Positions 1-64,000 of a DNA stretch of 64,000 bases are shown here, in pieces. A program made the position numbers and the translations under genes. How positions within the stretch are numbered: the first letter of the stretch is position 1; every line of letters begins with the position of its first letter. The stretch spans positions 98,319 through 162,318 of the forward strand of contig NZ_CANRKH010000002.1 in the NCBI RefSeq assembly GCF_947631165.1, written 5' to 3'. Source of the stretch: an uncultured Dysosmobacter sp. Its GTDB lineage: Bacteria > Bacillota > Clostridia > Oscillospirales > Oscillospiraceae. A model generated the notes under the pieces. The model made no database searches and was not told where the DNA came from. It saw only the letters and a list, made by a program, of their open reading frames with translations.

Positions 1-101
1 GTGATCTTCCAGCCTCTGGGCGCAGGGCGCGGCAGGTTCCCCACGGCAATTCCCTTGAACAGGTTCACATACAAAAATCTATTCAAGTGTTCAAAAGTCA
101 T
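1..101 (-). CDS. 5' end of an unrecognised leftward gene (runs off the edge)
   Basis: On the minus strand an ATG at 101 opens a frame that stays open to the window edge, beginning MTFEHLNRFLYVNLFKG. A weak purine-rich stretch lies upstream. It is divergent from the MarR-type regulator at 257, a common arrangement for a regulated partner. Only about 33 residues are visible, so no function is given. Confidence 0.35.
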   Translation of the reverse strand, partial: MTFEHLNRFLYVNLFKGIAVGNLPRPAPRGWKI

Positions 102-177
102 TTGCTCTGCCAGCTCCAGTTTTAAAACAATCCCCTTCCACATTCATGCATGGAAGGAAAAACTGTGGAATATCGTT

Positions 178-230
178 AGTTGACAATTCAACTTTCTATT
201 TGTATAATACAGAAGTTGAATTTACAACTT
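178..230 (+). promoter_or_regulatory. Promoter and paired dyad operators of the MarR-type regulator
   Basis: A near-consensus sigma-A promoter is visible: TTGACA at 180-185, 17-nt spacer, TATAAT at 203-208. Two dyads overlap it, AGTTGACAATTCAACT (178-193) over the -35 and AAGTTGAATTTACAACTT (213-230) just after the -10. They share the AGTTGAA/TTCAACT half site. This suggests autorepression by the gene at 257 and possibly control of the divergent leftward gene. Confidence 0.7.
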
Positions 231-256
231 CTTGGCATGTTACAGGAGGAACAGAC

Positions 257-709
257 ATGATTGAGCGATTTGAGAAGTTTACATTATCTATCTTTGAAAT
301 ATCCCGGTGCTGGCACAAGCTGGCGGAAGAGGAATTGTCGCCCTATGGACTGAAAGGACCCTACGCCACATATCTGACCGTGATGTACCGGTATGAGGAC
401 GGGATCACCGGGCCGGAGCTGTGCGAGCTGTGCGGCAAAGACAAGTCGGATCTCTCCCGTGCGGTGGCGGTCCTGCAGGAAAAAGGGCTTGTGGTCAAGG
501 AGGTCGTAAACAAAAGCCTGTATCGGGGCTTGTTCAAGCTGACAGAGCGCGGCAGAGCCGTGGCGGAACAGCTTTGCAAGCGGGCCAGTCTGGCGGTTGA
601 ACTGGCAGGTGGAGATTTATCGGGGGAAACGCGGGAGACATTCTACAGGGTGCTGACTTCTATCACAGCGAACTTGAAAGCACTCAGCAAAGAGGGGCTT
701 CCGCAATGA
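257..709 (+). CDS. MarR-family transcriptional regulator
   Basis: About 150 residues, the usual MarR size, with a winged-helix core. The recognition region contains GPELCELCGKDKSDLSRAVAVL, read here in two parts (GPELCELCGKDKS and DLSRAVAVL), followed by the wing with GLFKLTERGRAVAE. ATG 257 is chosen because AGGAGG precedes it. It overlaps the alcohol dehydrogenase start by 4 nt (ATGA), so the regulator and the two dehydrogenases form one operon. A ligand related to aldehyde or alcohol stress is plausible but is inference. Confidence 0.85.
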   Translation: MIERFEKFTLSIFEISRCWHKLAEEELSPYGLKGPYATYLTVMYRYEDGITGPELCELCGKDKSDLSRAVAVLQEKGLVVKEVVNKSLYRGLFKLTERGRAVAEQLCKRASLAVELAGGDLSGETRETFYRVLTSITANLKALSKEGLPQ

Positions 710-1917
710 TGAACCCGCTGATGAAGTGTTATTGCAGAACCGTTCAACTGGCCTTCCGGCTGGCGATGCCTCTGCTGCCGTATCGGGAACCGGAGCGGTT
801 TGACAGCATCCGGAGCATCCCGGCGCTGCTGGATCAGCTCAATATCCATTCCGTTTTGCTGGTAACAGACCGCCCTTTGCGGGAAGCGGGCATGACCAGG
901 CCGCTGGAAGAGCTGCTGGAGCAGACCCGATGCCATTGCGCAGTCTATGACGGAACCCGCGCCAACCCCACCGTACACAACGTGGAGGAGGCCAGAGAGC
1001 AGTATCTGGCGAAAAAATGTCAGTGCCTGATCGCCTTTGGAGGCGGTTCCTCCATGGACTGCGCCAAGGCGGTGGGGGCCAGGATCGTCTATCCCAAGCG
1101 GAGCGTCAACCAGATGAAGGGACTGCTGCGGGTGCTTCGCCGCCTGCCGCCCCTGATCGCTATCCCCACCACCGCCGGCACCGGCAGCGAGGTGACCGTC
1201 ACCGCTGTCATCACCGACAGCGAGCGGAAGCACAAGTACACTATGAACAATTTCACCATGATCCCCCGCTACACGGTATTGGACCCGGCGGTGACCCGTA
1301 CCCTGCCCCCCGCTCTCACCGCAACCACCGGTATGGACGCGCTGACCCATGCGGTAGAAGCGTATATCGGCGGCTCCACCACAGAAGAGACCCGGCGGCT
1401 GGCCCTGGAGACCGTGCGGCTGGTGTTTGGAAATATCGAGGCCGCCTATCAAAACGGCAACGACCTCACCGCCCGGAAAAATATGCTCCACGCCGCGCAC
1501 ATTGCGGGCATTGCGTTCTCCAAGTCCTATGTAGGCTACGTCCATGCGGTGGCCCACTCCCTGGGCGGGGAGTACAACACGCCCCACGGTCTGGCCAATG
1601 CGGTGCTGCTGCCCATCGGGCTTGAGATCTACGGCCCCTGCGTCCACCGCAAGCTGTGGGAGTTGGGCCGGAGCGCCGGAGTGGTGAAGGAAACGGACGG
1701 TCAGGCAGAGGGAGCCGCGGCCTTCATCGCTGCCATCCGCAGCCTGAACAGGCGGCTGAACATCCCGGAAAAGCTGCCGGAGATCCGGAGGGTGGATGTC
1801 CCTCATATGGCCGCCCACGCCGCCCGGGAGGCCAACCCTCTCTACCCCGTACCCCGGCTGATGGACGCGGAGGAGCTGGGGCTGTTTTATGAAAGAGCGG
1901 CAGATTGGGGGGAATGA
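706..1917 (+). CDS. Iron-containing alcohol dehydrogenase
   Basis: A 403-residue group III Fe-ADH. The nucleotide-binding segment FGGGSSMDCAKAVGA lies near residue 107, followed by PTTAGTGSEVT. Metal-ligand segments include GMDALTHAVEAY, HAVAHSLGG and NTPHGLANAVLLP, with the expected histidines. It probably interconverts an alcohol and an aldehyde with NAD(P)H. Its 3' end overlaps the aldehyde dehydrogenase gene, suggesting the pair act in sequence on one substrate. The substrate cannot be read from sequence. Confidence 0.92.
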   Translation: MMNPLMKCYCRTVQLAFRLAMPLLPYREPERFDSIRSIPALLDQLNIHSVLLVTDRPLREAGMTRPLEELLEQTRCHCAVYDGTRANPTVHNVEEAREQYLAKKCQCLIAFGGGSSMDCAKAVGARIVYPKRSVNQMKGLLRVLRRLPPLIAIPTTAGTGSEVTVTAVITDSERKHKYTMNNFTMIPRYTVLDPAVTRTLPPALTATTGMDALTHAVEAYIGGSTTEETRRLALETVRLVFGNIEAAYQNGNDLTARKNMLHAAHIAGIAFSKSYVGYVHAVAHSLGGEYNTPHGLANAVLLPIGLEIYGPCVHRKLWELGRSAGVVKETDGQAEGAAAFIAAIRSLNRRLNIPEKLPEIRRVDVPHMAAHAAREANPLYPVPRLMDAEELGLFYERAADWGE

Positions 1918-3293
1918 CATTGAATATTCATGAAATTGTCGAGAATCAGCACAGGTTTTTCCATTCCGGGGCTACGCTGCCGGTATCCTTCCGAAAGGAG
2001 ATGCTCCAGCGGCTGAGAAATGCGGTAGACCGCTATGAGCCGGAGATCGCGGACGCCCTGGCCGCCGATCTGGGCAAAAGCGGGTATGAGAGCTTCATGT
2101 GCGAGATCGGGCTTGTGTGCAGCGAGATCAGCTACATGCTCCGCCATGTAAACCGCTTCGTGAAGGAGCGTACCGTTTGGACGCCGCTGGCCCAGTTTGC
2201 CTCCCGGAGCTTTCAGAAGCCGTCCCCCTATGGCAATACCCTCATCATGAGCCCGTGGAACTATCCGGTCCTGCTCACGCTGGACCCTCTGGCGGACGCC
2301 ATCGCGGCGGGCAATACCGCCGTCGTCAAGCCCAGCGCCTACGCCCCGGCCACCAGCGCCCTGCTGGCGGAAATGATCGGGAAGTGCTTCCCTCCTGAAT
2401 ATGTGGCGGCGGTCACTGGGGGCAGGCGGGAAAATTCCGCCCTGCTGGAGGAGAAATTCGACTTTGTGTTTTTCACAGGCAGTCAGGCGGTGGGGCGGGA
2501 GGTCCTGCGGCACACGGCGGAACGCCTGACCCCGGCCGTGCTGGAGCTGGGCGGGAAAAGCCCCTGCATCGTGGACGAGACCGCCAAGCTCCCGCTGGCG
2601 GCCAGGCGCATCGTGTTTGGGAAATACCTCAACTGCGGACAGACCTGTGTGGCCCCGGACTATATTCTCTGTCAGAGCGGCATCAAAGACGAGCTGGTGG
2701 ATGCGCTGCGCGGAGAGATCGTAAGGCAGTATGGGGAGGACCCTTTGAAAAATCCGAACTACGGCAGGATTGTCAACGAAAAGCACTTCCAACGGCTGCT
2801 GGGACTCATGGACAGGGAGAAGGTGGCGGCCGGCGGACAGACATCACCGGAGACGCTGCAGATCGCGCCCACCATTCTGGACGGCGTTGCCAACAGCGAC
2901 CCGGTGATGGGGGAGGAAATCTTCGGACCCATCCTGCCCATCCTCACTTTTGACCGCTTCGATGAACTGTACGAACGGCTGGCGGATCGGCCCAAGCCCC
3001 TGGCCCTTTACCTGTTCTCCGAGAACCGGGCCCGCATCCGGCAGGCTATGTCCCAGTTCCGCTTTGGCGGCGGGTGCGTCAACGACGTGGTCATTCACCT
3101 GGCCACCAGCGGGATGGGCTTCGGCGGCGTAGGCGAGAGCGGCATGGGGGCTTACCATGGCAAGACCGGCTTCGACGCTTTCTCTCACTGCAAGAGCATT
3201 GTAGACAAGAAGACCTGGATGGATCTGCCCATGCGCTACCAGCCCTATCAAAAGAAGCTGTACGGGAAACTGCTGCACCTGTTTCTGCGATAA
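1914..3293 (+). CDS. Aldehyde dehydrogenase (class 3-like)
   Basis: A 459-residue NAD(P)-dependent aldehyde dehydrogenase of the shorter class 3 type. Visible landmarks are SPWNYPVLLTLDPLADAI and AAGNTAVVKPS (cofactor pocket), FFTGSQAVGREV, LELGGKSPCIVD with the general-base glutamate, and NCGQTCVAPDY with the catalytic cysteine. ATG 1914 overlaps the preceding stop (ATGA) and is preceded by a G-rich ribosome site. The C-terminal hydrophobic tail resembles class 3 fatty-aldehyde enzymes. Third gene of the MarR operon. Confidence 0.92.
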   Translation: MTLNIHEIVENQHRFFHSGATLPVSFRKEMLQRLRNAVDRYEPEIADALAADLGKSGYESFMCEIGLVCSEISYMLRHVNRFVKERTVWTPLAQFASRSFQKPSPYGNTLIMSPWNYPVLLTLDPLADAIAAGNTAVVKPSAYAPATSALLAEMIGKCFPPEYVAAVTGGRRENSALLEEKFDFVFFTGSQAVGREVLRHTAERLTPAVLELGGKSPCIVDETAKLPLAARRIVFGKYLNCGQTCVAPDYILCQSGIKDELVDALRGEIVRQYGEDPLKNPNYGRIVNEKHFQRLLGLMDREKVAAGGQTSPETLQIAPTILDGVANSDPVMGEEIFGPILPILTFDRFDELYERLADRPKPLALYLFSENRARIRQAMSQFRFGGGCVNDVVIHLATSGMGFGGVGESGMGAYHGKTGFDAFSHCKSIVDKKTWMDLPMRYQPYQKKLYGKLLHLFLR

Positions 3294-3329
3294 ATTTTAT
3301 GAACATTTATGAATTGTGAGGAACCTGCA

Positions 3330-4550
3330 ATGGAACAATCAGTTACACCCAAAAAGCATTGGAAGAAAACTCTCCTCTGCCTTATCCTTGCTGCCGCCAT
3401 CCTGATGTTTGCTCTGGTCATTGTCATATTTGCCCTTTGGCACAACGAGATCGGCTCGTTGACCAGTATGACCCTGCTCCGGGAGCGGGATGACAGCCAT
3501 CAGGACGGCGCTGTCTACTCCATGGACATCAAGGGGGGCTTCTACTTAGACGCGTTCATTGCCCAGGGCGGGGCCAAAAGCGACCGGGAGCTGATCTCCT
3601 TTATTACCGGAAATATTACCAAGGGGCTTATCCCCATGAATATCAGCGAATCGGAGATCTCCTGCTCCTCCTTTACCGCCGCCACAGAGGACGGCGACCG
3701 GCTGTTTGCACGGAACTACGACTTCTCCAAGACGAATACCTGTATTGTGCGCACCCAGGCCAATGAGGGGCGTCACGCATCCATCTCCACAGTAGACCTC
3801 CAGTTCCTGGGCTTGGACGTGGATCAAAACATAGACGGGCTGGTGGACCGGATCACCTGTCTGGCCGTTCCCTACATTCCCTTGGACGGAATCAATGACG
3901 TGGGGGTGGCCTGCGGCATTTACATGACCTATCAGGGGGACGGAGTACCCACGGATCAAAACACGGACCGGCCCGATCTGACCTCCACCACGCTGCTGCG
4001 GCTGATCTTGGACTATGCGGACGATGTGGAGGAGGCGGTGGAGATCGCTTCCAGTTATGACCTGCACGATTCTGCAAAGACCTCCTATCATTACATGGTG
4101 GCCGACGCCAGTGGGAAAAGCGCCATTCTGGAATGGGTAGGCGCGTCGGGCGGCGCAGAGGATACCGATGGCTCCAAACGGGAGCTGGTAGTGACCTACA
4201 ACGATGCAGACAGCCACATTGGGACTGCCGAGGGAGTCAGCGACTACCAGTGGATCACCAACTTTATCCTTCAGCCCGGCTATTATCAGTCGGATGAACA
4301 GAAAAAGGGATATGACCGTTATCAACGTATCAGCCAGGAGCTGGCCCGGACGGACGGCGTTGTTGCGGATGAAAGCGCGGCTATGGATATCCTGTCCATT
4401 GTGGGCCGCAGAAAATGGGACAATGATGACGGCAACAGCTGCACCGTTCACAGCGTAATCTACAACCTGACAGACAGATCTGTTTTATGGGTCCCCAACG
4501 AGCACTACAACGAGAGCGGAGCAGCCTACTGTTTTGATTTCAACTCATAA
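3330..4550 (+). CDS. Membrane-anchored Ntn-type linear amide hydrolase (choloylglycine hydrolase / C45-like)
   Basis: About 406 residues. A single hydrophobic segment (residues ~15-38, LLCLILAAAILMFALVIVIF) acts as signal anchor. The extracellular part carries a typical Ntn signature, a cysteine in SCSSFTAATEDGDRLFAR followed by NYDF, then GINDVGVACGIYMTY. Families with this core cleave amide bonds (bile salts, penicillin V, acyl-homoserine lactones). The internal cysteine implies either processing or a non-processed relative. ATG 3330 is preferred over 3309 because GAGGA precedes it. It sits 36 nt after the dehydrogenase operon and may be co-transcribed. Confidence 0.7.
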   Translation: MEQSVTPKKHWKKTLLCLILAAAILMFALVIVIFALWHNEIGSLTSMTLLRERDDSHQDGAVYSMDIKGGFYLDAFIAQGGAKSDRELISFITGNITKGLIPMNISESEISCSSFTAATEDGDRLFARNYDFSKTNTCIVRTQANEGRHASISTVDLQFLGLDVDQNIDGLVDRITCLAVPYIPLDGINDVGVACGIYMTYQGDGVPTDQNTDRPDLTSTTLLRLILDYADDVEEAVEIASSYDLHDSAKTSYHYMVADASGKSAILEWVGASGGAEDTDGSKRELVVTYNDADSHIGTAEGVSDYQWITNFILQPGYYQSDEQKKGYDRYQRISQELARTDGVVADESAAMDILSIVGRRKWDNDDGNSCTVHSVIYNLTDRSVLWVPNEHYNESGAAYCFDFNS

Positions 4551-4633
4551 ACACAGGTTGTAGCGCCCCAGCCTTTTCATAGGTGCAAGTGTTAGGAAAA
4601 CAACAAGGTCGATGATCTACACAGGCCAGAAAT

Positions 4634-4675
4634 AAAGGGAGGCCCCAAAAGCAATCACTCCCGGGACCTCCCTTT
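4634..4675. terminator. Bidirectional terminator between convergent genes
   Basis: AAAGGGAGG (4634-4642) pairs with CCTCCCTTT (4667-4675) around a 24-nt loop. It lies between the rightward amidase gene and the leftward Hsp20 gene, where a shared terminator is expected. Confidence 0.6.
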
Positions 4676-4717
4676 ACATGTTATAGGCTGTGAGCCGCCT
4701 CTTGTCATACTATCGGA

Positions 4718-5230
4718 TCACTCGATAGCGATGGCGGAACTCTTGGGCAGCTGCTTTTGCTCCTGCTTGGGCAGGGAAATCTTCAGAATGCCGTCCTCAA
4801 ACTTGGCGGACACATCCTTGGCCTCCACACCCTCGCCCACATAGAAGCTGCGACTGCAGGCCCCGGCATGCCGCTCCTGACGGATGTATTTGCCCTTCTT
4901 GTCCTTCTCATCCTTGTCGAGTCCCTTGGCGGCGCTGATGGACAGGTAGCCGTCCTTCAGATCCGCGCTGACCTCGTCCTTCTTGAAGCCGGGCAGGTCG
5001 ATATCCATCTCATAGCTGTTCCCGGTCTCCCGCAGCGGCACCAGATACTCATTGATCTCAACATACAGGAGATACTTGTCATTTTCCGTTCTGGGATATG
5101 AAATGTCTGGCTTACCGGTACTCTGCCACAGGCGATAACATACTGTGCCGTTAGTGACCTTCCCCCAAAAAGCCGCCCGCATCCTGCGCCCTGCCTGATT
5201 AAAATTGTTTCCATCAAAAAGTGGCTTCAT
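4718..5230 (-). CDS. Hsp20-family small heat shock protein with a foreign-looking N-terminus
   Basis: The C-terminal ~105 residues form an alpha-crystallin domain: GNSYEMDIDLPGFKKDEV, then LKDGYLSISA, SRSFYVGEGV, and DGILKISLPKQE near the end. The first ~65 residues (from MKPLFDGNNFNQ) do not look like the usual Hsp20 N-terminal arm, and the frame stays open upstream of the chosen ATG. The gene borders several gene fragments. It may be a 5'-truncated hsp20 joined to unrelated sequence, so the start is uncertain. Confidence 0.6.
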   Translation of the reverse strand: MKPLFDGNNFNQAGRRMRAAFWGKVTNGTVCYRLWQSTGKPDISYPRTENDKYLLYVEINEYLVPLRETGNSYEMDIDLPGFKKDEVSADLKDGYLSISAAKGLDKDEKDKKGKYIRQERHAGACSRSFYVGEGVEAKDVSAKFEDGILKISLPKQEQKQLPKSSAIAIE

Positions 5231-5247
5231 CAGCTTTACCTGCTCTA

Positions 5248-5640
5248 TCAAAATTCCTCCAATGCTTGATTGCAGTTTAATTCTCGCAGCCTTTTTCTGA
5301 CCTTGGCCACCCAAGCCGTCACATGGTCAGCGGGCACGCCAAACCGCTCGCTGATCTCCCGATTGGAGTATCCATCTGCCAGCAGGCGGATGGCTTGGAA
5401 CCCCTTTGCAATGACACCGGTCGCACCGGCTTCCCCCTGTTCCAGCAGCCTGAGCAGCACATTGCAGGACTCGGCCTGCTCCACGCTATCATCATCCAGT
5501 AATGTGTAGGGCAGCTCTTCCGGATCAGTGGCCAGCTCCCTGCCGCGTCGGGTGGCATACTCCAGCTGGGTATAGATCTCGTTGCGGATCAGCAGGTAGG
5601 CATAGGTGGAAAAGGCACCCTTGTGCCCGGGCCGGTCAGT
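5248..5640 (-). pseudogene. Remnant of an RNA polymerase sigma factor, 5' truncated
   Basis: Minus-strand translation after a stop codon reads GHKGAFSTYAYLLIRNEIYT, a typical sigma region 2 segment. About 110 residues later comes a region-4-like helix-turn-helix (LLADGYSNREISERFG followed by VRKRLREL). The 5' part and start codon are missing and a TAA closes the frame directly upstream. The upstream neighbour is a broken secreted-protein gene, so a deletion seems to have joined the two. Confidence 0.6.
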
Positions 5641-5811
5641 TTAGGCGCCCAGCTGCAGCACGAGCTAGTCGGGCTGATTCGTGATCTTAGGCTCGGTGCC
5701 GTCTGTGTCCGCAAGAGCGGCGGGACAGAGTGAAAGGGAAAGGATCAGGGCGGCCAGAAAGGCCACGGTCAGCCGTCCTTACCGAAAAACTTTGGGGAAT
5801 GCCGTTTTCAT
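5641..5811 (-). pseudogene. Broken 5' end of a secreted protein gene
   Basis: A GGAGG precedes ATG 5811 on the minus strand. The frame starts MKTAFPKVFR and hits a TAA at once. In a neighbouring frame a clear signal peptide follows (VAFLAALILSLSLCPAALAD), then TDGTEPKITNQPD and two more stops. The gene has lost both its reading frame and its 3' part. Confidence 0.55.
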
Positions 5812-5889
5812 ATTGAGACCTCCTTCAGCAAATACAAAGGGCGGAGCCCGCATAGCGAACTCCGCCCACAAAAGAATCAATTTGGCCGG

Positions 5890-6308
5890 TCAAGTCTCCG
5901 CATCCAACAAAAAATCCAGCGCGTTTACGAGCTTGATCCCGCCAATGTCGCTATCCAGCGCGGACTCCATTGTGATGACCATTTTTTCATAGTTATCCTG
6001 CATCGCCATGAGCGGCGCAAGCTCCCGCTCCCGGGTCACCGGCACGGCCATGGTCTCGGTCACTTGGATATACCGCTTTTTCCCGAGCTGGTGGCGATGA
6101 AGTCGATCTCCTTATCGCCCAGCTTGCCGATGGCCACCTCATAGCCCCGCCGGAGCAGTTCCAGTTAGATGATATCTTCCAGCAGGTGTCCGGCGTCTCC
6201 GCCCCGGTCTCTGGAGGCCAGCCGCGCCCATGCGCCCATGATCCCCTTGCCCGGCGGCATTTGGTCCCGCGGGAGCTTGACCCACTTGTATTTTAGCTGG
6301 CATTTCAA
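5890..6308 (-). pseudogene. C-terminal remnant of an ATPase with a DUF4143-type domain
   Basis: Minus-strand pieces in two frames read as one protein end: LEDII, an in-frame stop, then LELLRRGYEVAIGKLGDKEI, DFIAT, a frameshift, RYIQVTETMAVPVTRERELA, and finally IGGIKLVNALDFLLDAET. The order matches the nuclease-like C-terminal part of the DUF4143 ATPases. At least one stop and one frameshift show it is dead. Confidence 0.55.
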
Positions 6309-6397
6309 TGCGGTTGGCCTCCTTTCCGGTTGGTCATAGATTGAAAAAGCCTCCGCTTCATGCTAAACTGAGTGAGCACGAAAGCGAGGCGAGGAAA

Positions 6398-6559
6398 ATG
6401 ATATATGTGTGTGATCACTGCCACTTCCTGTTCTCCAGGGTATCTCCCACAGACCGCTGCCAAGACTGTGGCAAAGAGGGCATTCGTCCTGCTATCCCGG
6501 AAGAAATACAGGAATTTGAACAGAGAAAAAAGATAGATTTGTGGAGCAATGATGTGTGA
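6398..6559 (+). CDS. Small zinc-ribbon (rubredoxin-like) protein
   Basis: A 53-residue protein with two cysteine pairs, CDHCHF and CQDCGKEG, spaced as in a zinc ribbon or rubredoxin fold. GAGG precedes the chosen ATG. It lies just upstream of the DUF434-type gene and is probably co-transcribed with it. Function unknown. Confidence 0.6.
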   Translation: MIYVCDHCHFLFSRVSPTDRCQDCGKEGIRPAIPEEIQEFEQRKKIDLWSNDV

Positions 6560-6577
6560 TTGGTGGGGGAAGATGAT

Positions 6578-7294
6578 ATGGAAACGGTAAGACGTGGCTA
6601 TGAGCCGAAGGACGCGGCTGAGTTCGGGCCAAAATCGCTGGACAGGCTAAACGCCGCCGCACAGGAGCTGCGCTTCCTGCTGAATCGGGGCTATGATGTA
6701 AAATCAGCGTCCACCTTCATCGGCAACCACCACCTGCTCAGCGAGCGCCAGCGGCTGGCCCTGGCCCGGATCACCTCCACAGACGCGGCGCTGGCGGAGC
6801 GTCGGCGGAAGGAGCTGCTTCAGGCCCCCGAGGAGCTGGTCCTGGACGGTTTCAACACCATTATCACCCTGGAGGTGGCCCTGTCCGGTTCCCTGCTGCT
6901 GGCAGGGATGGACGGCACCATCCGGGATCTGGCAGGGCTGCGGGGGACCTACCGCATCGTGGACAAAACGGTAAAAGCGGTAGAGTTGCTACTGTCCCGG
7001 CTGGAGACGCTGGGGGTGGAAAAGGCCCTGTTCTACCTGGATCAGCAGGTGTCCAACTCCGGACGGCTGCGGGCGCTGCTGCTGGAACAGGCGGCTGAGC
7101 AGGCCGTGAAGGTCCAGGTAGAGCTGCACCCCAGCGTGGACGGCCTGCTCTCCCGCATGGAAAATGTGGTGACCTCAGATGCCATCATTCTGGATAAGTG
7201 TAAAAGCTGGTATAACCTAAACCGCAGCTTGATTGAACAAACAATACCAGAGGCATGGGTTTTACAACTAAACCCGTACCCCAAAGAATTTTAA
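6578..7294 (+). CDS. DUF434-type protein
   Basis: About 238 residues. An N-terminal helical part contains LNRGYDVKSASTFIGNHHLL, and a second domain contains LVLDGFNTIITLEVALSG, an acidic NYN/PIN-like start, with LYLDQQVSNSGRLRALLL and SDAIILDK later. This matches the DUF434 family as I remember it, where a nuclease-like fold is suspected. ATG 6578 follows a GGGGGAAG ribosome site. No characterised function. Confidence 0.6.
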   Translation: METVRRGYEPKDAAEFGPKSLDRLNAAAQELRFLLNRGYDVKSASTFIGNHHLLSERQRLALARITSTDAALAERRRKELLQAPEELVLDGFNTIITLEVALSGSLLLAGMDGTIRDLAGLRGTYRIVDKTVKAVELLLSRLETLGVEKALFYLDQQVSNSGRLRALLLEQAAEQAVKVQVELHPSVDGLLSRMENVVTSDAIILDKCKSWYNLNRSLIEQTIPEAWVLQLNPYPKEF

Positions 7295-7320
7295 CCACGC
7301 TCCAATTTATACGATGCTGA

Positions 7321-8574
7321 CTACTCGCGAAGTGTTCCCAGAAATCCCACGGGATGGATGATGTGATCCCCTTTGGCGTCCAGGTCCAGTGCCGGGTCCA
7401 GCAGCGTGACTGCCCGACGGATACAAAAATAGCCGTATTTTGCCCGCAGCTTGTCCAGCGTCCGGTCAATCGCAGCCCGACGCTGGGCTTTCTGTTCCTC
7501 CGGGAAGAGGGACATCTGCTCCATCCCCTCCGCCAGAGACAGACCGCTTGCTTTCATCGACAAGCTCCGCACTGGGCCGCCGTCGGTGTGGTGCCGCCGG
7601 AACAGCTCCACCGCCGCTTCCCAGAGATCCATCGTATTCGCTGAGGGACGGGCCAGTCTGATCTGCCGGTCATAGTGGATCAGCCGGTTGTCCCGGATCC
7701 CCACCGCCACCGTGGTGCAGACACAGTCCTGCTCCCGGAGCCGGGCTGCCACACTCTCGCAGAGGGCCATCAGGGTTATTTTCACATCGTCCAGGCTCAC
7801 CAGGTCCCGGGGCGCGGTGGTGGAGTTGCCGATGCTTTTGATGGGCGGAGACAGGTAGTAGGGCCGCACGCCGGATCGGTCCATGCCGTGGGCAAAGCGG
7901 TGAAGCATGATCCCGTTCTTGCCAAGCAGCCAGTAGAGAAGGTCTACATTGGTCTGGGCCAGTCCCCCGATGGTAGTGATCCCAAACCGGACCAGTTTCC
8001 GTGTGGTAGCGGGCCCCACATAGAGCAGGTCGCTCACCGGCAGCGCCCAGGTGGTCTCTCGGAAGTTTTCCTTCATGATGACGGTGGTGGCGTCCGGCTT
8101 TCTCATATCTGAGCCCAGTTTGGCGAATACTTTACTAAAGGAGACGCCCACCGAGACGGTCAGCCCCAGTTCCCGCCGGATGCGGGCGCGGATGTCGTTG
8201 GCAATGGTGGGGCCGTCCCCGAACAGGCCAGTGGAGCCGGTGACATCCAGCCAGCACTCGTCCAGGCCAAAGGGCTCTACCTGGTCAGTGTAGCTGGTGT
8301 AGATCTCCCTCGCCGCGCCAGAAAAGTATAGGTAGCGGTCATAGTGGGCCGGGACACAGACAAGGCCCGGACACTGCTGCCGTTCCTCCCACAGCACTTG
8401 GCCGGTGTGAACGCCAAGGCCTTTGGCAATATCGTTTTTGGCCAGCACAATGCCGTGGCGGGCCTCCTCGTCACCGGCCACCGCCACTGGCTTCCCCTTC
8501 AGCGTGAGGTCGAACAGGATCTCCACACTGGCATAGAAATTGTTCATATCCGAATGAAAAATGACCGGTTCCAT
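7321..8574 (-). CDS. Y-family DNA polymerase (DinB / UmuC type)
   Basis: About 417 residues, suited to lesion bypass. Catalytic segments are FHSDMNNFYASVE at the N-terminus and FGLDECWLDVT near residue 100. Thumb and helix-hairpin-helix segments follow (LLYVGPATTRKLVRFGITT). A clamp-binding motif QMSLF lies near the C-terminus. ATG 8574 keeps the usual start just before the first catalytic motif, but an upstream ATG at 8607 is possible. Its divergent neighbour is an SRAP gene, also linked to DNA damage. Confidence 0.85.
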   Translation of the reverse strand: MEPVIFHSDMNNFYASVEILFDLTLKGKPVAVAGDEEARHGIVLAKNDIAKGLGVHTGQVLWEERQQCPGLVCVPAHYDRYLYFSGAAREIYTSYTDQVEPFGLDECWLDVTGSTGLFGDGPTIANDIRARIRRELGLTVSVGVSFSKVFAKLGSDMRKPDATTVIMKENFRETTWALPVSDLLYVGPATTRKLVRFGITTIGGLAQTNVDLLYWLLGKNGIMLHRFAHGMDRSGVRPYYLSPPIKSIGNSTTAPRDLVSLDDVKITLMALCESVAARLREQDCVCTTVAVGIRDNRLIHYDRQIRLARPSANTMDLWEAAVELFRRHHTDGGPVRSLSMKASGLSLAEGMEQMSLFPEEQKAQRRAAIDRTLDKLRAKYGYFCIRRAVTLLDPALDLDAKGDHIIHPVGFLGTLRE

Positions 8575-8627
8575 GCCCTCAGTATATGAGGACAGAGGAA
8601 TCTTCATCCCTGAAAGGAAGGACTGCT

Positions 8628-9193
8628 GTGTGCGGAAGGTACAGCCTAGCACCCGATGAATCCAAGGAAATCGCCCAGATTGTGGCTGAAGTACAGTCCA
8701 GGTTTGGCGCTTCCAGTATCCATACGGGAGAGATATTTCCTACCAACTCAGCCCCGATCCTGATGCTGGAAAACAAAAAATGGCCCCCAAGCCGATGACC
8801 TGGGGATTTCCCAGTTTCAAAGGCAGGGGGGTCATTATCAACGCACGGGGCGAGACGGCTTTGGATAAGCCCATGTTTCGCCGGTCCCTACTGGAGCGGC
8901 GGTGTGTGGTACCTACCACGGGCTTTTACGAATGGGATAAGCGGAAAACCAAGTACCACTTTCGATTGTCGGGCAAAGATGTGCTCTACCTGGCCGGCCT
9001 TTGGAGTGCCTTTCAGGGCGAGGAACGATTTGTGGTCCTGACCACAGCGCCCAACGATACCATTATCAACGTCCATGACCGGATGCCGGTGATTCTCACC
9101 GGGGCCGAGTTGGAGGCTTGGCTCCACGACACTGGAATAGCCTCGGCCAAACTGACAGCGATGCAGCCGGCCTTGGAGAGCATAGCGGTATAG
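8628..9193 (+). pseudogene. SRAP (YedK/HMCES-like) gene, frameshifted
   Basis: GTG 8628 follows GAAAGGAAGG and gives MCGRYSLAPDESKEI, with the catalytic Cys2 of the abasic-site crosslinking family. After ENKK the frame is lost at an A6 tract near 8776. The rest continues in another frame (MAPKPMTWGFPSFKGRGVII, then NARGETALDKPMF, PTTGFYEW and INVHDRMPVIL). One missing A would explain the break. The C-terminus also stops early (ALESIAV), before the usual conserved tail. A homopolymer sequencing error cannot be excluded. Confidence 0.7.
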
Positions 9194-9257
9194 GCGGTCA
9201 GATTCGGACTTTCAGGCCAAGGATATCCGGCGTTTTAACTCCCACCAGATACCAATC

Positions 9258-9413
9258 TTACCCCTTCATTTCAATACGAGTGGGTTTCCAGTGATCATTC
9301 CACCAGACCTCCATTGTAGTGCCGCAGTGGAGACCACCATAGCAGTCATCACTGTTGAAATGGATATCGGCACGACCACTTTGCATATCTGGGATTAAGA
9401 TTCCCTCTCTCAT
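9258..9413 (-). CDS. Short DUF5348-like protein
   Basis: A 51-residue protein from ATG 9413, preceded by GGGAG. The segment CYGGLHCGTTMEV followed by W and TRIE resembles DUF5348 proteins of clostridial mobile elements. It ends shortly after TRIEMKG, where longer relatives seem to continue, so it may be truncated. Function unknown. Confidence 0.45.
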   Translation of the reverse strand: MREGILIPDMQSGRADIHFNSDDCYGGLHCGTTMEVWWNDHWKPTRIEMKG

Positions 9414-9440
9414 ATCGAATCTCCCATCTGAAAAACAGTA

Positions 9441-9470
9441 AGAAGTACCAGCCTTTTGGCTGGTACTTCT
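9441..9470. terminator. Perfect 13-bp hairpin
   Basis: AGAAGTACCAGCC (9441-9453) and GGCTGGTACTTCT (9458-9470) form a perfect stem around a TTTT loop. There is no long T tail, but it lies between lysS and the DUF5348-like gene and could end the greA-lysS transcript. Confidence 0.5.
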
Positions 9471-9611
9471 TCTGCTATACCAAATCCTTTTCGTTTGTCG
9501 TAAATCTGTCGCAAAACCTAAAATCACATTTTCTGTATCACAACAAATCAAGGAAATTATGCCGCTCTTTCTTCGATACTTTTCAAATAATCGAATATTT
9601 TTGCAGAAATT

Positions 9612-11114
9612 CTAATCCAGCGGCTTCATTGTCGGGAAGAGAATGACTTCCCGGATGGTGTCCGCGCCGGTCAGCAGCATGACGCAGCGGTCGATGCCGA
9701 TGCCTAGGCCGCCAGTGGGGGGCATCCCGTACTCCAGGGCGGTGAGGAAGTCCTCGTCCATCATCCCGGCCTCGTCGTCACCCTTGTCCCGCAGCTCCAC
9801 CTGCTTCTGGAACCGCTGGCGCTGGTCGATGGGGTCGTTCAGCTCGGAGAAGGCGTTGCCCATTTCGCTGCGGCAGATGAACAGCTCGAACCGCTCGGTG
9901 AGCCGGGGATCCTTGGGGGAACGCTTCGCCAGGGGGGACACGTCCACCGGGTGCATGGTGATAAAGGTGGGCTGGACCAGCTTCTCCTCCACCCTTTGGT
10001 CAAAGCACTCGTACAGGGCGTTGCCCCAGGTCTTGTCCGCCGTCTCCGGCAGCTCCACGCCGATGGATTTGGCGGCGGCCACTGCCTCCTCGTCGGAGGT
10101 AATGCTCATGAAGTCAATGCCGCAGTACTGCTTTACCGCCTCGTGCATGGGCATCCTGGGCCAGCCGGGGGTCAGGTCGATCTGCTCCCCCTGCCACTCC
10201 ACCTGATAGGTCCCCAGGATCTTCTGGGCGGCGGAGGACAGCAGGTCCTCAAACAGGTCCATCATATCGTTGAAATCGGCGTAGGCCTGATAGAGCTCGA
10301 TGGTGGTGAACTCGGGGTTGTGCTTGGGGTCCATGCCCTCGTTGCGGAAGATGCGGCCGATCTCATACACCCGGTCCATGCCGCCCACGATCAGCCGCTT
10401 CAGCGGCAGCTCCGTGGCGATGCGCATGTACATGTCGATATCCAGGGTGTTGTGATGGGTTATGAAGGGCCGGGCGGTGGCCCCGCCGGAGATGGTGTTC
10501 AGCACCGGGGTCTCCACCTCCATGAAGCCCCGGCCGTCCATGAACTCCCGGACGTGCTTGATGAACCGGGAGCGGATCACGAAGTTTCGCTTCACCTCCG
10601 GGTTCACCATCAAATCCACATACCGCTGGCGGTAGCGGAGCTCCTTGTCCTGGAGGCCATGGAACTTCTCCGGCAGGGGCAGCAGGGACTTGGCGAGCAG
10701 GGTGATGTCCTTGGCCCGGACGCTCATTTCCCCCCGCTGGGTGCGGAAGACCTCGCCTTCCACGCCCACGATATCGCCGATGTCGTATTTCTTGAACTGC
10801 TTATAGACCGCCTCGTCCATTTCGTCCTGGCGGGCGTAGAGCTGGATGCGGCCGTCCCGGTCCTGGAGGTCGCAGAAACTGACCTTGCCCATGCCCCGCT
10901 TGCTCATCAGACGGCCGGCCACCTTCACGGTCCTGCCCTCCATGGCGTCGAATTGGTCCTTGATCTGCTGGGACGTGGCGTCCCAGGCAAAGCGGGTCTG
11001 CTGGAAGGGGTCCTGGCCCTCGGCCTGGAGGGAGGCCAGCTTTTCCCGGCGGACCCTGGTCTGCTGGCTCAGGTCCTGCTCCTGAGGCTGCTGGGCGTTC
11101 TTCTGTTCAGACAT
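9612..11114 (-). CDS. lysS: Lysyl-tRNA synthetase, class II
   Basis: A 500-residue class II aminoacyl-tRNA synthetase. The N-terminal anticodon-binding OB fold contains [20 protein letters not shown]. Motif 2 is [20 protein letters not shown] and motif 3 is [20 protein letters not shown]. It charges tRNA-Lys. It lies 6 nt after greA, in the same transcript. Confidence 0.97.
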
Positions 11115-11120
11115 GGCTGC

Positions 11121-11594
11121 TTACCTCTCGATCTTCTTCACCGTGTAGACGATATTGCCGCTGGGGGCCTCCACGGTCACGGTGTCCCCTTCCTTGGCGC
11201 CCAGCAGCGCCTTGCCGAAGGGGGATTCCTCGGAAATGATCCCATGCATGGGGTCGGACTCCTGGGAGCCGACGATCTTATACGGGGGCAGCTCCCGGCC
11301 GGAGGCATCCGCCACGGTAACGGAGCAGCCGATGGTGACTTCGTTTGTGGAGGCGTTGCTCTCGTCCACGATCACGATGTGCTGGACGATCTCTTCCAGC
11401 TCGGCGATGCGGGAGTACAGCTTGCCCTGCTCGTTCTTGGCCTCGTCATACTCGCTGTTTTCGCTCAGGTCACCGAAGCCCCGGGCCACCTTGATCTGCT
11501 CGGCCACCTCGTCAGAGCGGGTGGTCTTCAGGTAATTCAGTTCCTCCTGCAGTTCCTGGGCGCGGGCGGCGCTCATCTTGTATTCTCTTTCCAT
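11121..11594 (-). CDS. greA: Transcription elongation factor GreA
   Basis: A 157-residue GreA of standard length. The N-terminal coiled coil includes GDLSENSEYDEAKNEQ, the acidic tip that reaches the RNA polymerase active site. The C-terminal FKBP-like domain contains ISEESPFGKALLGAKEGDTV. It rescues backtracked RNA polymerase. It has its own strong promoter and is followed by lysS. Confidence 0.97.
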   Translation of the reverse strand: MEREYKMSAARAQELQEELNYLKTTRSDEVAEQIKVARGFGDLSENSEYDEAKNEQGKLYSRIAELEEIVQHIVIVDESNASTNEVTIGCSVTVADASGRELPPYKIVGSQESDPMHGIISEESPFGKALLGAKEGDTVTVEAPSGNIVYTVKKIER

Positions 11595-11660
11595 GGCAGC
11601 AAATCCTTTCTGCTATCTTTTGAGGGAAAAAGCCCTCTACACACATTATGGCAGGCTAAT

Positions 11661-11689
11661 ATTATAGTGTCTGCGGCCAGGAATGTCAA
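11661..11689 (-). promoter_or_regulatory. Consensus promoter of greA-lysS
   Basis: Minus strand: TTGACA (11689-11684), a 17-nt spacer, TATAAT (11666-11661), a perfect sigma-A match. The TGA stop of the pre-insertion upstream gene would fall inside the -35 box. The phage edge lies only 11 bp further upstream, so greA-lysS keeps its core promoter despite the insertion. Confidence 0.85.
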
Positions 11690-11700
11690 GTGTCAGCTGC

Positions 11701-11715
11701 TCCGATGGCGATCTG
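11701..11715 (+). repeat. Left 15-bp direct repeat (attL core or target duplication)
   Basis: TCCGATGGCGATCTG, identical to 59480-59494. On the minus strand it encodes QIAIG, and the host side continues as AADT and a stop, the likely original end of the gene now at 59465. The centre is an imperfect dyad, GATGGCGATC. Confidence 0.9.
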
Positions 11716-11740
11716 CGGAGATTGTAATATTAAGTGCGAG
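11716..11740 (+). repeat. Left terminal inverted repeat of the phage
   Basis: Immediately inside the direct repeat. It matches the reverse complement of 59455-59479 at 16 of 25 positions, including AATA and TGCGA blocks in register. Its length and position fit a transposase end. Confidence 0.6.
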
Positions 11741-11772
11741 AGGTTCAAAGAACCTTCCGCACTTATTTTTTT
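11731..11772 (+). terminator. Strong intrinsic terminator inside the left end
   Basis: TAAGTGCG (11731-11738) pairs with CGCACTTA (11758-11765), with an inner GGTTC/GAACC extension and seven T's at 11766-11772. In the circular phage it would lie just downstream of the transposase gene, across the junction. Confidence 0.85.
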
Positions 11773-11817
11773 ATCACAAAACAAGGGGAATTGCCGACGA
11801 AACGGGGGTGAAAAGCG

Positions 11818-12105
11818 GTGCGGCGATACAAGATGATTGATTTTTCGGCCCGGAAGCTGATTGCGGCCCGGTACGCGGAGAACGCGCGGGTTGCCGACAT
11901 TGCCGACGAAGTGGGCGTAACCACGGCGGCGGTTTACCGGGAGTTGAAGCGCGGCGAATCCGTCGGCGACGACGGGCGGGTTCTTTTGAACCATAGCAAG
12001 CGGCCCGCCTATAACCCGGTTATCGCACAACAGAGGTTTCAAGAAAACTTGCGGCGGCGCGGAAAGAGCGTCGCGGCGGCTATCGACGGAGGCGAAGCGG
12101 GATGA
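11818..12105 (+). CDS. Stand-alone homologue of the transposase DNA-binding region
   Basis: GTG start after GGGGGTG; 95 residues. The helix-turn-helix IADEVGVTTAAVYRELKRG and the following segment YNPVIAQQRFQENLRRRGK align with the first ~80 residues of the IS30-type transposase at 58371 (IADILHVHVSTIYREIKRA, then YNPDEADRLYRENLKAKG). No catalytic domain is present. It is the first gene of the early operon, next to the left inverted repeat. It may bind the phage ends or operators and regulate transposition; this is inference. Confidence 0.7.
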   Translation: MRRYKMIDFSARKLIAARYAENARVADIADEVGVTTAAVYRELKRGESVGDDGRVLLNHSKRPAYNPVIAQQRFQENLRRRGKSVAAAIDGGEAG

Positions 12106-12311
12106 CGAACTTTGAAAAGATCACCGAAAGCCCGGAAACGCTGGGCGAATTCTTGGGGTCCCTCCCGTGCCTTGAAGGGCCGTGGGACACAGCATTTCAC
12201 CGGGCGTTTTGCGACGGGTGCGCCGCGGAGAATTGCGACGCGGAGAACTGCCCGAACAACGATCAGCGGAACAACCCCGGCTGGTGGTTGAGAATGGAGG
12301 CGGCGGAATGA
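12102..12311 (+). CDS. Small cysteine-rich phage protein
   Basis: 69 residues; starts on the ATGA of the previous gene. CDGCAAENCDAENCPNN suggests a metal-binding knot. Similar short Cys-rich proteins occur in early regions of clostridial prophages. Function unknown. Confidence 0.65.
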   Translation: MTNFEKITESPETLGEFLGSLPCLEGPWDTAFHRAFCDGCAAENCDAENCPNNDQRNNPGWWLRMEAAE

Positions 12312-12664
12312 AAGTGAAGATTCCCTTCCCGGACTGGACCGGCCCGTTCTACATGAAGGTTTCACGGAAGGGCGACGGGAAAGCCGAATGGACCGTGTAC
12401 GAACCCGCGCCGCATGACCTCTTATCGTCCCGCGCAACGCTGGACATTGCCGGGGGTTCGTGCCTGTTCGAGCGGTTCGAGAGCGAGGAAGAGGCCCGGC
12501 GGGTCCGTTTGGAGCGGGACCGCCAGACAGCATGGCGGAACGGCGTTCGGTTCGCTGATATGCTGTGGAAAACCGCGCCGTTTCACGAATACGTCGTTTA
12601 TTTCAGGCCGGGCAATGAATACAGCCCGGAAGCCGTCTGCATTGCGCGGCGGTTGTGGACCTGA
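12308..12664 (+). CDS. Phage protein of unknown function
   Basis: 118 residues from ATG 12308, overlapping the previous gene by 4 nt. It is rich in aromatic and charged residues, with no recognised motif or membrane segment. Translationally coupled member of the early operon. Confidence 0.6.
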   Translation: MKVKIPFPDWTGPFYMKVSRKGDGKAEWTVYEPAPHDLLSSRATLDIAGGSCLFERFESEEEARRVRLERDRQTAWRNGVRFADMLWKTAPFHEYVVYFRPGNEYSPEAVCIARRLWT

Positions 12665-12681
12665 CGGAAAGGCGGTGCGAC

Positions 12682-12987
12682 ATGGCGCAGATCGTGAAAA
12701 AGGACAGGCCGCAAAACGTCTATGCAGTTTCCCGCGCCGGGCGGAATGTGCTTCACATTCAGGCCGCGACCGGCGAACAGGCGAAGCGGCGGTATTGCAA
12801 GCAATACGGAATCCGCCCCGGCGACTATTGGTGCGGAATCTCCACGCTGACCGCCCGGAAGATGAAGCCGGAAGAGGTTTTGAAATGGGAGGCGGAAGCG
12901 GAAGCGGACCGGGACACGTTGGTTTTTCTCCGCGGAATGCTGGAGATCGGCGCAAAGGCCAGCGCGGAAAGAGGGCTTTTGCAATGA
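12682..12987 (+). CDS. Phage protein of unknown function
   Basis: 101 residues; ATG 12682 follows GGAAAGGCGG. Segments AVSRAGRNVLHIQAATGEQA and KRRYCKQYGIRPGDYWC suggest a small alpha/beta fold. Overlaps the next gene by 4 nt. No function recognised. Confidence 0.6.
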   Translation: MAQIVKKDRPQNVYAVSRAGRNVLHIQAATGEQAKRRYCKQYGIRPGDYWCGISTLTARKMKPEEVLKWEAEAEADRDTLVFLRGMLEIGAKASAERGLLQ

Positions 12988-13241
12988 GCGTTTGCCGCTA
13001 TTGCGGGCAGGAAATCGGCTGGGCGTACAGCGCAGACGGAAAGCCGGTCCCCGTGGACACTGAACCCGTGTTCGTGATCGAGGGCGGCGGGACAGATTCG
13101 TTCTATACATACGAAGAGGGCGAAAACGCGGTGATTCGAGGCCGTGCCGCCCGCCCGGAAGAGGAATCCCGCGACCTTCCCGTTGCCTATGCGTCACACT
13201 GGAAAACGTGCCGGTCCTCCCGGCGCGGCGGGAGGGGGTGA
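12984..13241 (+). CDS. Small zinc-ribbon-like phage protein
   Basis: 85 residues starting MSVCRYCGQEIGWAYSADGK, an N-terminal CxxC pair, with HWKTC near the end completing a possible zinc site. Coupled to the gene before it. Confidence 0.6.
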   Translation: MSVCRYCGQEIGWAYSADGKPVPVDTEPVFVIEGGGTDSFYTYEEGENAVIRGRAARPEEESRDLPVAYASHWKTCRSSRRGGRG

Positions 13242-13247
13242 AGAGGC

Positions 13248-13427
13248 GTGGAACGTCAATTCTGCTTGCCCTGCTTCCTCGAAATCAAAAAGGCCGGACG
13301 GCACGAAATAAAGCGCATCGGCGGCGGGGTCAATATGAAGATCACGTGCTGGCGGTGCAAGCGCCGCCGGTACGGGGCGACGTATGAGGTTTCCCGGAAG
13401 GGCGGTGCGAAAGATGAAGGGAAATGA
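13248..13427 (+). CDS. Short Cys-rich protein (Com-like zinc finger possible)
   Basis: 59 residues from GTG 13248. Two CxxC pairs, CLPC and CWRC, sit about 27 residues apart and are followed by a basic tail. This resembles small zinc-finger translational activators of phages such as Com, but the match is by pattern only. Its 3' end overlaps the next gene by 14 nt. Confidence 0.5.
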   Translation: MERQFCLPCFLEIKKAGRHEIKRIGGGVNMKITCWRCKRRRYGATYEVSRKGGAKDEGK

Positions 13428-13629
13428 AGTCAAAGCCGCAATGATGGAGGAAGCGCCGGTTGTTTTCAACGGGATTGTCTACCCGAAAATAACGGCGGTC
13501 ATCTATCGCAAGGCCCCGGACGGGGTGAACGTCCGCGTCACGCTGGAACTGTTGGACAAGAACCGGCGGGCCGTCGTTATTGCGGAGGCCGAACGCGTCG
13601 AGCGGGCGCAAGTGCTTTCGGAGGCTTGA
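13414..13629 (+). CDS. Phage protein of unknown function
   Basis: 71 residues; ATG 13414 is chosen over an upstream ATG because it gives a small overlap and a nearby purine-rich site. VVFNGIVYPKITAVIYRKAP suggests a beta-rich domain. No function recognised. Confidence 0.55.
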   Translation: MKGNEVKAAMMEEAPVVFNGIVYPKITAVIYRKAPDGVNVRVTLELLDKNRRAVVIAEAERVERAQVLSEA

Positions 13630-13632
13630 CGC

Positions 13633-13833
13633 ATGGACGCGGCGGGAATGAACGCCCGAATTCAAGGGCTGATCGAGAGAGCGGAAGAGATCGGGAAGCG
13701 GCCCGCGCCTATGCGGGGCGGGAGCATGAACGATCTTGTCGAGTTGCGAAGGTTGCACGACCTTATCGCGGAACGCTGTATTGAGGCTTTCAAAGCCGGA
13801 CTTCACTTTGAAACGGAGGTTAAAGAGAAATGA
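13633..13833 (+). CDS. Small helical phage protein
   Basis: 66 residues, predicted mostly helical (RIQGLIERAEEIGKRP, DLVELRRLHDLIAERC). Overlaps the next gene by 4 nt. Function unknown. Confidence 0.55.
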   Translation: MDAAGMNARIQGLIERAEEIGKRPAPMRGGSMNDLVELRRLHDLIAERCIEAFKAGLHFETEVKEK

Positions 13834-14132
13834 CACAGACACAGGCGCGGACAAGGGCCGCGACCGTTCGAGCGGGACAAGCCCGCGCGGAGCGGTACAA
13901 GGGCAAGCGCCGCCGGGCGCTGATCGTGAACGTGCTGAAATATGCCGTGCTGACCGCGGCGGGAATCGCCCTGTATATCGTGGGCGCGCGGTATGCCTAC
14001 GCGGAGCGGGGTTATTTCGCAATCGGCGGGGAGGCGCTGGCCCTCTTCCTCCCGGTCATCTACTACGCCGCCGGGCAGACCGTCCGGGACGTGTTCAGGG
14101 ACGTAAAAAACGGCTACAAGCCGAAATATTAA
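13830..14132 (+). CDS. Small membrane protein
   Basis: 100 residues with a basic N-terminus and two membrane segments (about residues 33-53, VLKYAVLTAAGIALYIVGA, and 65-82, EALALFLPVIYYAAG). Directly upstream of the second DGR target. No function recognised. Confidence 0.6.
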   Translation: MTQTQARTRAATVRAGQARAERYKGKRRRALIVNVLKYAVLTAAGIALYIVGARYAYAERGYFAIGGEALALFLPVIYYAAGQTVRDVFRDVKNGYKPKY

Positions 14133-14144
14133 GGGGGATTCACC

Positions 14145-14882
14145 ATGATAACGAAAAAATATCAGCTTTGCGCCGTGGACGCTGGGGCGCGCTTCCTGTA
14201 TGGGGGAATCGAATGGGTCAAGCTGACGACCGCCCGCGGCGACGGAGGGACGCTGGCCATTGCCGCGAACTCCGTTTTCAACCGGGCGTTCGACGATGAC
14301 AACTGCAACGACTGGCGCGCGTCCAGCTTGCGCCGGGAGTTGAACGGGCCGTTCCTTGACGCGCTGGTTGCGGAGGGCGCGGACCGTGACGCTTTCATGG
14401 AGTTTGAAAGCGACTTGACCGCCGACGACGGAATGACGGACTACGGGACCGCGACGGACCGGGTGGCCCTGCTGACGTGCGATCTTTACCGGCGCTTCCG
14501 CCGCCTGATTCCCCTTGTGGACGAATGGTGCTGGACACTTACCCCGTTTAGTTGCCTCCCGGAATATCGGAATTATGCCCGCCTCGTCGCTTCCTCCGGC
14601 ACGCTGCTCGACAGCAGCGCGTACGACGGCTACTACGGCGTTCGCCCGCTTTGTAATTTCAAATCTGGAATCTTGGTATCTGTCATCGACGAAGAGGCGA
14701 CCGCGGAAGAGGCCCGGCAAGATACCATCGGCGAAGCCGCCGACGCGATCTTGCAGACGCTGGACGAATTCGACCCGGAAATTCGGGGCGACGCAATGGC
14801 CGCGGCCCTTGCCCGTATGTTCGCGGAAGTGATCGACGCGCAGAAAAGCAGAACCGACGAAACCGGCGCGGCGGAGGGCTGA
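14145..14882 (+). CDS. Second DGR target protein (DUF6273-like variable protein)
   Basis: 245 residues. The body resembles the first ~260 residues of the receptor-binding protein at 50331: short blocks such as WRASSLRRELNG, then the variable segment at about residues 144-169, ending YYGVRPLCNFKSGILVS. DNA 14574-14650 matches the template repeat at 48860-48951 except at template adenines. An acidic C-terminal tail (~60 residues) follows. It lies in the early operon, 36 kb from the reverse transcriptase, and has no tail-protein neighbours, so its role may be intracellular or surface display; unknown. Confidence 0.8.
   Translation: MITKKYQLCAVDAGARFLYGGIEWVKLTTARGDGGTLAIAANSVFNRAFDDDNCNDWRASSLRRELNGPFLDALVAEGADRDAFMEFESDLTADDGMTDYGTATDRVALLTCDLYRRFRRLIPLVDEWCWTLTPFSCLPEYRNYARLVASSGTLLDSSAYDGYYGVRPLCNFKSGILVSVIDEEATAEEARQDTIGEAADAILQTLDEFDPEIRGDAMAAALARMFAEVIDAQKSRTDETGAAEG
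14574..14650 (+). repeat. Variable repeat VR2 of the DGR
   Basis: Aligned without gaps to the template repeat, 13 differences were counted, all at template A positions (for example AAC to CTC, AAT to GCT, AAC to TAC). The 3' end continues into TTTGTAATTTCAAATCTG, closely matching the flank of VR1 but not of the template, as expected for an initiation-of-homing site. Confidence 0.9.
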
Positions 14883-15217
14883 CCCCCTCCCCGCCGCCGC
14901 AAAAACAGCATAAAAGAAACCGCCCCGCCGGGCCTCCCACAGCCCGGCGAAGCGGATTCCGCCGATGAAAAAATATCATCTATCAACCTATCAAAAGTAT
15001 AGCACAAATCGGCGGAAAAGTCAACAAAAAACGCCGTTTTAATGCGGCGTGGCGGGCTTGTAATGGGTATTATCTTTCCTGCAAAGCCTTGTCACGCTGA
15101 ACAGCGAAAACCGGGGGTCATGGGGCCGGGGGTCCCGCTCCACCCTTCCCCGTCATTGGGGGCGCAGGAAGGACCGACACGCCCGCTTCATCTTTCACAG
15201 AAAGAGGGTGAAGCGTT
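14883..15217. other. 335-bp gap before the replication initiator, possible origin region
   Basis: No gene on either strand. It holds an AT-rich patch (14968-15045), the leftward promoter described above and a hairpin ACGCCG/CGGCGT near 15031-15050. Its place immediately upstream of an HUH initiator makes it a candidate origin or copy-control region, but I see no clear iterons. Confidence 0.35.
14898..15024 (-). ncRNA. Candidate leftward small RNA upstream of the replication gene
   Basis: Minus strand: TTGACT (15024-15019), 17-nt spacer, TATACT (15001-14996). Downstream there is no credible reading frame. A hairpin GCCGGGC/GCCCGGC (14925-14946) follows, then a T-rich stretch. The product would be short or run antisense into the second DGR target. 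Counter-transcribed RNAs upstream of rolling-circle rep genes are known in plasmids; the parallel is inference. Confidence 0.35.
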
Positions 15218-16039
15218 GTGCGAAGTTTCATGCGAGAAAAGAAAATCTTTTGCGGGTCACAATATCGGGAAGTCGATATATTCCCCTATTCGGACGCGCA
15301 GAGGACAGCGGCCAGCCGTGGGAAGCGGTCAAAGAAGGTCCGGGAATCGGAGCCGAAACAAAAGAACCTGAACGACAAGAACGCCCGCCGGTATTTCACC
15401 CAGCAAGCGAACTTGAATTTCGGGGATGACCCGGACGCGTTGCACGTGACGGCCACGTATGGCCGGAAGTATCTTCCGCCGACCATTGAGGCCGCGGAAA
15501 AGGAAGTGACAAACTACCTCCGCCGGGTCCAGTACACCCGGAAGAAAGAGGGGTTGCCGCCCCTAAAATATATGCTTGTCACCGCGTACAGCACCGGGAA
15601 GGACGGGGAAAAGCCGGTTCGGATTCATCATCATATCATTATGTCCGGCGGGCTTGACCGCGACACCGTGGAAAGCCTATGGAGGAAGCGGAAGCGAAAG
15701 GGACAGAAACAGGGGGACAAGATCGGCTTTTGCAATGCGGACAGGTTGCAGGGGGACGAAAACGGAATCAGCGCCCTTTGCACCTACCTTGTGAAACAGG
15801 CCGCGGGGAAAAAGCGTTGGTCCTCTTCCCACAACCTCGAAAAGCCGCAAAGCCGGACCAACGACGGGCGGTACAACCGGCGGCAGATCGAGAAAATCGC
15901 ACGGGAGCGACCGGGCCGGGCGTTTTGGGAACGGAAATATCCGGGCTGGACCCTGACGGACGACGTTTACGGGGTCACATACGAACACAACGATTTAACG
16001 GGCTGGTCAATCTATCTGAAATTGAGGAAAAAGGAATAG
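15218..16039 (+). CDS. HUH rolling-circle replication initiator
   Basis: 273 residues from GTG 15218, preceded by GAGGGTG. The HUH metal site is RIHHHIIMSGGLD (HHH at 137-139). A downstream ALCTYLVKQAAGKKRW supplies the likely catalytic tyrosine. LHVTATYGRKYLPPT forms the first conserved motif. Proteins of this type nick one strand at the origin and stay covalently attached. P2 also replicates with an HUH protein (gpA), but this one is much shorter and looks more like the Rep of small plasmids or filamentous phages. Confidence 0.8.
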   Translation: MRSFMREKKIFCGSQYREVDIFPYSDAQRTAASRGKRSKKVRESEPKQKNLNDKNARRYFTQQANLNFGDDPDALHVTATYGRKYLPPTIEAAEKEVTNYLRRVQYTRKKEGLPPLKYMLVTAYSTGKDGEKPVRIHHHIIMSGGLDRDTVESLWRKRKRKGQKQGDKIGFCNADRLQGDENGISALCTYLVKQAAGKKRWSSSHNLEKPQSRTNDGRYNRRQIEKIARERPGRAFWERKYPGWTLTDDVYGVTYEHNDLTGWSIYLKLRKKE

Positions 16040-16050
16040 GGGGTGCAGAC

Positions 16051-16437
16051 ATGGGAACGCGAACGCCTTACAGGGAATGCCCGCGGTGCGGCGCACACAT
16101 CGACGCGGGCGAAATATGCGATTGTCACCGGGAGCGGGACGCGGAGGACCGGGAGGCCCAGGCCCCTTCCGCCGGGCCGCGAATGAAGCTGATTGCCGTT
16201 TGCCGGGAGGTCAACAAATACACCGGGCAAGTCGCCGTTTACAAGATCGAAAAGGAGATCACCGGCGAGGACGTGCGGAACCTTGCAATCCGGGCAAAGC
16301 TGAACCCGGAATTGCGCTATTTCACGATGATTTCCGACCGCTGGGAGCGGTTCGGGGAAGCAATCGCGGGGATATTGCGGCGGCGGACGGTCACGGCGGC
16401 GGACGTGGACCGAATCGGCGGAATCGTTGAACTATGA
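16051..16437 (+). CDS. Zinc-ribbon phage protein
   Basis: 128 residues; ATG 16051 after GGGGGTG. The N-terminus has CPRCGAH and ICDCH, a likely zinc ribbon. The rest (KLIAVCREVNKYTGQVAVYK) is a small alpha/beta domain. Function unknown. Confidence 0.6.
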   Translation: MGTRTPYRECPRCGAHIDAGEICDCHRERDAEDREAQAPSAGPRMKLIAVCREVNKYTGQVAVYKIEKEITGEDVRNLAIRAKLNPELRYFTMISDRWERFGEAIAGILRRRTVTAADVDRIGGIVEL

Positions 16438-16451
16438 AGGGGGAAACCGAC

Positions 16452-16997
16452 ATGACGAACGAACAGAGGTTCAGGGAAATTTACACAACGCAGATCAGCC
16501 GAGCGGGAGCGCCGGACCTTTTGAGGTGGCTGGAATCGACGGACTTTTTCAGCGCCCCGGCCTCCACGAAGTTTCACGGGGCATATCCGGGCGGGCTTGT
16601 CGAACACAGCTTGAACGTGTATTACGCCCTGATTGCGGACCCCTCCCGCCCCGGAGAGCCGGAAAGCCGGGCAATTTGCGCCCTGCTTCACGACGTTTGC
16701 AAGGCGAACTATTACGAGCCGACGGAGCCGGGCGCGGACGGCGCGCCGCGGTACAGGGTCAAAGACCGCTTCCCGTTCGGCCACGGGGAGAAATCGGCGT
16801 TCCTGATCGGGCGGTTTATGCCGCTGACCGATGAAGAGGCGCTGGCAATCCGCTGGCACATGGGGGCGTATGATGACGCGGCCCGCGGCGGGAGCCGGAC
16901 ACTTTCGGAGGCAATGAGCAAATCGCCCCTTGTGTACGCCCTCCACGCCGCCGACATGAAAGCGACGGAGGACGAAAAGCGGAGGGGCCGGGAATGA
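16452..16997 (+). CDS. HD-domain phosphohydrolase
   Basis: 181 residues. HD signature: GGLVEHSLNVYY, then ICALLHDVCKANYY, then FGHGEKSAFLI and IRWHMGAYD. This metal-binding set is typical of nucleotide or nucleic-acid phosphohydrolases. ATG 16452 is preferred to 16434 because GGGGGAAA precedes it. It may adjust nucleotide pools during replication; substrate unknown. Confidence 0.75.
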   Translation: MTNEQRFREIYTTQISRAGAPDLLRWLESTDFFSAPASTKFHGAYPGGLVEHSLNVYYALIADPSRPGEPESRAICALLHDVCKANYYEPTEPGADGAPRYRVKDRFPFGHGEKSAFLIGRFMPLTDEEALAIRWHMGAYDDAARGGSRTLSEAMSKSPLVYALHAADMKATEDEKRRGRE

Positions 16998-17215
16998 ACC
17001 GGGCGGAATATGAGCGGAAGCGGGTATTCCGGCAAGGCGAACTTTTGAAAAACTGCCCGGAAGGGCCGGGGATTGACCGGGATATATGGAACCTCGAATA
17101 CATGATAACGGAAATCCGCCCCGGTTCGCTGTCATGGCGGAACGGTCACATTCAGTCGTTACGCCGGGCAATTCAGGCGCTGGAGCGGGAGAAAGGGGCG
17201 GCGGATTATGGATAG
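16994..17215 (+). CDS. Small helical phage protein
   Basis: 73 residues, overlapping the previous gene by 4 nt. Helical, charged, no recognised motif. Contains DIWNLEYMITEIRPGSLSWR. Confidence 0.55.
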   Translation: MNRAEYERKRVFRQGELLKNCPEGPGIDRDIWNLEYMITEIRPGSLSWRNGHIQSLRRAIQALEREKGAADYG

Positions 17216-17405
17216 AACGGAACGGCCCGCGGCGGGGCCGCTGACCTGTTGGAAGTGCGGGCGGGAGATCACCGCGATTCTCCCGTGTCCCTATAACCGG
17301 CGGGGGCTTTACACTTGCGAAGCCTGTTGCGAGGAATGCCACGAATCAGAACCGTTCCCGTGCCGGGAGTACGACCGACGGAAAGCGGGTGAAGTATGCA
17401 GATAG
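17208..17405 (+). CDS. Small zinc-finger protein
   Basis: 65 residues with CWKCGREITAILPCPYNRRG and then CEACCEECHE, several CxxC pairs suited to zinc binding. Overlaps both neighbours, so it belongs to the same operon. Function unknown. Confidence 0.6.
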   Translation: MDRTERPAAGPLTCWKCGREITAILPCPYNRRGLYTCEACCEECHESEPFPCREYDRRKAGEVCR

Positions 17406-18034
17406 ACCAAAAGAAGCTGGCCTTGCAGTATCAAAACAAGGTCAACAACGCGCAGGGGCATTCGTTCGAGGGGTACATAAAAGCCGGGTGCGTGTTCTAC
17501 GACCAGCGGGGGCTGGCCACGGTTGACAAAACCCCGGAACCGTTCAGGGTTCTAAAGAAGCTGGGGAACGGGATATTCAACGGGAGGTTCACGGCCCGCG
17601 CCCAGCCTGATTTTCAAGGGACGCTTGCGGGCGGGCGGTCAATCGTGTTCGAGGCGAAATATACCACGACGGACCGCATGACGCGGGAAACCGTCACCGA
17701 CGAACAGCAAAAGGCCCTTGCACAGCACGCGGAGCGGGGCGCGCTGTCCGCGGTATGCGTGGGAATCCGAAACGACTTTTTCTTTGTGCCGTGGGAGGTA
17801 TGGCGGGACATGAAAAAGCTGATCGGGCGAAAGTACGTGACGGCGGCGGACCTCGAAGCGTTCCGGGTTCGGTTCAATGGCGCGGTCCTCTTTTTGGACT
17901 TCACGCACGAAGCCGGGCGGCGGTGGATTCATGGCAACCCAAACACGAAAGAATGGAGGTTCGGCGGGAATGGGACAGAACAGGAAGCCAACGCGGAAAT
18001 TGACGGTCCGGGTCACACCGCAGACGGCGTATAA
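17396..18034 (+). CDS. RecU-like Holliday junction resolvase
   Basis: 212 residues. RecU-type core: GHSFEGYIKAGCVFY, FTARAQPDFQGTLAGGRSIV and FEAKYTTTD supply the acidic and lysine residues of the nuclease site. QQKALAQHAERGALSAVCVG matches the RecU helix-strand that follows. It would resolve branched DNA from replication or recombination. The C-terminal ~40 residues are poorly conserved and hydrophilic. Confidence 0.75.
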   Translation: MQIDQKKLALQYQNKVNNAQGHSFEGYIKAGCVFYDQRGLATVDKTPEPFRVLKKLGNGIFNGRFTARAQPDFQGTLAGGRSIVFEAKYTTTDRMTRETVTDEQQKALAQHAERGALSAVCVGIRNDFFFVPWEVWRDMKKLIGRKYVTAADLEAFRVRFNGAVLFLDFTHEAGRRWIHGNPNTKEWRFGGNGTEQEANAEIDGPGHTADGV

Positions 18035-18137
18035 CCTCGAACGGATTATGCTGATTGCCGGGTTGAAGTCGCCCGGACGGGTGGTTGACAAGCTGGTTCG
18101 GGAAAAAATGCTGACCTTGCGGGGCCGCGGGGAATAA
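17970..18137 (+). CDS. Short ribbon-helix-helix-like protein
   Basis: 55 residues. KLTVRVTPQTAYNLERIMLI resembles a ribbon-helix-helix strand plus helix. ATG 17970 follows GGAGG; the frame overlaps the RecU 3' end by 65 nt in another frame. Probably DNA binding; target unknown. Confidence 0.5.
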   Translation: MGQNRKPTRKLTVRVTPQTAYNLERIMLIAGLKSPGRVVDKLVREKMLTLRGRGE

Positions 18138-18139
18138 CC

Positions 18140-18818
18140 GTGTTTGACCTGAACCGAATTTACAACGCCGATTGCATGGAGGCAATGCGAGAAATCCCGG
18201 ACAAATTCTTTCAACTTGCGATCACGGACCCGCCGTATGGAATCGGCCACGACGGACAGCGGAAGCGGGTTCACGACAACGTAAAGCACAACCGCAAATT
18301 TCACGCCCGGAAGGGCTGGGACAAAGAACCGCCGCCGCCCGAATACTTCCGGGAGTTGGAGCGGGTTTCCGAAAATCAAATCATTTTCGGTGGGAACTAT
18401 TTTGTCCCTTCCCTGAACCGCGGCACGCGGGGCTGGATTGTTTGGGACAAGGGCCAGCACGGGCTTTCACAGTCCGATTGCGAACTTGCGTATTCGTCGT
18501 TCGATTGCCCGACGCGGGTTGTCGTCATCAACCGGGCCGCGTTGCAGAGCGACGGGGGAAACCATACACCCGACGCAAAAGCCGGTCCGCCTGTATAAAT
18601 GGATTTTGGGGAACTACGCGCGCCCCGGCGACAAGATACTTGATACACACGCCGGGAGCGGGTCAAGCTGTATTGCCTGTTATGAAATGGGCTTTGACTT
18701 CCTCGCATTCGAGGCGGACCCGGATTACTGGCAAGCCGCGTCGAAGAGGCTTGCCGGGGTCATGGCGCAAATACGGTTTCAGGACTTGGAGAACATCGGA
18801 CAAGAAACACTTTTTTGA
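18140..18818 (+). pseudogene. DNA methyltransferase gene broken by a +1 frameshift
   Basis: GTG 18140 gives a type II methyltransferase with an N-terminal catalytic motif TDPPYGIGHDGQ. It goes out of frame at a G5 run near 18556. The continuation in the next frame, GETIHPTQKPVRLYKW, then LDTHAGSGSSCIACYEMG, carries the S-adenosylmethionine motif. With G4 instead of G5 the protein would be ~225 residues and complete. The motif order (DPPY first) is that of beta-class N6-adenine/N4-cytosine enzymes. Confidence 0.8.
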
Positions 18819-18832
18819 AGGAGGTTTTTTCA

Positions 18833-19072
18833 ATGGCAGTTATCTTTTCGAGTTTTTGGACGTGGGCCGGAACGGTCATCCTGATTCTGGCCGTCGGCGG
18901 GGTTTTGCAAAACATCGTCGCCGCCGCCGCAAAGAAGCCGCCGAAACGGAAGATCACCGGCTGGGCAATCGGGGAGCGGCGGCACATCGAGATTGAAGGG
19001 GCAACGGAAGTTGACGTGCTTTCCGCCCTGAACACGTGGAAAGAGGGCAAAGAGAAAGAGGCGGGCCGATGA
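18833..19072 (+). CDS. Small membrane protein
   Basis: 79 residues; ATG 18833 after GAAGGAGG. One N-terminal membrane segment (SFWTWAGTVILILAVGGVLQ) and a cytoplasmic basic part. It sits between the two broken methyltransferase genes. Function unknown. Confidence 0.6.
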   Translation: MAVIFSSFWTWAGTVILILAVGGVLQNIVAAAAKKPPKRKITGWAIGERRHIEIEGATEVDVLSALNTWKEGKEKEAGR

Positions 19073-19525
19073 TGAATGCCGCGCTTTTGTCCAGCAAGAA
19101 AATGGACTATTGCACGCCGCAAGAATTTTTCGACCGGCTGAACGAAGAATTCGGGTTCACCCTTGACGCGGCGGCGACCGCGGAAAACGCAAAATGCCCG
19201 GCGTACTACACCCCGGAAACCGACGGGCTGAAAAGCCCGTGGAATGTTGCGGGGGGGTCCTGTATTCTGCAACCCTCCGTATGGGCGCGATCTTGGCAAA
19301 TGGGTTCGCAAGGCGTTTCAAGAGGCACAAGCCGGAACAACCGTTGTTCTGCTGATTCCGGCCCGGACGGACACGACGTATTTTCACGACTACATATACG
19401 GGAAAGCAGAAATCAGGTTTATTCGCGGGCGGTTGCACTTCACAGACGAAGCGGGCAACGCATACCCGCCCGCCCCCTTCCCGTCAATGGTGGTTATCTA
19501 CAACGGAAAGAAGGAACAGGAATGA
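19069..19525 (+). pseudogene. Phage Dam-type N6-adenine methyltransferase gene broken by a +1 frameshift
   Basis: The N-terminus (KKMDYCTPQEFFDRLNEEFG, then FTLDAAATAENAKCPAYYTP) is typical of phage Dam-type enzymes. At a G7 run (19251-19257) the frame is lost. The next frame continues GGPVFCNPPYGRDLGKWV with the catalytic NPPY and ends IYNGKKEQE. G6 would restore a ~151-residue enzyme. Confidence 0.8.
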
Positions 19526-19773
19526 AGATACAGACGGCCCGCGCCGCCGACGGCGCGCCGCTGAACCTGATTCCGGGGACGATCTTTGACGCGGAGGACC
19601 GGCACAGACAGCGGAGCCGGTACAGGTTCGAGCGTTGGGACCCGTCGAGCGGGACGCATAGGGCGTTCAAGTTGTGGAACCTGACGACCGACACGCCGAC
19701 GGAGGTTGAAGCGGAGTGGTTCGCAAATCGGAAAATCACGGTCATTCCGGGAGAGGGGGCCGCGCCGGTATGA
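19522..19773 (+). CDS. Phage protein of unknown function
   Basis: 83 residues, ATG 19522 overlapping the previous frame. Contains YRFERWDPSSGTHRAFKLWN and looks like a small beta-barrel. Coupled by a 4-nt overlap to the ASCH gene. Confidence 0.55.
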   Translation: MKIQTARAADGAPLNLIPGTIFDAEDRHRQRSRYRFERWDPSSGTHRAFKLWNLTTDTPTEVEAEWFANRKITVIPGEGAAPV

Positions 19774-20177
19774 AAGCCTTTACGGTATTTCAGCCTTACG
19801 CGTTCGCAATCGTCGCCGGGCTGAAAGGGTACGAAACCCGCCCGCGGCGGACGAACATTCGGGGCCGCGTCGCGGTCCATGCGGCAAAGCGCATTTGGAG
19901 CGTCGAGGACATGGAGATTCTTTATCACCTGTTACCGGCGGACTGGCCGCAAGATTTCGGGGCCGTGATCGGGACCGTCGAAATTGTCGATTGCGTCCCC
20001 GTTGAAGAGATCGTGGACAGCCTGACGGCAAGTGAAAAGCTGTTCGGCGACTATTCGCCGGGGCGGTTCGCGTGGGTCCTGAAAGACCCCGTGCGCTTTG
20101 AAAAACCGATTCCGGCCCGCGGGAATCAAGGCTGGTGGAATTGGGAGGAACCGGCGGAAGGGAGCGAAACGCCGTGA
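19770..20177 (+). CDS. ASCH-domain protein
   Basis: 135 residues. FQPYAFAIVAGLKGYETRPR followed by RGRVAVHAAK, GAVIGTVEIVDC and a terminal FAWVLKDPVRF match the ASCH fold of the PUA-like group, which binds RNA or modified nucleotides. Such genes are frequent in phage early regions. Exact role unknown. Confidence 0.75.
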   Translation: MKAFTVFQPYAFAIVAGLKGYETRPRRTNIRGRVAVHAAKRIWSVEDMEILYHLLPADWPQDFGAVIGTVEIVDCVPVEEIVDSLTASEKLFGDYSPGRFAWVLKDPVRFEKPIPARGNQGWWNWEEPAEGSETP

Positions 20178-20779
20178 AAATGAAAAAGCTGGTTGCCCTA
20201 TGCAAAAGGACCGGGATTTTCCGACTGTTCGACAAGATCGGAGAGGGCGGCGAACTTTTGGGGAAATGGATGGGCGACGGTTACGCGGCCTACCCGCTGA
20301 ACGGGATTCCCGTACTGGACGAAGAAACCCTTTGCGCCGTGTTCGACATAACCGAAAAGCAACGGGAAAAATTCAGCATTCGGCGGGTTGAAATGCCGGA
20401 AACAGTGAACTTTGACGACACGGACCCGGCGGAACGGCTGATAACGGAAGATGACGTTTCGATCATATACAGCGGAATTGAAGTGAAGCCGCTGAAAACG
20501 CGAAGCGGAATCATCTTCATTCAAAGCAAGTATTTGTTGCCGTTGGAGGACGTGCTGGAGGTAACACAGCTATTCGAGAGACAGACCGCGGACGGGCTTT
20601 CATACATCGTCGCAAAAACCGGGTTGCTGATTGCCGCGGTGATATTTCCTTATAGCGTCGTGGATGACCGTTTCGTTGACCGCCTCGAAGAGATCACAGA
20701 GGCTTGCCGCCGGGCGCTGAACACCCAGCAGAATATCAGACCGGCGGAACAGGACACGGACCAAACACAAATATTCTGA
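20174..20779 (+). CDS. Phage protein of unknown function
   Basis: 201 residues from GTG 20174, placed 9-10 nt after GGAAGGGAG (ATG 20180 is an alternative). No recognised motif. The middle reads SIIYSGIEVKPLKTRSG and the C-terminal part is helical. Single-domain appearance, no membrane segment. Confidence 0.55.
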   Translation: MKMKKLVALCKRTGIFRLFDKIGEGGELLGKWMGDGYAAYPLNGIPVLDEETLCAVFDITEKQREKFSIRRVEMPETVNFDDTDPAERLITEDDVSIIYSGIEVKPLKTRSGIIFIQSKYLLPLEDVLEVTQLFERQTADGLSYIVAKTGLLIAAVIFPYSVVDDRFVDRLEEITEACRRALNTQQNIRPAEQDTDQTQIF

Positions 20780-20798
20780 TTCGAGCGGGTGAAAAAAT

Positions 20799-21287
20799 AT
20801 GAACTATCAACCGAAAGTCGTAAAATGCCGCCTGAAAACGGGCGGGAAAACCATTCAGGAAATCCGGGAGCGGTGCGCCGGGCAGGGCATGACATACCGG
20901 GATTTCGAGAATATCCAGCGCGCGAATGAGTATTTCGACGGCCTGATTATTCGGGCGACCCTTTGGGAGTACGACCAGCACAGCGGTTATCACTTGCAGG
21001 ACTGGAACGCGCCGGACGACGAAAAAATGATGATGGCGCTTTACTATTCCGAACAGGTCCACCCGTTCCCCCGGTACAAAAACGACCTTGAAAAATTCAA
21101 GGCGGATTGGGCGGCGGAGAAATACGACCCCGGCGCGGCTATTGTGTTTCACCCGGCGGACGTGGAGGAAATCGAAGTGATTTCGGAAGAGGTCATACCT
21201 CCGCCGGAACCTCCCGCCCCGGCGGAGCCGCCCGCGGCCCCCTTCCGCAAGGCGAAGAAGCGGCGGAAAAAGCGCCGCCGGAAGTGA
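20799..21287 (+). CDS. Phage protein with basic tail
   Basis: 162 residues. The N-terminal ~115 residues are mixed alpha/beta. A proline-rich linker (IPPPEPPAPAEPPAAPF) and a strongly basic end (KAKKRRKKRRRK) follow, suggesting nucleic acid binding. Function unknown. Confidence 0.55.
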   Translation: MNYQPKVVKCRLKTGGKTIQEIRERCAGQGMTYRDFENIQRANEYFDGLIIRATLWEYDQHSGYHLQDWNAPDDEKMMMALYYSEQVHPFPRYKNDLEKFKADWAAEKYDPGAAIVFHPADVEEIEVISEEVIPPPEPPAPAEPPAAPFRKAKKRRKKRRRK

Positions 21288-21297
21288 GGCGGGAAGA

Positions 21298-21483
21298 ATG
21301 CCGCGGGAATACACAACTTGCCGGGAATGCCCGTCTTTCGGGAAATGCGCCGGTTGCGCGCACGGGAGGCGGGACAAAGAACGGAAGATCATTTGCACCA
21401 TCGGGGACCGCCGCGGGCCGCATACGCGCTGTTTTTCCTGCTTGAAGCGGTCAAGGTGCAAGAAAGCGAGGTTCAGACAATGA
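21298..21483 (+). CDS. Small Cys-rich protein
   Basis: 61 residues with eight cysteines (CRECPSFGKCAGC, then IICTIG and CFSCLKRSRC). It overlaps the radical-SAM gene start by 4 nt. Possibly a zinc-binding partner; function unknown. Confidence 0.55.
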   Translation: MPREYTTCRECPSFGKCAGCAHGRRDKERKIICTIGDRRGPHTRCFSCLKRSRCKKARFRQ

Positions 21484-22238
21484 ATAAACCCATCTATGCC
21501 CCGAAAGGGCGTGCGGGCGAATATGGGGAACTTGCCGTGAACATCTATACCGGGTGCAATCACGGTTGTTCCTACTGCTACGCCCGGAAGATGAAAGAGC
21601 GGTGGACAAAAGCGGGCGAAGATTGCGGGTTTGACAATCCGAAACCGCGGGCCGGAATCGTCGAAGCCGTCCGGCGACAGTTGGAGCGGGAGAAGATGAC
21701 CGGGAAAACAATCTTCCTTTGCTTCACGTGCGACCCATACCCCGCCGAAATCGACACGACACCGACGCGGGCCGTGATTCAGGCAATCAAGGAATCCGGG
21801 AACCATGTAAACATACTGACGAAGGGCGGCTTGCGGGCGGAACGGGACTTTGATTTGCTGGATTCCGGGGATTCGTTCGGGGTCACGTTCACAACAAACG
21901 ACTATTTCAAGCCGTCGGCGGCGGAGCCGAACGCCGCGCCCGCGCTGGAGAGGCTGGCGGGGTTACAGGCGGCGAAATGGCAGGGGGTCAAAACGTGGGT
22001 TTCTTGCGAACCCGTCATTGACCCGGAAGCGGTTTTTTCACTGATTCAGGCTTGCGATTACATCGACCTTTTCAAGATCGGGAAGCTGAACTATGCGGAA
22101 GCGCCACCGGGAATCGTCGAGATCGGCGGCTGGGGAGCGTTCGGGAGAAAGGCCGAAGAGATTTGCCGGTATCATGGGCGGAATTACTACATCAAAGAGG
22201 ACTTGCGGGCCGAAATGGAGCGGGAGGAACAGAAATGA
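21480..22238 (+). CDS. Radical SAM protein (spore photoproduct lyase-like family)
   Basis: 252 residues. The CxxxCxxC cluster site is YTGCNHGCSYCYARKM. FLCFTCDPYPAEIDTTPTRA and NILTKGGLRAERDFDLL match the SPL-like radical SAM family often found in clostridial phages and mobile elements. It is expected to bind a 4Fe-4S cluster and S-adenosylmethionine. No substrate can be inferred; DNA-base chemistry is a guess from the relatives. Confidence 0.8.
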   Translation: MNKPIYAPKGRAGEYGELAVNIYTGCNHGCSYCYARKMKERWTKAGEDCGFDNPKPRAGIVEAVRRQLEREKMTGKTIFLCFTCDPYPAEIDTTPTRAVIQAIKESGNHVNILTKGGLRAERDFDLLDSGDSFGVTFTTNDYFKPSAAEPNAAPALERLAGLQAAKWQGVKTWVSCEPVIDPEAVFSLIQACDYIDLFKIGKLNYAEAPPGIVEIGGWGAFGRKAEEICRYHGRNYYIKEDLRAEMEREEQK

Positions 22239-22471
22239 CGGAAGCGATCTTGCAAGCGGTTTTGAACGGCGTGTACGTGTCGTTCACCCCGTCAACGGGG
22301 CCGAATAACCGCGTCGAAGGGGTCCGAATCGGCGTACAGGCGCAGACGTGGAACGGCGTTTGCAACCTGAACCGCATTTTGCCGCTTGTCATGCTGACGG
22401 ACGCGGCGGAAGGGGCGGAAGCTGTATTGTCCCGGACGGTTTCGGAAATGGCGGCGGAGGTCCGCAAATAA
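22235..22471 (+). CDS. Small phage protein
   Basis: 78 residues, overlapping the radical-SAM gene by 4 nt. Contains VRIGVQAQTWNGVCNLNRIL. No recognised domain. Confidence 0.5.
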   Translation: MTEAILQAVLNGVYVSFTPSTGPNNRVEGVRIGVQAQTWNGVCNLNRILPLVMLTDAAEGAEAVLSRTVSEMAAEVRK

Positions 22472-22515
22472 TCACCCGCCGGGAGCGGGAAAAATCGAAA
22501 TAGGAGGTTTGCGCG

Positions 22516-23292
22516 GTGAAAACAATATCAATCATCAACCTAAAAGGCGGCGTTGCAAAGACGCTGACCGCCGACAGCATGGCCCACATCCTCGCAACGT
22601 ATCACGGCGCGCGGGTTCTGCTGATCGACAACGACAAACAGGGCAACACGTCAAAGGCGTTCGGGGTTCATTCCTACGACGACAAGAGCATTTCGGACGT
22701 TCTGACCGCCCGGCGGCTTGACCCGTGGGAGGTCATCAGGAAAACCCGGTTCGAGAATATCGACGTAATGCCCGCAAATATGACCCTGATTCGGGCGAAC
22801 ATGGAAGTTTTGATGGACAGCACGCGCCCCCAGCAAACGCGCCTCCGCGCCGCGCTGAACACCATTGCGACGGAAAATTTTTACGATTACTGCATTATCG
22901 ACAACGCCCCGGATATAAACATTTCCACGATCAACGCCCTTGTCGCCTCCGACGAAGTGATTATTCCGATCAAGATTGACGAATACGCCTTTGACGGGCT
23001 GGCGGAACTGAAAGAGCAAATCGACAATACGCGGGACGACCTGAACCCGCGGTTGCGGCTGGCCGGTTGCCTGATTACCTGTTTTCAGCGGACGGACGCG
23101 GACAGGCAGGGCGAAGCGTGGTTGCAGGACAAGCCCGAATACCCGGTTTTCAAAACGCACATTCGCTATTCGGAGAAAGTCACCGAAAGCACCTTTGCGA
23201 AGTCGCCCATTGCGGAATACAGCCGACGGAGCGCCGCGGCAATGGATTATATCGCCTTTGTGCGGGAGTATTTGGGGAGGGGCAAGGCATGA
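22516..23292 (+). CDS. ParA-family partition ATPase
   Basis: 258 residues from GTG 22516 after AGGAGG. The deviant Walker A is NLKGGVAKTLTADSMAH, Walker A' LLIDNDKQGNTS and Walker B YCIIDNAPDINIST. Such ATPases move DNA on the nucleoid with a ParB partner. A ParB-like gene and a palindrome follow directly. Partition systems are usual in phage-plasmids and unusual in chromosomally integrated phages. Confidence 0.88.
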   Translation: MKTISIINLKGGVAKTLTADSMAHILATYHGARVLLIDNDKQGNTSKAFGVHSYDDKSISDVLTARRLDPWEVIRKTRFENIDVMPANMTLIRANMEVLMDSTRPQQTRLRAALNTIATENFYDYCIIDNAPDINISTINALVASDEVIIPIKIDEYAFDGLAELKEQIDNTRDDLNPRLRLAGCLITCFQRTDADRQGEAWLQDKPEYPVFKTHIRYSEKVTESTFAKSPIAEYSRRSAAAMDYIAFVREYLGRGKA

Positions 23293-23507
23293 TCGAAGAA
23301 AAAGAGGCCGTCCCCGAATACTGCAAAAACAACAAAGCGAAGATTCGCGCGTATCAATGCGAAATTTGCGACCATTTGGACGTTGACGACTTCACGGACA
23401 AGCGGTTTTGCGGCTTGGGGTATTATCCCGGTTGCGGGTGCGCGGAGGAATGCCGAAAGGCATTCAGGCCGATAAAAGGACGCGGAAGAATCGGCGTTCA
23501 TTGCTGA
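23289..23507 (+). CDS. Small Cys-rich protein between parA and parB
   Basis: 72 residues, overlapping parA by 4 nt. Cysteines in YQCEICDHLDVDD and YYPGCGCAEECRK suggest metal binding. Function unknown. Confidence 0.55.
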   Translation: MIEEKEAVPEYCKNNKAKIRAYQCEICDHLDVDDFTDKRFCGLGYYPGCGCAEECRKAFRPIKGRGRIGVHC

Positions 23508-23525
23508 TTGTCCGATTCGGACAGA
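23508..23525. repeat. 18-bp palindromic site, candidate parS, copy 1
   Basis: TTGTCCGATTCGGACAGA, containing the 7+1+7 dyad TGTCCGA-T-TCGGACA. It lies directly upstream of the parB-like gene. An identical 18-bp copy is at 55242-55259. Confidence 0.6.
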
Positions 23526-23537
23526 AAGGGGCGCAAA

Positions 23538-24782
23538 ATGGGAAAATTCAACTTGAATCAGATTTTGAACGACGCTTCACGGAAAGCCGCCGCGGGCGGT
23601 GAGCCGAAAGCGCGCCCGGCGGAAGCTGAAATAAAGAAAATCAGCGTTTATGACCTTGTGCCGTCGGAGGACAATTTTTATTCCATGCGGGAGATCGACG
23701 AACTGAAAACGGCAATCGAAGTCGCCGGAAAGGTCCTGCAAAACCTTGTCGTCGTCCCGCTCGAAGCCGGGAAATACAAGGTCATTGCGGGACACCGCCG
23801 CCGCCTTGCTTCCCTTGCCCTTGTGGAAGAAGGGAAACCGCAATATGAATTCTTGCCGTGCGCCGTGGAGCCGAACGAGGCCGCGGCGGAAGATCAGGAA
23901 GTACGGGACGGGTTCTTGCTGATCGTGACGAATTCACAGCGGGAAAAGACCGCATGGGACCGAATCGAAGAAGTGCGGTATATGCGGGAACTGTTGGAGA
24001 AAGCGAAAACGAAACCACGGTTCGTCGAAGCCCTGCAAAACATCGTCGCAACCGTGTTCAGCGGCGGCGACGTGCAGTTTGACGGGACGCGGGATTTCCT
24101 CGCAAAAGTGCTTCACACCAGCCCGGCGCAGATCGGACGGTATGACGCGATCATTCGGAATCTGCAACCGGCGTTCGCGGAGGAATTGCGGGCGGAGCGA
24201 ATCAATGTTTCGGCGGCGTATGAGTTGTCCGGCCTGACGGCGGAGCAACAGGCCGCGGCGTTCCGGGAGTATCAGCGGACCGGCGCAATTTCCATCAAGG
24301 ACGCGCGGGCGTGGAAGCCGGACACGGCGGAGCGGGCAGAAACCGCCCCGCCCCCTCCCCCGCCGGTCACGGCGGAACCGGCGGAGCGGGACACGCCGCC
24401 CGCGGTTGCCCCCTCCCGGCCCGCGCAGGACGCGCAGGAAGCGCCGGAAGCGCGCGGACGGGTGGAAGGACCACCCGCGCGGGAAACGCCCACGGAGGCC
24501 CACGGAGGGCCGCAGGAAGGGCCGAAAGAGCCGCCCGCGCAGGAAGCGCCCGCGGAAGAGCCGACGGAACCCGCGCCGGAACCTCCAGCACCGGCGGAGC
24601 CGCCCGCCTCTTCCCCGCCCGCGGCGGAGCCGACGGAAACGGAGGCGGAACGCGCCGTGAAGCTGATAAACGATTTTCTTTCCTACTGCATGAGCAAAGC
24701 GGAAATCGGGGAGCCGTCGAGAGATTGGGACAAAGACGTTCACGCGCTTTTGTACGTCCTGAACCGGCTGGAAGAGGGGTGA
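23538..24782 (+). CDS. ParB-like partition protein
   Basis: 414 residues from ATG 23538. The N-terminal ParB/Srx-type domain includes ISVYDLVPSEDNFYSMREID and KYKVIAGHRRRLASLALVEE. A helical DNA-binding part follows (QREKTAWDRIEEVRYMREL, SPAQIGRYDAIIRNLQPAF). A ~110-residue Pro/Ala/Glu-rich linker leads to a short C-terminal helix. Forms a pair with the upstream ParA. Confidence 0.85.
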   Translation: MGKFNLNQILNDASRKAAAGGEPKARPAEAEIKKISVYDLVPSEDNFYSMREIDELKTAIEVAGKVLQNLVVVPLEAGKYKVIAGHRRRLASLALVEEGKPQYEFLPCAVEPNEAAAEDQEVRDGFLLIVTNSQREKTAWDRIEEVRYMRELLEKAKTKPRFVEALQNIVATVFSGGDVQFDGTRDFLAKVLHTSPAQIGRYDAIIRNLQPAFAEELRAERINVSAAYELSGLTAEQQAAAFREYQRTGAISIKDARAWKPDTAERAETAPPPPPPVTAEPAERDTPPAVAPSRPAQDAQEAPEARGRVEGPPARETPTEAHGGPQEGPKEPPAQEAPAEEPTEPAPEPPAPAEPPASSPPAAEPTETEAERAVKLINDFLSYCMSKAEIGEPSRDWDKDVHALLYVLNRLEEG

Positions 24783-24786
24783 ACCG

Positions 24787-25170
24787 ATGGACGACGGGTA
24801 CAAGCTGGAAAAGGAACCGCGGGAATACTTTGAATCGCCGCCCGCGAAAAGCGGCCTTGCGGAAATCCTCGAAGCGGCTGGCATTTCGGCGGAGAGGCTG
24901 GCGGAGATCATCGGGGAACTTGCCGACGCGCTTTCCGCGGTATTCGGAAAGATTGATGATATATTCGACGACCTGAAAGAGCAATGCGCGGAGGCGCTGG
25001 AAAAGGCCGAATGGGGCCGCCAGAACCGGCGGGAAAACCGGGAGCGGGCGCGGTTCATGGAACAGCGTTACAGGGCGGAGATCAGGCGGCTGGAGCAACG
25101 GAGGTTCGCCCGCCGTATATGGAAGCCTCCCCGCGGCGGAGGAATAGGAACACGGAGGAACAGGCAATGA
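24787..25170 (+). CDS. Helical phage protein of unknown function
   Basis: 127 residues. The first half is acidic and helical (ERLAEIIGELADALSAVFGK), the second half strongly basic and arginine-rich. No recognised family. Overlaps the next gene by 4 nt. Confidence 0.55.
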   Translation: MDDGYKLEKEPREYFESPPAKSGLAEILEAAGISAERLAEIIGELADALSAVFGKIDDIFDDLKEQCAEALEKAEWGRQNRRENRERARFMEQRYRAEIRRLEQRRFARRIWKPPRGGGIGTRRNRQ

Positions 25171-25640
25171 AACGCGAAAAAGTCATTTCGATTCTGCATT
25201 ATTACCGGGATATTCCGAAAAATATCAAGCTGAACGAGCGGGTTATAAAAAACCTCGAAGATCAGTATTATAACACGCTGGGCGGAATGAAAATGGACGG
25301 TATGCCCCGCGCGAAGGGCGGAACGTCAAGCCCGGTTGAAAACGTCGTTTTGAACGTCCCGCGTTCGGTTGTAAAGACCATCGAAGAAATCCGCCGGGAC
25401 AACGCCCGCATGGAGCAAATCAGGGGGGAAATTCTTTCGGAGTTGAACCGGCTGGCGTTCAGCGAAAAAGCGGTTGTTTTGGGGTTCTACATAAACGGCC
25501 AGCAATGGGAACAGATTTCGGAACAGGTCAATTACAGCCCGCGGCAATGCCGCAATATCCGCGCCGCCGCCCTCGATCATTTGGCGGAGCGGTTCGCCCG
25601 GAACAAGGCGATTTCGCGGTATCAATTCCCGCGAAAATAA
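25167..25640 (+). CDS. ArpU-like late transcription regulator
   Basis: 157 residues. The C-terminal part resembles sigma region 4: LGFYINGQQWEQISEQVNYS followed by PRQCRNIRAAALDHL. Proteins of this ArpU/DUF1492-like group end the early region of many Firmicutes phages and are thought to switch on late genes. It is the last early gene, right before the packaging module. Confidence 0.7.
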   Translation: MKREKVISILHYYRDIPKNIKLNERVIKNLEDQYYNTLGGMKMDGMPRAKGGTSSPVENVVLNVPRSVVKTIEEIRRDNARMEQIRGEILSELNRLAFSEKAVVLGFYINGQQWEQISEQVNYSPRQCRNIRAAALDHLAERFARNKAISRYQFPRK

Positions 25641-25704
25641 GATTGCCACCCATTGCCTGTTTTTTCTGCTAAAATGGGTACAGTGAAAAGATTGTAAAAC
25701 GATT

Positions 25705-25730
25705 CGGGGCGGCGATTCCTCCCGCCGCCT
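25705..25730 (+). other. Candidate cos site upstream of the packaging genes
   Basis: CGGGGCGGCGATTCC resembles the lambda cohesive-end sequence (GGGCGGCGACCT) and is followed by the inverted partner CCCGCCGCC, giving a hyphenated dyad. It lies upstream of the terminase genes of a phage with a lambda GpA-type terminase. Similarity in GC-rich DNA can be coincidental. Confidence 0.35.
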
Positions 25731-25741
25731 CGAAGCCTGTA

Positions 25742-25774
25742 AACGGGCCTTGTTTTTTGCAAGGTCCGTTTTTT
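25742..25774 (+). terminator. Intrinsic terminator ending the early region
   Basis: AACGGGCCTTG pairs with CAAGGTCCGTT (one G-T pair), followed by a run of T's to 25774. Separates the early operon from the late operon. The 197-bp gap 25641-25837 holds this hairpin and the candidate cos. Confidence 0.7.
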
Positions 25775-25836
25775 GCGCGCTTCCGCGGGAACGCGCAGGG
25801 CGAAAAATGAAAAACAAACGAAGGGAGGTGCGGAGC

Positions 25837-26772
25837 GTGGCAAGAGAGCGGAACCAGGCGCGGGAAAAAGCCCGGAAAATTTGGCTTGATTCCGGCGGCA
25901 CGATGACGGCCCGACAGGTTGCGGAGGCCGTCGGCGGGACGAAGCCCGAACAGGTCCGAAAATGGAAGAGCGCGGACGGGTGGGCGAAAACCCTTGAAGA
26001 GAGCAAGCCGCCCCGGAAGCGCGGCGGACAGCCGGGCAATAAGAACGCCGCGGGAGCGGGCGCGCCGCCGGGCAATAAGAACGCCGAAACACACGGGGCA
26101 TATTCTACGGTCCGCATTGCAGACCTTCCCCCGGAACAGCGGGAGTATATCGAGGCGATCACCCTTGACACCGAAAAGAATATGCTTGCCGAACTGCAAT
26201 TACTGTTCGCAAAGGAAATCGACCTTCAAAGCAAAATCGCCGCCGTGGAAAAGGCCGGGGCGGACGTTATGTATATAGACCGAACCGTTGAAGTGCGGAC
26301 ACCGAAAGGGCAGGAAAGATTACAACAGCAATTAGAAAAGCTGGAAGCCCTGCAAAAACAACAGGACGATCTATTGTGGGAAATGGACGGGGAAAAGCCC
26401 TCCACGACCTCGCAAAGAAAGAAGCTGGACAAACTGCAACGGGAAATCGCCGCGTTGCAGGACATGACCGGGGACCGGCAAAGGGACCTTGAAAAGCAAG
26501 GGTACAACGTCGGAACTGTAACGGTCATCAAGGGAAGCGCGTTCGACAGGGTGATGACGCTTGAAGCGGAGTGGAACAAAGTACACGGGCGAATCATTAA
26601 GCTGTTGGATTCTATCAAGGGATATGAACTTGAAAGCCGACGCGTTCGCCTCGAAGAACGCAAGTACAATCTTGCGAAGCAGAGGCTGGCGGGCGCGTTC
26701 GAGATAGACCCCGACACGGGCGAAATCGACGACGAAACCGACGACGGCGGCGACGACGGCCCGGAAATTTGA
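25837..26772 (+). CDS. PBSX-type terminase small subunit-like protein
   Basis: 311 residues from GTG 25837, preceded by GGGAGGTG. The N-terminal helix-turn-helix (MTARQVAEAVGGTKPEQVRK) plus the linker RKRGGQPGNKNAAGAG and PPGNKNAETHGAYS are typical of PBSX-family small terminases. A long coiled-coil middle part follows. The gene at 26934 looks like another small terminase, so this one may have a different packaging role. Confidence 0.65.
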   Translation: MARERNQAREKARKIWLDSGGTMTARQVAEAVGGTKPEQVRKWKSADGWAKTLEESKPPRKRGGQPGNKNAAGAGAPPGNKNAETHGAYSTVRIADLPPEQREYIEAITLDTEKNMLAELQLLFAKEIDLQSKIAAVEKAGADVMYIDRTVEVRTPKGQERLQQQLEKLEALQKQQDDLLWEMDGEKPSTTSQRKKLDKLQREIAALQDMTGDRQRDLEKQGYNVGTVTVIKGSAFDRVMTLEAEWNKVHGRIIKLLDSIKGYELESRRVRLEERKYNLAKQRLAGAFEIDPDTGEIDDETDDGGDDGPEI

Positions 26773-26933
26773 CCGCGGGCGCGGGTCCTTTTGGCGGAAT
26801 TTCCGGGGTGCGGGTCCGTCGAGGCCCGGCCTATCTTTAGCTACGAAAAAATTTTTTCCGCTTCCGGGGTCCGGGGATTTTTTTATATGGGGGGAGGTTC
26901 GGCGGAAAAGACGTTGGAGGGGGGCGAAAACCC
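26773..26933. other. 161-bp gap with GC-rich short repeats
   Basis: No gene. Contains two copies of a GCGGGTCC-type word and an A/T patch near 26841-26860. Such a place, next to a Nu1-like gene, could hold terminase-binding sites; nothing definite is seen. Confidence 0.3.
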
Positions 26934-27437
26934 GTGAAACTTTACGACACAAAGGCCGTCGCGCGGTTTTTGGACGTGTCGGAACGCCGCGTGCGACAGT
27001 TGCGCGACGAAAAAGTGATTGTGGAGGCCCGCCCCGGCCTGTACGAACTGATCGACACGAACCACAGGTATATAAACTACCTCCGCCGCCGGAACCCGGA
27101 AAGCGAAGAAGTCATTGACTATAACACGGAGCGGGCAAAGCTGGTCCGGGCGAAGCGGAAGAACGAAGAATACGAATTGCAGTTGAAGGAAGGGACGCTT
27201 CACGCGTCGGAGGACATAGAACGCGTTATGAAGGATATGCTGGTAAACTTCAAATCGCGTTTGATGGCGATTCCGGCGAAACAGGCCCCCATACTTGCGA
27301 AGAAATCTGACCGGGCGGAAATATTCGCCCTGCTGAAAGAAGAGATCGACGAAGCCTTGCTTGAACTGTCCGACTTCAAAACGGCGTTCGGAGAGGACGG
27401 GGAAAGGAGGCCGGACGATGAAGAAAGCGACGGTTGA
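26934..27437 (+). CDS. Nu1-like terminase small subunit
   Basis: 167 residues from GTG 26934. A MerR-like winged helix opens the protein (KAVARFLDVSERRVRQLRDE), followed by a charged helical region and a C-terminal part (RLMAIPAKQAPILAKKSDRA) seen in Nu1-type proteins. It overlaps the large terminase gene by 20 nt, the lambda gene order. Confidence 0.75.
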   Translation: MKLYDTKAVARFLDVSERRVRQLRDEKVIVEARPGLYELIDTNHRYINYLRRRNPESEEVIDYNTERAKLVRAKRKNEEYELQLKEGTLHASEDIERVMKDMLVNFKSRLMAIPAKQAPILAKKSDRAEIFALLKEEIDEALLELSDFKTAFGEDGERRPDDEESDG

Positions 27438-29238
27438 CCTTTTCACGCAGATTTTTTCCGTGCTTGCCCCTCCCCCGGACATGACAATTTCGCAATGGGC
27501 GGACGAATACCGGCGGTTGTCCTCCGAATCGGCGGCGGAGCCGGGCCGCTGGCGCACGTCGCGCGCCCCATATCAACGCGAGATCATGGACGCGGTTTGC
27601 GATATGCGGGTGCAAAAAGTCGTCATCATGTCGGCGGCGCAGATCGGCAAAACCGACGCGCTGATTCTAAACCCCATCGGCTACTATATGCACTATGACC
27701 CGTCGCCGATTATGGTAATGCAACCGACGATTCAGCTTGCGGAAACCTTTTCAAAGGACCGTTTAACCCCTATGTTGCGGGACACGCCGGTTCTACGGGG
27801 CAAGGTCAACGAAAAGTCGCGGAACAGCGGAAACACGATCTTGAAGAAGTCGTTTCCGGGCGGTCATGTCACGATGGTGGGCGCAAACAGCCCGTCGGGG
27901 TTGCGGTCCCGCCCGATTCGGATTCTGCTTGCGGACGAAATCGACGCATACCCGGCGACCGCGGGCAATGAGGGCGACCCCCTGTTGCTTGCGACGAAGC
28001 GGCTTGCGACGTTCTGGAACAAAAAAGAAGTATGCGTTTCCACGCCGACGAATAAGGAAACGTCCCGAATTGCCGTCGAGTTTGAAAACAGCACACAAGA
28101 GGAATGGAACGTGCCTTGCCCGGCGTGCGGCGCTTACACGCCGCTTTCGTGGGCGAACATCGTTTTTGACCGGGACAAGCTGGACGAAATCGGGTGTACT
28201 TGCCCGGCGTGCGGCGTGGTTTCGTCTGAAACGGAGTGGAAAGAGCAAGCGCAAAAGGGAAAATTCATTGCGAAATACCCCGAACGGAAGGTTCGGGGAT
28301 TTCATTTGAACGCCCTTGCTTCCCTGTTCGTTGAATGGCGGGAGATCGTCGAAAAATTCCTAACCGCGAACGAAGAAAAGAAAAAAGGCAACGTCGAACT
28401 GCTGAAAGCGTGGACAAACCTTGAAATGGGGGAAACGTGGGAAGAGGACGGCGAACAGATCGAAACCGACGATCTTTACAAGCGGCGCGAACGGTATAAT
28501 TGCGAGGTCCCGGAAGAAGTGCTTGTTTTGACGGCGGGCGTTGACGTGCAGGATGACCGCTTTGAATTGGAGGTTGTCGGCTGGGGCGTGGAAAAGGAAA
28601 GCTGGGGTATTCGGTATCAGGTTATCCGCGGCGACCTGAAATTGAAGCCCGTTTGGGACGAACTCGACGCGTTTCTATCCCAAACCTTCACGACCTCCGA
28701 CGGGCGGCGGCTGAAAATCACGTGTACTTGCGTTGATTCCGGCGGACACTTCACGACGCAAGTTTACAGGTTTTGCAAGGACAGGACCGCCCGGCGCGTC
28801 TTTGCAATCAAGGGCAAAGGCGGCGCGGACGTGCCGTACTACAACAAACCTTCAACGGCGAACATCGTAAAAGCGCCCCTTTTCACAATCGGAGTTGACA
28901 CGGGCAAGGCGATCTTGTATCAGCGGCTGGCCGTGCAGGAAGAGGGGCCGGGCTATTGCCATTTCCCGCGGGACAAAGACCGGGGGTACACACCCGAATA
29001 CTTCCGCGGCCTGACCGCCGAAAAAATGGTTATCACGTACAAAAAGGGAAAGGCACAATACGTCTGGACCATGAAAGACAGCGGGTACAAGCGCAACGAA
29101 CCGTTGGACGTGCGGAACTATGCGACTGTTGCGCTGGAGATTGCGAACCCGGTTTTGAAGAAGCCGGACGAAAACGCCCCGGCCCCCGCGCCGAAACGAC
29201 GCGGACGACGGCCCCGGACGAATGGAGGGATTTTCTAA
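27418..29238 (+). CDS. Terminase large subunit, lambda GpA family
   Basis: 606 residues. The ATPase part includes VVIMSAAQIGKTDALILNPI (Walker A-like) and IRILLADEIDAYP (Walker B). A zinc-ribbon-like CPACGAYT/CPACGVV pair lies in the middle. The nuclease half contains LTAGVDVQDDRFELEVVGWG and CVDSGGHFT. The C-terminus is basic. It cuts and packages DNA into the prohead, usually from cos sites in this family. Confidence 0.95.
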   Translation: MKKATVDLFTQIFSVLAPPPDMTISQWADEYRRLSSESAAEPGRWRTSRAPYQREIMDAVCDMRVQKVVIMSAAQIGKTDALILNPIGYYMHYDPSPIMVMQPTIQLAETFSKDRLTPMLRDTPVLRGKVNEKSRNSGNTILKKSFPGGHVTMVGANSPSGLRSRPIRILLADEIDAYPATAGNEGDPLLLATKRLATFWNKKEVCVSTPTNKETSRIAVEFENSTQEEWNVPCPACGAYTPLSWANIVFDRDKLDEIGCTCPACGVVSSETEWKEQAQKGKFIAKYPERKVRGFHLNALASLFVEWREIVEKFLTANEEKKKGNVELLKAWTNLEMGETWEEDGEQIETDDLYKRRERYNCEVPEEVLVLTAGVDVQDDRFELEVVGWGVEKESWGIRYQVIRGDLKLKPVWDELDAFLSQTFTTSDGRRLKITCTCVDSGGHFTTQVYRFCKDRTARRVFAIKGKGGADVPYYNKPSTANIVKAPLFTIGVDTGKAILYQRLAVQEEGPGYCHFPRDKDRGYTPEYFRGLTAEKMVITYKKGKAQYVWTMKDSGYKRNEPLDVRNYATVALEIANPVLKKPDENAPAPAPKRRGRRPRTNGGIF

Positions 29239-29481
29239 ATGGCGTTGAAAAAGACGCGGCTTGAAACAGCCCGGTATCACCTGAACGCATGGCTGGAAGC
29301 CGAATTGGAGGTAACGACACATCAAAGTTACACCATCGGTTCGCGGAGCCTGACGCGGGCGAACCTTGCGGAGATCAGGAAGCAAATTGAATTCTGGCAG
29401 AACGAAGTTGACCGGCTGGAGAACATCGAAAAGAGCGGAGGGCGGAACCGGGTATTCCGCGCCGTGCCGCGGGACCTATGA
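29239..29481 (+). CDS. gpW-like head-completion protein (DUF6148-like)
   Basis: 80 residues between terminase and portal, the position of lambda gpW. Helical N-terminus (RYHLNAWLEAELEV), then SLTRANLAEIRKQIEFWQNE. Likely stabilises the filled head. Confidence 0.75.
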   Translation: MALKKTRLETARYHLNAWLEAELEVTTHQSYTIGSRSLTRANLAEIRKQIEFWQNEVDRLENIEKSGGRNRVFRAVPRDL

Positions 29482-29500
29482 AGAAGGGCGGTGAAGCGGT

Positions 29501-31054
29501 ATGAATGCGCTTGACAGGATGATTGCGGCGGTTTCCCCGGTCCACGCCCTGAAACGCGCAAAGGCCCGGCGGGGCCTTGAAATCATGGACAGCGGGTACG
29601 GGAATTCGGGAGCGTCCCACACGAAAAAATCGCTTATGGGGTGGCTTTACGGCGGCGGGTCCGCGAAAGAGGATATACAAGATAATCTTTCGACCCTCCG
29701 CCAGCGGTCCCGTGACCTATACATGGGCGTTCCCCTCGCAACCGGCGCGCTGAAAACGTGCCGAACAAACGTCGTCGGAACCGGCCTCCGCCTGAAAAGT
29801 CAAATCGACTATGAGGCGCTGGGCATTGAAGAGAGCGAAGCCCGGAACCTCGAACGGCTGATTGAACGGGAATTCGCTTTGTGGGCTGATTCCCCGGCGT
29901 GCGATTTGGAGCGGCTGGACAACTTTTACGAACTCCAACAGCTTGCATTTCTAAATTGGCTTATGTCCGGCGACGTGCTGGCCACCCTCCCGGTCACAAA
30001 GCGGGTGAATATGCCTTACGACCTCCGAATTTGTCTGATCGAGGCGGACCGATTGAGCAACCCGAACGGGCTTGCCGACCCGCACATTGTCGGAGGCGTG
30101 GAAACGAACGCCGCGGGCGAAGTCGTGGCCTATCATATCAGCAAGCACCACCCCTTGTCCTACGACATGACAGAAACCGGGTGGACGCGGGTTGAAGCAT
30201 GGGGCAAGCGGACCGGGCGGCGGAACGTGCTTCACATTATGAACCGGGAGCGAATCGGACAGCGGCGCGGCGTGCCGTTCCTTGCCCCGGTCATTGAGGC
30301 ATTAAAACAGCTTGGGCGGTACACCGACGCGGAGTTAGTCGCCGCCGTCGTGTCGGGAATGTTCACTGTTTTCATCGAAAAGGAATCCGCGTCGAGTGAA
30401 AACCCGTTCGGCGAAGTCATCCCGGAAGAAGCACAGGTTGACGCGGAGGACGACAGCACGATTGAACTTGCCCCCGGCGCAATCGTGGACCTGAACGAAG
30501 GGGAAAAGGCCCACGACATGAACCCCGGACGGCCAAACACAGCGTTTGACGGGTTCGTGGTTGCCATTTGCCGACAGATCGGCGCGGCCCTCGAAATCCC
30601 CTACGAACTGCTGGTAAAGTCGTTCAATTCCTCTTTCACGGCCTCCCGCGGCGCGCTGTTGGAGGCGTGGAAAATGTTTCGTATGTATAGGACATGGCTG
30701 GCGGCGGATTTCTGCCAGCCGATCTATGAAGAGTGGTTCGCGGAGGCCGTGGCAAAGGGAAGAATCCCCGCGCCCGGCTTTTTCACTGACCCGATCAGGC
30801 GCAAGGCTTACACAACCGCGGAATGGAACGGACCGGCGCAAGGGCTTTTGAACCCGGTTCAGGAAGTTTCCGCGGCGGAAAAGCGGGTGCAAAACGGCTT
30901 TTCGACCCGCGCACGGGAGGCCGTCGAAATGAACGGGTCCGATTATTACCGAAATGTCGCGCAGTTGCGGCGCGAAGAAAAAGAATTGAAGGAGGCACAA
31001 GGAAATGTCGAAGGACCGCAAACCGGGAGCGGGAGCAATCAACCCGCCGAATAA
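29501..31054 (+). CDS. Portal protein, lambda family
   Basis: 517 residues. LRQRSRDLYMGVPLATGALK, WLMSGDVLATLPVTKRV and AALEIPYELLVKSFNSSFTA are typical of lambda gpB-like portals, which form the dodecameric DNA gate. Its 3' end overlaps the head protease gene by 50 nt. Confidence 0.93.
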   Translation: MNALDRMIAAVSPVHALKRAKARRGLEIMDSGYGNSGASHTKKSLMGWLYGGGSAKEDIQDNLSTLRQRSRDLYMGVPLATGALKTCRTNVVGTGLRLKSQIDYEALGIEESEARNLERLIEREFALWADSPACDLERLDNFYELQQLAFLNWLMSGDVLATLPVTKRVNMPYDLRICLIEADRLSNPNGLADPHIVGGVETNAAGEVVAYHISKHHPLSYDMTETGWTRVEAWGKRTGRRNVLHIMNRERIGQRRGVPFLAPVIEALKQLGRYTDAELVAAVVSGMFTVFIEKESASSENPFGEVIPEEAQVDAEDDSTIELAPGAIVDLNEGEKAHDMNPGRPNTAFDGFVVAICRQIGAALEIPYELLVKSFNSSFTASRGALLEAWKMFRMYRTWLAADFCQPIYEEWFAEAVAKGRIPAPGFFTDPIRRKAYTTAEWNGPAQGLLNPVQEVSAAEKRVQNGFSTRAREAVEMNGSDYYRNVAQLRREEKELKEAQGNVEGPQTGSGSNQPAE

Positions 31055-32162
31055 CCGGCACTTTTGGGAATTCCGCGCGGCGGCGGAGGAAAACGACCCG
31101 CCGGAACTTATCCTTTACGGGGATATTGCTTCCTCCACGTGGTGGGGGGATGAAGTCACCCCGCGGGAATTCTCCGACGAACTGACCGCGCTGGGGAAGG
31201 TCCCCGAAATCGTGGTGCGAATCAACAGCGGCGGCGGCGACGTGTTCGCCGCGAACGCGATTTACACCCGGTTGAAGGACAACCCGGCAAAAATCACCGT
31301 GAAGATCGACGGCTGGGCCGCGTCCGCCGCAACAATAATCGCAATGGCGGGCGACACAATCGAAATCCCCGGCAACGGGGTTTTCATGGTCCACAACGCG
31401 AAAATGGGGCTGATCGGCTATTACGGGAAAGCCGAACTTGAAAAGATGATGGAGGAAATCGGGGTTATCAATAATTCCATCGTCAACGGGTACGCCCTGA
31501 AAACCGGGAAGAAGCCGGAAGAAATCGCCGCGATCATGGAGGCGGAAACGTGGATGGACGGCAAACAGGCCGTCGAAGCGGGGTTTTGCGATAAACTTAT
31601 GTTTGAGGACGCGGAAACCACCGTTGAAAACGCCCGAAAAGTCATCGTCAACAGCGTTTCCGTGGACCTTGAACGCTTCCCGAATATGCCCGTTTCGTTG
31701 TTAAACCGCCTGACGGCCCACACGTCCGGCGGTTTTTCAAATAACAAAAATCCAAAAAAAGACACCGAAAAGGAGCGACAGGACATGAAGAACGAAGAGA
31801 TCAAAACCGTTGCGGACCTGAAAGCCGCTTTCCCGGACCTGACCGCGCAGATCGAGCGGGAGGCGACGGCGGCGGAGCGGAAGCGCATTCAGGACATCGA
31901 GGACGTGGCGCTGGCGGGCTTTGAAAACATCGTGAACGACGCGAAGTTTGCGAACCCCATTGCCGCGGGCGACGTTGCGAAAGCGATTGTCGCGGAGCAG
32001 AAGAAACAGGGCGGAAAATACGTCGCTGACCGCGACGCGGACGCGAAGGAAAGCAACGCCGGGAACGTGGGGACCGGCGGCGGACGCGAGGGGACCGGCG
32101 GCGACAGCGCGCAAGCGGAGATCGACGCGGCCATTGACGCGCTGTTTCCCGAAACGAAGTAA
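31005..32162 (+). CDS. Head maturation protease (ClpP-like) with C-terminal scaffold part
   Basis: 385 residues. The ClpP-type serine protease domain (residues ~25-215) shows INSGGGDVFAANAIYT, the catalytic serine in GWAASAATIIAMAGD and the histidine in FMVHNAKMG. The C-terminal ~125 residues are charged and helical, as in scaffolding proteins. The arrangement parallels lambda gpC/Nu3. Confidence 0.92.
   Translation: MSKDRKPGAGAINPPNNRHFWEFRAAAEENDPPELILYGDIASSTWWGDEVTPREFSDELTALGKVPEIVVRINSGGGDVFAANAIYTRLKDNPAKITVKIDGWAASAATIIAMAGDTIEIPGNGVFMVHNAKMGLIGYYGKAELEKMMEEIGVINNSIVNGYALKTGKKPEEIAAIMEAETWMDGKQAVEAGFCDKLMFEDAETTVENARKVIVNSVSVDLERFPNMPVSLLNRLTAHTSGGFSNNKNPKKDTEKERQDMKNEEIKTVADLKAAFPDLTAQIEREATAAERKRIQDIEDVALAGFENIVNDAKFANPIAAGDVAKAIVAEQKKQGGKYVADRDADAKESNAGNVGTGGGREGTGGDSAQAEIDAAIDALFPETK
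31785..32162 (+). CDS. Nested in-frame scaffold protein
   Basis: An internal ATG at 31785, in frame with the protease, is preceded by AAAGGAG at the right distance. It would give a 125-residue product starting MKNEEIKTVADLKAAFPDL and sharing the protease C-terminus. Lambda Nu3 is produced this way from gene C. Confidence 0.65.
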   Translation: MKNEEIKTVADLKAAFPDLTAQIEREATAAERKRIQDIEDVALAGFENIVNDAKFANPIAAGDVAKAIVAEQKKQGGKYVADRDADAKESNAGNVGTGGGREGTGGDSAQAEIDAAIDALFPETK

Positions 32163-32176
32163 AGGAGGATAACACC

Positions 32177-32515
32177 ATGTACGAAGTCAAGACAGACAGC
32201 ACCGCCCCCGTGAACGTGTTTGCCGGGGAATACCCCGTTGCGACGGAGGTTGTCGCAACCGACGGGAAGATTCGCAAGCTGGCCCCCGTCGTGCTGGCGG
32301 AGGGCAAGGCGAAGGAGGCCGACGCAGAGAGCAAAGACAAGGTGTACGGCATTGCGGCGGCGGATTCCACCGACGGCGCGGTTGTCGTCTACCTGACCGG
32401 CGAATTTTTCGCCGAGGCGCTGACGTGGCCGGAAGGGGTCAAGTCCGCGGACGTGAAAGAGGCGTTCCGCAAGATCGGAATTTTCCTGAAAGGAACCGAA
32501 AAGGCGGACCCTTGA
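32177..32515 (+). CDS. Head decoration protein, lambda gpD-like
   Basis: 112 residues after AAAGGAGG. FAGEYPVATEVVATDGKIRK fits the D-type trimeric capsid stabiliser, and the gene lies between protease/scaffold and major capsid as in lambda. Confidence 0.8.
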   Translation: MYEVKTDSTAPVNVFAGEYPVATEVVATDGKIRKLAPVVLAEGKAKEADAESKDKVYGIAAADSTDGAVVVYLTGEFFAEALTWPEGVKSADVKEAFRKIGIFLKGTEKADP

Positions 32516-32898
32516 CAGGGCGTGACCGTGTTTCTGTTCCGCCGACGGGACACGCCTTTTCTGATTTGGGCGGAAAAACGGTTGGAAGCCTGATTGGAGG
32601 AACCGCAAAGATCACTTGGGACGGACTGAACGGGGCCGTCACCGGGGAGATCAAAAAGGTTGAATCGTGGCAGGAATTCAACCCGAATAACCCGGAAGAG
32701 CAATCCGGGCATTATTTCCCGGTCAAACTTGCGGAGCAATACACCGGCGAGGAAATCACCGTGCAGGGCGCGGCGGAAAAGAAAGCAACGGACTTGTGGT
32801 GGGTCCTCCGCGTTGACGTGACAAAGAAATTCACGTTCAAGGCGCAGGGCGAAACCCTGTTCACACTGAACTTTTCCGGCGCTGAAATGGCAAGTTGA
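32512..32898 (+). CDS. Phage protein of unknown function in the head module
   Basis: 128 residues if started at TTG 32512, which overlaps the previous stop (TTGA). ITWDGLNGAVTGEIKKVESW and DLWWVLRVDVTKKFTFKAQG suggest a beta-rich virion protein, perhaps a second decoration protein. The start codon is uncertain. Confidence 0.6.
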   Translation: MTGRDRVSVPPTGHAFSDLGGKTVGSLIGGTAKITWDGLNGAVTGEIKKVESWQEFNPNNPEEQSGHYFPVKLAEQYTGEEITVQGAAEKKATDLWWVLRVDVTKKFTFKAQGETLFTLNFSGAEMAS

Positions 32899-32937
32899 CC
32901 CCAAAACACCAAAAAATAAAATTGGAGGACTGAAAAA

Positions 32938-33993
32938 ATGGCTATTGAAACCGACATTTACACCCCGCGCACGCTGGGCGGCATTATCCGGCGTATGCCC
33001 CCCGTGCGAACCTTTTTCCGCGATACCTTTTTCAAGAACCGCCGGACGTTCGTTACGAAGAGCGTTGACGTGGACTTTGTGAAGGGCGGGCGCGCCCTTG
33101 CCCCCTTTGTTCACCCGAAAATCGGCGGGAAAACCATTCTGAACAGCGGGTACGAAACGAAGTCTTACACCCCGGCCCTGCTGGCCCCTAACAAGGTGAC
33201 GACCGTTGACGACCTGTTGAATCGGAGCGCGGGCGAAAACCCGTACAGCGGGCGGACCCCGGCGCAAAGGGCCGTGGAGAAGCTGGCGGAGGATTTGCGG
33301 GAGTTGAACGAAATGATCGTTCGCCGCGAAGAGTGGATGGCCGCAAGCGCGATCTTCACCGGCAAAATCCCCGTCATCGGCGAAGGGCTGAACGAGGAAA
33401 TCGACTTTTCCTTTACCAACACCGAAACCATCGTGACCGACAATCTGAAATGGAACAAGGACACGTCCGACCCGCTGGGCGACCTTGAGCGGTGGCATAC
33501 CGCGGTTCAGAAAAACGGTTTCGTCAACTGCAACATTTGCGTGATGGCGGCGGACGTGGTAACGGCGTTCATCAACCACCCGAAGGTCAAGGACGTGCTG
33601 GACACCCGTTCTTATGACATTGCGGTGATTGCCCCCCGTATGCTTCCCAGCGGCGTAACCTACGTCGGGACCTACAAGAAGCTGGGGCTGGACATCTACC
33701 AGTACAACGAGTGGTATCTGGACGACTGGACCGAACCCGACAGCCCGGAGGAAAAGCCCCTTGTCCCCGCCGGTCATCTTGCTATGCTGTCCACCGCCGC
33801 GCTGTATTCCATCTACTACGGCGCAATTACCTTCATCCCGGAAGAGGGCAAGGGCTTTGTCACCGTGGAGGCCGACAAAGCACCGCAAACGTGGATTGAG
33901 CGCCGCCCGGACCGGCGCTTTTTGCAGATCAACAGCGCGCCGCTGACCGTGCCGCATGAGGTGAACAGCTGGTACGTTGCGAAGGTCCTGTAA
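32938..33993 (+). CDS. Major capsid protein, lambda gpE family
   Basis: 351 residues. TLGGIIRRMPPVRTFFRDTF, FVTKSVDVDFVKGGRALAPF and KLAEDLRELNEMIVRREEWM match E-type capsids of the HK97 fold. Typical length for the family. Confidence 0.95.
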   Translation: MAIETDIYTPRTLGGIIRRMPPVRTFFRDTFFKNRRTFVTKSVDVDFVKGGRALAPFVHPKIGGKTILNSGYETKSYTPALLAPNKVTTVDDLLNRSAGENPYSGRTPAQRAVEKLAEDLRELNEMIVRREEWMAASAIFTGKIPVIGEGLNEEIDFSFTNTETIVTDNLKWNKDTSDPLGDLERWHTAVQKNGFVNCNICVMAADVVTAFINHPKVKDVLDTRSYDIAVIAPRMLPSGVTYVGTYKKLGLDIYQYNEWYLDDWTEPDSPEEKPLVPAGHLAMLSTAALYSIYYGAITFIPEEGKGFVTVEADKAPQTWIERRPDRRFLQINSAPLTVPHEVNSWYVAKVL

Positions 33994-34334
33994 TGGGAAT
34001 GAACTTCAAAGCGCAAGTCGAACGGGACTTGACGCGGATATTTCACAACAGCGCAGAAATGGCGGACGACCTCGAATTTTGGATTGACGGGACCCGGTAC
34101 AAAGGCCCCGTTATCTTCAATAAAGGCGGCGTGAAAGGCCGGGAAAAGCCGTCCACGGACCACGCGGACGGCATTTCCCGCGTCGAAGCGGTGCTTTATG
34201 CGCCGCTGTCCCTGCTGAAAAAGATTCCGAAAGAGGGGTTGCCCGTGGAATTCGGGGACACCTTTTACACGATCACCGCAACCGACGTTGAAGCCGGGGA
34301 AGTCATCATGTATTTGGGGGCGTATATCGAATGA
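33993..34334 (+). CDS. Head-tail connector protein candidate
   Basis: 113 residues; the ATG overlaps the capsid stop. ADDLEFWIDGTRYKGPVIFN and GDTFYTITATDVEAGEVIMY recall small FII-type attachment proteins in this position. Assignment rests mainly on gene order. Confidence 0.6.
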   Translation: MGMNFKAQVERDLTRIFHNSAEMADDLEFWIDGTRYKGPVIFNKGGVKGREKPSTDHADGISRVEAVLYAPLSLLKKIPKEGLPVEFGDTFYTITATDVEAGEVIMYLGAYIE

Positions 34335-34900
34335 TCGAAATTGCGCAAGAGCAAATCGACCGGGTGCGGGAAATTCTTTCGGAGGTCCCGAACGGGCTTG
34401 AAAAAGCGTTGCGGAGCGTCATTCAGCGTGCGAACAGCACCGTTCGCACGGAAACGGTAAAACAGATTACAAGCGTGTATGCCATATCACGGCAAAATGT
34501 ACGGGCTGAAACGAACATCAAAACGAAAATTCAGACCATAGACGGCGGAATCGTGGGGACAATCACTTTCGCCGGGTACAAAATACCGCTTTATCGTTAC
34601 AGCGTAACGCCGACCGTTCCGACGCAGGGCGCAACCGTCAAAGCGAAAATGTTAAAAAGCAACTCGCAAACGCCGTTTGTTCACGCCTTTATTGCAAGAA
34701 TGAAGAATACGGGACATACAGGCATATTCGAGCGGGAGCGGAAAGAACGATTGCCCGTTAAAGAGATCATGGGGCTTTCAACCGCGACAATGGCCGACAA
34801 TTCCGTTGTTTTGGAGAAAGTCGAAGAGAAGGTTCAAGATACCATAAACAAACGGATAGAGCATGAAGTAACCCGGATTTTGAACGGCTACGGAAGGTAA
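34331..34900 (+). CDS. Minor tail protein Z-like head-tail protein
   Basis: 189 residues. ALRSVIQRANSTVRTETVKQ and VYAISRQNVRAETNIK match the GpZ family (RNAse-like fold, tail completion). The lower GC of this gene and the following moron differs from its neighbours. Confidence 0.75.
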   Translation: MIEIAQEQIDRVREILSEVPNGLEKALRSVIQRANSTVRTETVKQITSVYAISRQNVRAETNIKTKIQTIDGGIVGTITFAGYKIPLYRYSVTPTVPTQGATVKAKMLKSNSQTPFVHAFIARMKNTGHTGIFERERKERLPVKEIMGLSTATMADNSVVLEKVEEKVQDTINKRIEHEVTRILNGYGR

Positions 34901-34901
34901 A

Positions 34902-35618
34902 TCATGTTGCATTGAACAGACCGAAATCGTCGCGTTTTTTGGGGAGGGTCACAAGGAATTCTTTTTCCTTACCTGATAAAAAATCGTGATAGTATTCGTG
35001 GGAATATTCGCGGTATGTCTGTTCGAGAGAAACAAGAGAATACTTGCCCGATAAAGATTCAAGAAATGGGACGGCGTTCATCTTTATCCACGCGCAAAGA
35101 AAACTCTTTTTCCGCTTGTCGTCACTTGGCGGCACGGAATCCCAAACAGGGCCGTAAACAGGGTGGCAAGAAAGCATTTTGCGAAGTTTTTTGTCATTGC
35201 AGAGAGAAAGAAAACGGTCCTCGCATGGCGACGCTTTACAAAAGCCCGCTTCACAAAGCGATTGAAGGGCGGGCGAATTGTCCCATAAGACAGAAGAAGC
35301 CGCAAATTCAGTGAACCAAAAGTGAACCATAATGCGGCAGTATTCAATATGTACTTCAACCGGCAGTTGGTCAACGCGGGAACAAAAGTCGCGGTATTCC
35401 GAAAGCGAGAAACCGGCGGCGTTTTTCCCGTAAAAAATCAAACCTTTTTCAAGGTTCTTCCGATAGGAACAGGCGGAAGAATAGTCAAGATCGGGAATCA
35501 GACACCGGCCCGCGTCGGAACATTGACGGAACCGATGACAACAACCGAATGATTCAGAATCGGCGGCGGAGCCGCCAGCCGGGGACACAGAATCAAACAC
35601 GCTAATTTGTCCGTTCAT
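34902..35618 (-). CDS. Leftward accessory gene of unknown function
   Basis: 238 residues; ATG 35618 follows GGAGG on the minus strand. Cysteine- and serine-rich N-terminus, then a helical domain (CRIMVHFWFTEFAASSVLWD, KMLSCHPVYGPVWDSVPPSD). No recognised family. It lies against the flow of the late operon, has lower GC and its own promoter with a motif shared by two other leftward genes, so it is probably expressed in the lysogen (a moron). Confidence 0.7.
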   Translation of the reverse strand: MNGQISVFDSVSPAGGSAADSESFGCCHRFRQCSDAGRCLIPDLDYSSACSYRKNLEKGLIFYGKNAAGFSLSEYRDFCSRVDQLPVEVHIEYCRIMVHFWFTEFAASSVLWDNSPALQSLCEAGFCKASPCEDRFLSLCNDKKLRKMLSCHPVYGPVWDSVPPSDDKRKKSFLCAWIKMNAVPFLESLSGKYSLVSLEQTYREYSHEYYHDFLSGKEKEFLVTLPKKRDDFGLFNAT

Positions 35619-35654
35619 TTCGTTTACCTCCGTATGTGTTAATAACGCTAAAAA

Positions 35655-35704
35655 TTCCGACCTTTAGCACAATATATTAAAATATAAAAAAAGCGAAAAG
35701 TCAA
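35655..35704 (-). promoter_or_regulatory. Promoter and shared motif of the leftward gene at 34902
   Basis: Minus strand: TTGACT (35704-35699), 17-nt spacer, TTTAAT (35681-35676). Downstream lies the reverse complement of TTCCGACCTTTAGCACAAT (35655-35673). That 19-mer matches 18 of 19 bases of the site at 57932-57950. Confidence 0.65.
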
Positions 35705-35740
35705 GGACGGAGGGAACGGGAAAGGAGGTAAAGACAGAGA

Positions 35741-36229
35741 TTGACACCGTTACAACTGCTTGACGCGCTGGAAGTGTTCGTAAAGGACGAAACGAAGGAT
35801 ATTCTTTTGCCCGTCCGGGTGGACCGCAAGAGCGGGAAGCCGAAAGAGCGCCCGGCGGAGATTCACAAAATGCGCTTGCCGAACAAGGCGGCGGAGATCG
35901 AACGAATCCCCTATATCCTGTTGCAGTACATCAAAAGCACCGACACGCAGGAAGAGGGACAGCCCCCGGAAAGCACGTGCATGGTGCGAATCGTCGCGGC
36001 CACCTATTCGGAGAACAGCGAAGAGGGCGCAACGTGCGTCCTTAACCTGTTGACCCGGATTCGCATTGCCCTATTCCGGGACAACGTGATTGACGGGCGC
36101 TTTCTGCTGAAACCGCCCCTTGAAATGATCGTGTACCCGGACAGCACAGCCCCTTACTATTTGGGCGAAATGATGACCGAATGGGTCATGCCCGCAATCG
36201 AAAGTGAGGTTCAGAAAATATGGCAGTAA
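35741..36229 (+). CDS. Tail terminator / neck protein candidate
   Basis: 162 residues from TTG 35741 after AAAGGAGG. IPYILLQYIKSTDTQEEG followed by ATYSENSEEGATCVLNLLTR resembles short head-tail joining proteins found before the sheath gene in clostridial myophages. Exact role unproven. Confidence 0.55.
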   Translation: MTPLQLLDALEVFVKDETKDILLPVRVDRKSGKPKERPAEIHKMRLPNKAAEIERIPYILLQYIKSTDTQEEGQPPESTCMVRIVAATYSENSEEGATCVLNLLTRIRIALFRDNVIDGRFLLKPPLEMIVYPDSTAPYYLGEMMTEWVMPAIESEVQKIWQ

Positions 36230-36897
36230 TCAAATTCAAGAAAAACGCGGCCCGCGCCGACCTGTACGCGCTGGCCGTGGAAAACGGCGTTGCCGTGGAA
36301 GAGGACGCGGCCCGCTCCGCGATCATTGCCGCGCTGGAGGCCCACAACGCGCAGGAGGCCGCCGACGACGGCGGGGAAGGGAATTATACCACCCCCGCCG
36401 CTGACGGCGCGCAGGACGGCGCAGAGGCCGCGGGAGAGGCCAGCGGCGACACCGCCCACGCCTCCCCCGCTGGTGCGACCGACGAAGAGGCCCCGGACGG
36501 GAGCGAAGAGAGGGGAACGGGCGGCGGCGGAACGGAGGACCGCGCAGAGGACACCAGCGCGGGCACAGAGGACCGCGACGGCGGGAGCGGGACCGCAGAC
36601 ACCACCCCCGGCGGAGGGGCCGCAGAGAGCCGCACAGAGGCCGCAGACACGTTCGTTTATGTCGGCCCCTCCATTCCCCGCGGGCGGTTGCGGGCAAACG
36701 CGATCTTCCGGGGCAACCGGGAGGACGTGCTGGCCTACCTTGCCGACGTTGTGAAGGACTATCCGCAGGTGAAAAACCTGATCGTCCCCATCAACCGGCT
36801 GGCGTTCTATTCCGCGAGGGTCAAAACCCCCGGCAATATCGCGCACAAGCATTACAACGACATTATTTCGGCTATGAGCCGGAAAAGGGAGGTATAA
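36220..36897 (+). CDS. Low-complexity virion-associated protein
   Basis: 225 residues. A short N-terminal LEM/HeH-like helical segment (RADLYALAVENGVAVEEDAA), a ~90-residue Gly/Ala/Thr/Asp/Glu-rich region, and a compact C-terminal domain from FVYVGPSIPRGRLRANAIF. Directly before the sheath gene. Function unknown. Confidence 0.6.
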   Translation: MAVIKFKKNAARADLYALAVENGVAVEEDAARSAIIAALEAHNAQEAADDGGEGNYTTPAADGAQDGAEAAGEASGDTAHASPAGATDEEAPDGSEERGTGGGGTEDRAEDTSAGTEDRDGGSGTADTTPGGGAAESRTEAADTFVYVGPSIPRGRLRANAIFRGNREDVLAYLADVVKDYPQVKNLIVPINRLAFYSARVKTPGNIAHKHYNDIISAMSRKREV

Positions 36898-36900
36898 ACG

Positions 36901-38364
36901 ATGGCCGAATATTACCACGGCGTATCCACGCGACAGGTTGACACGTCGGTTTCGACCCCTGTTGAGGCCGATTGCGGCGTGCCGTTCGTCGTCGGTGTGG
37001 CCCCGGTCCATACCGTCGAGGACGGAAAGACCAACGAACCCATTATGTGCATGAGTTACGCGGAGGCCGTTTCCGCGCTGGGGTATTCTGACGACTGGCA
37101 GAAATACCCGATTTGCGAAATGATTTATTCGCAATTCCAGCTTTACGGCGTGGCCCCAGTCGTGTTCGTGAACGTGCTGGACCCGACGAAGCACAAAGAA
37201 ACCGTCGCCGAAACGAAATACCCCGTCGCCGACGGACAGGTTCTTTTGCCGTTCGAGGCGATCAAAACCAGCGTCAAGGTGAAGAACGAGGACGAAGGAA
37301 CGTCCGAGAAAAAGCCCTATTTCGTGGCCGGGGAGGATTACGACACCCTGTACGACGGAAAGAACCTGATCGTCGAAATTCTGGAGGGCGGCGGAATCAA
37401 GGCCGAAACCGGGGAACTGACAATCGGGTTCGACAAGGTGAAGCCCGACGGAGTGGAGAAGGGCGACATTATCGGCGGGTTCGACCCCGAAACGAAGAAA
37501 TATTCCGGGTTTGAACTGATCGACAAGGTTTTTCCGAAATACGGAATCGTCGTTGACCTGTTGCTGGCCCCCGGCTGGTCCCACGATTCGGAGGTTGCGG
37601 CGATCATGTCCGCAAAGGCCGCTTCCATCAATGGCGTGTTCGAGGGGAAAGCCCTTTGCGACATTGACACCGGCGAAGTGAAGCACTACGCCGACGCGCC
37701 CGCGTGGAAGAAGGGGAAGAACATCAACGCGAAAACACAAATCCTTTGCTGGCCCCTCTTCAAGCTGGGGGACCGGGTTTTTCACGCCTCCGTCGCCGCG
37801 GCGGGGCGAATGGGCCTGACCGATTCGGACAACGGCGGTTGCCCGGCGGAAAGCCCCTCCAACAAACTTTTGCAGATGGACAGCGCGGTTCTTGCCGACG
37901 GCACAGTTGTTCTGCTGGACCTCGATCAAGCAAACTACCTGAACAGCAACGGCATTGTTACCGCGCTGAACTTCATTGGCGGTTATGTGCTTTGGGGCGA
38001 CGAAACCGCCTGTTTCCCCGCGGACACGGACGTAAAGAACTACTTTATCAGCGTGTCCCGGACGTTCGGCTGGGTGGCGAATTCCCTTGTCCTGACCTAT
38101 TGGAGCAAGGTTGACCGCAAGATGACCCGGCGGCTGATCGACAGCATTGTTGATTCCGTGAATATTTGGCTGAACGGCCTTGTTTCGGAAGAGCAGTTGC
38201 TGGGCGGGCGCGTGGAATTCCGGGAGGACGAAAACACCGAAACCGCTTTGATGGCGGGCAAGGCTGTTTTCCACGTGTTTATCACCCCGCCCAGCCCGAT
38301 GAAGGAATGCGAATTCGTGCTTGAATACGACGTGGAGTACGTTTCCGCGGCGCTGACGGCATAA
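36901..38364 (+). CDS. Contractile tail sheath protein (P2 FI-like)
   Basis: 487 residues. GVPFVVGVAPVHTVEDGKTN, YSQFQLYGVAPVVFVNVLDP and the C-terminal ECEFVLEYDVEYVSAALTA are typical of FI-type sheaths. Shows the phage has a contractile tail. Confidence 0.93.
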   Translation: MAEYYHGVSTRQVDTSVSTPVEADCGVPFVVGVAPVHTVEDGKTNEPIMCMSYAEAVSALGYSDDWQKYPICEMIYSQFQLYGVAPVVFVNVLDPTKHKETVAETKYPVADGQVLLPFEAIKTSVKVKNEDEGTSEKKPYFVAGEDYDTLYDGKNLIVEILEGGGIKAETGELTIGFDKVKPDGVEKGDIIGGFDPETKKYSGFELIDKVFPKYGIVVDLLLAPGWSHDSEVAAIMSAKAASINGVFEGKALCDIDTGEVKHYADAPAWKKGKNINAKTQILCWPLFKLGDRVFHASVAAAGRMGLTDSDNGGCPAESPSNKLLQMDSAVLADGTVVLLDLDQANYLNSNGIVTALNFIGGYVLWGDETACFPADTDVKNYFISVSRTFGWVANSLVLTYWSKVDRKMTRRLIDSIVDSVNIWLNGLVSEEQLLGGRVEFREDENTETALMAGKAVFHVFITPPSPMKECEFVLEYDVEYVSAALTA

Positions 38365-38380
38365 AAGGGAGGGAAAGAAC

Positions 38381-38899
38381 ATGAAGGTTGACAACGGCAC
38401 AACCAACTTTGCCGTGTATGAGGACGCGACGGAGTTTTACGGCATGGCGGAAGTCACGCTTCCCGAAATCTCGCAGATCACGGAAGAGGTCAAGGGTGCG
38501 GGCATTTCCGGCGCGTTCAACGGCGCGTTCGTGGGTCATATCGAGGCTATGACCCTGACGCTTAATTTCCGTTCTGTCACGAAAGACGCGATCAAGCTGG
38601 CGGAGCCGCGGAATCACCAGCTTGACCTCCGCGCCGCCCAGCAAGCGTGGGACAACAGCGCGGGCCGGTTCGTGCAGACCGCCGTAAAACACGTCCTTAT
38701 GGTCACGCCGACGAAGTTTGCCCCCGGCAAGCTGGCCCCCGCCGCCTCCGCGGAAGCGTCCGGGGAATACGCCGTGACCTATTACGCGACCTACATTAAC
38801 GGCGTGAAGGTGCTGGAAATCGACATTCTGAACTTCAAATATGAGGTCAACGGGGTTGATTATCTGGCAGACGTTCGCAAGGCGCTGGGCAAGGCGTAA
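38381..38899 (+). CDS. Tail tube protein (P2 FII-like)
   Basis: 172 residues after GGGAGGG, right behind the sheath gene. GMAEVTLPEISQITEEVKGA and a terminal VNGVDYLADVRKALGKA match the P2 FII tube family. Confidence 0.92.
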   Translation: MKVDNGTTNFAVYEDATEFYGMAEVTLPEISQITEEVKGAGISGAFNGAFVGHIEAMTLTLNFRSVTKDAIKLAEPRNHQLDLRAAQQAWDNSAGRFVQTAVKHVLMVTPTKFAPGKLAPAASAEASGEYAVTYYATYINGVKVLEIDILNFKYEVNGVDYLADVRKALGKA

Positions 38900-38983
38900 C
38901 GAATACCCGGCGGGGGTTCTCCCCCGCCGGGATTTTCCTTTTTCTGTATCTGACAATCTGAAATCAAAACGGAGGAATTGAAC

Positions 38984-39394
38984 ATGAACGACAATACCGA
39001 AAAGACCGCCGGAATCGGCGCAGAACCGGCCACAGACGCGGCGGAGGCCGCGGCCCTTATCCCTATGCCCCCGGCGGAGAGCGCCGCCACAAAGCCTGAC
39101 GCGGGCGTTTACAAGCACGTTTTCCGAAAGCCGTTCGAGTATGAGGGCCGGACCTATACGGAACTGACCTTTGATTTCGCGCGGCTGACGGGCCGGGACA
39201 TGGTGGCAATCGAAACCGAAATGCAACAGAACAACGAATACGCGATTGCACCGGAAATCTCCGCGAACTATCAATGCAAAATCGCGGCGCGGGCCGCGAA
39301 GATCGGAAGCGACGTGCTGGAGGCTATGCCCCTGAACGACTTTAACAAGATCACTTCCGCGGTCCGCCGTTTTTTAACGGAATCGGGCTATTAA
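38984..39394 (+). CDS. Tail assembly chaperone (gpE-like, short form)
   Basis: 136 residues from ATG 38984 after GGAGG. YKHVFRKPFEYEGRTYTELT, DFARLTGRDMVAIETEMQ and a terminal VRRFLTESGY match the gp41/gpE tail chaperones. It lies between tube and tape measure, as required for chaperoning tape measure assembly. A slippery heptamer near its end allows an extended form. Confidence 0.85.
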   Translation: MNDNTEKTAGIGAEPATDAAEAAALIPMPPAESAATKPDAGVYKHVFRKPFEYEGRTYTELTFDFARLTGRDMVAIETEMQQNNEYAIAPEISANYQCKIAARAAKIGSDVLEAMPLNDFNKITSAVRRFLTESGY

Positions 39395-39561
39395 AGCAAA
39401 GCCCGGCCCGATGGTGGCGGCGGGAAACCTACCGAATGGCGCAAGCGACATTCACCGGGATTCCCTTTTTTCTCGATATGACGCACGAAGAGTTTTCGAC
39501 GTGGATTCGGGACGTGAACGCCGCTTATGAAGAGGACAAAAGAAGGGCGGGCCGACAGTAA
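39370..39561 (+). other. Programmed -1 frameshift site and gpE' extension
   Basis: The heptamer T TTT TTA (39370-39376) lies in the correct zero-frame phase. A -1 slip leads straight into an open frame to the TAA at 39559-39561, continuing NGIGLLKQSPARWWRRETY and ending with WIRDVNAAYEEDKRRAGRQ. P2 E/E' and lambda G/GT use the same device. No independent strong ribosome site is visible for the extension. Confidence 0.8.
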
Positions 39562-39581
39562 CGCCGGTCCGCCCTTTTGGG

Positions 39582-40148
39582 TCATTCGTTCAGCATGGAA
39601 TAAAAATCGTCCTCCGATATAATGGCGATCTTGCGGCCCTTTTTCTGCAAATCAACCGCCTTTTGAACCTTGCGGGAGGCAACACCGCCGTTCATTTCAG
39701 ACCATTCTTGCGACCCCAAAACAAGAATATCCATCGTGTTTACGGGGTTGTCGGAGGTCAACCCGCCGCGCTTCCTAACTTCAAAAAGTGCTTCCGGGCG
39801 CTCCATGCGGAACAAATCGCCCGTAATGACAACGGTTTTGTCACGGAAGGGGCTTTTCTGTATGGCATTCAGGCGGGCGGCGGCATAATCGGGAAGCGCG
39901 CCGAACCGCTTTGCAAGTTTATAAGCGGCGACGACACAACGCCCGGCCCCTATGCTCCAAAAGAAATTACCCAGCGTCACGTAGAAGTCGAATTCTGGAA
40001 TCACGGCACGGAAGGAACCGGCAAGCGCGGTCATCTCACATTCAAGCTGGCCATAGCCGGAATTTGTGTTGAACATGGAAGAAAACGTGTTTGCGGGCTT
40101 GAAAAAACCGGGGCTTTCCTCTTGATAATACGTGATTTCGCCGAACAT
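39582..40148 (-). CDS. Leftward BRCT-domain accessory gene
   Basis: 188 residues. The C-terminal ~90 residues form a BRCT domain like that of DNA ligase: FRDKTVVITGDLFRMERPEA, RKRGGLTSDNPVNTMDILVL and KGRKIAIISEDDFYSML. The N-terminal half has no recognised motif. A DNA-binding or phosphopeptide role is possible. It is inserted between tail chaperone and tape measure, with its own promoter, so it is a moron. Confidence 0.8.
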   Translation of the reverse strand: MFGEITYYQEESPGFFKPANTFSSMFNTNSGYGQLECEMTALAGSFRAVIPEFDFYVTLGNFFWSIGAGRCVVAAYKLAKRFGALPDYAAARLNAIQKSPFRDKTVVITGDLFRMERPEALFEVRKRGGLTSDNPVNTMDILVLGSQEWSEMNGGVASRKVQKAVDLQKKGRKIAIISEDDFYSMLNE

Positions 40149-40185
40149 GGCATAACCTCCATTCTTGTGTTGTTGTTCGGAAAAA

Positions 40186-40236
40186 TTCTTATCTTTAACA
40201 CATCATAATTAAAATACAAAAAATGCGAATTGTCAA
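40186..40236 (-). promoter_or_regulatory. Promoter and shared motif of the BRCT gene
   Basis: Minus strand: TTGACA (40236-40231), 17-nt spacer, TTTAAT (40213-40208), followed by the reverse complement of TATCTTTAACACAT (40190-40203). The core CTTTARCACA is shared with the promoters at 35655 and 57932. Confidence 0.65.
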
Positions 40237-40253
40237 GAAGGGAGGGAAACGCG

Positions 40254-43193
40254 GTGGCAAGCCGGAAGGAATATGAATTTTTGTTCAGGCTTAGAGCGTC
40301 GCTGGGCGACGATTTCAACGGTTCTTTCAAATCGGCTATGAGTACGGCAAATAAACTGAAAACGTCGATTCAGGCCGTGCAAAAGGTCCAACGCGACGTA
40401 TCTTCCTACCAAAAGCAGAAAGAGGCCGTCGAGGGCAACCGGCAAAAGCTGGAACAGTTGAAACAGGAACACGACCGGCTACAAGCGGAAATTCAGCAAA
40501 CCGAAGAGCCGACGGAGGCTTTGCGAAAAAAGTTTGAACGCTGTGAAAAGCAGATTGCCGACACGACCGCAAAGCTGGAGGCGCAGGAAAGACAGCTTTC
40601 CGAAACCTCCGAAGAGTTGCGGAAAGCGGGAATCAATACCGATAATCTTTCGGAGGACACCGCCGGGCTGAAAAAGCAGTATGACACACTTAAAGATCAG
40701 CAAAGCAAGTTTGCAAATCTCAGCGAAGCAATCGAAAAGAACAAGCAGAGAGTTTCGGAACTGAAAACGGAACTGACAAAGGCGACAGCGGTTGCGGGAG
40801 CCGCCGCCGCCGCGTTCTACAAGGTTTTCATTACCCCTTCCGCTAACTTTCAAGAGCAAATGTCCACGGTCAAGGCGATTTCCGGCGCGTCGGCGGGAGA
40901 AATGGAGGATTTGACCGCCCTTGCTAAAGAAATGGGCGCGACAACGAAATTCACCGCCGTTGAAGCCGGGGAAGCCCTCGAATATATGGCTATGGCGGGC
41001 TGGGGAACCTCCGACATGATGAACGGCCTTGCCGGGGTGATGAACCTTGCCGCCGCTTCCGGCGAAGAGTTGGGGACGGTTTCGGACATTGTGACGGACG
41101 CAATGACCGCGTTCGGAATGGGCGCGGAGGAATCGCAGAGGTTCGCAGACGTGCTGGCGGCGACGGCCACGAATGCAAATACAGACGTTGGCACTATGGG
41201 CGAAACCTTCAAGCAGACCGCCGCGCTTGCGGGCGCTATGGGCTATACGATTGAGGACATGAGCGTTGCAATCGGCCTTATGGCGAACGCGGGAATCAAG
41301 GGGTCAAAATCCGGCACGTCCCTAAAGAACATCATTACGAATCTTGCGGACCCCACCGACGAAGTGGCCGCGGCTATGGAAACGCTGGGGGTTTCCCTTG
41401 TGAACACCGACGGAACCGCGAAAGAGTTTCAAGAGGTCATGGGGGAATTGCGCGGCGCGTTCGGCGGATTGTCGGAGGCGGAAAAGGCCGCGTATGCCTC
41501 CACGATTGCGGGAAAGCAGGGCATGGCCGGTTTGCTGTCCCTTGTGAACGCTTCCGCGGCGGACTATGACAAGCTGTACGAATCTATCAACAACTGTTCC
41601 GGCGCGGCTGAACAGATGGCAAACACCCGGCTGGACAACCTGAACGGCGATATTACGCTTATGCAATCCGCTTGGGAGGGGCTGGCAACTACCGTCGGCG
41701 ACCTCTTTAACGGGACGTTGCGGGACACCGTGCAGAACCTAACCGGCGTGATCGGGAAGGTCAATGAATGGGTACAGGCGAACCCCGAAACGGCGGCGAC
41801 GATTGTTAAAGTTATCGGCGCTTTACTTGCGCTGAACGTGGGAATCAAGGCGGGTCAACTTGCGTTCGGCTTAATAAAAGGCAAGGCGCTTGAAGCGGCA
41901 ATGGCGTTCCTTAAATTTCAGATCAACGGAGGAATTGCGGGCGCAATGGCGAGCGCATGGGCAAAAGTCGCCGGAATCGCCGGAACGGTCACATCGGCGC
42001 TGGGAAAAGCGTTCGCGTTCCTTACTTCCACGACTGGACTTGTGGTAATTGGAATCGTCGCCTTGATTGCTGTAATCGTTCTGGTTGTGAAGCATTGGGA
42101 CACGGTAAAGGCCGTCGCCCTCGAAGTATGGGAGAAGATCAAAGAGGCATGGGGCGCGGCCTCCGCGTGGTTCGCGGAGGTATGGGAGAAGATCAAGGCC
42201 CCATTCGTCGCCGCCGCACAGTGGTTCAACGACAACGTGATTCAGCCGATTATTACTATTTTCGGCCCGATTGTCGAAAAAATCGGCGAAATTTTCGCTA
42301 AATTGTGGGAGATTGCGACCGCCCTTTTCTCCGTCGCGGCACAGTGGTTCAACGACAACGTGGTTCAGCCGATCATATCCGTGTTTTCGGGAATCGTCGA
42401 ATCCGTCGGCGGGTTCTTTTCCGGGTTGTGGGCGCGCATAGTGGAAATTTTCTCCGCCGCGGCAACGTGGTTCGGCGAAAAATTTTCGGAGGCATGGGCG
42501 GCAATTCAAGCCGTTTTCGCGCCCGTCGGCGAATTTTTCGCCGGTATTTGGTCCACGATCAAGGAGCAATTTACCGCAATCGGAACGGCAATCGGCGACG
42601 CGGTGAGCGGCGCTTTCCGGGCCGTGGTAAACGCGATTATCACATTCGCAGAAAGCAAAATCAATTTTTTCATCAACGGGATAAATTCAGTGATCGGGCT
42701 GGTGAACAAGATTCCCGGCGTGAGCATTTCGCCGCTGACCCCGCTGGCAATCCCCAGGCTGGCCACGGGTTCGCCCCGGACCCCCGGAACCTTTATTGCG
42801 GGCGAAGCGGGCGCGGAACTTATCACCAACGCCCGGAACAGGACCGTTTACACCGCGGCGCAGACGGGACAGCTTATGCAGAACAACGCGACAATCGTTG
42901 CCCTTGCCCCTGCCCTGCTTGCGGCAATCGCAGAAATGCGGCGGAGCGGGAACGGCGGACGGCCCGGCGGCGGAGGAAACCCGGACGGCGTGAACGCCCC
43001 GACCGTGACGGCGGGAACCTCCCGGCAAACGTCGGTTGTGATTCACAGCGCCCCGGTTTTCCATGTCGGGAGCGAAGCACAGGCGCGGGACATTGAAGAA
43101 ACCTTGCGCCAGCACGATGAAGCGTTGATGGAGGAATTCGACGAACGCTTGCGGCAAAGAGAAGAGGACGAAAGGCGGCGGAGGTATGACTAA
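40254..43193 (+). CDS. Tail tape measure protein
   Basis: 979 residues from GTG 40254 after GGGAGGG. An N-terminal coiled coil (~residues 25-170), then a TMP core (ALEYMAMAGWGTSDMMNGLA, IKGSKSGTSLKNIITNL), membrane-like segments near 570-610, tryptophan-rich repeats (AAQWFNDNVIQPIITIFGP and a near copy) and a C-terminal linker. It sets tail length and may help DNA delivery. Confidence 0.93.
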   Translation: MASRKEYEFLFRLRASLGDDFNGSFKSAMSTANKLKTSIQAVQKVQRDVSSYQKQKEAVEGNRQKLEQLKQEHDRLQAEIQQTEEPTEALRKKFERCEKQIADTTAKLEAQERQLSETSEELRKAGINTDNLSEDTAGLKKQYDTLKDQQSKFANLSEAIEKNKQRVSELKTELTKATAVAGAAAAAFYKVFITPSANFQEQMSTVKAISGASAGEMEDLTALAKEMGATTKFTAVEAGEALEYMAMAGWGTSDMMNGLAGVMNLAAASGEELGTVSDIVTDAMTAFGMGAEESQRFADVLAATATNANTDVGTMGETFKQTAALAGAMGYTIEDMSVAIGLMANAGIKGSKSGTSLKNIITNLADPTDEVAAAMETLGVSLVNTDGTAKEFQEVMGELRGAFGGLSEAEKAAYASTIAGKQGMAGLLSLVNASAADYDKLYESINNCSGAAEQMANTRLDNLNGDITLMQSAWEGLATTVGDLFNGTLRDTVQNLTGVIGKVNEWVQANPETAATIVKVIGALLALNVGIKAGQLAFGLIKGKALEAAMAFLKFQINGGIAGAMASAWAKVAGIAGTVTSALGKAFAFLTSTTGLVVIGIVALIAVIVLVVKHWDTVKAVALEVWEKIKEAWGAASAWFAEVWEKIKAPFVAAAQWFNDNVIQPIITIFGPIVEKIGEIFAKLWEIATALFSVAAQWFNDNVVQPIISVFSGIVESVGGFFSGLWARIVEIFSAAATWFGEKFSEAWAAIQAVFAPVGEFFAGIWSTIKEQFTAIGTAIGDAVSGAFRAVVNAIITFAESKINFFINGINSVIGLVNKIPGVSISPLTPLAIPRLATGSPRTPGTFIAGEAGAELITNARNRTVYTAAQTGQLMQNNATIVALAPALLAAIAEMRRSGNGGRPGGGGNPDGVNAPTVTAGTSRQTSVVIHSAPVFHVGSEAQARDIEETLRQHDEALMEEFDERLRQREEDERRRRYD

Positions 43194-43395
43194 ATACACG
43201 ACCATTGCCGGGGATATGTGGGACGGAATCGCCTATAAAACGCTGGGCGACGAAGCGTACACCGACAAGATCATAAAGGCGAACCCGCAATTCCGCCGCC
43301 TCTTCATCTTCCCCGCGGGGGTCACGCTGTCCATCCCGGACCCTGACCCCCGCGTTTCGGCGGAGTTGCCGCCGTGGAAGCGGGTGGCGAAATGA
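43186..43395 (+). CDS. Tail protein X (P2 gpX-like, LysM-type)
   Basis: 69 residues, overlapping the tape measure gene. GDMWDGIAYKTLGDEAYTDK and IFPAGVTLSIPDP form the short LysM-like fold of P2 gpX. Confidence 0.88.
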   Translation: MTKYTTIAGDMWDGIAYKTLGDEAYTDKIIKANPQFRRLFIFPAGVTLSIPDPDPRVSAELPPWKRVAK

Positions 43396-44426
43396 ACGCA
43401 CGCAGAACGGAAGTCCGGGTGATTTTCGACGGCGCGGACATTACGCCGGACGCGAACAAGTATTTGCAATCGCTGTCCTACACGGACAACGAAGAGGACA
43501 AAACGGACGATCTACAAATCACGATGGATGACCGGGAAGGGGTATGGCTGGGAAGCTGGCTTAATACCCCTTCCGCCGGGAAAGGCACGGAGATTTCGGC
43601 GGTCATCATCCAGCGAAATTGGGATTCCGACGGGAAAGACCGGGTGCTGGATTGCGGGACGTTCGAGGTTGACACCGTGGACGGGTCCGGCCCGCCCGCG
43701 AAAGTCACCATCAAGGGAACGTCAATCCCGCACACGTCCACGGCCCGGACGCAGAAAAAAACGCAGGCATGGGAGCAAATCAATCTTTCAGCGATTGCAA
43801 ACGAAATCGCCGGGCGGAACGGCCTTGCCTGTATGTTTCTTTCGCCCTCCGACCCGTATTACACCCGGAAGGAACAGTTGCAGGAATCCGACATTACCTT
43901 TTTGCAGAGGCTTTGCAAGGCCGCGGGAATCAGCCTGAAAGTGACCGCAAAAATGATCGTGCTTTTCGACGAAGCGGAGTTTGAAGGTCAAGCCGCGGTG
44001 CGGACCATCAAAAAGGGCGAAGCGGACGTAAAAAGCTGGTCATTCTCCACAAGCACGCACGACGCGGCATACAGCAAATGCCACGTGTCCTATACAGACC
44101 CGGCCACGGCGACGACCATTGAATACACGTACACCCCGCGGGACGCGGACAAATCCGGGCAAGTGCTGGAGATCAACGAAAAGGTCAACAGCCGGGAAGA
44201 GGCCCGGCAACTTGCTATGAAGCGCCTACGGCAAAAGAACAAAGGCGAATTCAAAGCGTCGTTCGGCCTGACCGGGGACGCGCGGCTGGTTGCGGGGGTG
44301 AACGTGGAGGTTTCGGGATATGGAGCGTTCGACGGGAAATACATCATCGAAACCGCGGCGCATTCCATTTCGCGGAGCGGGTATAAAACCGACCTGACCT
44401 TGCGCCGGGTGCTGGAGGGCTACTAA
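43392..44426 (+). CDS. Baseplate hub / late control protein D (P2 gpD-like)
   Basis: 344 residues from ATG 43392, overlapping gpX by 4 nt. FLQRLCKAAGISLKVTAKMI and YTDNEEDKTDDLQITMDDRE match the gpD hub family that joins tube to spike. Confidence 0.88.
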   Translation: MNARRTEVRVIFDGADITPDANKYLQSLSYTDNEEDKTDDLQITMDDREGVWLGSWLNTPSAGKGTEISAVIIQRNWDSDGKDRVLDCGTFEVDTVDGSGPPAKVTIKGTSIPHTSTARTQKKTQAWEQINLSAIANEIAGRNGLACMFLSPSDPYYTRKEQLQESDITFLQRLCKAAGISLKVTAKMIVLFDEAEFEGQAAVRTIKKGEADVKSWSFSTSTHDAAYSKCHVSYTDPATATTIEYTYTPRDADKSGQVLEINEKVNSREEARQLAMKRLRQKNKGEFKASFGLTGDARLVAGVNVEVSGYGAFDGKYIIETAAHSISRSGYKTDLTLRRVLEGY

Positions 44427-44758
44427 TGGACGATATAACCTTGCTGAAAAATATTGTGCGGACGGGCTGGGTTTCGTCCGTGAACAAGGCGGAGCGCACG
44501 GCCCGCGTCACCTTCAAAGACAAGGTGCGAACTTTCGTGTCCGGGGAATTGAAGGTGCTGAAAAACCCGCCCTTCATTCCCGATTACGACGTGCCGCAAC
44601 GGACGGAGTACGAAAGCGGCGGAGCGGGCGACGCGGCGTTTGAAAACCACAAGCACGATCTAATTATAAAGCCGTGGTTGCCGAAACCGGGGGATTTTGT
44701 ACTTTGCATTTACATTCCCACGGAGGACGGCGACGGGTTCGTGATAGGGGGGATTTAG
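44426..44758 (+). CDS. Baseplate spike candidate (short gpV-like)
   Basis: 110 residues, starting inside the gpD stop. TGWVSSVNKAERTARVTFKD begins an OB-like fold, and FVLCIYIPTEDGDGFVIGGI ends it, as in gpV/gp5 N-terminal domains. Shorter than P2 gpV and lacking the beta-helix, so the assignment is tentative. Confidence 0.55.
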   Translation: MDDITLLKNIVRTGWVSSVNKAERTARVTFKDKVRTFVSGELKVLKNPPFIPDYDVPQRTEYESGGAGDAAFENHKHDLIIKPWLPKPGDFVLCIYIPTEDGDGFVIGGI

Positions 44759-44761
44759 CGC

Positions 44762-45163
44762 ATGGCCGTAATCGGAAATTGGGGCGACGTGACGTTTTCC
44801 GTGTCCCGGCAGACGGTCAAGACGTTTGACGGGCTGAAATGGGACGCGTCGGTTTCCTATGCCACCCACGAACGGCATTTGAAAGAGCCGCTTTTAGAGT
44901 TTACCGGGACCGGCGTTGAAAGTATGTCCTTCACCATGTTTTTTTCCGCCTTTTTGGGGGTTGACCCCATTTCGGAGGTTGCGAAACTGCTTCAGGCAAT
45001 GCGCCGGGGGGAGGTCCACCCCCTTATCATCGGCCCGAAAGCATACGGGACGTATCAATGGGTGGTCACGAAGCTGTCAAACGACCTGAAACGCTATGAC
45101 GGCAAGGGGAACTTGCTTGTCGCCTCCGTCAACGTCACCATGCAATCGTATTCGGCAAGATAG
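44762..45163 (+). CDS. Tail protein U (P2 gpU-like)
   Basis: 133 residues. GNWGDVTFSVSRQTVKTFDG, HERHLKEPLLEFTG and VHPLIIGPKAYGTYQWVVTK match the gpU family needed for tail completion. Confidence 0.82.
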   Translation: MAVIGNWGDVTFSVSRQTVKTFDGLKWDASVSYATHERHLKEPLLEFTGTGVESMSFTMFFSAFLGVDPISEVAKLLQAMRRGEVHPLIIGPKAYGTYQWVVTKLSNDLKRYDGKGNLLVASVNVTMQSYSAR

Positions 45164-45174
45164 GAGGGGCGAAA

Positions 45175-45492
45175 ATGGCTTATGTAGTAAAGGCGTACAC
45201 GCCCGGAAAGATCAATCTTGCGCCGGAATCCACGGTTGAAGAGGTTTTGCAGAATATCGCAATGATTCTGACAACGCCGCGGTTCTCCGTCCCCCTTGAC
45301 CGGGGGCTGGGGCTTGCACAACGCTTCCTTGACAAGCCGGTTCAACTGGCCCAGCCCATTCTGATTTCAGAGGTCATGGAGGCGATCACCCTATACGAAC
45401 CGCGGGCGGAGATCGTGAACGTGTCGTTCGAGTTGGGCGAACTGCCCGGCGCGCTGATTCCTGTTGTGGAGGTGAATATCATTGTCGAATGA
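45175..45492 (+). CDS. Baseplate wedge protein (gpW / gp25-like)
   Basis: 105 residues. TVEEVLQNIAMILTTPRFSV and PLDRGLGLAQRFLDKPVQLA match the gp25-like lysozyme-fold wedge proteins. Overlaps gene J by 11 nt. Confidence 0.87.
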   Translation: MAYVVKAYTPGKINLAPESTVEEVLQNIAMILTTPRFSVPLDRGLGLAQRFLDKPVQLAQPILISEVMEAITLYEPRAEIVNVSFELGELPGALIPVVEVNIIVE

Positions 45493-46612
45493 GGTTAGAG
45501 GCTACCCGGAAATTTCCTTTGTGGACACGGACACGGCGACGCTGGAAAGCCTGTTGGTACAGTCGTATGAAGCGTTCACCGGGCGGACGCTGTACCCGGC
45601 GGACCCGGCCCGCCTCTTCATCCTATGGCTGGCCGACATTATGATTCAGGAACGGGTGGCAATCGACTTTTCCGCGAAAATGAACGTCCCCCGGTATGCG
45701 GAGGGGGATTATTTGGATTCCCTCGCGGAACTGTTCAAGGACGCATACAGGCTTGAACCGGCGGCGGCGAAAACGACGTTGCGGTTCACGCTGTCCGTCC
45801 CGCTGGAGGTTGCGACCGTCGTTCCGGCGGGAACCCGCGTCACCCCCGGCGGCGAAATCATGTTTGCCACGGCGGAGGACCTGACGATTCAGGCCGGGGA
45901 AACAACCGGCGACGTGGAAGCGGAATGCCTGACGACGGGAGAGGCCGGGAACGGCTTTACCGCCGGGCAAATCTCGCAACTGATCGACATTTTCCCATAT
46001 TTCGAGCGGGTGCAGAACACGACCGAAAGCGCCGGGGGCGCGGACCGGGAGAGCGACGCGGCCTTTTATGAGCGAATGCGGGAGAGCGTCGAAACCTATT
46101 CCACCGCCGGGCCGCTGGGCGGGTATGAGTATTTCGCAAAGAGCGCGTCGGCGCAGATCGTGGACGTGCGGGCCACGTCCCCGGAACCGGGGGAAGTTGA
46201 CGTGCGGGTTCTGCTGTCCGGCGGGGCGCTTCCGACGGAAGAAACCTTGAAGCTGGTTCGGGAAATGCTGAACGATGAAAAAGTGCGGCCACTGACCGAT
46301 CACGTCACCGTCGGCGCGCCGGAACAGGTGAAATACAAAATCGACTTCACGTACTACACGGAAGAGGGCGGAACGCTGACCGTGCCGGAAGTCGAAGCGA
46401 ACGTGAACGCCGCCGTCGCCGATTTCAAGGCATGGCAGGGCGGAAGAATGGGCCGGGACGTGAACCCCTCCCGGCTGGTTCAAATGCTTATGGGAACGGG
46501 TATCAAGCGGGTGGAAGTACGGTCCCCGGAATATACCGTTGTTCCCGACGGTTCGGTTGCCGTCGCGGAAGGGGAAGCGACGATGACGAACGGGGGTGCG
46601 GAACGTGAATGA
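45482..46612 (+). CDS. Baseplate J protein
   Basis: 376 residues from TTG 45482, placed after GGAGGTG. LRFTLSVPLEVATVVPAGTR and GGEIMFATAEDLTIQAGETT, then GEAGNGFTAGQISQLID, match gpJ. Forms the baseplate wedge with W and I. Confidence 0.93.
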   Translation: MSNEVRGYPEISFVDTDTATLESLLVQSYEAFTGRTLYPADPARLFILWLADIMIQERVAIDFSAKMNVPRYAEGDYLDSLAELFKDAYRLEPAAAKTTLRFTLSVPLEVATVVPAGTRVTPGGEIMFATAEDLTIQAGETTGDVEAECLTTGEAGNGFTAGQISQLIDIFPYFERVQNTTESAGGADRESDAAFYERMRESVETYSTAGPLGGYEYFAKSASAQIVDVRATSPEPGEVDVRVLLSGGALPTEETLKLVREMLNDEKVRPLTDHVTVGAPEQVKYKIDFTYYTEEGGTLTVPEVEANVNAAVADFKAWQGGRMGRDVNPSRLVQMLMGTGIKRVEVRSPEYTVVPDGSVAVAEGEATMTNGGAERE

Positions 46613-47282
46613 CAGCGACCTTTATTCGGCGGATTATTTGCGGTCCCTCCCCCCTTCCCTGAAAGCTGACCCCGATATTATCGCGCTGGCGAAAGCGGTT
46701 GCGGAGCAACTACACGTCACCGCGGCGGAGATCGAAAAGAACATCATTTACCCCCGAATCGACGAACTGGACGAAAAGACCCTTGATATTCTGGCATACG
46801 ACCTTCACGTTGATTGGTACGACGTTTCGTATTCCATCGAAGCGAAGCGGGCGACCATCAAAAGCAGTATGCGGGTTCACCGGCGGCTGGGGACGAAATA
46901 CGCCGTTGAAAAGGCGCTGGGGGCCGTATTCCCCGGAACAAGGGTTGAAGAATGGTTTGAATACGGGGGGAAACCGTACACGTTCCGGGTCATCATCGGA
47001 GCGGGAACGGGCGTGACGGCGGAACAGCAAGCGGCGGTCCTCGAACGGGTGCGGTTTTATAAAAATCTCCGTTCCCATTTGGAGGCGATCAGATACCAGC
47101 TTGAAGCGCCGAAAGGAACCGTCACCGTGGGCGGGTGCTACTCTATGGAACAGCGGCTGGAGATATGGCCGTATCTGGCCCGCGACATTGAACCGACGGC
47201 GGCGGTCATCGCCGCGGCGGGGTTCGTGGTTTACAAACGGACCCTTGAAATCTACCCGGACGACATGAACAGGAGGTTGTAA
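46605..47282 (+). CDS. Tail protein I (P2 gpI-like)
   Basis: 225 residues from GTG 46605 (GTG 46596 is an alternative). LPPSLKADPDIIALAKAVAE, IDELDEKTLDILAYDLHVDW and VHRRLGTKYAVEKALGAVFP are characteristic. Directly precedes the fibre gene as in P2. Confidence 0.9.
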   Translation: MNDSDLYSADYLRSLPPSLKADPDIIALAKAVAEQLHVTAAEIEKNIIYPRIDELDEKTLDILAYDLHVDWYDVSYSIEAKRATIKSSMRVHRRLGTKYAVEKALGAVFPGTRVEEWFEYGGKPYTFRVIIGAGTGVTAEQQAAVLERVRFYKNLRSHLEAIRYQLEAPKGTVTVGGCYSMEQRLEIWPYLARDIEPTAAVIAAAGFVVYKRTLEIYPDDMNRRL

Positions 47283-47284
47283 AA

Positions 47285-48160
47285 ATGCCCGAAAGAACAT
47301 ACGGAACCGTCGTCACCGACACCGGCACAAGGCTGGGCGTTATCGCGGTGCAGACGGGAACAAAGGTCAATATCACGACGCTGGCCGTCGGCGACGGCGG
47401 CGGGTCCTATTATCAGCCGGTCCCCGCGCAAACGGAACTGAAAAATCAGACGTGGAGCGGGGCGGTCAAAAGCGTGTCGATCAATGAGGATTCCCCGAAC
47501 ATGATTGACGTTGTGGCCGTCATCCCCTCCGACGTGGGCGGGTTCACAATCCGCGAAATGGCGGCGCTGACGGAAGAGGGACAGGCGTTCGCAATCTGCA
47601 ACACCCCGGACACCGAAAAAGTCATCATTGCAAGCGGGGCGGCGGGGGAAGTCGAAGTGACAATGCACATCGAATATTCCAACACCGGGATTATTTCTTT
47701 CAACATTGACCCGAACGTGGTTACGGCCACGAAAAAGGACCTTGAAAAGCACAACGCAGACCCCGCGGCACATGGCGCGCTTTTCGACGGGTTCGCCTCG
47801 AAGATCGAACTGAACGCCCACACCAACAACAGCGACATTCACGTGAACCCCGAAACTATGGGCGCTTACGACGCGGCCATTGCCGACCTGATCGAACACG
47901 TGCAGGACACCGACAAGCACGTTACAGCGGCGGAAAAGGCGAAGTGGAACGCGTCGGAGGCGACCGCGGAAAAGGCGGAGGCGGACGCGGCGGAGGCGTT
48001 GCGGAAGGTGGGCGAACTGGAAAGCCGGGTGGCCCGCGTGGAAGATGGCCTATTCAACAATATCACCGGCAACCCCTATTTGGTGCAGTTTGATTCGCTG
48101 GAAGGAATCAAGCTGGTAAAGGGCATTTGGAACGCCGCCCGGCAACGAATCGAATGTTGA
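47285..48160 (+). CDS. Tail fibre protein (gpH-like N-terminus)
   Basis: 291 residues. The N-terminal ~165 residues (TRLGVIAVQTGTKVNITTLA, IPSDVGGFTIREMAALTEEG) match the fibre attachment domain following gpI. A helical HVTAAEKAKWNASE segment and a short end follow. It is too short to carry a full receptor domain, which the DGR target at 50331 may provide. Confidence 0.85.
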   Translation: MPERTYGTVVTDTGTRLGVIAVQTGTKVNITTLAVGDGGGSYYQPVPAQTELKNQTWSGAVKSVSINEDSPNMIDVVAVIPSDVGGFTIREMAALTEEGQAFAICNTPDTEKVIIASGAAGEVEVTMHIEYSNTGIISFNIDPNVVTATKKDLEKHNADPAAHGALFDGFASKIELNAHTNNSDIHVNPETMGAYDAAIADLIEHVQDTDKHVTAAEKAKWNASEATAEKAEADAAEALRKVGELESRVARVEDGLFNNITGNPYLVQFDSLEGIKLVKGIWNAARQRIEC

Positions 48161-48382
48161 GGGAATACGCGTGTCCGCCGCGGGAACTATCCTGCATTAT
48201 CGGAAATCTGTTCGTGGAACTGGAACCGCCTTGCGCGGGGTGAGCAGACGCTGACCGGCTGACGATCAGCGGGAGGACGTACACCGGGCGCAGGGCGGTT
48301 CTTATCGTCACCGAATACGGGTTCTTGTTCGACGGGGACCCGGCGGAGATCGAAACCATACGGGAAAAGAAGTGCGTTTATC
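48154..48382 (+). CDS. Small frame interrupted by TGA after the fibre gene
   Basis: From ATG 48154 the frame reads MLREYACPPRELSC, then GNLFVELEPPCAG, TGA at 48241-48243, and continues in the same frame as ADADRLTISGRTYTGRRAVL and VTEYGFLFDGDPAEIETI up to the Avd start. Both halves look coding. It may be a broken gene or two short ones. No function recognised. Confidence 0.4.
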
Positions 48383-48823
48383 ATGTCACAGCAAGGACCG
48401 GCCAAACAGCCGCCGGAAGAAGAAAAAGAATTCAAGATCATAAGCAACGCGAAGGAGCTGGCGAAGCACACGCGGCGGATGACCAGCGCCCGGCGTTTTC
48501 CGAAACGGTTTGCGGACCTTGTGCGGAGGATGAACGACACGGCGCTGGAGATTTTCGAGCGGGTGCAGGAGGCGAACGAACTTGACCTTGCGGACCCGGC
48601 GGAGGCGCGGGAACGGCGTTACCATCAGCGAAAGTCCATGACGAAGTGTAAAACCATGCTGTTCTTTATCGAACAGGCGCGGGAAAGCGACCTGATTTCA
48701 AAGGAACAATGCGAGGAATGGGCGCGGAAGGTGCTTGACGTGAAACGCCCCGTCGCCACATGGACGAAACAGGACCGGGGCCGGGCCGCAGACTATCAAC
48801 GGAGGAACGAGCCGCGGCGGTGA
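48383..48823 (+). CDS. avd: DGR accessory variability protein (Avd-like)
   Basis: 146 residues, predicted to be a helical bundle: RRMTSARRFPKRFADLVRRM, DTALEIFERVQEANELDLAD, KCKTMLFFIEQARESDLISK. It lies directly upstream of the template repeat and reverse transcriptase, where Avd proteins occur. In known DGRs Avd is a pentameric basic barrel that binds the reverse transcriptase and template RNA. Confidence 0.8.
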   Translation: MSQQGPAKQPPEEEKEFKIISNAKELAKHTRRMTSARRFPKRFADLVRRMNDTALEIFERVQEANELDLADPAEARERRYHQRKSMTKCKTMLFFIEQARESDLISKEQCEEWARKVLDVKRPVATWTKQDRGRAADYQRRNEPRR

Positions 48824-48859
48824 AAGCCGCCGGGCGCTTTTCTTGGGGTGCGCTTTGTC

Positions 48860-48951
48860 GCGTCGAATTCCTACAATGCCCGCAACGTCAATTCCTCCGG
48901 CACGCTGAACAACAACAACGCGTACAACGGCAACAACGGCGTTCGCCCGCT
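48860..48951 (+). repeat. Template repeat (TR) of the DGR
   Basis: 92 bp, A-rich in codon-like AAC/AAT groups (AACAACAACAAC at its core). It aligns without gaps to VR1 (13 differences, 12 at TR adenines) and its 3' part to VR2 (13 of 13). It lies in non-coding DNA between avd and the reverse transcriptase gene. The 3' flank differs from that of the variable repeats, as IMH* does from IMH. Confidence 0.93.
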
Positions 48952-49218
48952 CTGGTGGATTACCGCGATTTTGAGTAAACCCCGCGAGGGGTTGAAAGCA
49001 GAGGACCACCATCAAAGGAAAGCGTATCCCTCCGCCGCGGAAGCGACGGTAAATACAAGATTGGTGAAGCAAGGCCCACGGGAACCAGCTTCCGCCCGCC
49101 GCGGGCGCGCGGCGGGTCCGATGATGACGCATTGCGACGGCGAATCATGGACCCGGACAACCGGGAGATTCCGCCGCCCCCGCAAGGCCGATTCTATACA
49201 CGGCAAGGAGTTTTCCCC
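48952..49218 (+). other. Non-coding spacer between TR and reverse transcriptase
   Basis: No convincing gene. It contains the hairpin CCCCGCGAGGGG (48979-48990) and GC-rich stretches. In characterised DGRs the RNA downstream of TR is needed for priming and Avd binding, so this spacer is probably part of the template RNA. Confidence 0.5.
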
Positions 49219-50346
49219 ATGCAACAAAAGACCGACGATTTCACGATTGTTTACGATTTCGGGAACCTTTACGCGGGATTCCTGAAAGCGCGGAGAGGCA
49301 AAAGACAGAAATACAGCGTTGCGAAGTTTGAAGCGAATTTGCTGGAAGCCCTTTGCCTCTTATCCGATTTGCTGAAATCGGGCGAATACAGACCGTCGGA
49401 ATATTACATTTTCCGGGTGTATGAGCCGAAAGAACGAATCGTAATGACAAACGCGTTCAAGGATAAAGTCGTGCAACATTCCCTTTGCGACAACATCCTT
49501 GAACCGGCCTTTTCTGTATCTTTTATCGCGGACAACTACGCTTCCCAGCGTGGCCGCGGGACCCATTACGGATTATACCGCCTCGAAGATTTCATGCGTT
49601 CGTACTATTTCGAGCGCAAGGCGAAATCGGACGCGGAGCGGCGGGCGGCGGGATTGCCGCCGGTCCGGGCGCAGGACGGAGGATATGCGAACGGGTGGGT
49701 CCTTAAATGCGACATATCGAAGTATTTTTATTCGATTCAGCACGGGCCATTAAAAGAAATGGTCCGGCAATACTTCCGGGACCCGCTGTTGCTGTGGCTG
49801 ATCGACTTAATCATTGACAGCACGGAGAACCCCGGAATCCCCATCGGCAACCAAACGTCACAATGGTTCGCCGTCATGTATCTGTCCGGCCTCGATCACT
49901 TCATCAAAGAGAAATTGGGGATTCGGTACTATGGCCGCTATATGGACGACTTTTATTTGATACATGAGGACAAGGCGTATTTGCAGTATTGCCGCCGGGA
50001 GATCGAAAGGTATCTTGCGGGGCTGGGCCTCCGCCTGAACAACAAAACAAACATCTTCCCGCTGAAAAACGGCATTGACTTTTTGGGTTTCCACACCTAT
50101 TTGACGGATTCCGGGAAGGTGATTCGGAAAGTGAGGCGCAGAAGCAAATGTAACGAACAAAGGAAGTTGCGGAAGCAAAGAAAGCTACTGGACGCGGGCA
50201 AGATCACACTTGCGAAGGTGGAACAATCCTATCAAAGCTGGCGGAGCCACGCGGCGAAGGGGAATTGTCATCATCTAATCCGGGAAACCGACAAACTATT
50301 TCACGACTTATTCAAGGAGAGTGAAGCGAAATGGCAAAAAGTTTAG
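49219..50346 (+). CDS. DGR reverse transcriptase
   Basis: 375 residues from ATG 49219 after GGAG. Reverse transcriptase motifs are visible: VYEPKERIVMTNAFKDKVVQ, WVLKCDISKYFYSI (motif A), IPIGNQTSQWFAVMYLSGLD (DGR-type motif with SQ) and YGRYMDDFYLI with YMDD at residues 241-244. It copies template RNA with errors at adenines for mutagenic homing. It overlaps the target gene by 16 nt. Confidence 0.95.
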   Translation: MQQKTDDFTIVYDFGNLYAGFLKARRGKRQKYSVAKFEANLLEALCLLSDLLKSGEYRPSEYYIFRVYEPKERIVMTNAFKDKVVQHSLCDNILEPAFSVSFIADNYASQRGRGTHYGLYRLEDFMRSYYFERKAKSDAERRAAGLPPVRAQDGGYANGWVLKCDISKYFYSIQHGPLKEMVRQYFRDPLLLWLIDLIIDSTENPGIPIGNQTSQWFAVMYLSGLDHFIKEKLGIRYYGRYMDDFYLIHEDKAYLQYCRREIERYLAGLGLRLNNKTNIFPLKNGIDFLGFHTYLTDSGKVIRKVRRRSKCNEQRKLRKQRKLLDAGKITLAKVEQSYQSWRSHAAKGNCHHLIRETDKLFHDLFKESEAKWQKV

Positions 50347-52049
50347 GTTCGCTTTCCGTGGGCGCGCTGGTGAAGGACACCGGCACGCTCTACAACGGAA
50401 AGCCGATCATTTGGAAAATCGCCGACAAAGACCACGCGGGCTATCCCAGCGGGGCCGTGACGCTGATTACGGACCGCATTATTTCGCTGAAATGCTTTGA
50501 CGCAATCGAAGCGTCGAATTCGGACAGCAACCGCAAGCAGTACGGCAATAACCGCTGGATTTACTCTAATATCCGGCTATGGCTGAACAGCGCGGCGGCG
50601 GCGGGCGCGTGGTATTCGGCCCAGCACGGGCAGGACGCGCCCCCGAACAATGCGAACGTATGGAGCAATTACAACGAATACGAAGCGGAAGCGGGCTTTC
50701 TGTACGGCTTTTCGGCGAACTTCCGGGCGGCGCTGTTGGAAACCTCCCACACCGTCGGCAAAGCCTCCGTGGACGGCGGCGGGACGGAGGTTTGCAAAGA
50801 CAAAGTGTTTTTCGCAAGCTGTACGGAGGTTGGCTTGTCCGGCGACGCGGTTTGCGGCACGAAGCTGGCCTTGTTCACCAACGACGCTTCCCGGCAAGCA
50901 TACCCGACGGCGGAGGCCGTGGAAAAAAGCGAATACAAAACGTCGGGGCTTTCCGCAACGGCGTATTGGTATTACTGGCTGGCGGACGCTTACGCGTCGG
51001 ATTCCTACACTGCCCGCCGCGTCCATTCCACCGGCTCGCTGATCACCAACAGCGCGTACGACGGCTTCAACGGCGTTCGCCCGCTTTGTAATCTGAAATC
51101 TGAAATCTTGGTATCTGATTCCACGGACAGCGACGGCGCGTACACGATCATTTGGAACCGCACGCCCACGGTCCCGGAAAGTATCAGCGTTCCGGCGACG
51201 GTCCGGGGCGGCGAAAATCTGACGGTCACGTGGGGAGCCTCCACGGACGCGGACAACAATTTGTCCGGGTACGTGCTGGAACGCCAGCACGACGACGGGG
51301 TTTTTGAACAGGTTTACAAGGGAATCAACCGCACGTACACGGACGCGATCACGAAGGGCTGGAAAAACGTCACCTACCGCGTGAAAGCCTACGACAGCGC
51401 CGGGGCGGAATCGGCGTATAAGACCAGCGAAAAACGAACGGTCATCAATAACACCGCGCCCACCATCGACGGCACGGACAAGGACTTGGGCGCAAAGACC
51501 GGGGCGTTCTCGCAAGCCTACACCGCGACGGACCCGGACGCGGGGCAGACGCTGACCGTGACGGAGTACATCGACGACACGAAGAAGCGGGAGTATCAGG
51601 CCACCAGCGGGCAGGAATACACGTTCAGCGTGACCGCCGACGAATGGTTGAAGCTGTTGAACGGGTCCCACAAGTTGAAGATCACCGCCGCGGACAACTA
51701 CGGCGGGAGCGCCACCCGGACGTACACGTTCAGCAAGAACGAAACCGAAATTGAGTTGACGCTGGCCACCCCCCTTCCGGCTGACGACATGATTACAAAA
51801 GCGATTATGAGCGTCACCCGGCAGATTCCGGCGGGGGCCACGTTCACGGTTGAAGTCTGCAACAACGCGAACGACGAAGCGCCCACGTGGGAGGACGTGA
51901 CGCAGGCCGTGAACAGCGGAAGCAAATTCTTTTTCACCAACGACAAAAAGACCGCCGACACGTGGGCTTTCAACTTCCGAATCAAGGTGAAGCGGAACGA
52001 GGCCGTCGGCGACTGTTTCATTCTTTCGGCAGGGGGGAATTTTGAATGA
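50331..52049 (+). CDS. DGR target: variable receptor-binding tail protein
   Basis: 572 residues. Residues 1-~265 form a DUF6273-like domain ending in the variable segment (residues ~222-252) and VRPLCNLKSEILVSD. A fibronectin type III-like domain follows (TVPESISVPATVRGGENLTV, YRVKAYDSAGAESAYKTSE), then one or two Ig/cadherin-like domains. Its place after the fibre gene and RT suggests host recognition at the tail tip. Diversification would change receptor range. Confidence 0.88.
   Translation: MAKSLGSLSVGALVKDTGTLYNGKPIIWKIADKDHAGYPSGAVTLITDRIISLKCFDAIEASNSDSNRKQYGNNRWIYSNIRLWLNSAAAAGAWYSAQHGQDAPPNNANVWSNYNEYEAEAGFLYGFSANFRAALLETSHTVGKASVDGGGTEVCKDKVFFASCTEVGLSGDAVCGTKLALFTNDASRQAYPTAEAVEKSEYKTSGLSATAYWYYWLADAYASDSYTARRVHSTGSLITNSAYDGFNGVRPLCNLKSEILVSDSTDSDGAYTIIWNRTPTVPESISVPATVRGGENLTVTWGASTDADNNLSGYVLERQHDDGVFEQVYKGINRTYTDAITKGWKNVTYRVKAYDSAGAESAYKTSEKRTVINNTAPTIDGTDKDLGAKTGAFSQAYTATDPDAGQTLTVTEYIDDTKKREYQATSGQEYTFSVTADEWLKLLNGSHKLKITAADNYGGSATRTYTFSKNETEIELTLATPLPADDMITKAIMSVTRQIPAGATFTVEVCNNANDEAPTWEDVTQAVNSGSKFFFTNDKKTADTWAFNFRIKVKRNEAVGDCFILSAGGNFE
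50994..51085 (+). repeat. Variable repeat VR1 of the DGR
   Basis: Same length as TR. 13 differences from TR, 12 at TR adenines (for example AAC to CGC, AAC to TTC, AAT to CAT). The single exception is a T to A change. The 3' flank TTTGTAATCTGAAATCTG is shared with VR2. Confidence 0.93.
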
Positions 52050-52225
52050 GCGTGAAGCATACGCCGACCAGCATTGCGAACAAGCCGAAATCCGTTGAAG
52101 AGTTGACGGAGGAAAACAAGCGGCTTTCCGCGGAAAACGCCAGCTTGTCGGAACAGGTGACGGACCTTCAAATGGCGCTTTGCGACGTTTACGAGTTAGT
52201 CGAAACCGCCGTTTACAGCGAGTAA
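52046..52225 (+). CDS. Small coiled-coil protein after the receptor-binding protein
   Basis: 59 residues, starting on the ATGA of the previous gene. VEELTEENKRLSAENASLSE is a leucine-zipper-like helix. It may be a fibre or lysis accessory; function unknown. Confidence 0.65.
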   Translation: MSVKHTPTSIANKPKSVEELTEENKRLSAENASLSEQVTDLQMALCDVYELVETAVYSE

Positions 52226-52243
52226 AGGAAGGGGGAAAAACCG

Positions 52244-52366
52244 ATGGAAAAGGTATATGCGGACCTTATCAGGAAGGGCAAAAAGACCCTTGAAGAAGTC
52301 CCGGAACGCTTGCGCGAAAAGGTGCGGGCGCTGTTGGAGGCGGAAGGCGGGGGCGGCGGTGAGTAA
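52244..52366 (+). CDS. CD1375-like small protein, copy 1
   Basis: 40 residues: MEKVYADLIRKGKKTLEEVP, then RLREKVRALLEAEGGGGG. It resembles the short CD1375-type proteins found between tail and lysis genes of clostridial phages. A paralogue follows at 52419. Confidence 0.6.
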   Translation: MEKVYADLIRKGKKTLEEVPERLREKVRALLEAEGGGGGE

Positions 52367-52418
52367 CGCGCTGTTCCTGCTTTTAGCATACATCTTTTGC
52401 AGAAAGGAGGTCCGAACG

Positions 52419-52541
52419 ATGGCCGTTGTGTATGCCACCCTGATCGTGAAGGGTAAAAAGACTATGGCGCAGGTCCCCGACCGGCTGAAAGCCGAAGTCA
52501 AGGAACTGCTGGACGCGCTGGAGATCACCGACGTTGAGTGA
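52419..52541 (+). CDS. CD1375-like small protein, copy 2
   Basis: 40 residues from ATG 52419 after AGAAAGGAGG: MAVVYATLIVKGKKTMAQVP, then RLKAEVKELLDALEI. It shares the KGKKT...VP.RL...V..LL.A pattern with copy 1. Role unknown. Confidence 0.65.
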   Translation: MAVVYATLIVKGKKTMAQVPDRLKAEVKELLDALEITDVE

Positions 52542-52614
52542 CGGCGCGCCCGACGGACGGCCCCGGCGCAAGCGCGCCGGGGCTTTCTCAAATCCAAAAC
52601 GGAGGTAAAAAGCA

Positions 52615-52917
52615 ATGGGCGAAACGGTTTTAACGGCGATCAGCGTTATTAGTACGCTTTGCGCTATCGTGTTCGGGTATGCGGCATTCGCCCGCAACGG
52701 GAAGAAGGACACGGAGGCGGAGGCGAAAAACGACGCTACGGTTCTAACCGAAATCGGGTACATCAAAGGCGGAATCGACGACATCAAGGCAGAACAGCGG
52801 GAACAGCGAAAAACAAACACCGATCTAATCACCCGCCTGACCGCCGTTGAATCTTCCGCGAAACAGGCACACCATAGGCTGGACCGCCTCGAAAAGCGGG
52901 AGGACCGGGAAGAATAG
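52615..52917 (+). CDS. Membrane-anchored coiled-coil protein of the lysis module
   Basis: 100 residues. One membrane segment (TVLTAISVISTLCAIVFGYA) and a long charged coiled coil to the end. Similar in layout to XhlA-type lysis helpers, but with the membrane part first. Confidence 0.6.
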   Translation: MGETVLTAISVISTLCAIVFGYAAFARNGKKDTEAEAKNDATVLTEIGYIKGGIDDIKAEQREQRKTNTDLITRLTAVESSAKQAHHRLDRLEKREDREE

Positions 52918-52928
52918 GGGGAGGCGGC

Positions 52929-53309
52929 ATGAACTATCTAATCAGCGCCGCCGCGGGGTTGATCGGAGGGTTCGCCGCCGTCCTGCTTTTGGGGACGGGC
53001 CGGACGCGAAAGCGCCGGAACAGCAAAACGGAGCAAACGAAGAAGAGCCGCCGGAAGTTTGAGTTTTCAAAACTTGTTCTTTCGGCGGTTCTCTTTACCT
53101 ATTTTGCGGGGTTCGGCGTGGGCGTTTGGGCCGTGTTCGTGGACCCGTCGCAACTTTCGGTTCTGCTGACCTACATTGCCGGGCCGACGATCACGGCGAC
53201 CGGGTTTTACGCGTGGAAAGCAAAGGCGGAAAACGTCGTGAAGATCAAGCAATCCGCCCCGAAAGCGACGGAGGGAATGCCCGTTGACCTGAACAACATT
53301 CAACCTTGA
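52929..53309 (+). CDS. Putative holin-like membrane protein
   Basis: 126 residues with membrane segments near residues 3-21, 50-72 and 78-98 (LVLSAVLFTYFAGFGVGVWA, VLLTYIAGPTITATGFYAW) separated by a basic loop. It sits directly before the endolysin. Could be a holin or antiholin. Confidence 0.6.
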   Translation: MNYLISAAAGLIGGFAAVLLLGTGRTRKRRNSKTEQTKKSRRKFEFSKLVLSAVLFTYFAGFGVGVWAVFVDPSQLSVLLTYIAGPTITATGFYAWKAKAENVVKIKQSAPKATEGMPVDLNNIQP

Positions 53310-53323
53310 TCGGAGGTTTCACA

Positions 53324-54922
53324 ATGGGTTTGAACGGAAAAACAGTTGAAGAGCAGATTTATAATTTCCTGATCGGAAAGGGCCTGACCCCGGCGGGGGC
53401 CGCGGCCCTTATGGGGAATTTGTACGCCGAAAGCGCATTGAAGCCGACGAACCTTCAAAACAGCTATGAAAAAAAGCTGGGGTACACCGACGACACGTAC
53501 ACGGCGGCGGTTGATTCGGGGGCATACGGAAACTTTGTCCACGATTCCGCCGGGTACGGCCTCGCACAGTGGACCTATTGGAGCCGGAAACAGGCGCTTT
53601 TGGATTTCGTCAAGGCGCGGGGCGCGTCCGTGGGCGACCTCGAAGCCCAGCTTGAATTTCTGATTCACGAACTGGACACGGGTTACGCCTCCGTCCTGTT
53701 CGCGCTGAAAACCGCCGTCGCGGTGCGGGAAGCGTCGGACGCGGTTTTGCTGAAATTCGAGCGACCGGCGGACACCGGGCTGGCCGTGCAGATCAAGCGG
53801 GCCGGTTACGGGCAAGCCTATTTCGACAAATACGCCGGGTCCCCCGCCGGGGACACGGGGAAAGGAACGGGAAAGATGAAAGCAACGGTTTTCATTGAGA
53901 AGCTGGAAAACATCGTGCGGAACTATTCGACGCTGTACGTCATGGGCTGTTTTGGCGCGCCCCTGACGGGCGCGAACGTGACCCGGTATTGCAATAACCA
54001 TTCGTACAACAAACAGGCCGCGCGAACGCAGATGATAAAGGCCGCGGCAAACAAGAATCCGCCCGTGTATGGGTTCGATTGCGTTTGCTTGCTGAAAGGC
54101 GTTCTTTGGGGATGGTGCGGCGACGCGTCCCGGACATACGGCGGCGCGGGGTACGCCGTGAACGGCGTTCCCGACATTGGAGCGGACAGCATGATAAAAG
54201 TATGCAAGGACGTTTCAACGGATTTCGGGAAGATCATTCCGGGGGAAGCCGTCTGGTTGTCCGGGCATATCGGGGTTTATGTCGGCGGCGGAAAAGTCGT
54301 CGAGTGTTCCCCGGCGTTCAAAAATTGCGTGCAGGAAACGGCGTGCCTGAACATCGGGGCAATCCCCGGCATGAACGGGCGGAAGTGGACCAAACACGGG
54401 AAGTTGCCGTATCTCGAATACGACACGACCGCGGAAACCCCCACGGGAGGCGGTACAGCGGGCGCAGGAAGCCCCGGAACGTCCGGGGGGTCCTCCGATA
54501 CGTCCGGGGCGCTGGCGTTCGCTGTGGGCGACGTGGTGCGGTTCACGGGGGCCGTTCACTATTCCAACGCGAACGCGGCAACCGGCCCCGCGTGCAAGCC
54601 GGGAACGGCGAAGGTGACGGCCATTGCGAAGGGCGCGAAACACCCTTACCACCTTATCAAGCAGACCGGCGGCGGGTCCACGGTTTACGGCTGGGTCAAC
54701 GCGGCGGACGTTCAGGCCGTCGCCGCCGCCGCGCCGAAAATGCGCGTCGGCGCGAAGGTGCAGTATTCCGGCCCCCTCTACCGGGACAGTCTCGGAAACG
54801 GACAGGGAAAGACCGTGAACGGCACGTACACGGTCAAATATTACTATCCGGGCCGGAAATGCGGCGTACACATCGACGGGCTGGGCTGGGTCCCGGAATC
54901 CGCCTGTAAAGTCATCGGCTGA
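53324..54922 (+). CDS. Two-domain endolysin
   Basis: 532 residues from ATG 53324 after GGAGG. The N-terminal phage-tail-lysozyme type domain (residues 1-~170) has AAALMGNLYAESALKPTNLQ with a candidate catalytic glutamate. A NlpC/P60-like domain follows (YGFDCVCLLKGVLWGW cysteine, WLSGHIGVYVGGGKVVE histidine). The C-terminus carries SH3-like wall-binding repeats. It degrades peptidoglycan at lysis through both glycan and peptide bonds. Confidence 0.85.
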   Translation: MGLNGKTVEEQIYNFLIGKGLTPAGAAALMGNLYAESALKPTNLQNSYEKKLGYTDDTYTAAVDSGAYGNFVHDSAGYGLAQWTYWSRKQALLDFVKARGASVGDLEAQLEFLIHELDTGYASVLFALKTAVAVREASDAVLLKFERPADTGLAVQIKRAGYGQAYFDKYAGSPAGDTGKGTGKMKATVFIEKLENIVRNYSTLYVMGCFGAPLTGANVTRYCNNHSYNKQAARTQMIKAAANKNPPVYGFDCVCLLKGVLWGWCGDASRTYGGAGYAVNGVPDIGADSMIKVCKDVSTDFGKIIPGEAVWLSGHIGVYVGGGKVVECSPAFKNCVQETACLNIGAIPGMNGRKWTKHGKLPYLEYDTTAETPTGGGTAGAGSPGTSGGSSDTSGALAFAVGDVVRFTGAVHYSNANAATGPACKPGTAKVTAIAKGAKHPYHLIKQTGGGSTVYGWVNAADVQAVAAAAPKMRVGAKVQYSGPLYRDSLGNGQGKTVNGTYTVKYYYPGRKCGVHIDGLGWVPESACKVIG

Positions 54923-54939
54923 AAGAAAGGGGAACGAAC

Positions 54940-55227
54940 ATGAAAGAGAAAATCGCAAACCGCCTGTTGACGGTAAAATCAATCGTTACTATCCTGCTGA
55001 CCGTCGTTTTCGCGGTTCTAACCGTGATCGGGCGGCTGGACCAAAACTTTATGATGATTTATACGGTCATCATCAGTTTTTATTTCGGCACGCAATCCGT
55101 CAAGGCTGACACCGGCGGCGGCACGTCCGGCGGCGGCGACACCGGCGGCGGAGGGAACACCGGCGGGAGCGCCGGGAGCAACGCGGAGGACCGGGAGAAA
55201 AAGAGCGACGACGGCGGCGGAGAGTAA
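54940..55227 (+). CDS. Holin
   Basis: 95 residues. Two membrane segments (VKSIVTILLTVVFAVLTVIG and MMIYTVIISFYFGTQSV), then a Gly/Thr-rich charged tail. Typical small holin after an endolysin. Confidence 0.75.
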   Translation: MKEKIANRLLTVKSIVTILLTVVFAVLTVIGRLDQNFMMIYTVIISFYFGTQSVKADTGGGTSGGGDTGGGGNTGGSAGSNAEDREKKSDDGGGE

Positions 55228-55241
55228 ACCGCCGCGCGCAG

Positions 55242-55259
55242 TTGTCCGATTCGGACAGA
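55242..55259. repeat. 18-bp palindromic site, candidate parS, copy 2
   Basis: TTGTCCGATTCGGACAGA, identical to 23508-23525 near parB and 31.7 kb away from it. It lies between the last late gene and its terminator, in non-coding DNA. Confidence 0.6.
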
Positions 55260-55267
55260 TACACGAA

Positions 55268-55301
55268 GCCCGCCGGGGGATGACCCCGGCGGGCTTTTTT
55301 T
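55268..55301. terminator. Strong terminator at the end of the late operon
   Basis: GCCCGCCGGGG (55268-55278) pairs with CCCCGGCGGGC (55284-55294), then seven T's. It separates the rightward late genes from the leftward control-region operon. Confidence 0.9.
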
Positions 55302-55311
55302 GCTGGAGGGG

Positions 55312-55650
55312 TCAAAGCCCCTTGAAGAATACTTTGTTCCCGCGGCGGTACAGCTTGCCGGGGGTGACGTAATCGACGGTTTCCGGCTTGCCAGAAAGCG
55401 GGTTTTCCTCCGTCGTGATTTCGTGCCGGTAAAAGTGATACTTCCAGCCGCGTTCCCCGCACGCGCTGTCGTCGCGCTTCATTTCCTGCCACATATACCA
55501 TAGATCGGCCACGGTTGCAACGGGTACGTCGTCAATGTCGGAATCCCCTTCCTGATATGCCCCTATGCTGTAATAAAGGTTCGTGGTTACGGTCCGGGAA
55601 ACGAAGATACCGTTTTCATACGTGTTCAGCCTTTTTCTGTGTTCCTGCAT
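55312..55650 (-). CDS. Leftward operon protein 3, unknown
   Basis: 112 residues. Contains TVTTNLYYSIGAYQEGDSDI and GKLYRRGNKVFFKGL. No recognised domain. Last gene of the operon controlled by the palindromic operator at 56710. Confidence 0.55.
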   Translation of the reverse strand: MQEHRKRLNTYENGIFVSRTVTTNLYYSIGAYQEGDSDIDDVPVATVADLWYMWQEMKRDDSACGERGWKYHFYRHEITTEENPLSGKPETVDYVTPGKLYRRGNKVFFKGL

Positions 55651-55675
55651 TATAATTCCTCCGTTCTATTTGTAG

Positions 55676-55915
55676 CTATTCAAGAAACCAGTCTTTTTTT
55701 ACTTCATCCCAGCCGCAAGTTGCTACTATGCGCGGGGTTGAAGCATTGCTTCCGTCAAGGCTTTTGCGAATGGCGTTTTGCGCGTCGGAAAGTGATTTGT
55801 AAATCGGAATCCCGGAAGTGCGCCCGGAACATTGTTCGCGGTCAAGAACCCAGCCGGGAGGAAAAGGGCAAATCCATTCGCCGCGGTAAACATAGAATGC
55901 ACCGATTTTTTGCAT
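55676..55915 (-). CDS. Leftward operon protein 2, unknown
   Basis: 79 residues from ATG 55915, preceded by GGAGGG. Aromatic-rich (YVYRGEWICPFPPGWVLD), with YKSLSDAQNAIRKSLDG. Function unknown. Confidence 0.55.
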   Translation of the reverse strand: MQKIGAFYVYRGEWICPFPPGWVLDREQCSGRTSGIPIYKSLSDAQNAIRKSLDGSNASTPRIVATCGWDEVKKDWFLE

Positions 55916-55969
55916 TGTCAATCCCTCCGTTCGAGCGGGACGGCGGCGGACCGCCGCCCCGCGCTGATC

Positions 55970-56557
55970 TTATCGGACGAACACGCCCAGCGGGGAGCCG
56001 CCGGGGGACCGCCAGCCGCGGCGGTGAATCTCGCAGAGGCGGAGGCGTTCGGGAACGTCGGGGTTGTCGTCCCAGCGGACAAGGGCGAAGGACCCGCCCC
56101 GGAAAAACCGCCCGTCGGGAACATCGACGAACCCGGCAATCGTGCCGCCCACGGCGGGGAAGCAAGCGCCGCAATTCCGTTCGACGCGCTGGCCGATCAT
56201 CAAAATAACCGTGCCGTCATCGACGGGCTGGGCAATGGTAACGACGTTCGAGGCGGCGGGAGCCTCTACGGGAGCGGGAGCGGCGGCGGGGGCCGGGGTT
56301 TCCTCCACGTCGGCGGCGGGGGCCTCTTCCGGCTGAACTTCACGTTCAGCGCGGAAGGTGGGGGCCATAGAATAGCGGTCCGGCTGGATGAACTCGCAAC
56401 CGTCGTCGTCAATGCGGATTTTGGAGCGGCGGGCCTCGCCCATGTAGTTATAAGAAACGGTTTTAGCGGTGCGGCCCGTGATCGTGATAACGAACTTGCA
56501 ATTATAGTCGCAGATGGAGCGGGTGACATAGGACTTGCCGATTTCAAACTTTTTCAT
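55970..56557 (-). CDS. Leftward operon protein 1, unknown
   Basis: 195 residues; ATG 56557 after GGAGG. The first ~70 residues form a small beta domain (VTRSICDYNCKFVITITGRT). A ~40-residue Ala/Pro/Glu linker and a second beta-rich domain (VILMIGQRVERNCGACFPAV) follow. First gene behind the leftward promoter. Confidence 0.6.
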   Translation of the reverse strand: MKKFEIGKSYVTRSICDYNCKFVITITGRTAKTVSYNYMGEARRSKIRIDDDGCEFIQPDRYSMAPTFRAEREVQPEEAPAADVEETPAPAAAPAPVEAPAASNVVTIAQPVDDGTVILMIGQRVERNCGACFPAVGGTIAGFVDVPDGRFFRGGSFALVRWDDNPDVPERLRLCEIHRRGWRSPGGSPLGVFVR

Positions 56558-56579
56558 TCTGATTACCTCCCATATATTG

Positions 56580-56705
56580 AACAGTGGTTGAAGTGTCGTG
56601 GTTTACCGTGTCGGCCCCCTTTCCGTGTCGGCCCGTAAGGTTGGCCGTTGCCGAACTTTACGCCCCGGCAACCGGGCAGCTTTTGTTTCCCTCTTTCTGA
56701 TTATT
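56580..56705. other. Leader of the leftward operon
   Basis: About 126 bp between the O1 promoter and the first leftward gene, with no gene of its own. It contains repeats of GTGTCGGCC and GGGGC-type words that could fold in the RNA. Nothing more is seen. Confidence 0.3.
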
Positions 56706-56734
56706 ATTATATACTAACGTTAGTATAAAGTCAA
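56706..56734 (-). promoter_or_regulatory. Leftward promoter with palindromic operator O1
   Basis: Minus strand: TTGACT (56734-56729), 17-nt spacer, TATAAT (56711-56706). The spacer is filled by a perfect palindrome TATACTAACGTTAGTATA (56710-56727), ideally placed to block RNA polymerase. Confidence 0.85.
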
Positions 56735-56762
56735 GAGGGCAAAAGAGAAAAAACTATACAAA

Positions 56763-56823
56763 TATACTAACGTTAGATTGTGCAATTTATATACTTGCGT
56801 TAGTATCAAAAGCGTGTTACAAT
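56763..56823 (+). promoter_or_regulatory. Rightward promoter of the RHH gene with operators O2 and O3
   Basis: O2 is TATACTAACGTTAGAT (56763-56778). O3 is TATACTTGCGTTAGTAT (56790-56806). The promoter is TTGCGT (56795-56800), 17-nt spacer, TACAAT (56818-56823); O3 covers the -35. Confidence 0.85.
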
Positions 56824-56847
56824 AGGAGCCGAAAGGAGGGCGAAAAC

Positions 56848-57051
56848 ATGGCCGGAAAATATGAAACGCCCCGCGGACAGTCTGCAACCGACGCGAAGCG
56901 CAAGTATAACGAAAAGAACTATGATCGGATTTATCCGATGGTGAAGAAGGGAAAGAAAGAAATCTATCTTGCCGCGGCGCAGGCCGCGGGAATGTCCTTG
57001 AATGAATGGATTGAAAAGACGCTGGACGCGGCGGCGGGCGCGCAAGCATAA
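56848..57051 (+). CDS. Ribbon-helix-helix (Arc-like) repressor
   Basis: 67 residues after GAAAGGAGGG. RIYPMVKKGKKEIYLAAAQA and AGMSLNEWIEKTLDAAA match the strand-helix-helix Arc/MetJ-type fold. It sits between O1-O3 and has O3 over its own promoter. The same operator is at the transposase promoter. I infer that it represses itself, the leftward operon and the transposase. Confidence 0.75.
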   Translation: MAGKYETPRGQSATDAKRKYNEKNYDRIYPMVKKGKKEIYLAAAQAAGMSLNEWIEKTLDAAAGAQA

Positions 57052-57096
57052 AAAACGGCGGCGGGCGAAGTGCCCGCCGCTTTTCTGTTCGGGAGA

Positions 57097-57879
57097 TCAG
57101 AGGCCCAGCAACTGCTTTTTCTTTGCGGAAAATTCCTCTTCCGTAATCGCGCCGGAATCCAAAAGGGCTTTGAACTTTGCGATTTCGTCGGCGGCGGAGG
57201 GGGCCGCGGGAGCGGAGGCCGGGGCGCTTTGCGCGCGCCGCAAGCCGTCAATTTCCGCGTGGAGTTTGGGGGCAATCTTCCGGGCCGGGTCCGCGCCGAC
57301 GAACACGGAAAAGGTTTCCTTCATCGTGTCAATCGTCAACGTGCCGTTCAGAATGCCGGAAGCAACGGTAATGTCGTTCAGGTTGTCGAGATATACGGTT
57401 TTCAGCTTGTCCCCGGCGACAAGGTTTTGCTGGCCGCAGATCAGCCGCCTATTTGTGAGGGCATAGGCGTATGTCTGTTCGTGCTTGCTGGCGGATTTGT
57501 AGTTGTGGAGGCCCAAAAAGACCGCAAGGACCTTTTCGCCGTCCATAAGGGCTTTTTCGATGACGCGGAAATGGTTTTGCCCCCATTTATCGGACACCGC
57601 GACACCAAAACCCACCATTTTACAAGCCTGATACATAGATTCGGCGGTTTGCAAGTCGCCGCATTCCGCCGCCGCCGTTGCCGCCGCCGCGCCCTCCGTC
57701 CGGGCCGCAATCGCCGCGCGGATTTCGGGAACGGTCATCTTTTGCGGGGTCAATGCCATAAGACCGCCGCCAGCCTTGACGCATTCGGCGCACACGCACG
57801 CGCCGTCCTTTGTTTTATACCGGGTCAACCCGGCTTTTTTGCCGCATACGCCGCAAAGAACTTCACCAAACAAGCCCAT
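57097..57879 (-). CDS. Zinc-ribbon / PH-like / SHOCT protein (accessory gene)
   Basis: 260 residues from ATG 57879 after GGAGG. An N-terminal zinc ribbon (CGVCGKKAGLTRYKTKDGAC, then CAEC), a bacterial PH-like domain in the middle (YAYALTNRRLICGQQNLVAG, KTVYLDNLNDITVASGILNG) and a C-terminal SHOCT motif (IAKFKALLDSGAITEEEFSA). Such proteins are common in bacteria and phages, with no settled role. Divergent from the XRE gene and part of the shared-motif group. Confidence 0.75.
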   Translation of the reverse strand: MGLFGEVLCGVCGKKAGLTRYKTKDGACVCAECVKAGGGLMALTPQKMTVPEIRAAIAARTEGAAAATAAAECGDLQTAESMYQACKMVGFGVAVSDKWGQNHFRVIEKALMDGEKVLAVFLGLHNYKSASKHEQTYAYALTNRRLICGQQNLVAGDKLKTVYLDNLNDITVASGILNGTLTIDTMKETFSVFVGADPARKIAPKLHAEIDGLRRAQSAPASAPAAPSAADEIAKFKALLDSGAITEEEFSAKKKQLLGL

Positions 57880-57931
57880 TTTCACAACCTCCGTTATATT
57901 TTTGAGGGCGGAGCCGCGAAAACCGCTGGCG

Positions 57932-58002
57932 TTCCGACCTTTAACACAATTATGAATGCTTCCCGTGCTAAAGTCAAGAATAATGCTGAACTTTAACACG
58001 GG
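57932..58002. promoter_or_regulatory. Divergent control region of the PH-SHOCT and XRE genes
   Basis: The leftward promoter is TTGACT (57977-57972), 17-nt spacer, CATAAT (57954-57949). Downstream is the reverse complement of TTCCGACCTTTAACACAAT (57932-57950). A 13-bp inverted repeat, CCCGTGCTAAAGT (57962-57974) and ACTTTAACACGGG (57990-58002), overlaps the -35 and lies before the XRE gene. All three carry the TGYTAAAG word, so XRE binding is likely. Confidence 0.75.
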
Positions 58003-58012
58003 AGGGGTCAAA

Positions 58013-58258
58013 ATGAAGATATATGACTATCACGGACGGAAGAACCTTTGCGGGGACCGGGTGCGGGAGGCGCGCGCCCGGCAGAAGATCACACAAACGG
58101 ACCTTGCCGCCCGTCTGCAAGTGGAAGGAATCGTGCTGGAGCGGGACAGCATTTCAAGAATTGAGATCGGAACCCGGTTCGTCGCAGATTTTGAACTTGT
58201 GATTCTTGCGAAGGTGCTGGGGGTTTCCCTCGAATGGCTGACCGGCGGAAACGAATAA
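58013..58258 (+). CDS. XRE-family regulator (cI/Cro-like)
   Basis: 81 residues from ATG 58013. The helix-turn-helix is VREARARQKITQTDLAARLQ, then ERDSISRIEIGTRFVADFEL and a terminal VLGVSLEWLTGG. A single HTH domain without a C-terminal dimer or protease part. Likely binds the CTTTARCACA-type sites before itself and three leftward genes. Confidence 0.85.
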   Translation: MKIYDYHGRKNLCGDRVREARARQKITQTDLAARLQVEGIVLERDSISRIEIGTRFVADFELVILAKVLGVSLEWLTGGNE

Positions 58259-58262
58259 TTAT

Positions 58263-58296
58263 TATACTTGCGTTAGTATAAAGCACGTGTTATAAT
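58263..58296 (+). promoter_or_regulatory. Transposase promoter with operator O4
   Basis: TATACTTGCGTTAGTATA (58263-58280) is nearly identical to O3. The promoter is TTGCGT (58268-58273), 17-nt spacer, TATAAT (58291-58296), with the operator over the -35. A leader hairpin CCCCGCCC/GGGCGGGG (~58316-58346) lies before the start codon and may damp translation. Confidence 0.85.
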
Positions 58297-58370
58297 GCTT
58301 CCCGACACAAAACGACCCCGCCCGACGCTGACAAGCGGGGGCGGGGAATCTTGACGGGAGGTTTTTATAT

Positions 58371-59417
58371 ATGGGTCATTGTTATAGTCACCTGACGCGG
58401 GCGGACCGCTACAAGCTGGAGGACCTATTAAACGCGGGGCGGCGGAAACAGGAAATCGCCGACATTCTCCACGTTCACGTGAGTACAATTTACCGGGAGA
58501 TCAAGCGCGCCCGCTGGGTCCACCTTGACGGGGAAACATGGATTGAAGAAGAGCGGTACAACCCGGACGAAGCCGACCGCCTTTACAGGGAAAATCTGAA
58601 AGCGAAAGGGGCAATGCTGAAAATCGGGAACGACTTTGAATTTGCCGACTACATCGAACGGAAGATTCGGGACGAACACCGTTCCCCCGCCGCGGCCCTT
58701 GCGGAAGCGGAGTTGGAGGGAAAGAAATTCAGGACCCATATTTGCGTGAACACCCTATACAGCTATATTGCGAAGGGCGTTTTCCTGACGATCAGCAACG
58801 CCGACTTGCCGGAAAAGCCGAAAAAGAAGCGGCCATATCGGAAGATCAAAACCGCGAAGCGCCCGCCCGCCGGGGAGAGCATAGAACACCGCCCGGCGGA
58901 GGTTGACGAACGAAGCACGTTCGGACATTGGGAGATGGACACGGTTTATTCCGCAAAGGACACTTCCCGAACGGCGGTGCTGGCGCTGACCGAACGGCTG
59001 ACCCGTGATAACATCATGGAGAAAATGCCGGACAGGACCATTGAAAGCACCATTCAGGCGCTGGACAGGATAGAACAGCGATTCGGCCCGGCCCTCTTCC
59101 GAAAGGTATTCCGCACGATCACGGTTGACAACGGCGTTGAATTCTCCGACGTGGAGAGGCTGGAACGGTCCATAACCGGGCAGGGGAAGCGAACGACGGT
59201 TTATTTCTGCCACCCGTATAGCAGTTACGAACGCGGGTCAAACGAATGTCAAAACAAAATGTTTCGGCGGAAGTACCCGAAGGGAACAGATTTTGGGTCC
59301 GTGTCCGCCGAAGAGATAAAAGAACATGAAGCGTGGATGAACAACTATCCCCGGAAGGTGCTGGGCTGGAGAACCGCGGCAATGCTTTTCCGGGAGTGCG
59401 TCGCCGCGCTTTCCTGA
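58371..59417 (+). CDS. IS30-family DDE transposase, probable phage integrase
   Basis: 348 residues after GGGAGG. The N-terminal helix-turn-helix is IADILHVHVSTIYREIKRA. The catalytic core is FGHWEMDTVYS (D190), RTITVDNGVEFSDV (D253) and SSYERGSNECQN (E287), giving the DD(33)E spacing of IS30. Full length with no defect. It lies 37 bp from the right inverted repeat, has no private IS ends around it, and is driven by a promoter with the phage operator. It is the only recombinase recognised in the phage. Confidence 0.92.
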   Translation: MGHCYSHLTRADRYKLEDLLNAGRRKQEIADILHVHVSTIYREIKRARWVHLDGETWIEEERYNPDEADRLYRENLKAKGAMLKIGNDFEFADYIERKIRDEHRSPAAALAEAELEGKKFRTHICVNTLYSYIAKGVFLTISNADLPEKPKKKRPYRKIKTAKRPPAGESIEHRPAEVDERSTFGHWEMDTVYSAKDTSRTAVLALTERLTRDNIMEKMPDRTIESTIQALDRIEQRFGPALFRKVFRTITVDNGVEFSDVERLERSITGQGKRTTVYFCHPYSSYERGSNECQNKMFRRKYPKGTDFGSVSAEEIKEHEAWMNNYPRKVLGWRTAAMLFRECVAALS

Positions 59418-59454
59418 CCGCCTAAAAACAGGGATTATATTTTTTTATATTTTT

Positions 59455-59479
59455 TTCGCATTTGCTATTGACATTTCCA
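59455..59479 (-). repeat. Right terminal inverted repeat of the phage
   Basis: Its reverse complement begins GGAAATGTCAATAGC after one base and matches the left repeat at 16 of 25 positions. It also supplies the new codons WKCQ and a TAG stop for the host gene at 59465. Confidence 0.6.
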
Positions 59480-60229
59480 TCCGATGGCGATCTGGCCCAG
59501 GCGGAGAACGCCCGCCTCCCGCAGGAACGCCAGCAGCTGGGCGCGGTCCGCTCCCTCCGGCAGCTTTTCCTCCAGGGCGGGCGGCAGCAGAAGCGGCGGC
59601 AGGGGCGCCGTCTCGTCATACAGCCGCAGCACCGCCGGATTGCGGCAGGTGAGATCCGTCCGCGGATCGAACAGCACCAGGGCCTCCGCCCCCTCCAGCT
59701 GGTCCTTGTCGGGTCCCAGCAGCAGCGACACGCCGTACTCCCGCCGCAGCTGACGGCACAGCTCCTCCCCGCCGTAGGGCAGATCCAGCAGCACGTAGCG
59801 GTGGCGGAGGCACAGCTCCGTCACGGTCCGCGCCACCTGGCCGGTGAGGGTCCCGGCGGTCACTGCCACCCTGGCCCCCGCCGCCGGGATGCCCCGCTCT
59901 GCCAGCAGCCAGCGGGTATGATCCGCCGCCAGGGCCTGCCGCAGGGGCAGGGTGGACACCGGCCCCACCCCCGCTTTGGCCAGCGCCGGGCCATAGGAGA
60001 AGTCCCGGGGCAACACCGCCTGAATGACCCCCTGCTTCCGCAGCCGCTTCCCCGCCGCCGCGACCCGGCGGCGGACCACCGCTTCCGGCGTTTTAGGCCC
60101 CCGGGCCACCTCCGCCAACAGCAGCCGGGCGTGCATCACGCTGATCTCCCGCAGTGTCACCGCCCGCCGTCCTCCGCCCGGCTCTTTCCACAACAATAAT
60201 CCGATCATAAAAACCGCCTCCCGCTCCAT
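59465..60229 (-). CDS. Host protein of unknown function, C-terminus rewritten by the phage
   Basis: 254 residues (a start at 60208 is possible). A helical N-terminal half with many arginines, then a Rossmann-like part (GARVAVTAGTLTGQVARTVT, YVLLDLPYGGEELCRQLRRE, LLLGPDKDQLEGAEALVLFD). The last residues GQIAIG come from the direct repeat and WKCQ from the phage. The pre-insertion end would have been GQIAIGAADT. I do not recognise the family. Confidence 0.75.
   Translation of the reverse strand: MEREAVFMIGLLLWKEPGGGRRAVTLREISVMHARLLLAEVARGPKTPEAVVRRRVAAAGKRLRKQGVIQAVLPRDFSYGPALAKAGVGPVSTLPLRQALAADHTRWLLAERGIPAAGARVAVTAGTLTGQVARTVTELCLRHRYVLLDLPYGGEELCRQLRREYGVSLLLGPDKDQLEGAEALVLFDPRTDLTCRNPAVLRLYDETAPLPPLLLPPALEEKLPEGADRAQLLAFLREAGVLRLGQIAIGWKCQ
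59480..59494 (+). repeat. Right 15-bp direct repeat (attR core or target duplication)
   Basis: TCCGATGGCGATCTG, identical to 11701-11715. It encodes QIAIG near the C-terminus of the host gene on the minus strand. Confidence 0.9.
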
Positions 60230-60259
60230 GGTATGGGGCGGAAGGCGCGTTTATGTGCT

Positions 60260-61498
60260 TCAGGCGCTCTTGGACAGGGTATAGCCGGTGAGATAGCCCT
60301 TTTTCGGGTCTGCGCCATGGCTCAGCGGATTCACCCGAACGCCGTTTTCCGTGATCTCGAAATGCAGATGGGGGCCGGTGGAGTTGCCGGTGGAGCCAGT
60401 GATGCCGATGACGTCGCCCTGGTTCACGTATTGGCCCACGGAGACCTTGCGAGTGCTCATGTGGGCGTACAGCGTGGTGTTGCCGCTGCCGTGGGAGATG
60501 ACCACATATTCGCCATAAGAGCTGCTGCGCTGGGAGACGATGACCGTACCGGACTTGGAGGCATAGATAGGCGAGGTGTAGCCCACCCGGCCAATGTCGG
60601 TGCCTTTATGGTTGGTGGAGCCGATGCCGCCGGGAGAAGTCCGCCCGCCCACAGTGGAGGTGATATAGCGGCTGTCCACCGGCCAGATGTAGCCGCCGGG
60701 ATTGGAGTTCACCGGCTTGCCCTGGGCGGCCTGCTGGGCCGCCAGCTCCCGGCTCAGGCGCTGAATCTCCGCCTGAATGGCCTCCTGCTCCGCCTCCATA
60801 TCATCCAGGACCGCCTCCGTCTCGTTCTCGGTGGCAGTCAGCTCCTGGATGACCTTGTTGGCGGCAGTCCGCTGGGCGTTCAGCTCTTTTTTCTTGCTGA
60901 CCAGGTCAGCTTTGGCGGCTTCTTCCTCCTCCTTGCTGCCCTCCAGAGAGGTCTTGGCCTCCTCGATCTCCACCTGGAGAGCCTGGAGGTCGTCGATGAC
61001 CTTCTGATCCGCGCTCATGATCTCATTGATGATGTCCAGGCGGCTCAGCAGGTCCGTGAAGCTCTCCGCCTTGAACAGTACCGACCAATAAGAGACGGTC
61101 CCCCGCTTCTCCATGGCCCGCACCCGCTTGCAGAACAGCTCATACTGAGCGGCTTCCCGTTCCTGGGCGTCCGCCAGCTCCGCCTCCTTCTGGGCGATGA
61201 GGGCGGCGTACTGGTCGATCTGGGCCTCCACGTTGGCGATCTGAGAGGAGGTATTGGCGATCTGCTGGTCCAGCAGATTTTTCCGCTGGATGGCGGTGCT
61301 CTTGTCGCTGGCCAGCGCATCCAGCTTTTTTTGCAGCTCCTTGCGCTGGGCGGTCAGGTCGCTGGCGTCGCCCTTCAGCGCGTCGATATCCGCCTGGGTC
61401 ACCGCCAGCACCGTCGGGGTCAAGTCCACTGCCAGCAGGCAGGCCAACAGCAGCAGTGCCGCCAGCGCGCGGCAGGTCTTTTTCACAGTTTTCCTCAT
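60260..61498 (-). CDS. EnvC-like M23 murein peptidase
   Basis: 412 residues. Signal peptide (TCRALAALLLLACLLAVDLT), a long coiled coil (residues ~35-255) and a LytM/M23 domain with zinc residues in TNHKGTDIGRVG and GPHLHFEI. It follows ftsE-ftsX. Coiled-coil LytM proteins of this kind are activated by FtsEX during division. Confidence 0.92.
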   Translation of the reverse strand: MRKTVKKTCRALAALLLLACLLAVDLTPTVLAVTQADIDALKGDASDLTAQRKELQKKLDALASDKSTAIQRKNLLDQQIANTSSQIANVEAQIDQYAALIAQKEAELADAQEREAAQYELFCKRVRAMEKRGTVSYWSVLFKAESFTDLLSRLDIINEIMSADQKVIDDLQALQVEIEEAKTSLEGSKEEEEAAKADLVSKKKELNAQRTAANKVIQELTATENETEAVLDDMEAEQEAIQAEIQRLSRELAAQQAAQGKPVNSNPGGYIWPVDSRYITSTVGGRTSPGGIGSTNHKGTDIGRVGYTSPIYASKSGTVIVSQRSSSYGEYVVISHGSGNTTLYAHMSTRKVSVGQYVNQGDVIGITGSTGNSTGPHLHFEITENGVRVNPLSHGADPKKGYLTGYTLSKSA

Positions 61499-61502
61499 GG
61501 CG

Positions 61503-62390
61503 TCACACCTGCAAAAATTTCCGGATGGCGGACAGGCTGCCGCCCACGCCGATCAGGATGCCGGCGGCGGCAAAGGTCCCGGCCACCATGGGCCACAGCT
61601 GCTGGAAGGGAATGATGCGGATCAGCTGCATGGCGTCGTTGTTCTCCACGCCCCGGGCCACCGCCTCATACAGTCCCCACTGGGAGAGGAAGGCAATGAC
61701 GGCGCTGAGCAGCCCCAGCAGGAAGCCCTCATACACAAAGGGCCAGCGGATGAAGCCATTGGTGGCGCCCACCATCCGCATGATGGCGATCTCGTCCCGC
61801 CGGTCGAAGGTGGTGAGCTTGATGGTGTTGGAAATGATGAACACCGACACCACGAACAAAATGGCGATGAGGGCCACGCAGACCACGGTGGCCACGTTGC
61901 GGACCGTGACGAAGCCCCCGGCGATCTCCTCATGGGCGTTGACGTCAGAAATGCCGGTCACGCCGGCCACCGCCTCCACCGTGGCGCTCTGCTGCTCCAG
62001 ATCCACCACCTTGATGGCATAGCGGTCCTCGAAGATCTCCGGGTCCAGGTCCTGGAACTGCACCTCCTCGGGGTACTCGGCGGCGAAGGCCGCCGTAGCC
62101 TCCTCCTTGCTGATGAAGGTGGCGGAGGCCACGTTGTCCAGCGCCTCCAGCTCCTTCTGCAGCGCCTTGGCCTGGGCGGTGGTATAGGTGTCGTCCACAT
62201 AGGCCAGGATCTCGTTCTCCCGCTCCAGGTCCTTCAGCTGCTCGTTGGCGTTCACCGCCACCAGGGTAAAGGTGCCCATGATGAGCAGGCAGGCCACGGT
62301 GATGCCGATGGCGGCAAAGCTCATGAAGCCGTGGCTGAACATATTGGAAACGCCCTCGTGGACAAAATATCCCAGATCGTGCTTAGCCAT
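61503..62390 (-). CDS. ftsX: Cell division protein FtsX
   Basis: 295 residues from ATG 62390, overlapping ftsE by 8 nt. Four membrane segments: one near the N-terminus (FAAIGITVACLLIMGTFTLV), then an extracellular domain, then three near the C-terminus (VVCVALIAILFVVSVFIISN and two others). RRDEIAIMRMVGATNGFIRW is the FtsX signature. It transmits ATP-driven signals from FtsE to the murein hydrolase outside. Confidence 0.95.
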   Translation of the reverse strand: MAKHDLGYFVHEGVSNMFSHGFMSFAAIGITVACLLIMGTFTLVAVNANEQLKDLERENEILAYVDDTYTTAQAKALQKELEALDNVASATFISKEEATAAFAAEYPEEVQFQDLDPEIFEDRYAIKVVDLEQQSATVEAVAGVTGISDVNAHEEIAGGFVTVRNVATVVCVALIAILFVVSVFIISNTIKLTTFDRRDEIAIMRMVGATNGFIRWPFVYEGFLLGLLSAVIAFLSQWGLYEAVARGVENNDAMQLIRIIPFQQLWPMVAGTFAAAGILIGVGGSLSAIRKFLQV

Positions 62391-63075
62391 GGATGGTCCC
62401 TCCCACATAGCCGCCCACGCTGTCGTTGACCACGTGGCCGGAGTCGATGGTGATGACCCGCTTGCCGAAGCGGTCCACCAGGTCTTTCTCATGGGTCACC
62501 ACCACCACGGTAGTGCCCAGGGCGTTGATCTTCACCAGCAGGTCCATCAGCTCCAGGGAGCGGTCCGGGTCCAGATTGCCGGTGGGCTCGTCGGCGATGA
62601 TGGTATCCGGGTTGTTCACCAGCGCCCGGGCGATGGCGACCCGCTGCTGCTCGCCGCCGGAAAGCTCCGTGGGATAGCGGGAGGCCTTCTCCTCCAGGCC
62701 CACCAGATTCAGCACATAGGGGATGCGCTCCTGGATCTTTTTGGAGGGCGCTCCCACCGCCCGCATGACGAAGGCCAGATTGTCATAGACCGTCTTTTTC
62801 TCAATGAGGCGGAAGTCCTGGAAGATGACTCCCAGGGTCCGGCGCATCAGGGGGATCTGCTTTCCGGAGATGTTGCTGACGGAAAAGCCGTTGATCATGA
62901 TGCGGCCTCCGCACGGCTCCACCTCCCCCGTCAGCAGCTTGATGATGGTGGACTTTCCGGAACCGGAAGGCCCCACCAGAAACACGAATTCGCCGTCCTC
63001 GATGGTAAGGGTGATGCCCTGGATGGCCTTCGTTCCATTGTCGTATTCCATTTCCACGTCTTTTAAGCGGATCAT
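62383..63075 (-). CDS. ftsE: Cell division ATPase FtsE
   Basis: 230 residues. Walker A VGPSGSGKSTIIKLL, Q-loop VIFQDFRLIEKKTVYDN, signature LSGGEQQRVAIARAL and Walker B TIIADEPTGNLDP, with the H-loop VVVVTHEKDL. Typical FtsE, partner of FtsX. Confidence 0.96.
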   Translation of the reverse strand: MIRLKDVEMEYDNGTKAIQGITLTIEDGEFVFLVGPSGSGKSTIIKLLTGEVEPCGGRIMINGFSVSNISGKQIPLMRRTLGVIFQDFRLIEKKTVYDNLAFVMRAVGAPSKKIQERIPYVLNLVGLEEKASRYPTELSGGEQQRVAIARALVNNPDTIIADEPTGNLDPDRSLELMDLLVKINALGTTVVVVTHEKDLVDRFGKRVITIDSGHVVNDSVGGYVGGTIHG

Positions 63076-63166
63076 CGCGGCACCTCGCAGTAATCGTCTC
63101 GATTGATAACACGTCCCGGCCTGCGGGAATGTTCCCGCTGGTCGACATAATCACAAATTTACAGAC

Positions 63167-63195
63167 ATTATATACGATTTTTCCGCCGGATGCAA
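63167..63195 (-). promoter_or_regulatory. Promoter of the ftsEX operon
   Basis: Minus strand: TTGCAT (63195-63190), 17-nt spacer, TATAAT (63172-63167), about 90 bp upstream of ftsE. Confidence 0.7.
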
Positions 63196-63260
63196 CACCC
63201 TTGGCCCAGGATTTTGCCGGGGAGGGCAGATTTTCCCGGCAGGCAGTCTGGAAAAAGCTG

Positions 63261-63289
63261 GAGACAGCGGACCGCCGCTGTGATATAAT
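63261..63289 (+). promoter_or_regulatory. Promoter of the ECF sigma factor gene
   Basis: TATAAT at 63284-63289 with a weak -35 (GAGACA, 63261-63266) at 17 nt. It argues for ATG 63312 rather than the ATG at 63288, which overlaps the -10 box. Confidence 0.5.
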
Positions 63290-63311
63290 GCCAGTAAAGC
63301 GAGGTGGTGGG

Positions 63312-63830
63312 ATGCTGGTCTACACGCAGATGATCGAAGCGCCGGAGGACAAAGGGAAGTTCCAGCGGGTCTACGACCGCTATCTGGGATTGATGCTCCA
63401 CACGGCGCGGCGGGTCCTGGGAGACGGCCGGGACGCTGAGGATGCGGTGCAGGAGGCGTTTCTCGCCATCGCGAAAAATATTTCAAAAATTTCTGACCCG
63501 GCGTGCAACAAAACGCGAAGCTACGTCGTTACCATTGTTGAGAACAAAGCCATCGACATCTACCGGGCCAGGCGGCGAAAGCCCGCGGAGCCGCTGAACG
63601 AGGAGACGGCGGGCATCCCCTTCCGCGTGGAGGGGAACGCCCTGGCGGACGCCATCGCCCGCCTGCCCGCCCGGTATCGGGAGCTGATCCTCCTGAAATA
63701 CGCCGACGGCTACACCGACCGGGAGCTGACGCACATGCTGGGCCTGAGCTACAGCGGCGTCCGCAGCCTGGACACCCGGGCCAAAAAACAGCTGAAAAAG
63801 CTGCTGGAAGAGGAGGGGATCGACGTATGA
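63312..63830 (+). CDS. ECF-type RNA polymerase sigma factor
   Basis: 172 residues from ATG 63312 after GAGGTGG. Region 2 is GLMLHTARRVLGDGRDAEDA and VQEAFLAIAKNISKI. Region 4 is IARLPARYRELILLKYADGY and TDRELTHMLGLSYSGVRS. It overlaps the next gene by 4 nt, the usual sigma/anti-sigma arrangement. Its stimulus is unknown. Confidence 0.88.
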   Translation: MLVYTQMIEAPEDKGKFQRVYDRYLGLMLHTARRVLGDGRDAEDAVQEAFLAIAKNISKISDPACNKTRSYVVTIVENKAIDIYRARRRKPAEPLNEETAGIPFRVEGNALADAIARLPARYRELILLKYADGYTDRELTHMLGLSYSGVRSLDTRAKKQLKKLLEEEGIDV

Positions 63831-64000
63831 ACATGACAGACGGCGCGCTGCGGCAGGCGGCGGCACTGGCCCGGGACGCCATGCTGGCCTCCCTCCCGGA
63901 GCCGGAGGACTGCCCGGCGGACTGCTCCCCCCGGCTGCGGCGGCGGCTGGACCGGCTGGCCCGGCGCCAGCGGCACCCGGTCCTTTACGGCGCGGCCCGG
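63827..64000 (+). CDS. Start of a probable anti-sigma factor (runs off the edge)
   Basis: 58 residues visible, beginning MNMTDGALRQAAALARDAML. The ATGA overlap with the sigma gene and the helical, charged N-terminus fit a membrane anti-sigma protein. The membrane part would lie beyond the window. Confidence 0.55.
   Translation, partial: MNMTDGALRQAAALARDAMLASLPEPEDCPADCSPRLRRRLDRLARRQRHPVLYGAAR

What the first reader, a model, noticed from the sequence alone, without database searches (positions are those of the whole stretch)
58371..59494. IS30-family transposase as the probable integrase of a P2/lambda-like phage
No tyrosine or serine recombinase is recognisable in the 47.8-kb phage. The only recombinase is a full-length DD(33)E IS30-type transposase (D190, D253, E287), placed 37 bp inside the right phage end. 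It has no inverted repeats of its own around it. The phage ends carry 25-bp inverted repeats matching at 16 positions, flanked by a 15-bp direct repeat. This looks like a transposable phage built on IS30 chemistry rather than MuA. IS30 elements usually make 2-3 bp duplications. From memory, mycoplasma IS1630 of the IS30 group makes long, variable ones at inverted repeats, and the target here has an imperfect dyad.
Basis: partly seen in the sequence, partly recalled or inferred. Interest (0 to 1): 0.93.

Follow-up and report, generated by a model that had tools for sequence, protein, structure and literature searches.

The report
Phage that integrates upstream of promoters
This 47.8-kb bacterial virus carries no conventional integrase that our searches could find; it is flanked by a 15-base duplication and, like 27 of 29 relatives checked, has a predicted host promoter starting about 11 bases beyond that duplication, so it likely uses its IS30-type 'jumping gene' enzyme to settle next to promoters, which would be a new rule for where viruses insert into bacterial chromosomes.

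Summary
A tailed prophage (11716-59479) carries a full-length IS30-type DD(33)E transposase at its right end and no detectable tyrosine or serine recombinase. Its 25-bp ends match at 16 positions and a 15-bp repeat flanks it. IS30-type integrases in such phages are already published (Lagaffe, 2018). New here: (1) 30 of 33 related elements with both ends located carry exact repeats of 14-18 bp (18 exactly 15), all different. (2) In 28 of these 30 a sigma70-like promoter starts 10-12 bp beyond the repeat (other offsets: mean 0.7 of 30); in the window it is greA's. (3) Junction-bearing contigs join right end, 2 variable bases and left end; this assembles a predicted promoter that integration splits. 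(4) Related IS also leave ~15-bp repeats; three of five groups follow the promoter rule. Likely mechanism: copy-out/paste-in transposition aimed at promoters, perhaps via RNA polymerase (inferred). The common target feature is neither an inverted repeat (IS1630) nor a conserved att core. Promoter targeting is published for Mutator-type TnGBS/ISLre2/ISKra4; nine searches of an open-access library showed me none for IS30-type enzymes or phages.

The parts
11716..59479 (+). Prophage (47,764 bp) between the two copies of the target duplication
   Evidence: Boundaries from the 15-bp repeat and from the near-fixed end lengths in junctions of relatives; tailed-phage genes by Pfam/PHROGs
58371..59417 (+). 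IS30-type DD(33)E transposase, the presumed integrase
   Evidence: Pfam HTH_38 and rve, phrog_4646, catalytic residues invariant, fold
11701..11715 (.). Left copy of the 15-bp target duplication TCCGATGGCGATCTG
   Evidence: Exact repeat
59480..59494 (.). Right copy of the 15-bp target duplication
   Evidence: Exact repeat
11716..11740 (+). Left terminal imperfect inverted repeat
   Evidence: 16 of 25 positions match the right end (counted)
59455..59479 (-). Right terminal imperfect inverted repeat
   Evidence: 16 of 25 positions match the left end (counted)
59468..59473 (+). -35 half (TTGACA) of the predicted circle-junction promoter, right end
   Evidence: same layout in the 23 junction-bearing loci
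11725..11730 (+). -10 half (TAATAT) of the predicted circle-junction promoter, left end
   Evidence: with a 2-bp spacer the hexamers would be 17 bp apart, model score 15.2; integrated right end 4.0
11731..11765 (+). Predicted terminator-like hairpin followed by a T-run, at the start of any transcript from the junction promoter
   Evidence: RNA fold -20.3 kcal/mol
11818..12105 (+). Small HTH_38 protein, homologue of the transposase N-terminus, near the left end
   Evidence: Pfam, phrog_11420; a relative follows the junction in 22 of 23 loci (the exception, L111, ends 136 bp after the start of the junction)
11661..11689 (-). Predicted host greA promoter TTGACA-17-TATAAT, -35 starting 11 bp beyond the left repeat copy
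   Evidence: score 18.8; TTGACATTC...TATAAT also found upstream of greA in the 7 genus relatives aligned
59465..60229 (-). Host gene whose last codons were hit by the insertion; next to greA in relatives (empty site)
57956..58258 (+). Repressor-like gene immediately upstream of the transposase
   Evidence: PHROG transcription-regulation families

Best explanation
The window holds a tailed prophage that likely integrates by transposition with its own IS30-type transposase, into a site that in 28 of 30 elements of its kind (this phage included) ends 10-12 bp upstream of a predicted sigma70-type host promoter and is duplicated over about 15 bp. Shown by sequence: ~15-bp duplications of unrelated targets, insertion in either orientation, the promoter offset, absence of detectable tyrosine/serine recombinases in this phage, and end-to-end junctions with a variable 2-bp spacer in relatives. 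Inferred: (1) one transposase-cleaved end is joined 2 bp outside the other end and a circle is copied out, as in IS30/IS3/IS256-type copy-out/paste-in. (2) The circle brings the -35 (right end) and -10 (left end) together into a promoter that would drive the left-end HTH gene and early genes, subject to the hairpin just downstream. (3) Integration splits that promoter again, favouring lysogeny. (4) The transposase complex finds targets through RNA polymerase bound at promoters, since the cut falls in the UP-element region (about -61 to -47). Steps 1-4 are untested.
For: Exact repeats of 14-18 bp in 30 of 33 assembled element pairs (18 of them exactly 15), with 30 different sequences. Promoter score over 6 bits at offset 10-12 in 28 of 30; other 3-wide windows mean 0.68, maximum 3; Markov-shuffled flanks 2.9%. 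The best-scoring promoter within 70 bp of either repeat copy lies at 10-12 in 26 of 30; spacing is 17 bp in 23 of 28. Of the 12 elements whose two ends were resolved only after the rule was noticed, 11 obey it. In 86 right flanks, which include right flanks of many of the same elements, 32 have a promoter at 24-28 from the phage end, against a mean of 2.3 (maximum 6) in 12 other windows. Junctions: 23 of 23 loci score 9.3-18.8; one phage has CA, GT, TA, AA, TT, TC in six contigs. Two tailed prophages of this kind sit in the same genome at different targets. Empty site in 8 of 9 relatives. Tree: a 100/99 branch separates two IS without the preference from promoter-targeting IS, an inovirus, one undetermined IS and the phages.
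Against: Two of 30 elements score under 6 at the offset: G005 has a weak candidate (5.7), and G180C5, whose transposase has an internal stop, has none. Four of 30 have their best promoter elsewhere (G017C4, G002C1, G013C4, G180C5). Three of 33 pairs show no repeat (G002C42, G006, G009); two of these still have a right-flank promoter at 26-27, G002C42 has none there. The promoter matrix and the 6-bit cut were set by me from general knowledge. Elements are related, so not fully independent, though their targets differ. The 2-bp spacer differs from the 15-bp duplication, whereas the IS2 model expects spacer and direct repeat to be equal (PMC3299598). A predicted terminator follows the junction promoter, so it may not drive the early genes. 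No wet evidence. In Lagaffe's record the junction is one base shorter than expected.
Confidence: 0.86

Rival explanations
1. The 15-bp repeat is an att core used by an unrecognised site-specific recombinase, and the transposase is a passenger insertion sequence.
For: A 15-bp exact repeat looks like an att core; many phage ORFs have no family match.
Against: The repeat differs in every relative; junction-bearing loci carry 2 bp, not 15, between the ends; related transposases lie beside these junctions (loci were found through them, or by junction patterns); no PF00589 or PF00239 match in the phage.
Confidence: 0.03
2. Targets are inverted repeats or terminators, as for IS1630, and promoters are incidental.
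For: Several right flanks hold terminator-like hairpins (seen by eye, e.g. L011, L092, L068).
Against: The duplication is close to 15 bp rather than variable; the promoter offset holds in 28 of 30. Hairpins are expected upstream of promoters, at the ends of neighbouring genes (general knowledge). I did not score hairpins systematically.
Confidence: 0.03
3. The enzyme simply prefers A/T-rich or bent DNA, which happens to lie upstream of promoters.
For: A/T fractions are high at positions -18 to -14 and -6 to -4 relative to the -35 box.
Against: The offset is sharp (10-12) and the -35 and -10 boxes themselves are recovered; the duplicated targets of W, G015 and G203 are over half G+C.
Confidence: 0.15
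4. A Mu-like transposable phage that replicates lytically by repeated transposition, with IS30 chemistry in place of MuA.
For: DDE enzyme at the end of the genome, many targets, target duplication.
Against: For Lagaffe a cos region is reported, and variable host DNA on virion ends is reported for its neighbour Mushu only, in the passages read (PMC5883640); 23 junction-bearing loci point to circular or concatemeric forms.
Confidence: 0.05

Closest known systems
Lagaffevirus (Faecalibacterium phage FP_Lagaffe), Cornuault et al. 2018, PMC5883640 (passages read)
   Same: Tailed phage whose integrase is given as an IS30-type transposase, 54% identical to ours; direct repeats at its ends were noted; DGR. 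Its prophage in G666 shows the same layout: 15-bp repeat AAAAAATTTGAAAAA and a promoter 11 bp beyond
   Different: The paper found the direct repeats surprising and gave no target rule, 2-bp spacer or junction promoter in the passages I read
TnGBS / ISLre2 / ISKra4 (p-MULT 3 and 4), Guerillot et al. 2014, PMC3942029 (passages read)
   Same: DDE elements that insert at a fixed distance upstream of sigmaA promoters; TnGBS elements are conjugative
   Different: Mutator-type transposases, not IS30; 15-17 bp from junction to -35 rather than 26 (15 + 11); not phages
IS30 and the copy-out/paste-in families (IS3, IS21, IS256); PMC3299598, PMC7780238 (passages read)
   Same: Circular intermediate with a short spacer; the joined ends assemble a promoter (17-bp spacing in IS2)
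   Different: In the IS2 model spacer and direct repeat are equal; in ISCth4 spacers are 6-8 bp and duplications 8 bp; here 2 versus 15 bp. IS30 itself duplicates 2-3 bp (recalled)
IS1630 of Mycoplasma fermentans; PMC3317919 (passages read)
   Same: IS30-type transposase with long duplications (16, 23, 25, 26 bp)
   Different: Variable length; targets inverted repeats according to the title of Calcutt et al. 1999, seen in that paper's reference list
Phage FP01 of F. prausnitzii, PMC13432834 (2026; passages read)
   Same: Carries an IS30-type transposase gene (orf43) and an HTH gene of COG2826 (orf46)
   Different: Read there as an IS element in a lytic phage; by analogy it is probably the integration module (inference)

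Membership tests
IS30-family transposase | N-terminal HTH_38 and a DD(33)E catalytic domain | tested here: met
   rve match slightly below Pfam's cut-off
IS30 family (element level) | 2-3 bp target duplication (recalled) | tested here: not met
   14-18 bp, mostly 15, in the 30 elements with a repeat; related IS of 1.2-1.4 kb also duplicate 13-17 bp in 14 of 20 copies
Copy-out/paste-in elements | Joined ends with a short variable spacer and a junction promoter | tested here: met
   2-bp spacer and promoter-like junction in 23 loci; that the two bases come from the host is supported only by Lagaffe (AA)
Copy-out/paste-in elements | Figure-of-eight intermediate made by the transposase | not testable with these tools
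   Needs biochemistry
Promoter-targeting elements (TnGBS-like) | Insertion at a fixed distance upstream of sigmaA promoters | tested here: met
   28 of 30, promoters predicted only; the enzyme family differs, so it works like TnGBS but is not a member
Tailed temperate phage with tyrosine/serine integrase | Phage_integrase or Resolvase gene | tested here: not met
   no match between C2:110.0 and 157.8 kb
Mu-like transposable phage | MuA/MuB and virion DNA with variable host ends | not tested
   No MuA match among the 49 ORFs scanned with Pfam or PHROGs, but not searched for as such
Lagaffe-like tailed phages | Transposase next to the junction, then the HTH_38 gene | tested here: met
   genus-level placement and the other genes of Lagaffe not compared

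The most novel reading that the evidence does not exclude
RNA-polymerase-guided phage integration: an IS30-derived transposase reads promoter-bound polymerase to choose where a tailed phage settles, and the phage's own promoter is built from its two joined ends, so that insertion itself switches the early genes off and circle formation switches them on.
Probability: 0.45. Interest if true: 0.94.

Novelty: new variant of a known kind. Interest (0 to 1): 0.86.

Why it matters
Temperate phages are usually filed by site-specific integrases with conserved att sites, or as Mu-like with near-random targets. This group appears to do neither: it picks one position relative to host promoters, at many loci. 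That gives a direct way to find the true ends of such prophages and predicts that they may alter or exploit regulation of host genes such as greA and tRNA operons. It also poses a testable question about transposases that sense RNA polymerase, with a second enzyme family besides the Mutator type, and a concrete model of a lysogeny switch built from split promoter halves.

Tried and rejected
Site-specific att core: rejected, because repeats differ in all relatives and are absent from junction-bearing loci. Inverted-repeat/terminator target (IS1630-like): suspected early from hairpins in right flanks; dropped when the left flanks of the same elements showed promoters 11 bp out, though I did not score hairpins systematically. 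Passenger IS: rejected (same place beside the junction in relatives). The second IS30 hit in this genome (C1:71414) turned out to belong to another ~51-kb tailed prophage. The C10 hit is a fragment at a contig end. Early regular expressions failed for several transposases; those elements were redone by coordinates. Four junction patterns gave no hits. A first alignment used a wrong strand for L002 and was replaced. The HTH gene as a dedicated IS30 partner is uncertain: in this genome two further HTH matches (C20, C31) lie within 2 kb of a serine- and a tyrosine-recombinase match.

Rows dropped before counts: 3 of 33 pairs without a repeat were left out of the promoter count. Pairs could be formed only where transposase and HTH gene lay on one contig in matching orientation. 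Of these 160 loci, 112 gave a recognisable TTGAC right end: 86 counted as integrated, 18 as junctions, 8 too short. The 86 contain some near-identical loci (e.g. L101/L109). One search left out two of the 18 (L126, L128: same junction as L125) and added the 4 named phages and L345, L363, L364. For multi-copy IS, 20 regions were fetched; 14 gave a repeat of 13 bp or more; 9 of 14 have the promoter at 10-12: 2 of 2 in G496 (3 more copies gave no repeat), 4 of 4 in G621, 2 of 2 in G495, 1 of 3 in G467 (score 6.7), 0 of 3 in G124; G506 (3 copies) gave no repeat.

Full report
1. What is there. The window (G000:C2:98319-162318) holds a 47.8-kb prophage at 11716-59479. It has a gpA-type terminase, lambda-family portal, capsid protein E, tail tube FII, baseplate proteins, tail fibre, endolysin and a reverse transcriptase of the kind found in diversity-generating retroelements. 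Its right end carries an IS30-type transposase, its left end a 95-aa HTH_38 protein related to that transposase's N-terminus. Whole-genome six-frame searches for Phage_integrase (25 matches in the genome) and Resolvase (16 matches) put none inside the phage. I scanned 49 phage ORFs, some of them probably not genes, against Pfam or PHROGs; apart from the transposase no integrase-type recombinase was matched (a RecU-like protein was).

2. Prior art. Cornuault et al. 2018 (PMC5883640; passages read) named an IS30 transposase as the atypical integrase of the prophage Lagaffe, showed virions, a cos region, and direct repeats where they expected inverted repeats. Nine searches of the held open-access library (listings seen, six papers opened for passages only) also returned a 2026 paper on phage FP01 with the same two gene types, read there as an IS element. 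In what I saw there was no statement of a promoter rule, a 15-bp rule or a junction promoter for IS30-type phages. Most subscription papers are outside that library.

3. Junctions. Named phages Lagaffe, nd4, nd12 and Dulem 34 show transposase, a short junction, then the HTH gene. In 23 junction-bearing loci (4 named phages, 1 genome contig, 18 viral contigs) 12 bases from TTGAC on, 2 bases, and about 13 bases before a conserved ATTAAATG-like motif follow each other (Lagaffe's record is one base shorter). In one phage six contigs have six different dinucleotides (CA, GT, TA, AA, TT, TC); two other near-identical pairs also differ (L110/L111, L007/L058). The joined ends read TTGAC(A/T), about 17 bp, TA-rich hexamer; model scores run from 9.3 to 18.8. 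For the window the predicted joined form scores 15.2 and the integrated right end 4.0. A hairpin with a T-run follows directly (window -20.3 kcal/mol), a complication for the idea that this promoter drives the early genes.

4. Target duplications. I assembled 33 transposase/HTH pairs on single contigs. Thirty have an exact repeat at the ends: 18 of 15 bp, 8 of 16, 2 of 14, one each of 17 and 18, the excess being consistent with chance matches next to a 15-bp repeat. All 30 sequences differ. Three pairs have none (G002C42, G006, G009).

5. The promoter rule. While reading flanks I noticed a -35 box 11 bp beyond the repeat, on the right in some elements and on the left in others. A simple -35/-10 matrix of my own was then slid over both flanks. 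28 of 30 elements exceed 6 bits at offset 10-12; other windows average 0.68 of 30, at most 3; shuffled flanks 2.9%. In 26 of 30 the best promoter within 70 bp of the repeat is at that offset (binomial p about 6e-32 against uniform placement, treating elements as independent). Spacing is 17 bp in 23 of 28; 18 lie on the left flank and 10 on the right. Twelve of the 30 had their two ends resolved only after the rule was noticed, and 11 of those obey it; the exception has a stop codon inside its transposase. In 86 right flanks taken without regard to the left end, and overlapping with the pairs, 32 have a promoter at 24-28 (15 + 11 = 26) against a mean of 2.3 elsewhere. With -35 boxes as anchor the repeat covers about -61 to -47, and A/T-rich positions fit an UP element (UP-element position recalled). 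A tRNA gene is predicted within 400 bp on the promoter side in 8 of 30 (its strand and promoter not checked).

6. The window's own target. The repeat lies in the last codons of a host gene next to greA (gene named from its sequence by me). In 8 of 9 genus relatives fetched, the two genes are neighbours without a phage; in all 7 that I aligned, a TTGACATTC...TATAAT promoter precedes greA. In the window that -35 starts exactly 11 bp from the repeat. The same genome has a second tailed prophage of this kind at C1:~71-123 kb, also 11 bp from a predicted promoter.

7. Where the property comes from. Multi-copy IS of about 1.2-1.4 kb with related transposases also leave about 15-bp repeats (14 of 20 copies fetched). 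Those of G496, G621 and G495 obey the promoter rule (8 of 8 copies with a repeat), those of G467 and G124 hardly (1 of 6). In the tree of 36 transposases a 100/99 branch separates the latter two from the promoter-targeting IS, an inovirus transposase, the undetermined IS of G506 and all the phage-type elements (long branches, few IS). So a promoter-aiming IS30 subgroup may well have existed before phages took it up, and the 15-bp step may be older still. The inovirus junction (L377) has the same split-promoter look by eye.

8. Mechanism and limits. The layout fits copy-out/paste-in: asymmetric joining of one end near the other, a circle whose junction is both promoter and substrate, then symmetric insertion (PMC3299598, PMC7780238; passages read). 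The mismatch between a 2-bp spacer and a 15-bp stagger is unexplained; the IS2 model expects them to be equal. Polymerase guidance is inference from position, and the A/T-preference rival is not excluded. The spacer's host origin rests on one case (Lagaffe: spacer AA, repeat beginning and ending in AA), where the record may have been built from the prophage. Loci with a junction could also be tandem copies rather than circles.

Noticed in passing
window 49132-50346 and 50331-52049: Reverse transcriptase (phrog_1423) next to a Hoc-like protein gene: probably a diversity-generating retroelement; the second prophage in the genome also has an RVT_1 protein (L215:17076-18305).
   Followed up: partly
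window 21318-22238, 22516-24782, 15218-16039: Phage carries a DUF5131/radical-SAM-like protein, ParA and ParB-like genes and a REP/G2P-like replication protein.
   Followed up: no
G000:C20:2090-2317 and C31:1598-1834: Further relatives of the left-end HTH protein lie within 2 kb of a serine-recombinase and a tyrosine-recombinase match, so the HTH gene may not be tied to the IS30 type.
   Followed up: partly
L377 (PQ006121.1, inovirus) 2876-4330: A filamentous phage has a related transposase followed by a junction that also looks like a split promoter (TTGCAA ... TAAATT).
   Followed up: partly
L204 (G013:C4:52000-62500): A ~5.7-kb element with the same ends, a 16-bp repeat and a promoter nearby holds holin, amidase, IS200-type, Xre-like and HicB-like genes: a phage remnant or small satellite.
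   Followed up: partly
L021, L026, L031, L042, L054 and similar, downstream of the transposase: A group of loci, several from Lachnospiraceae, has no TTGAC right after the transposase; in one resolved case (G016/L054) the end lies ~220 bp further and obeys the same rule.
   Followed up: partly
G666 (100% Lagaffe transposase), C1:~970-1018 kb: The prophage's right end reads TTGACTTTTCCC while the phage record's junction has one C fewer, perhaps a sequencing or editing difference.
   Followed up: partly
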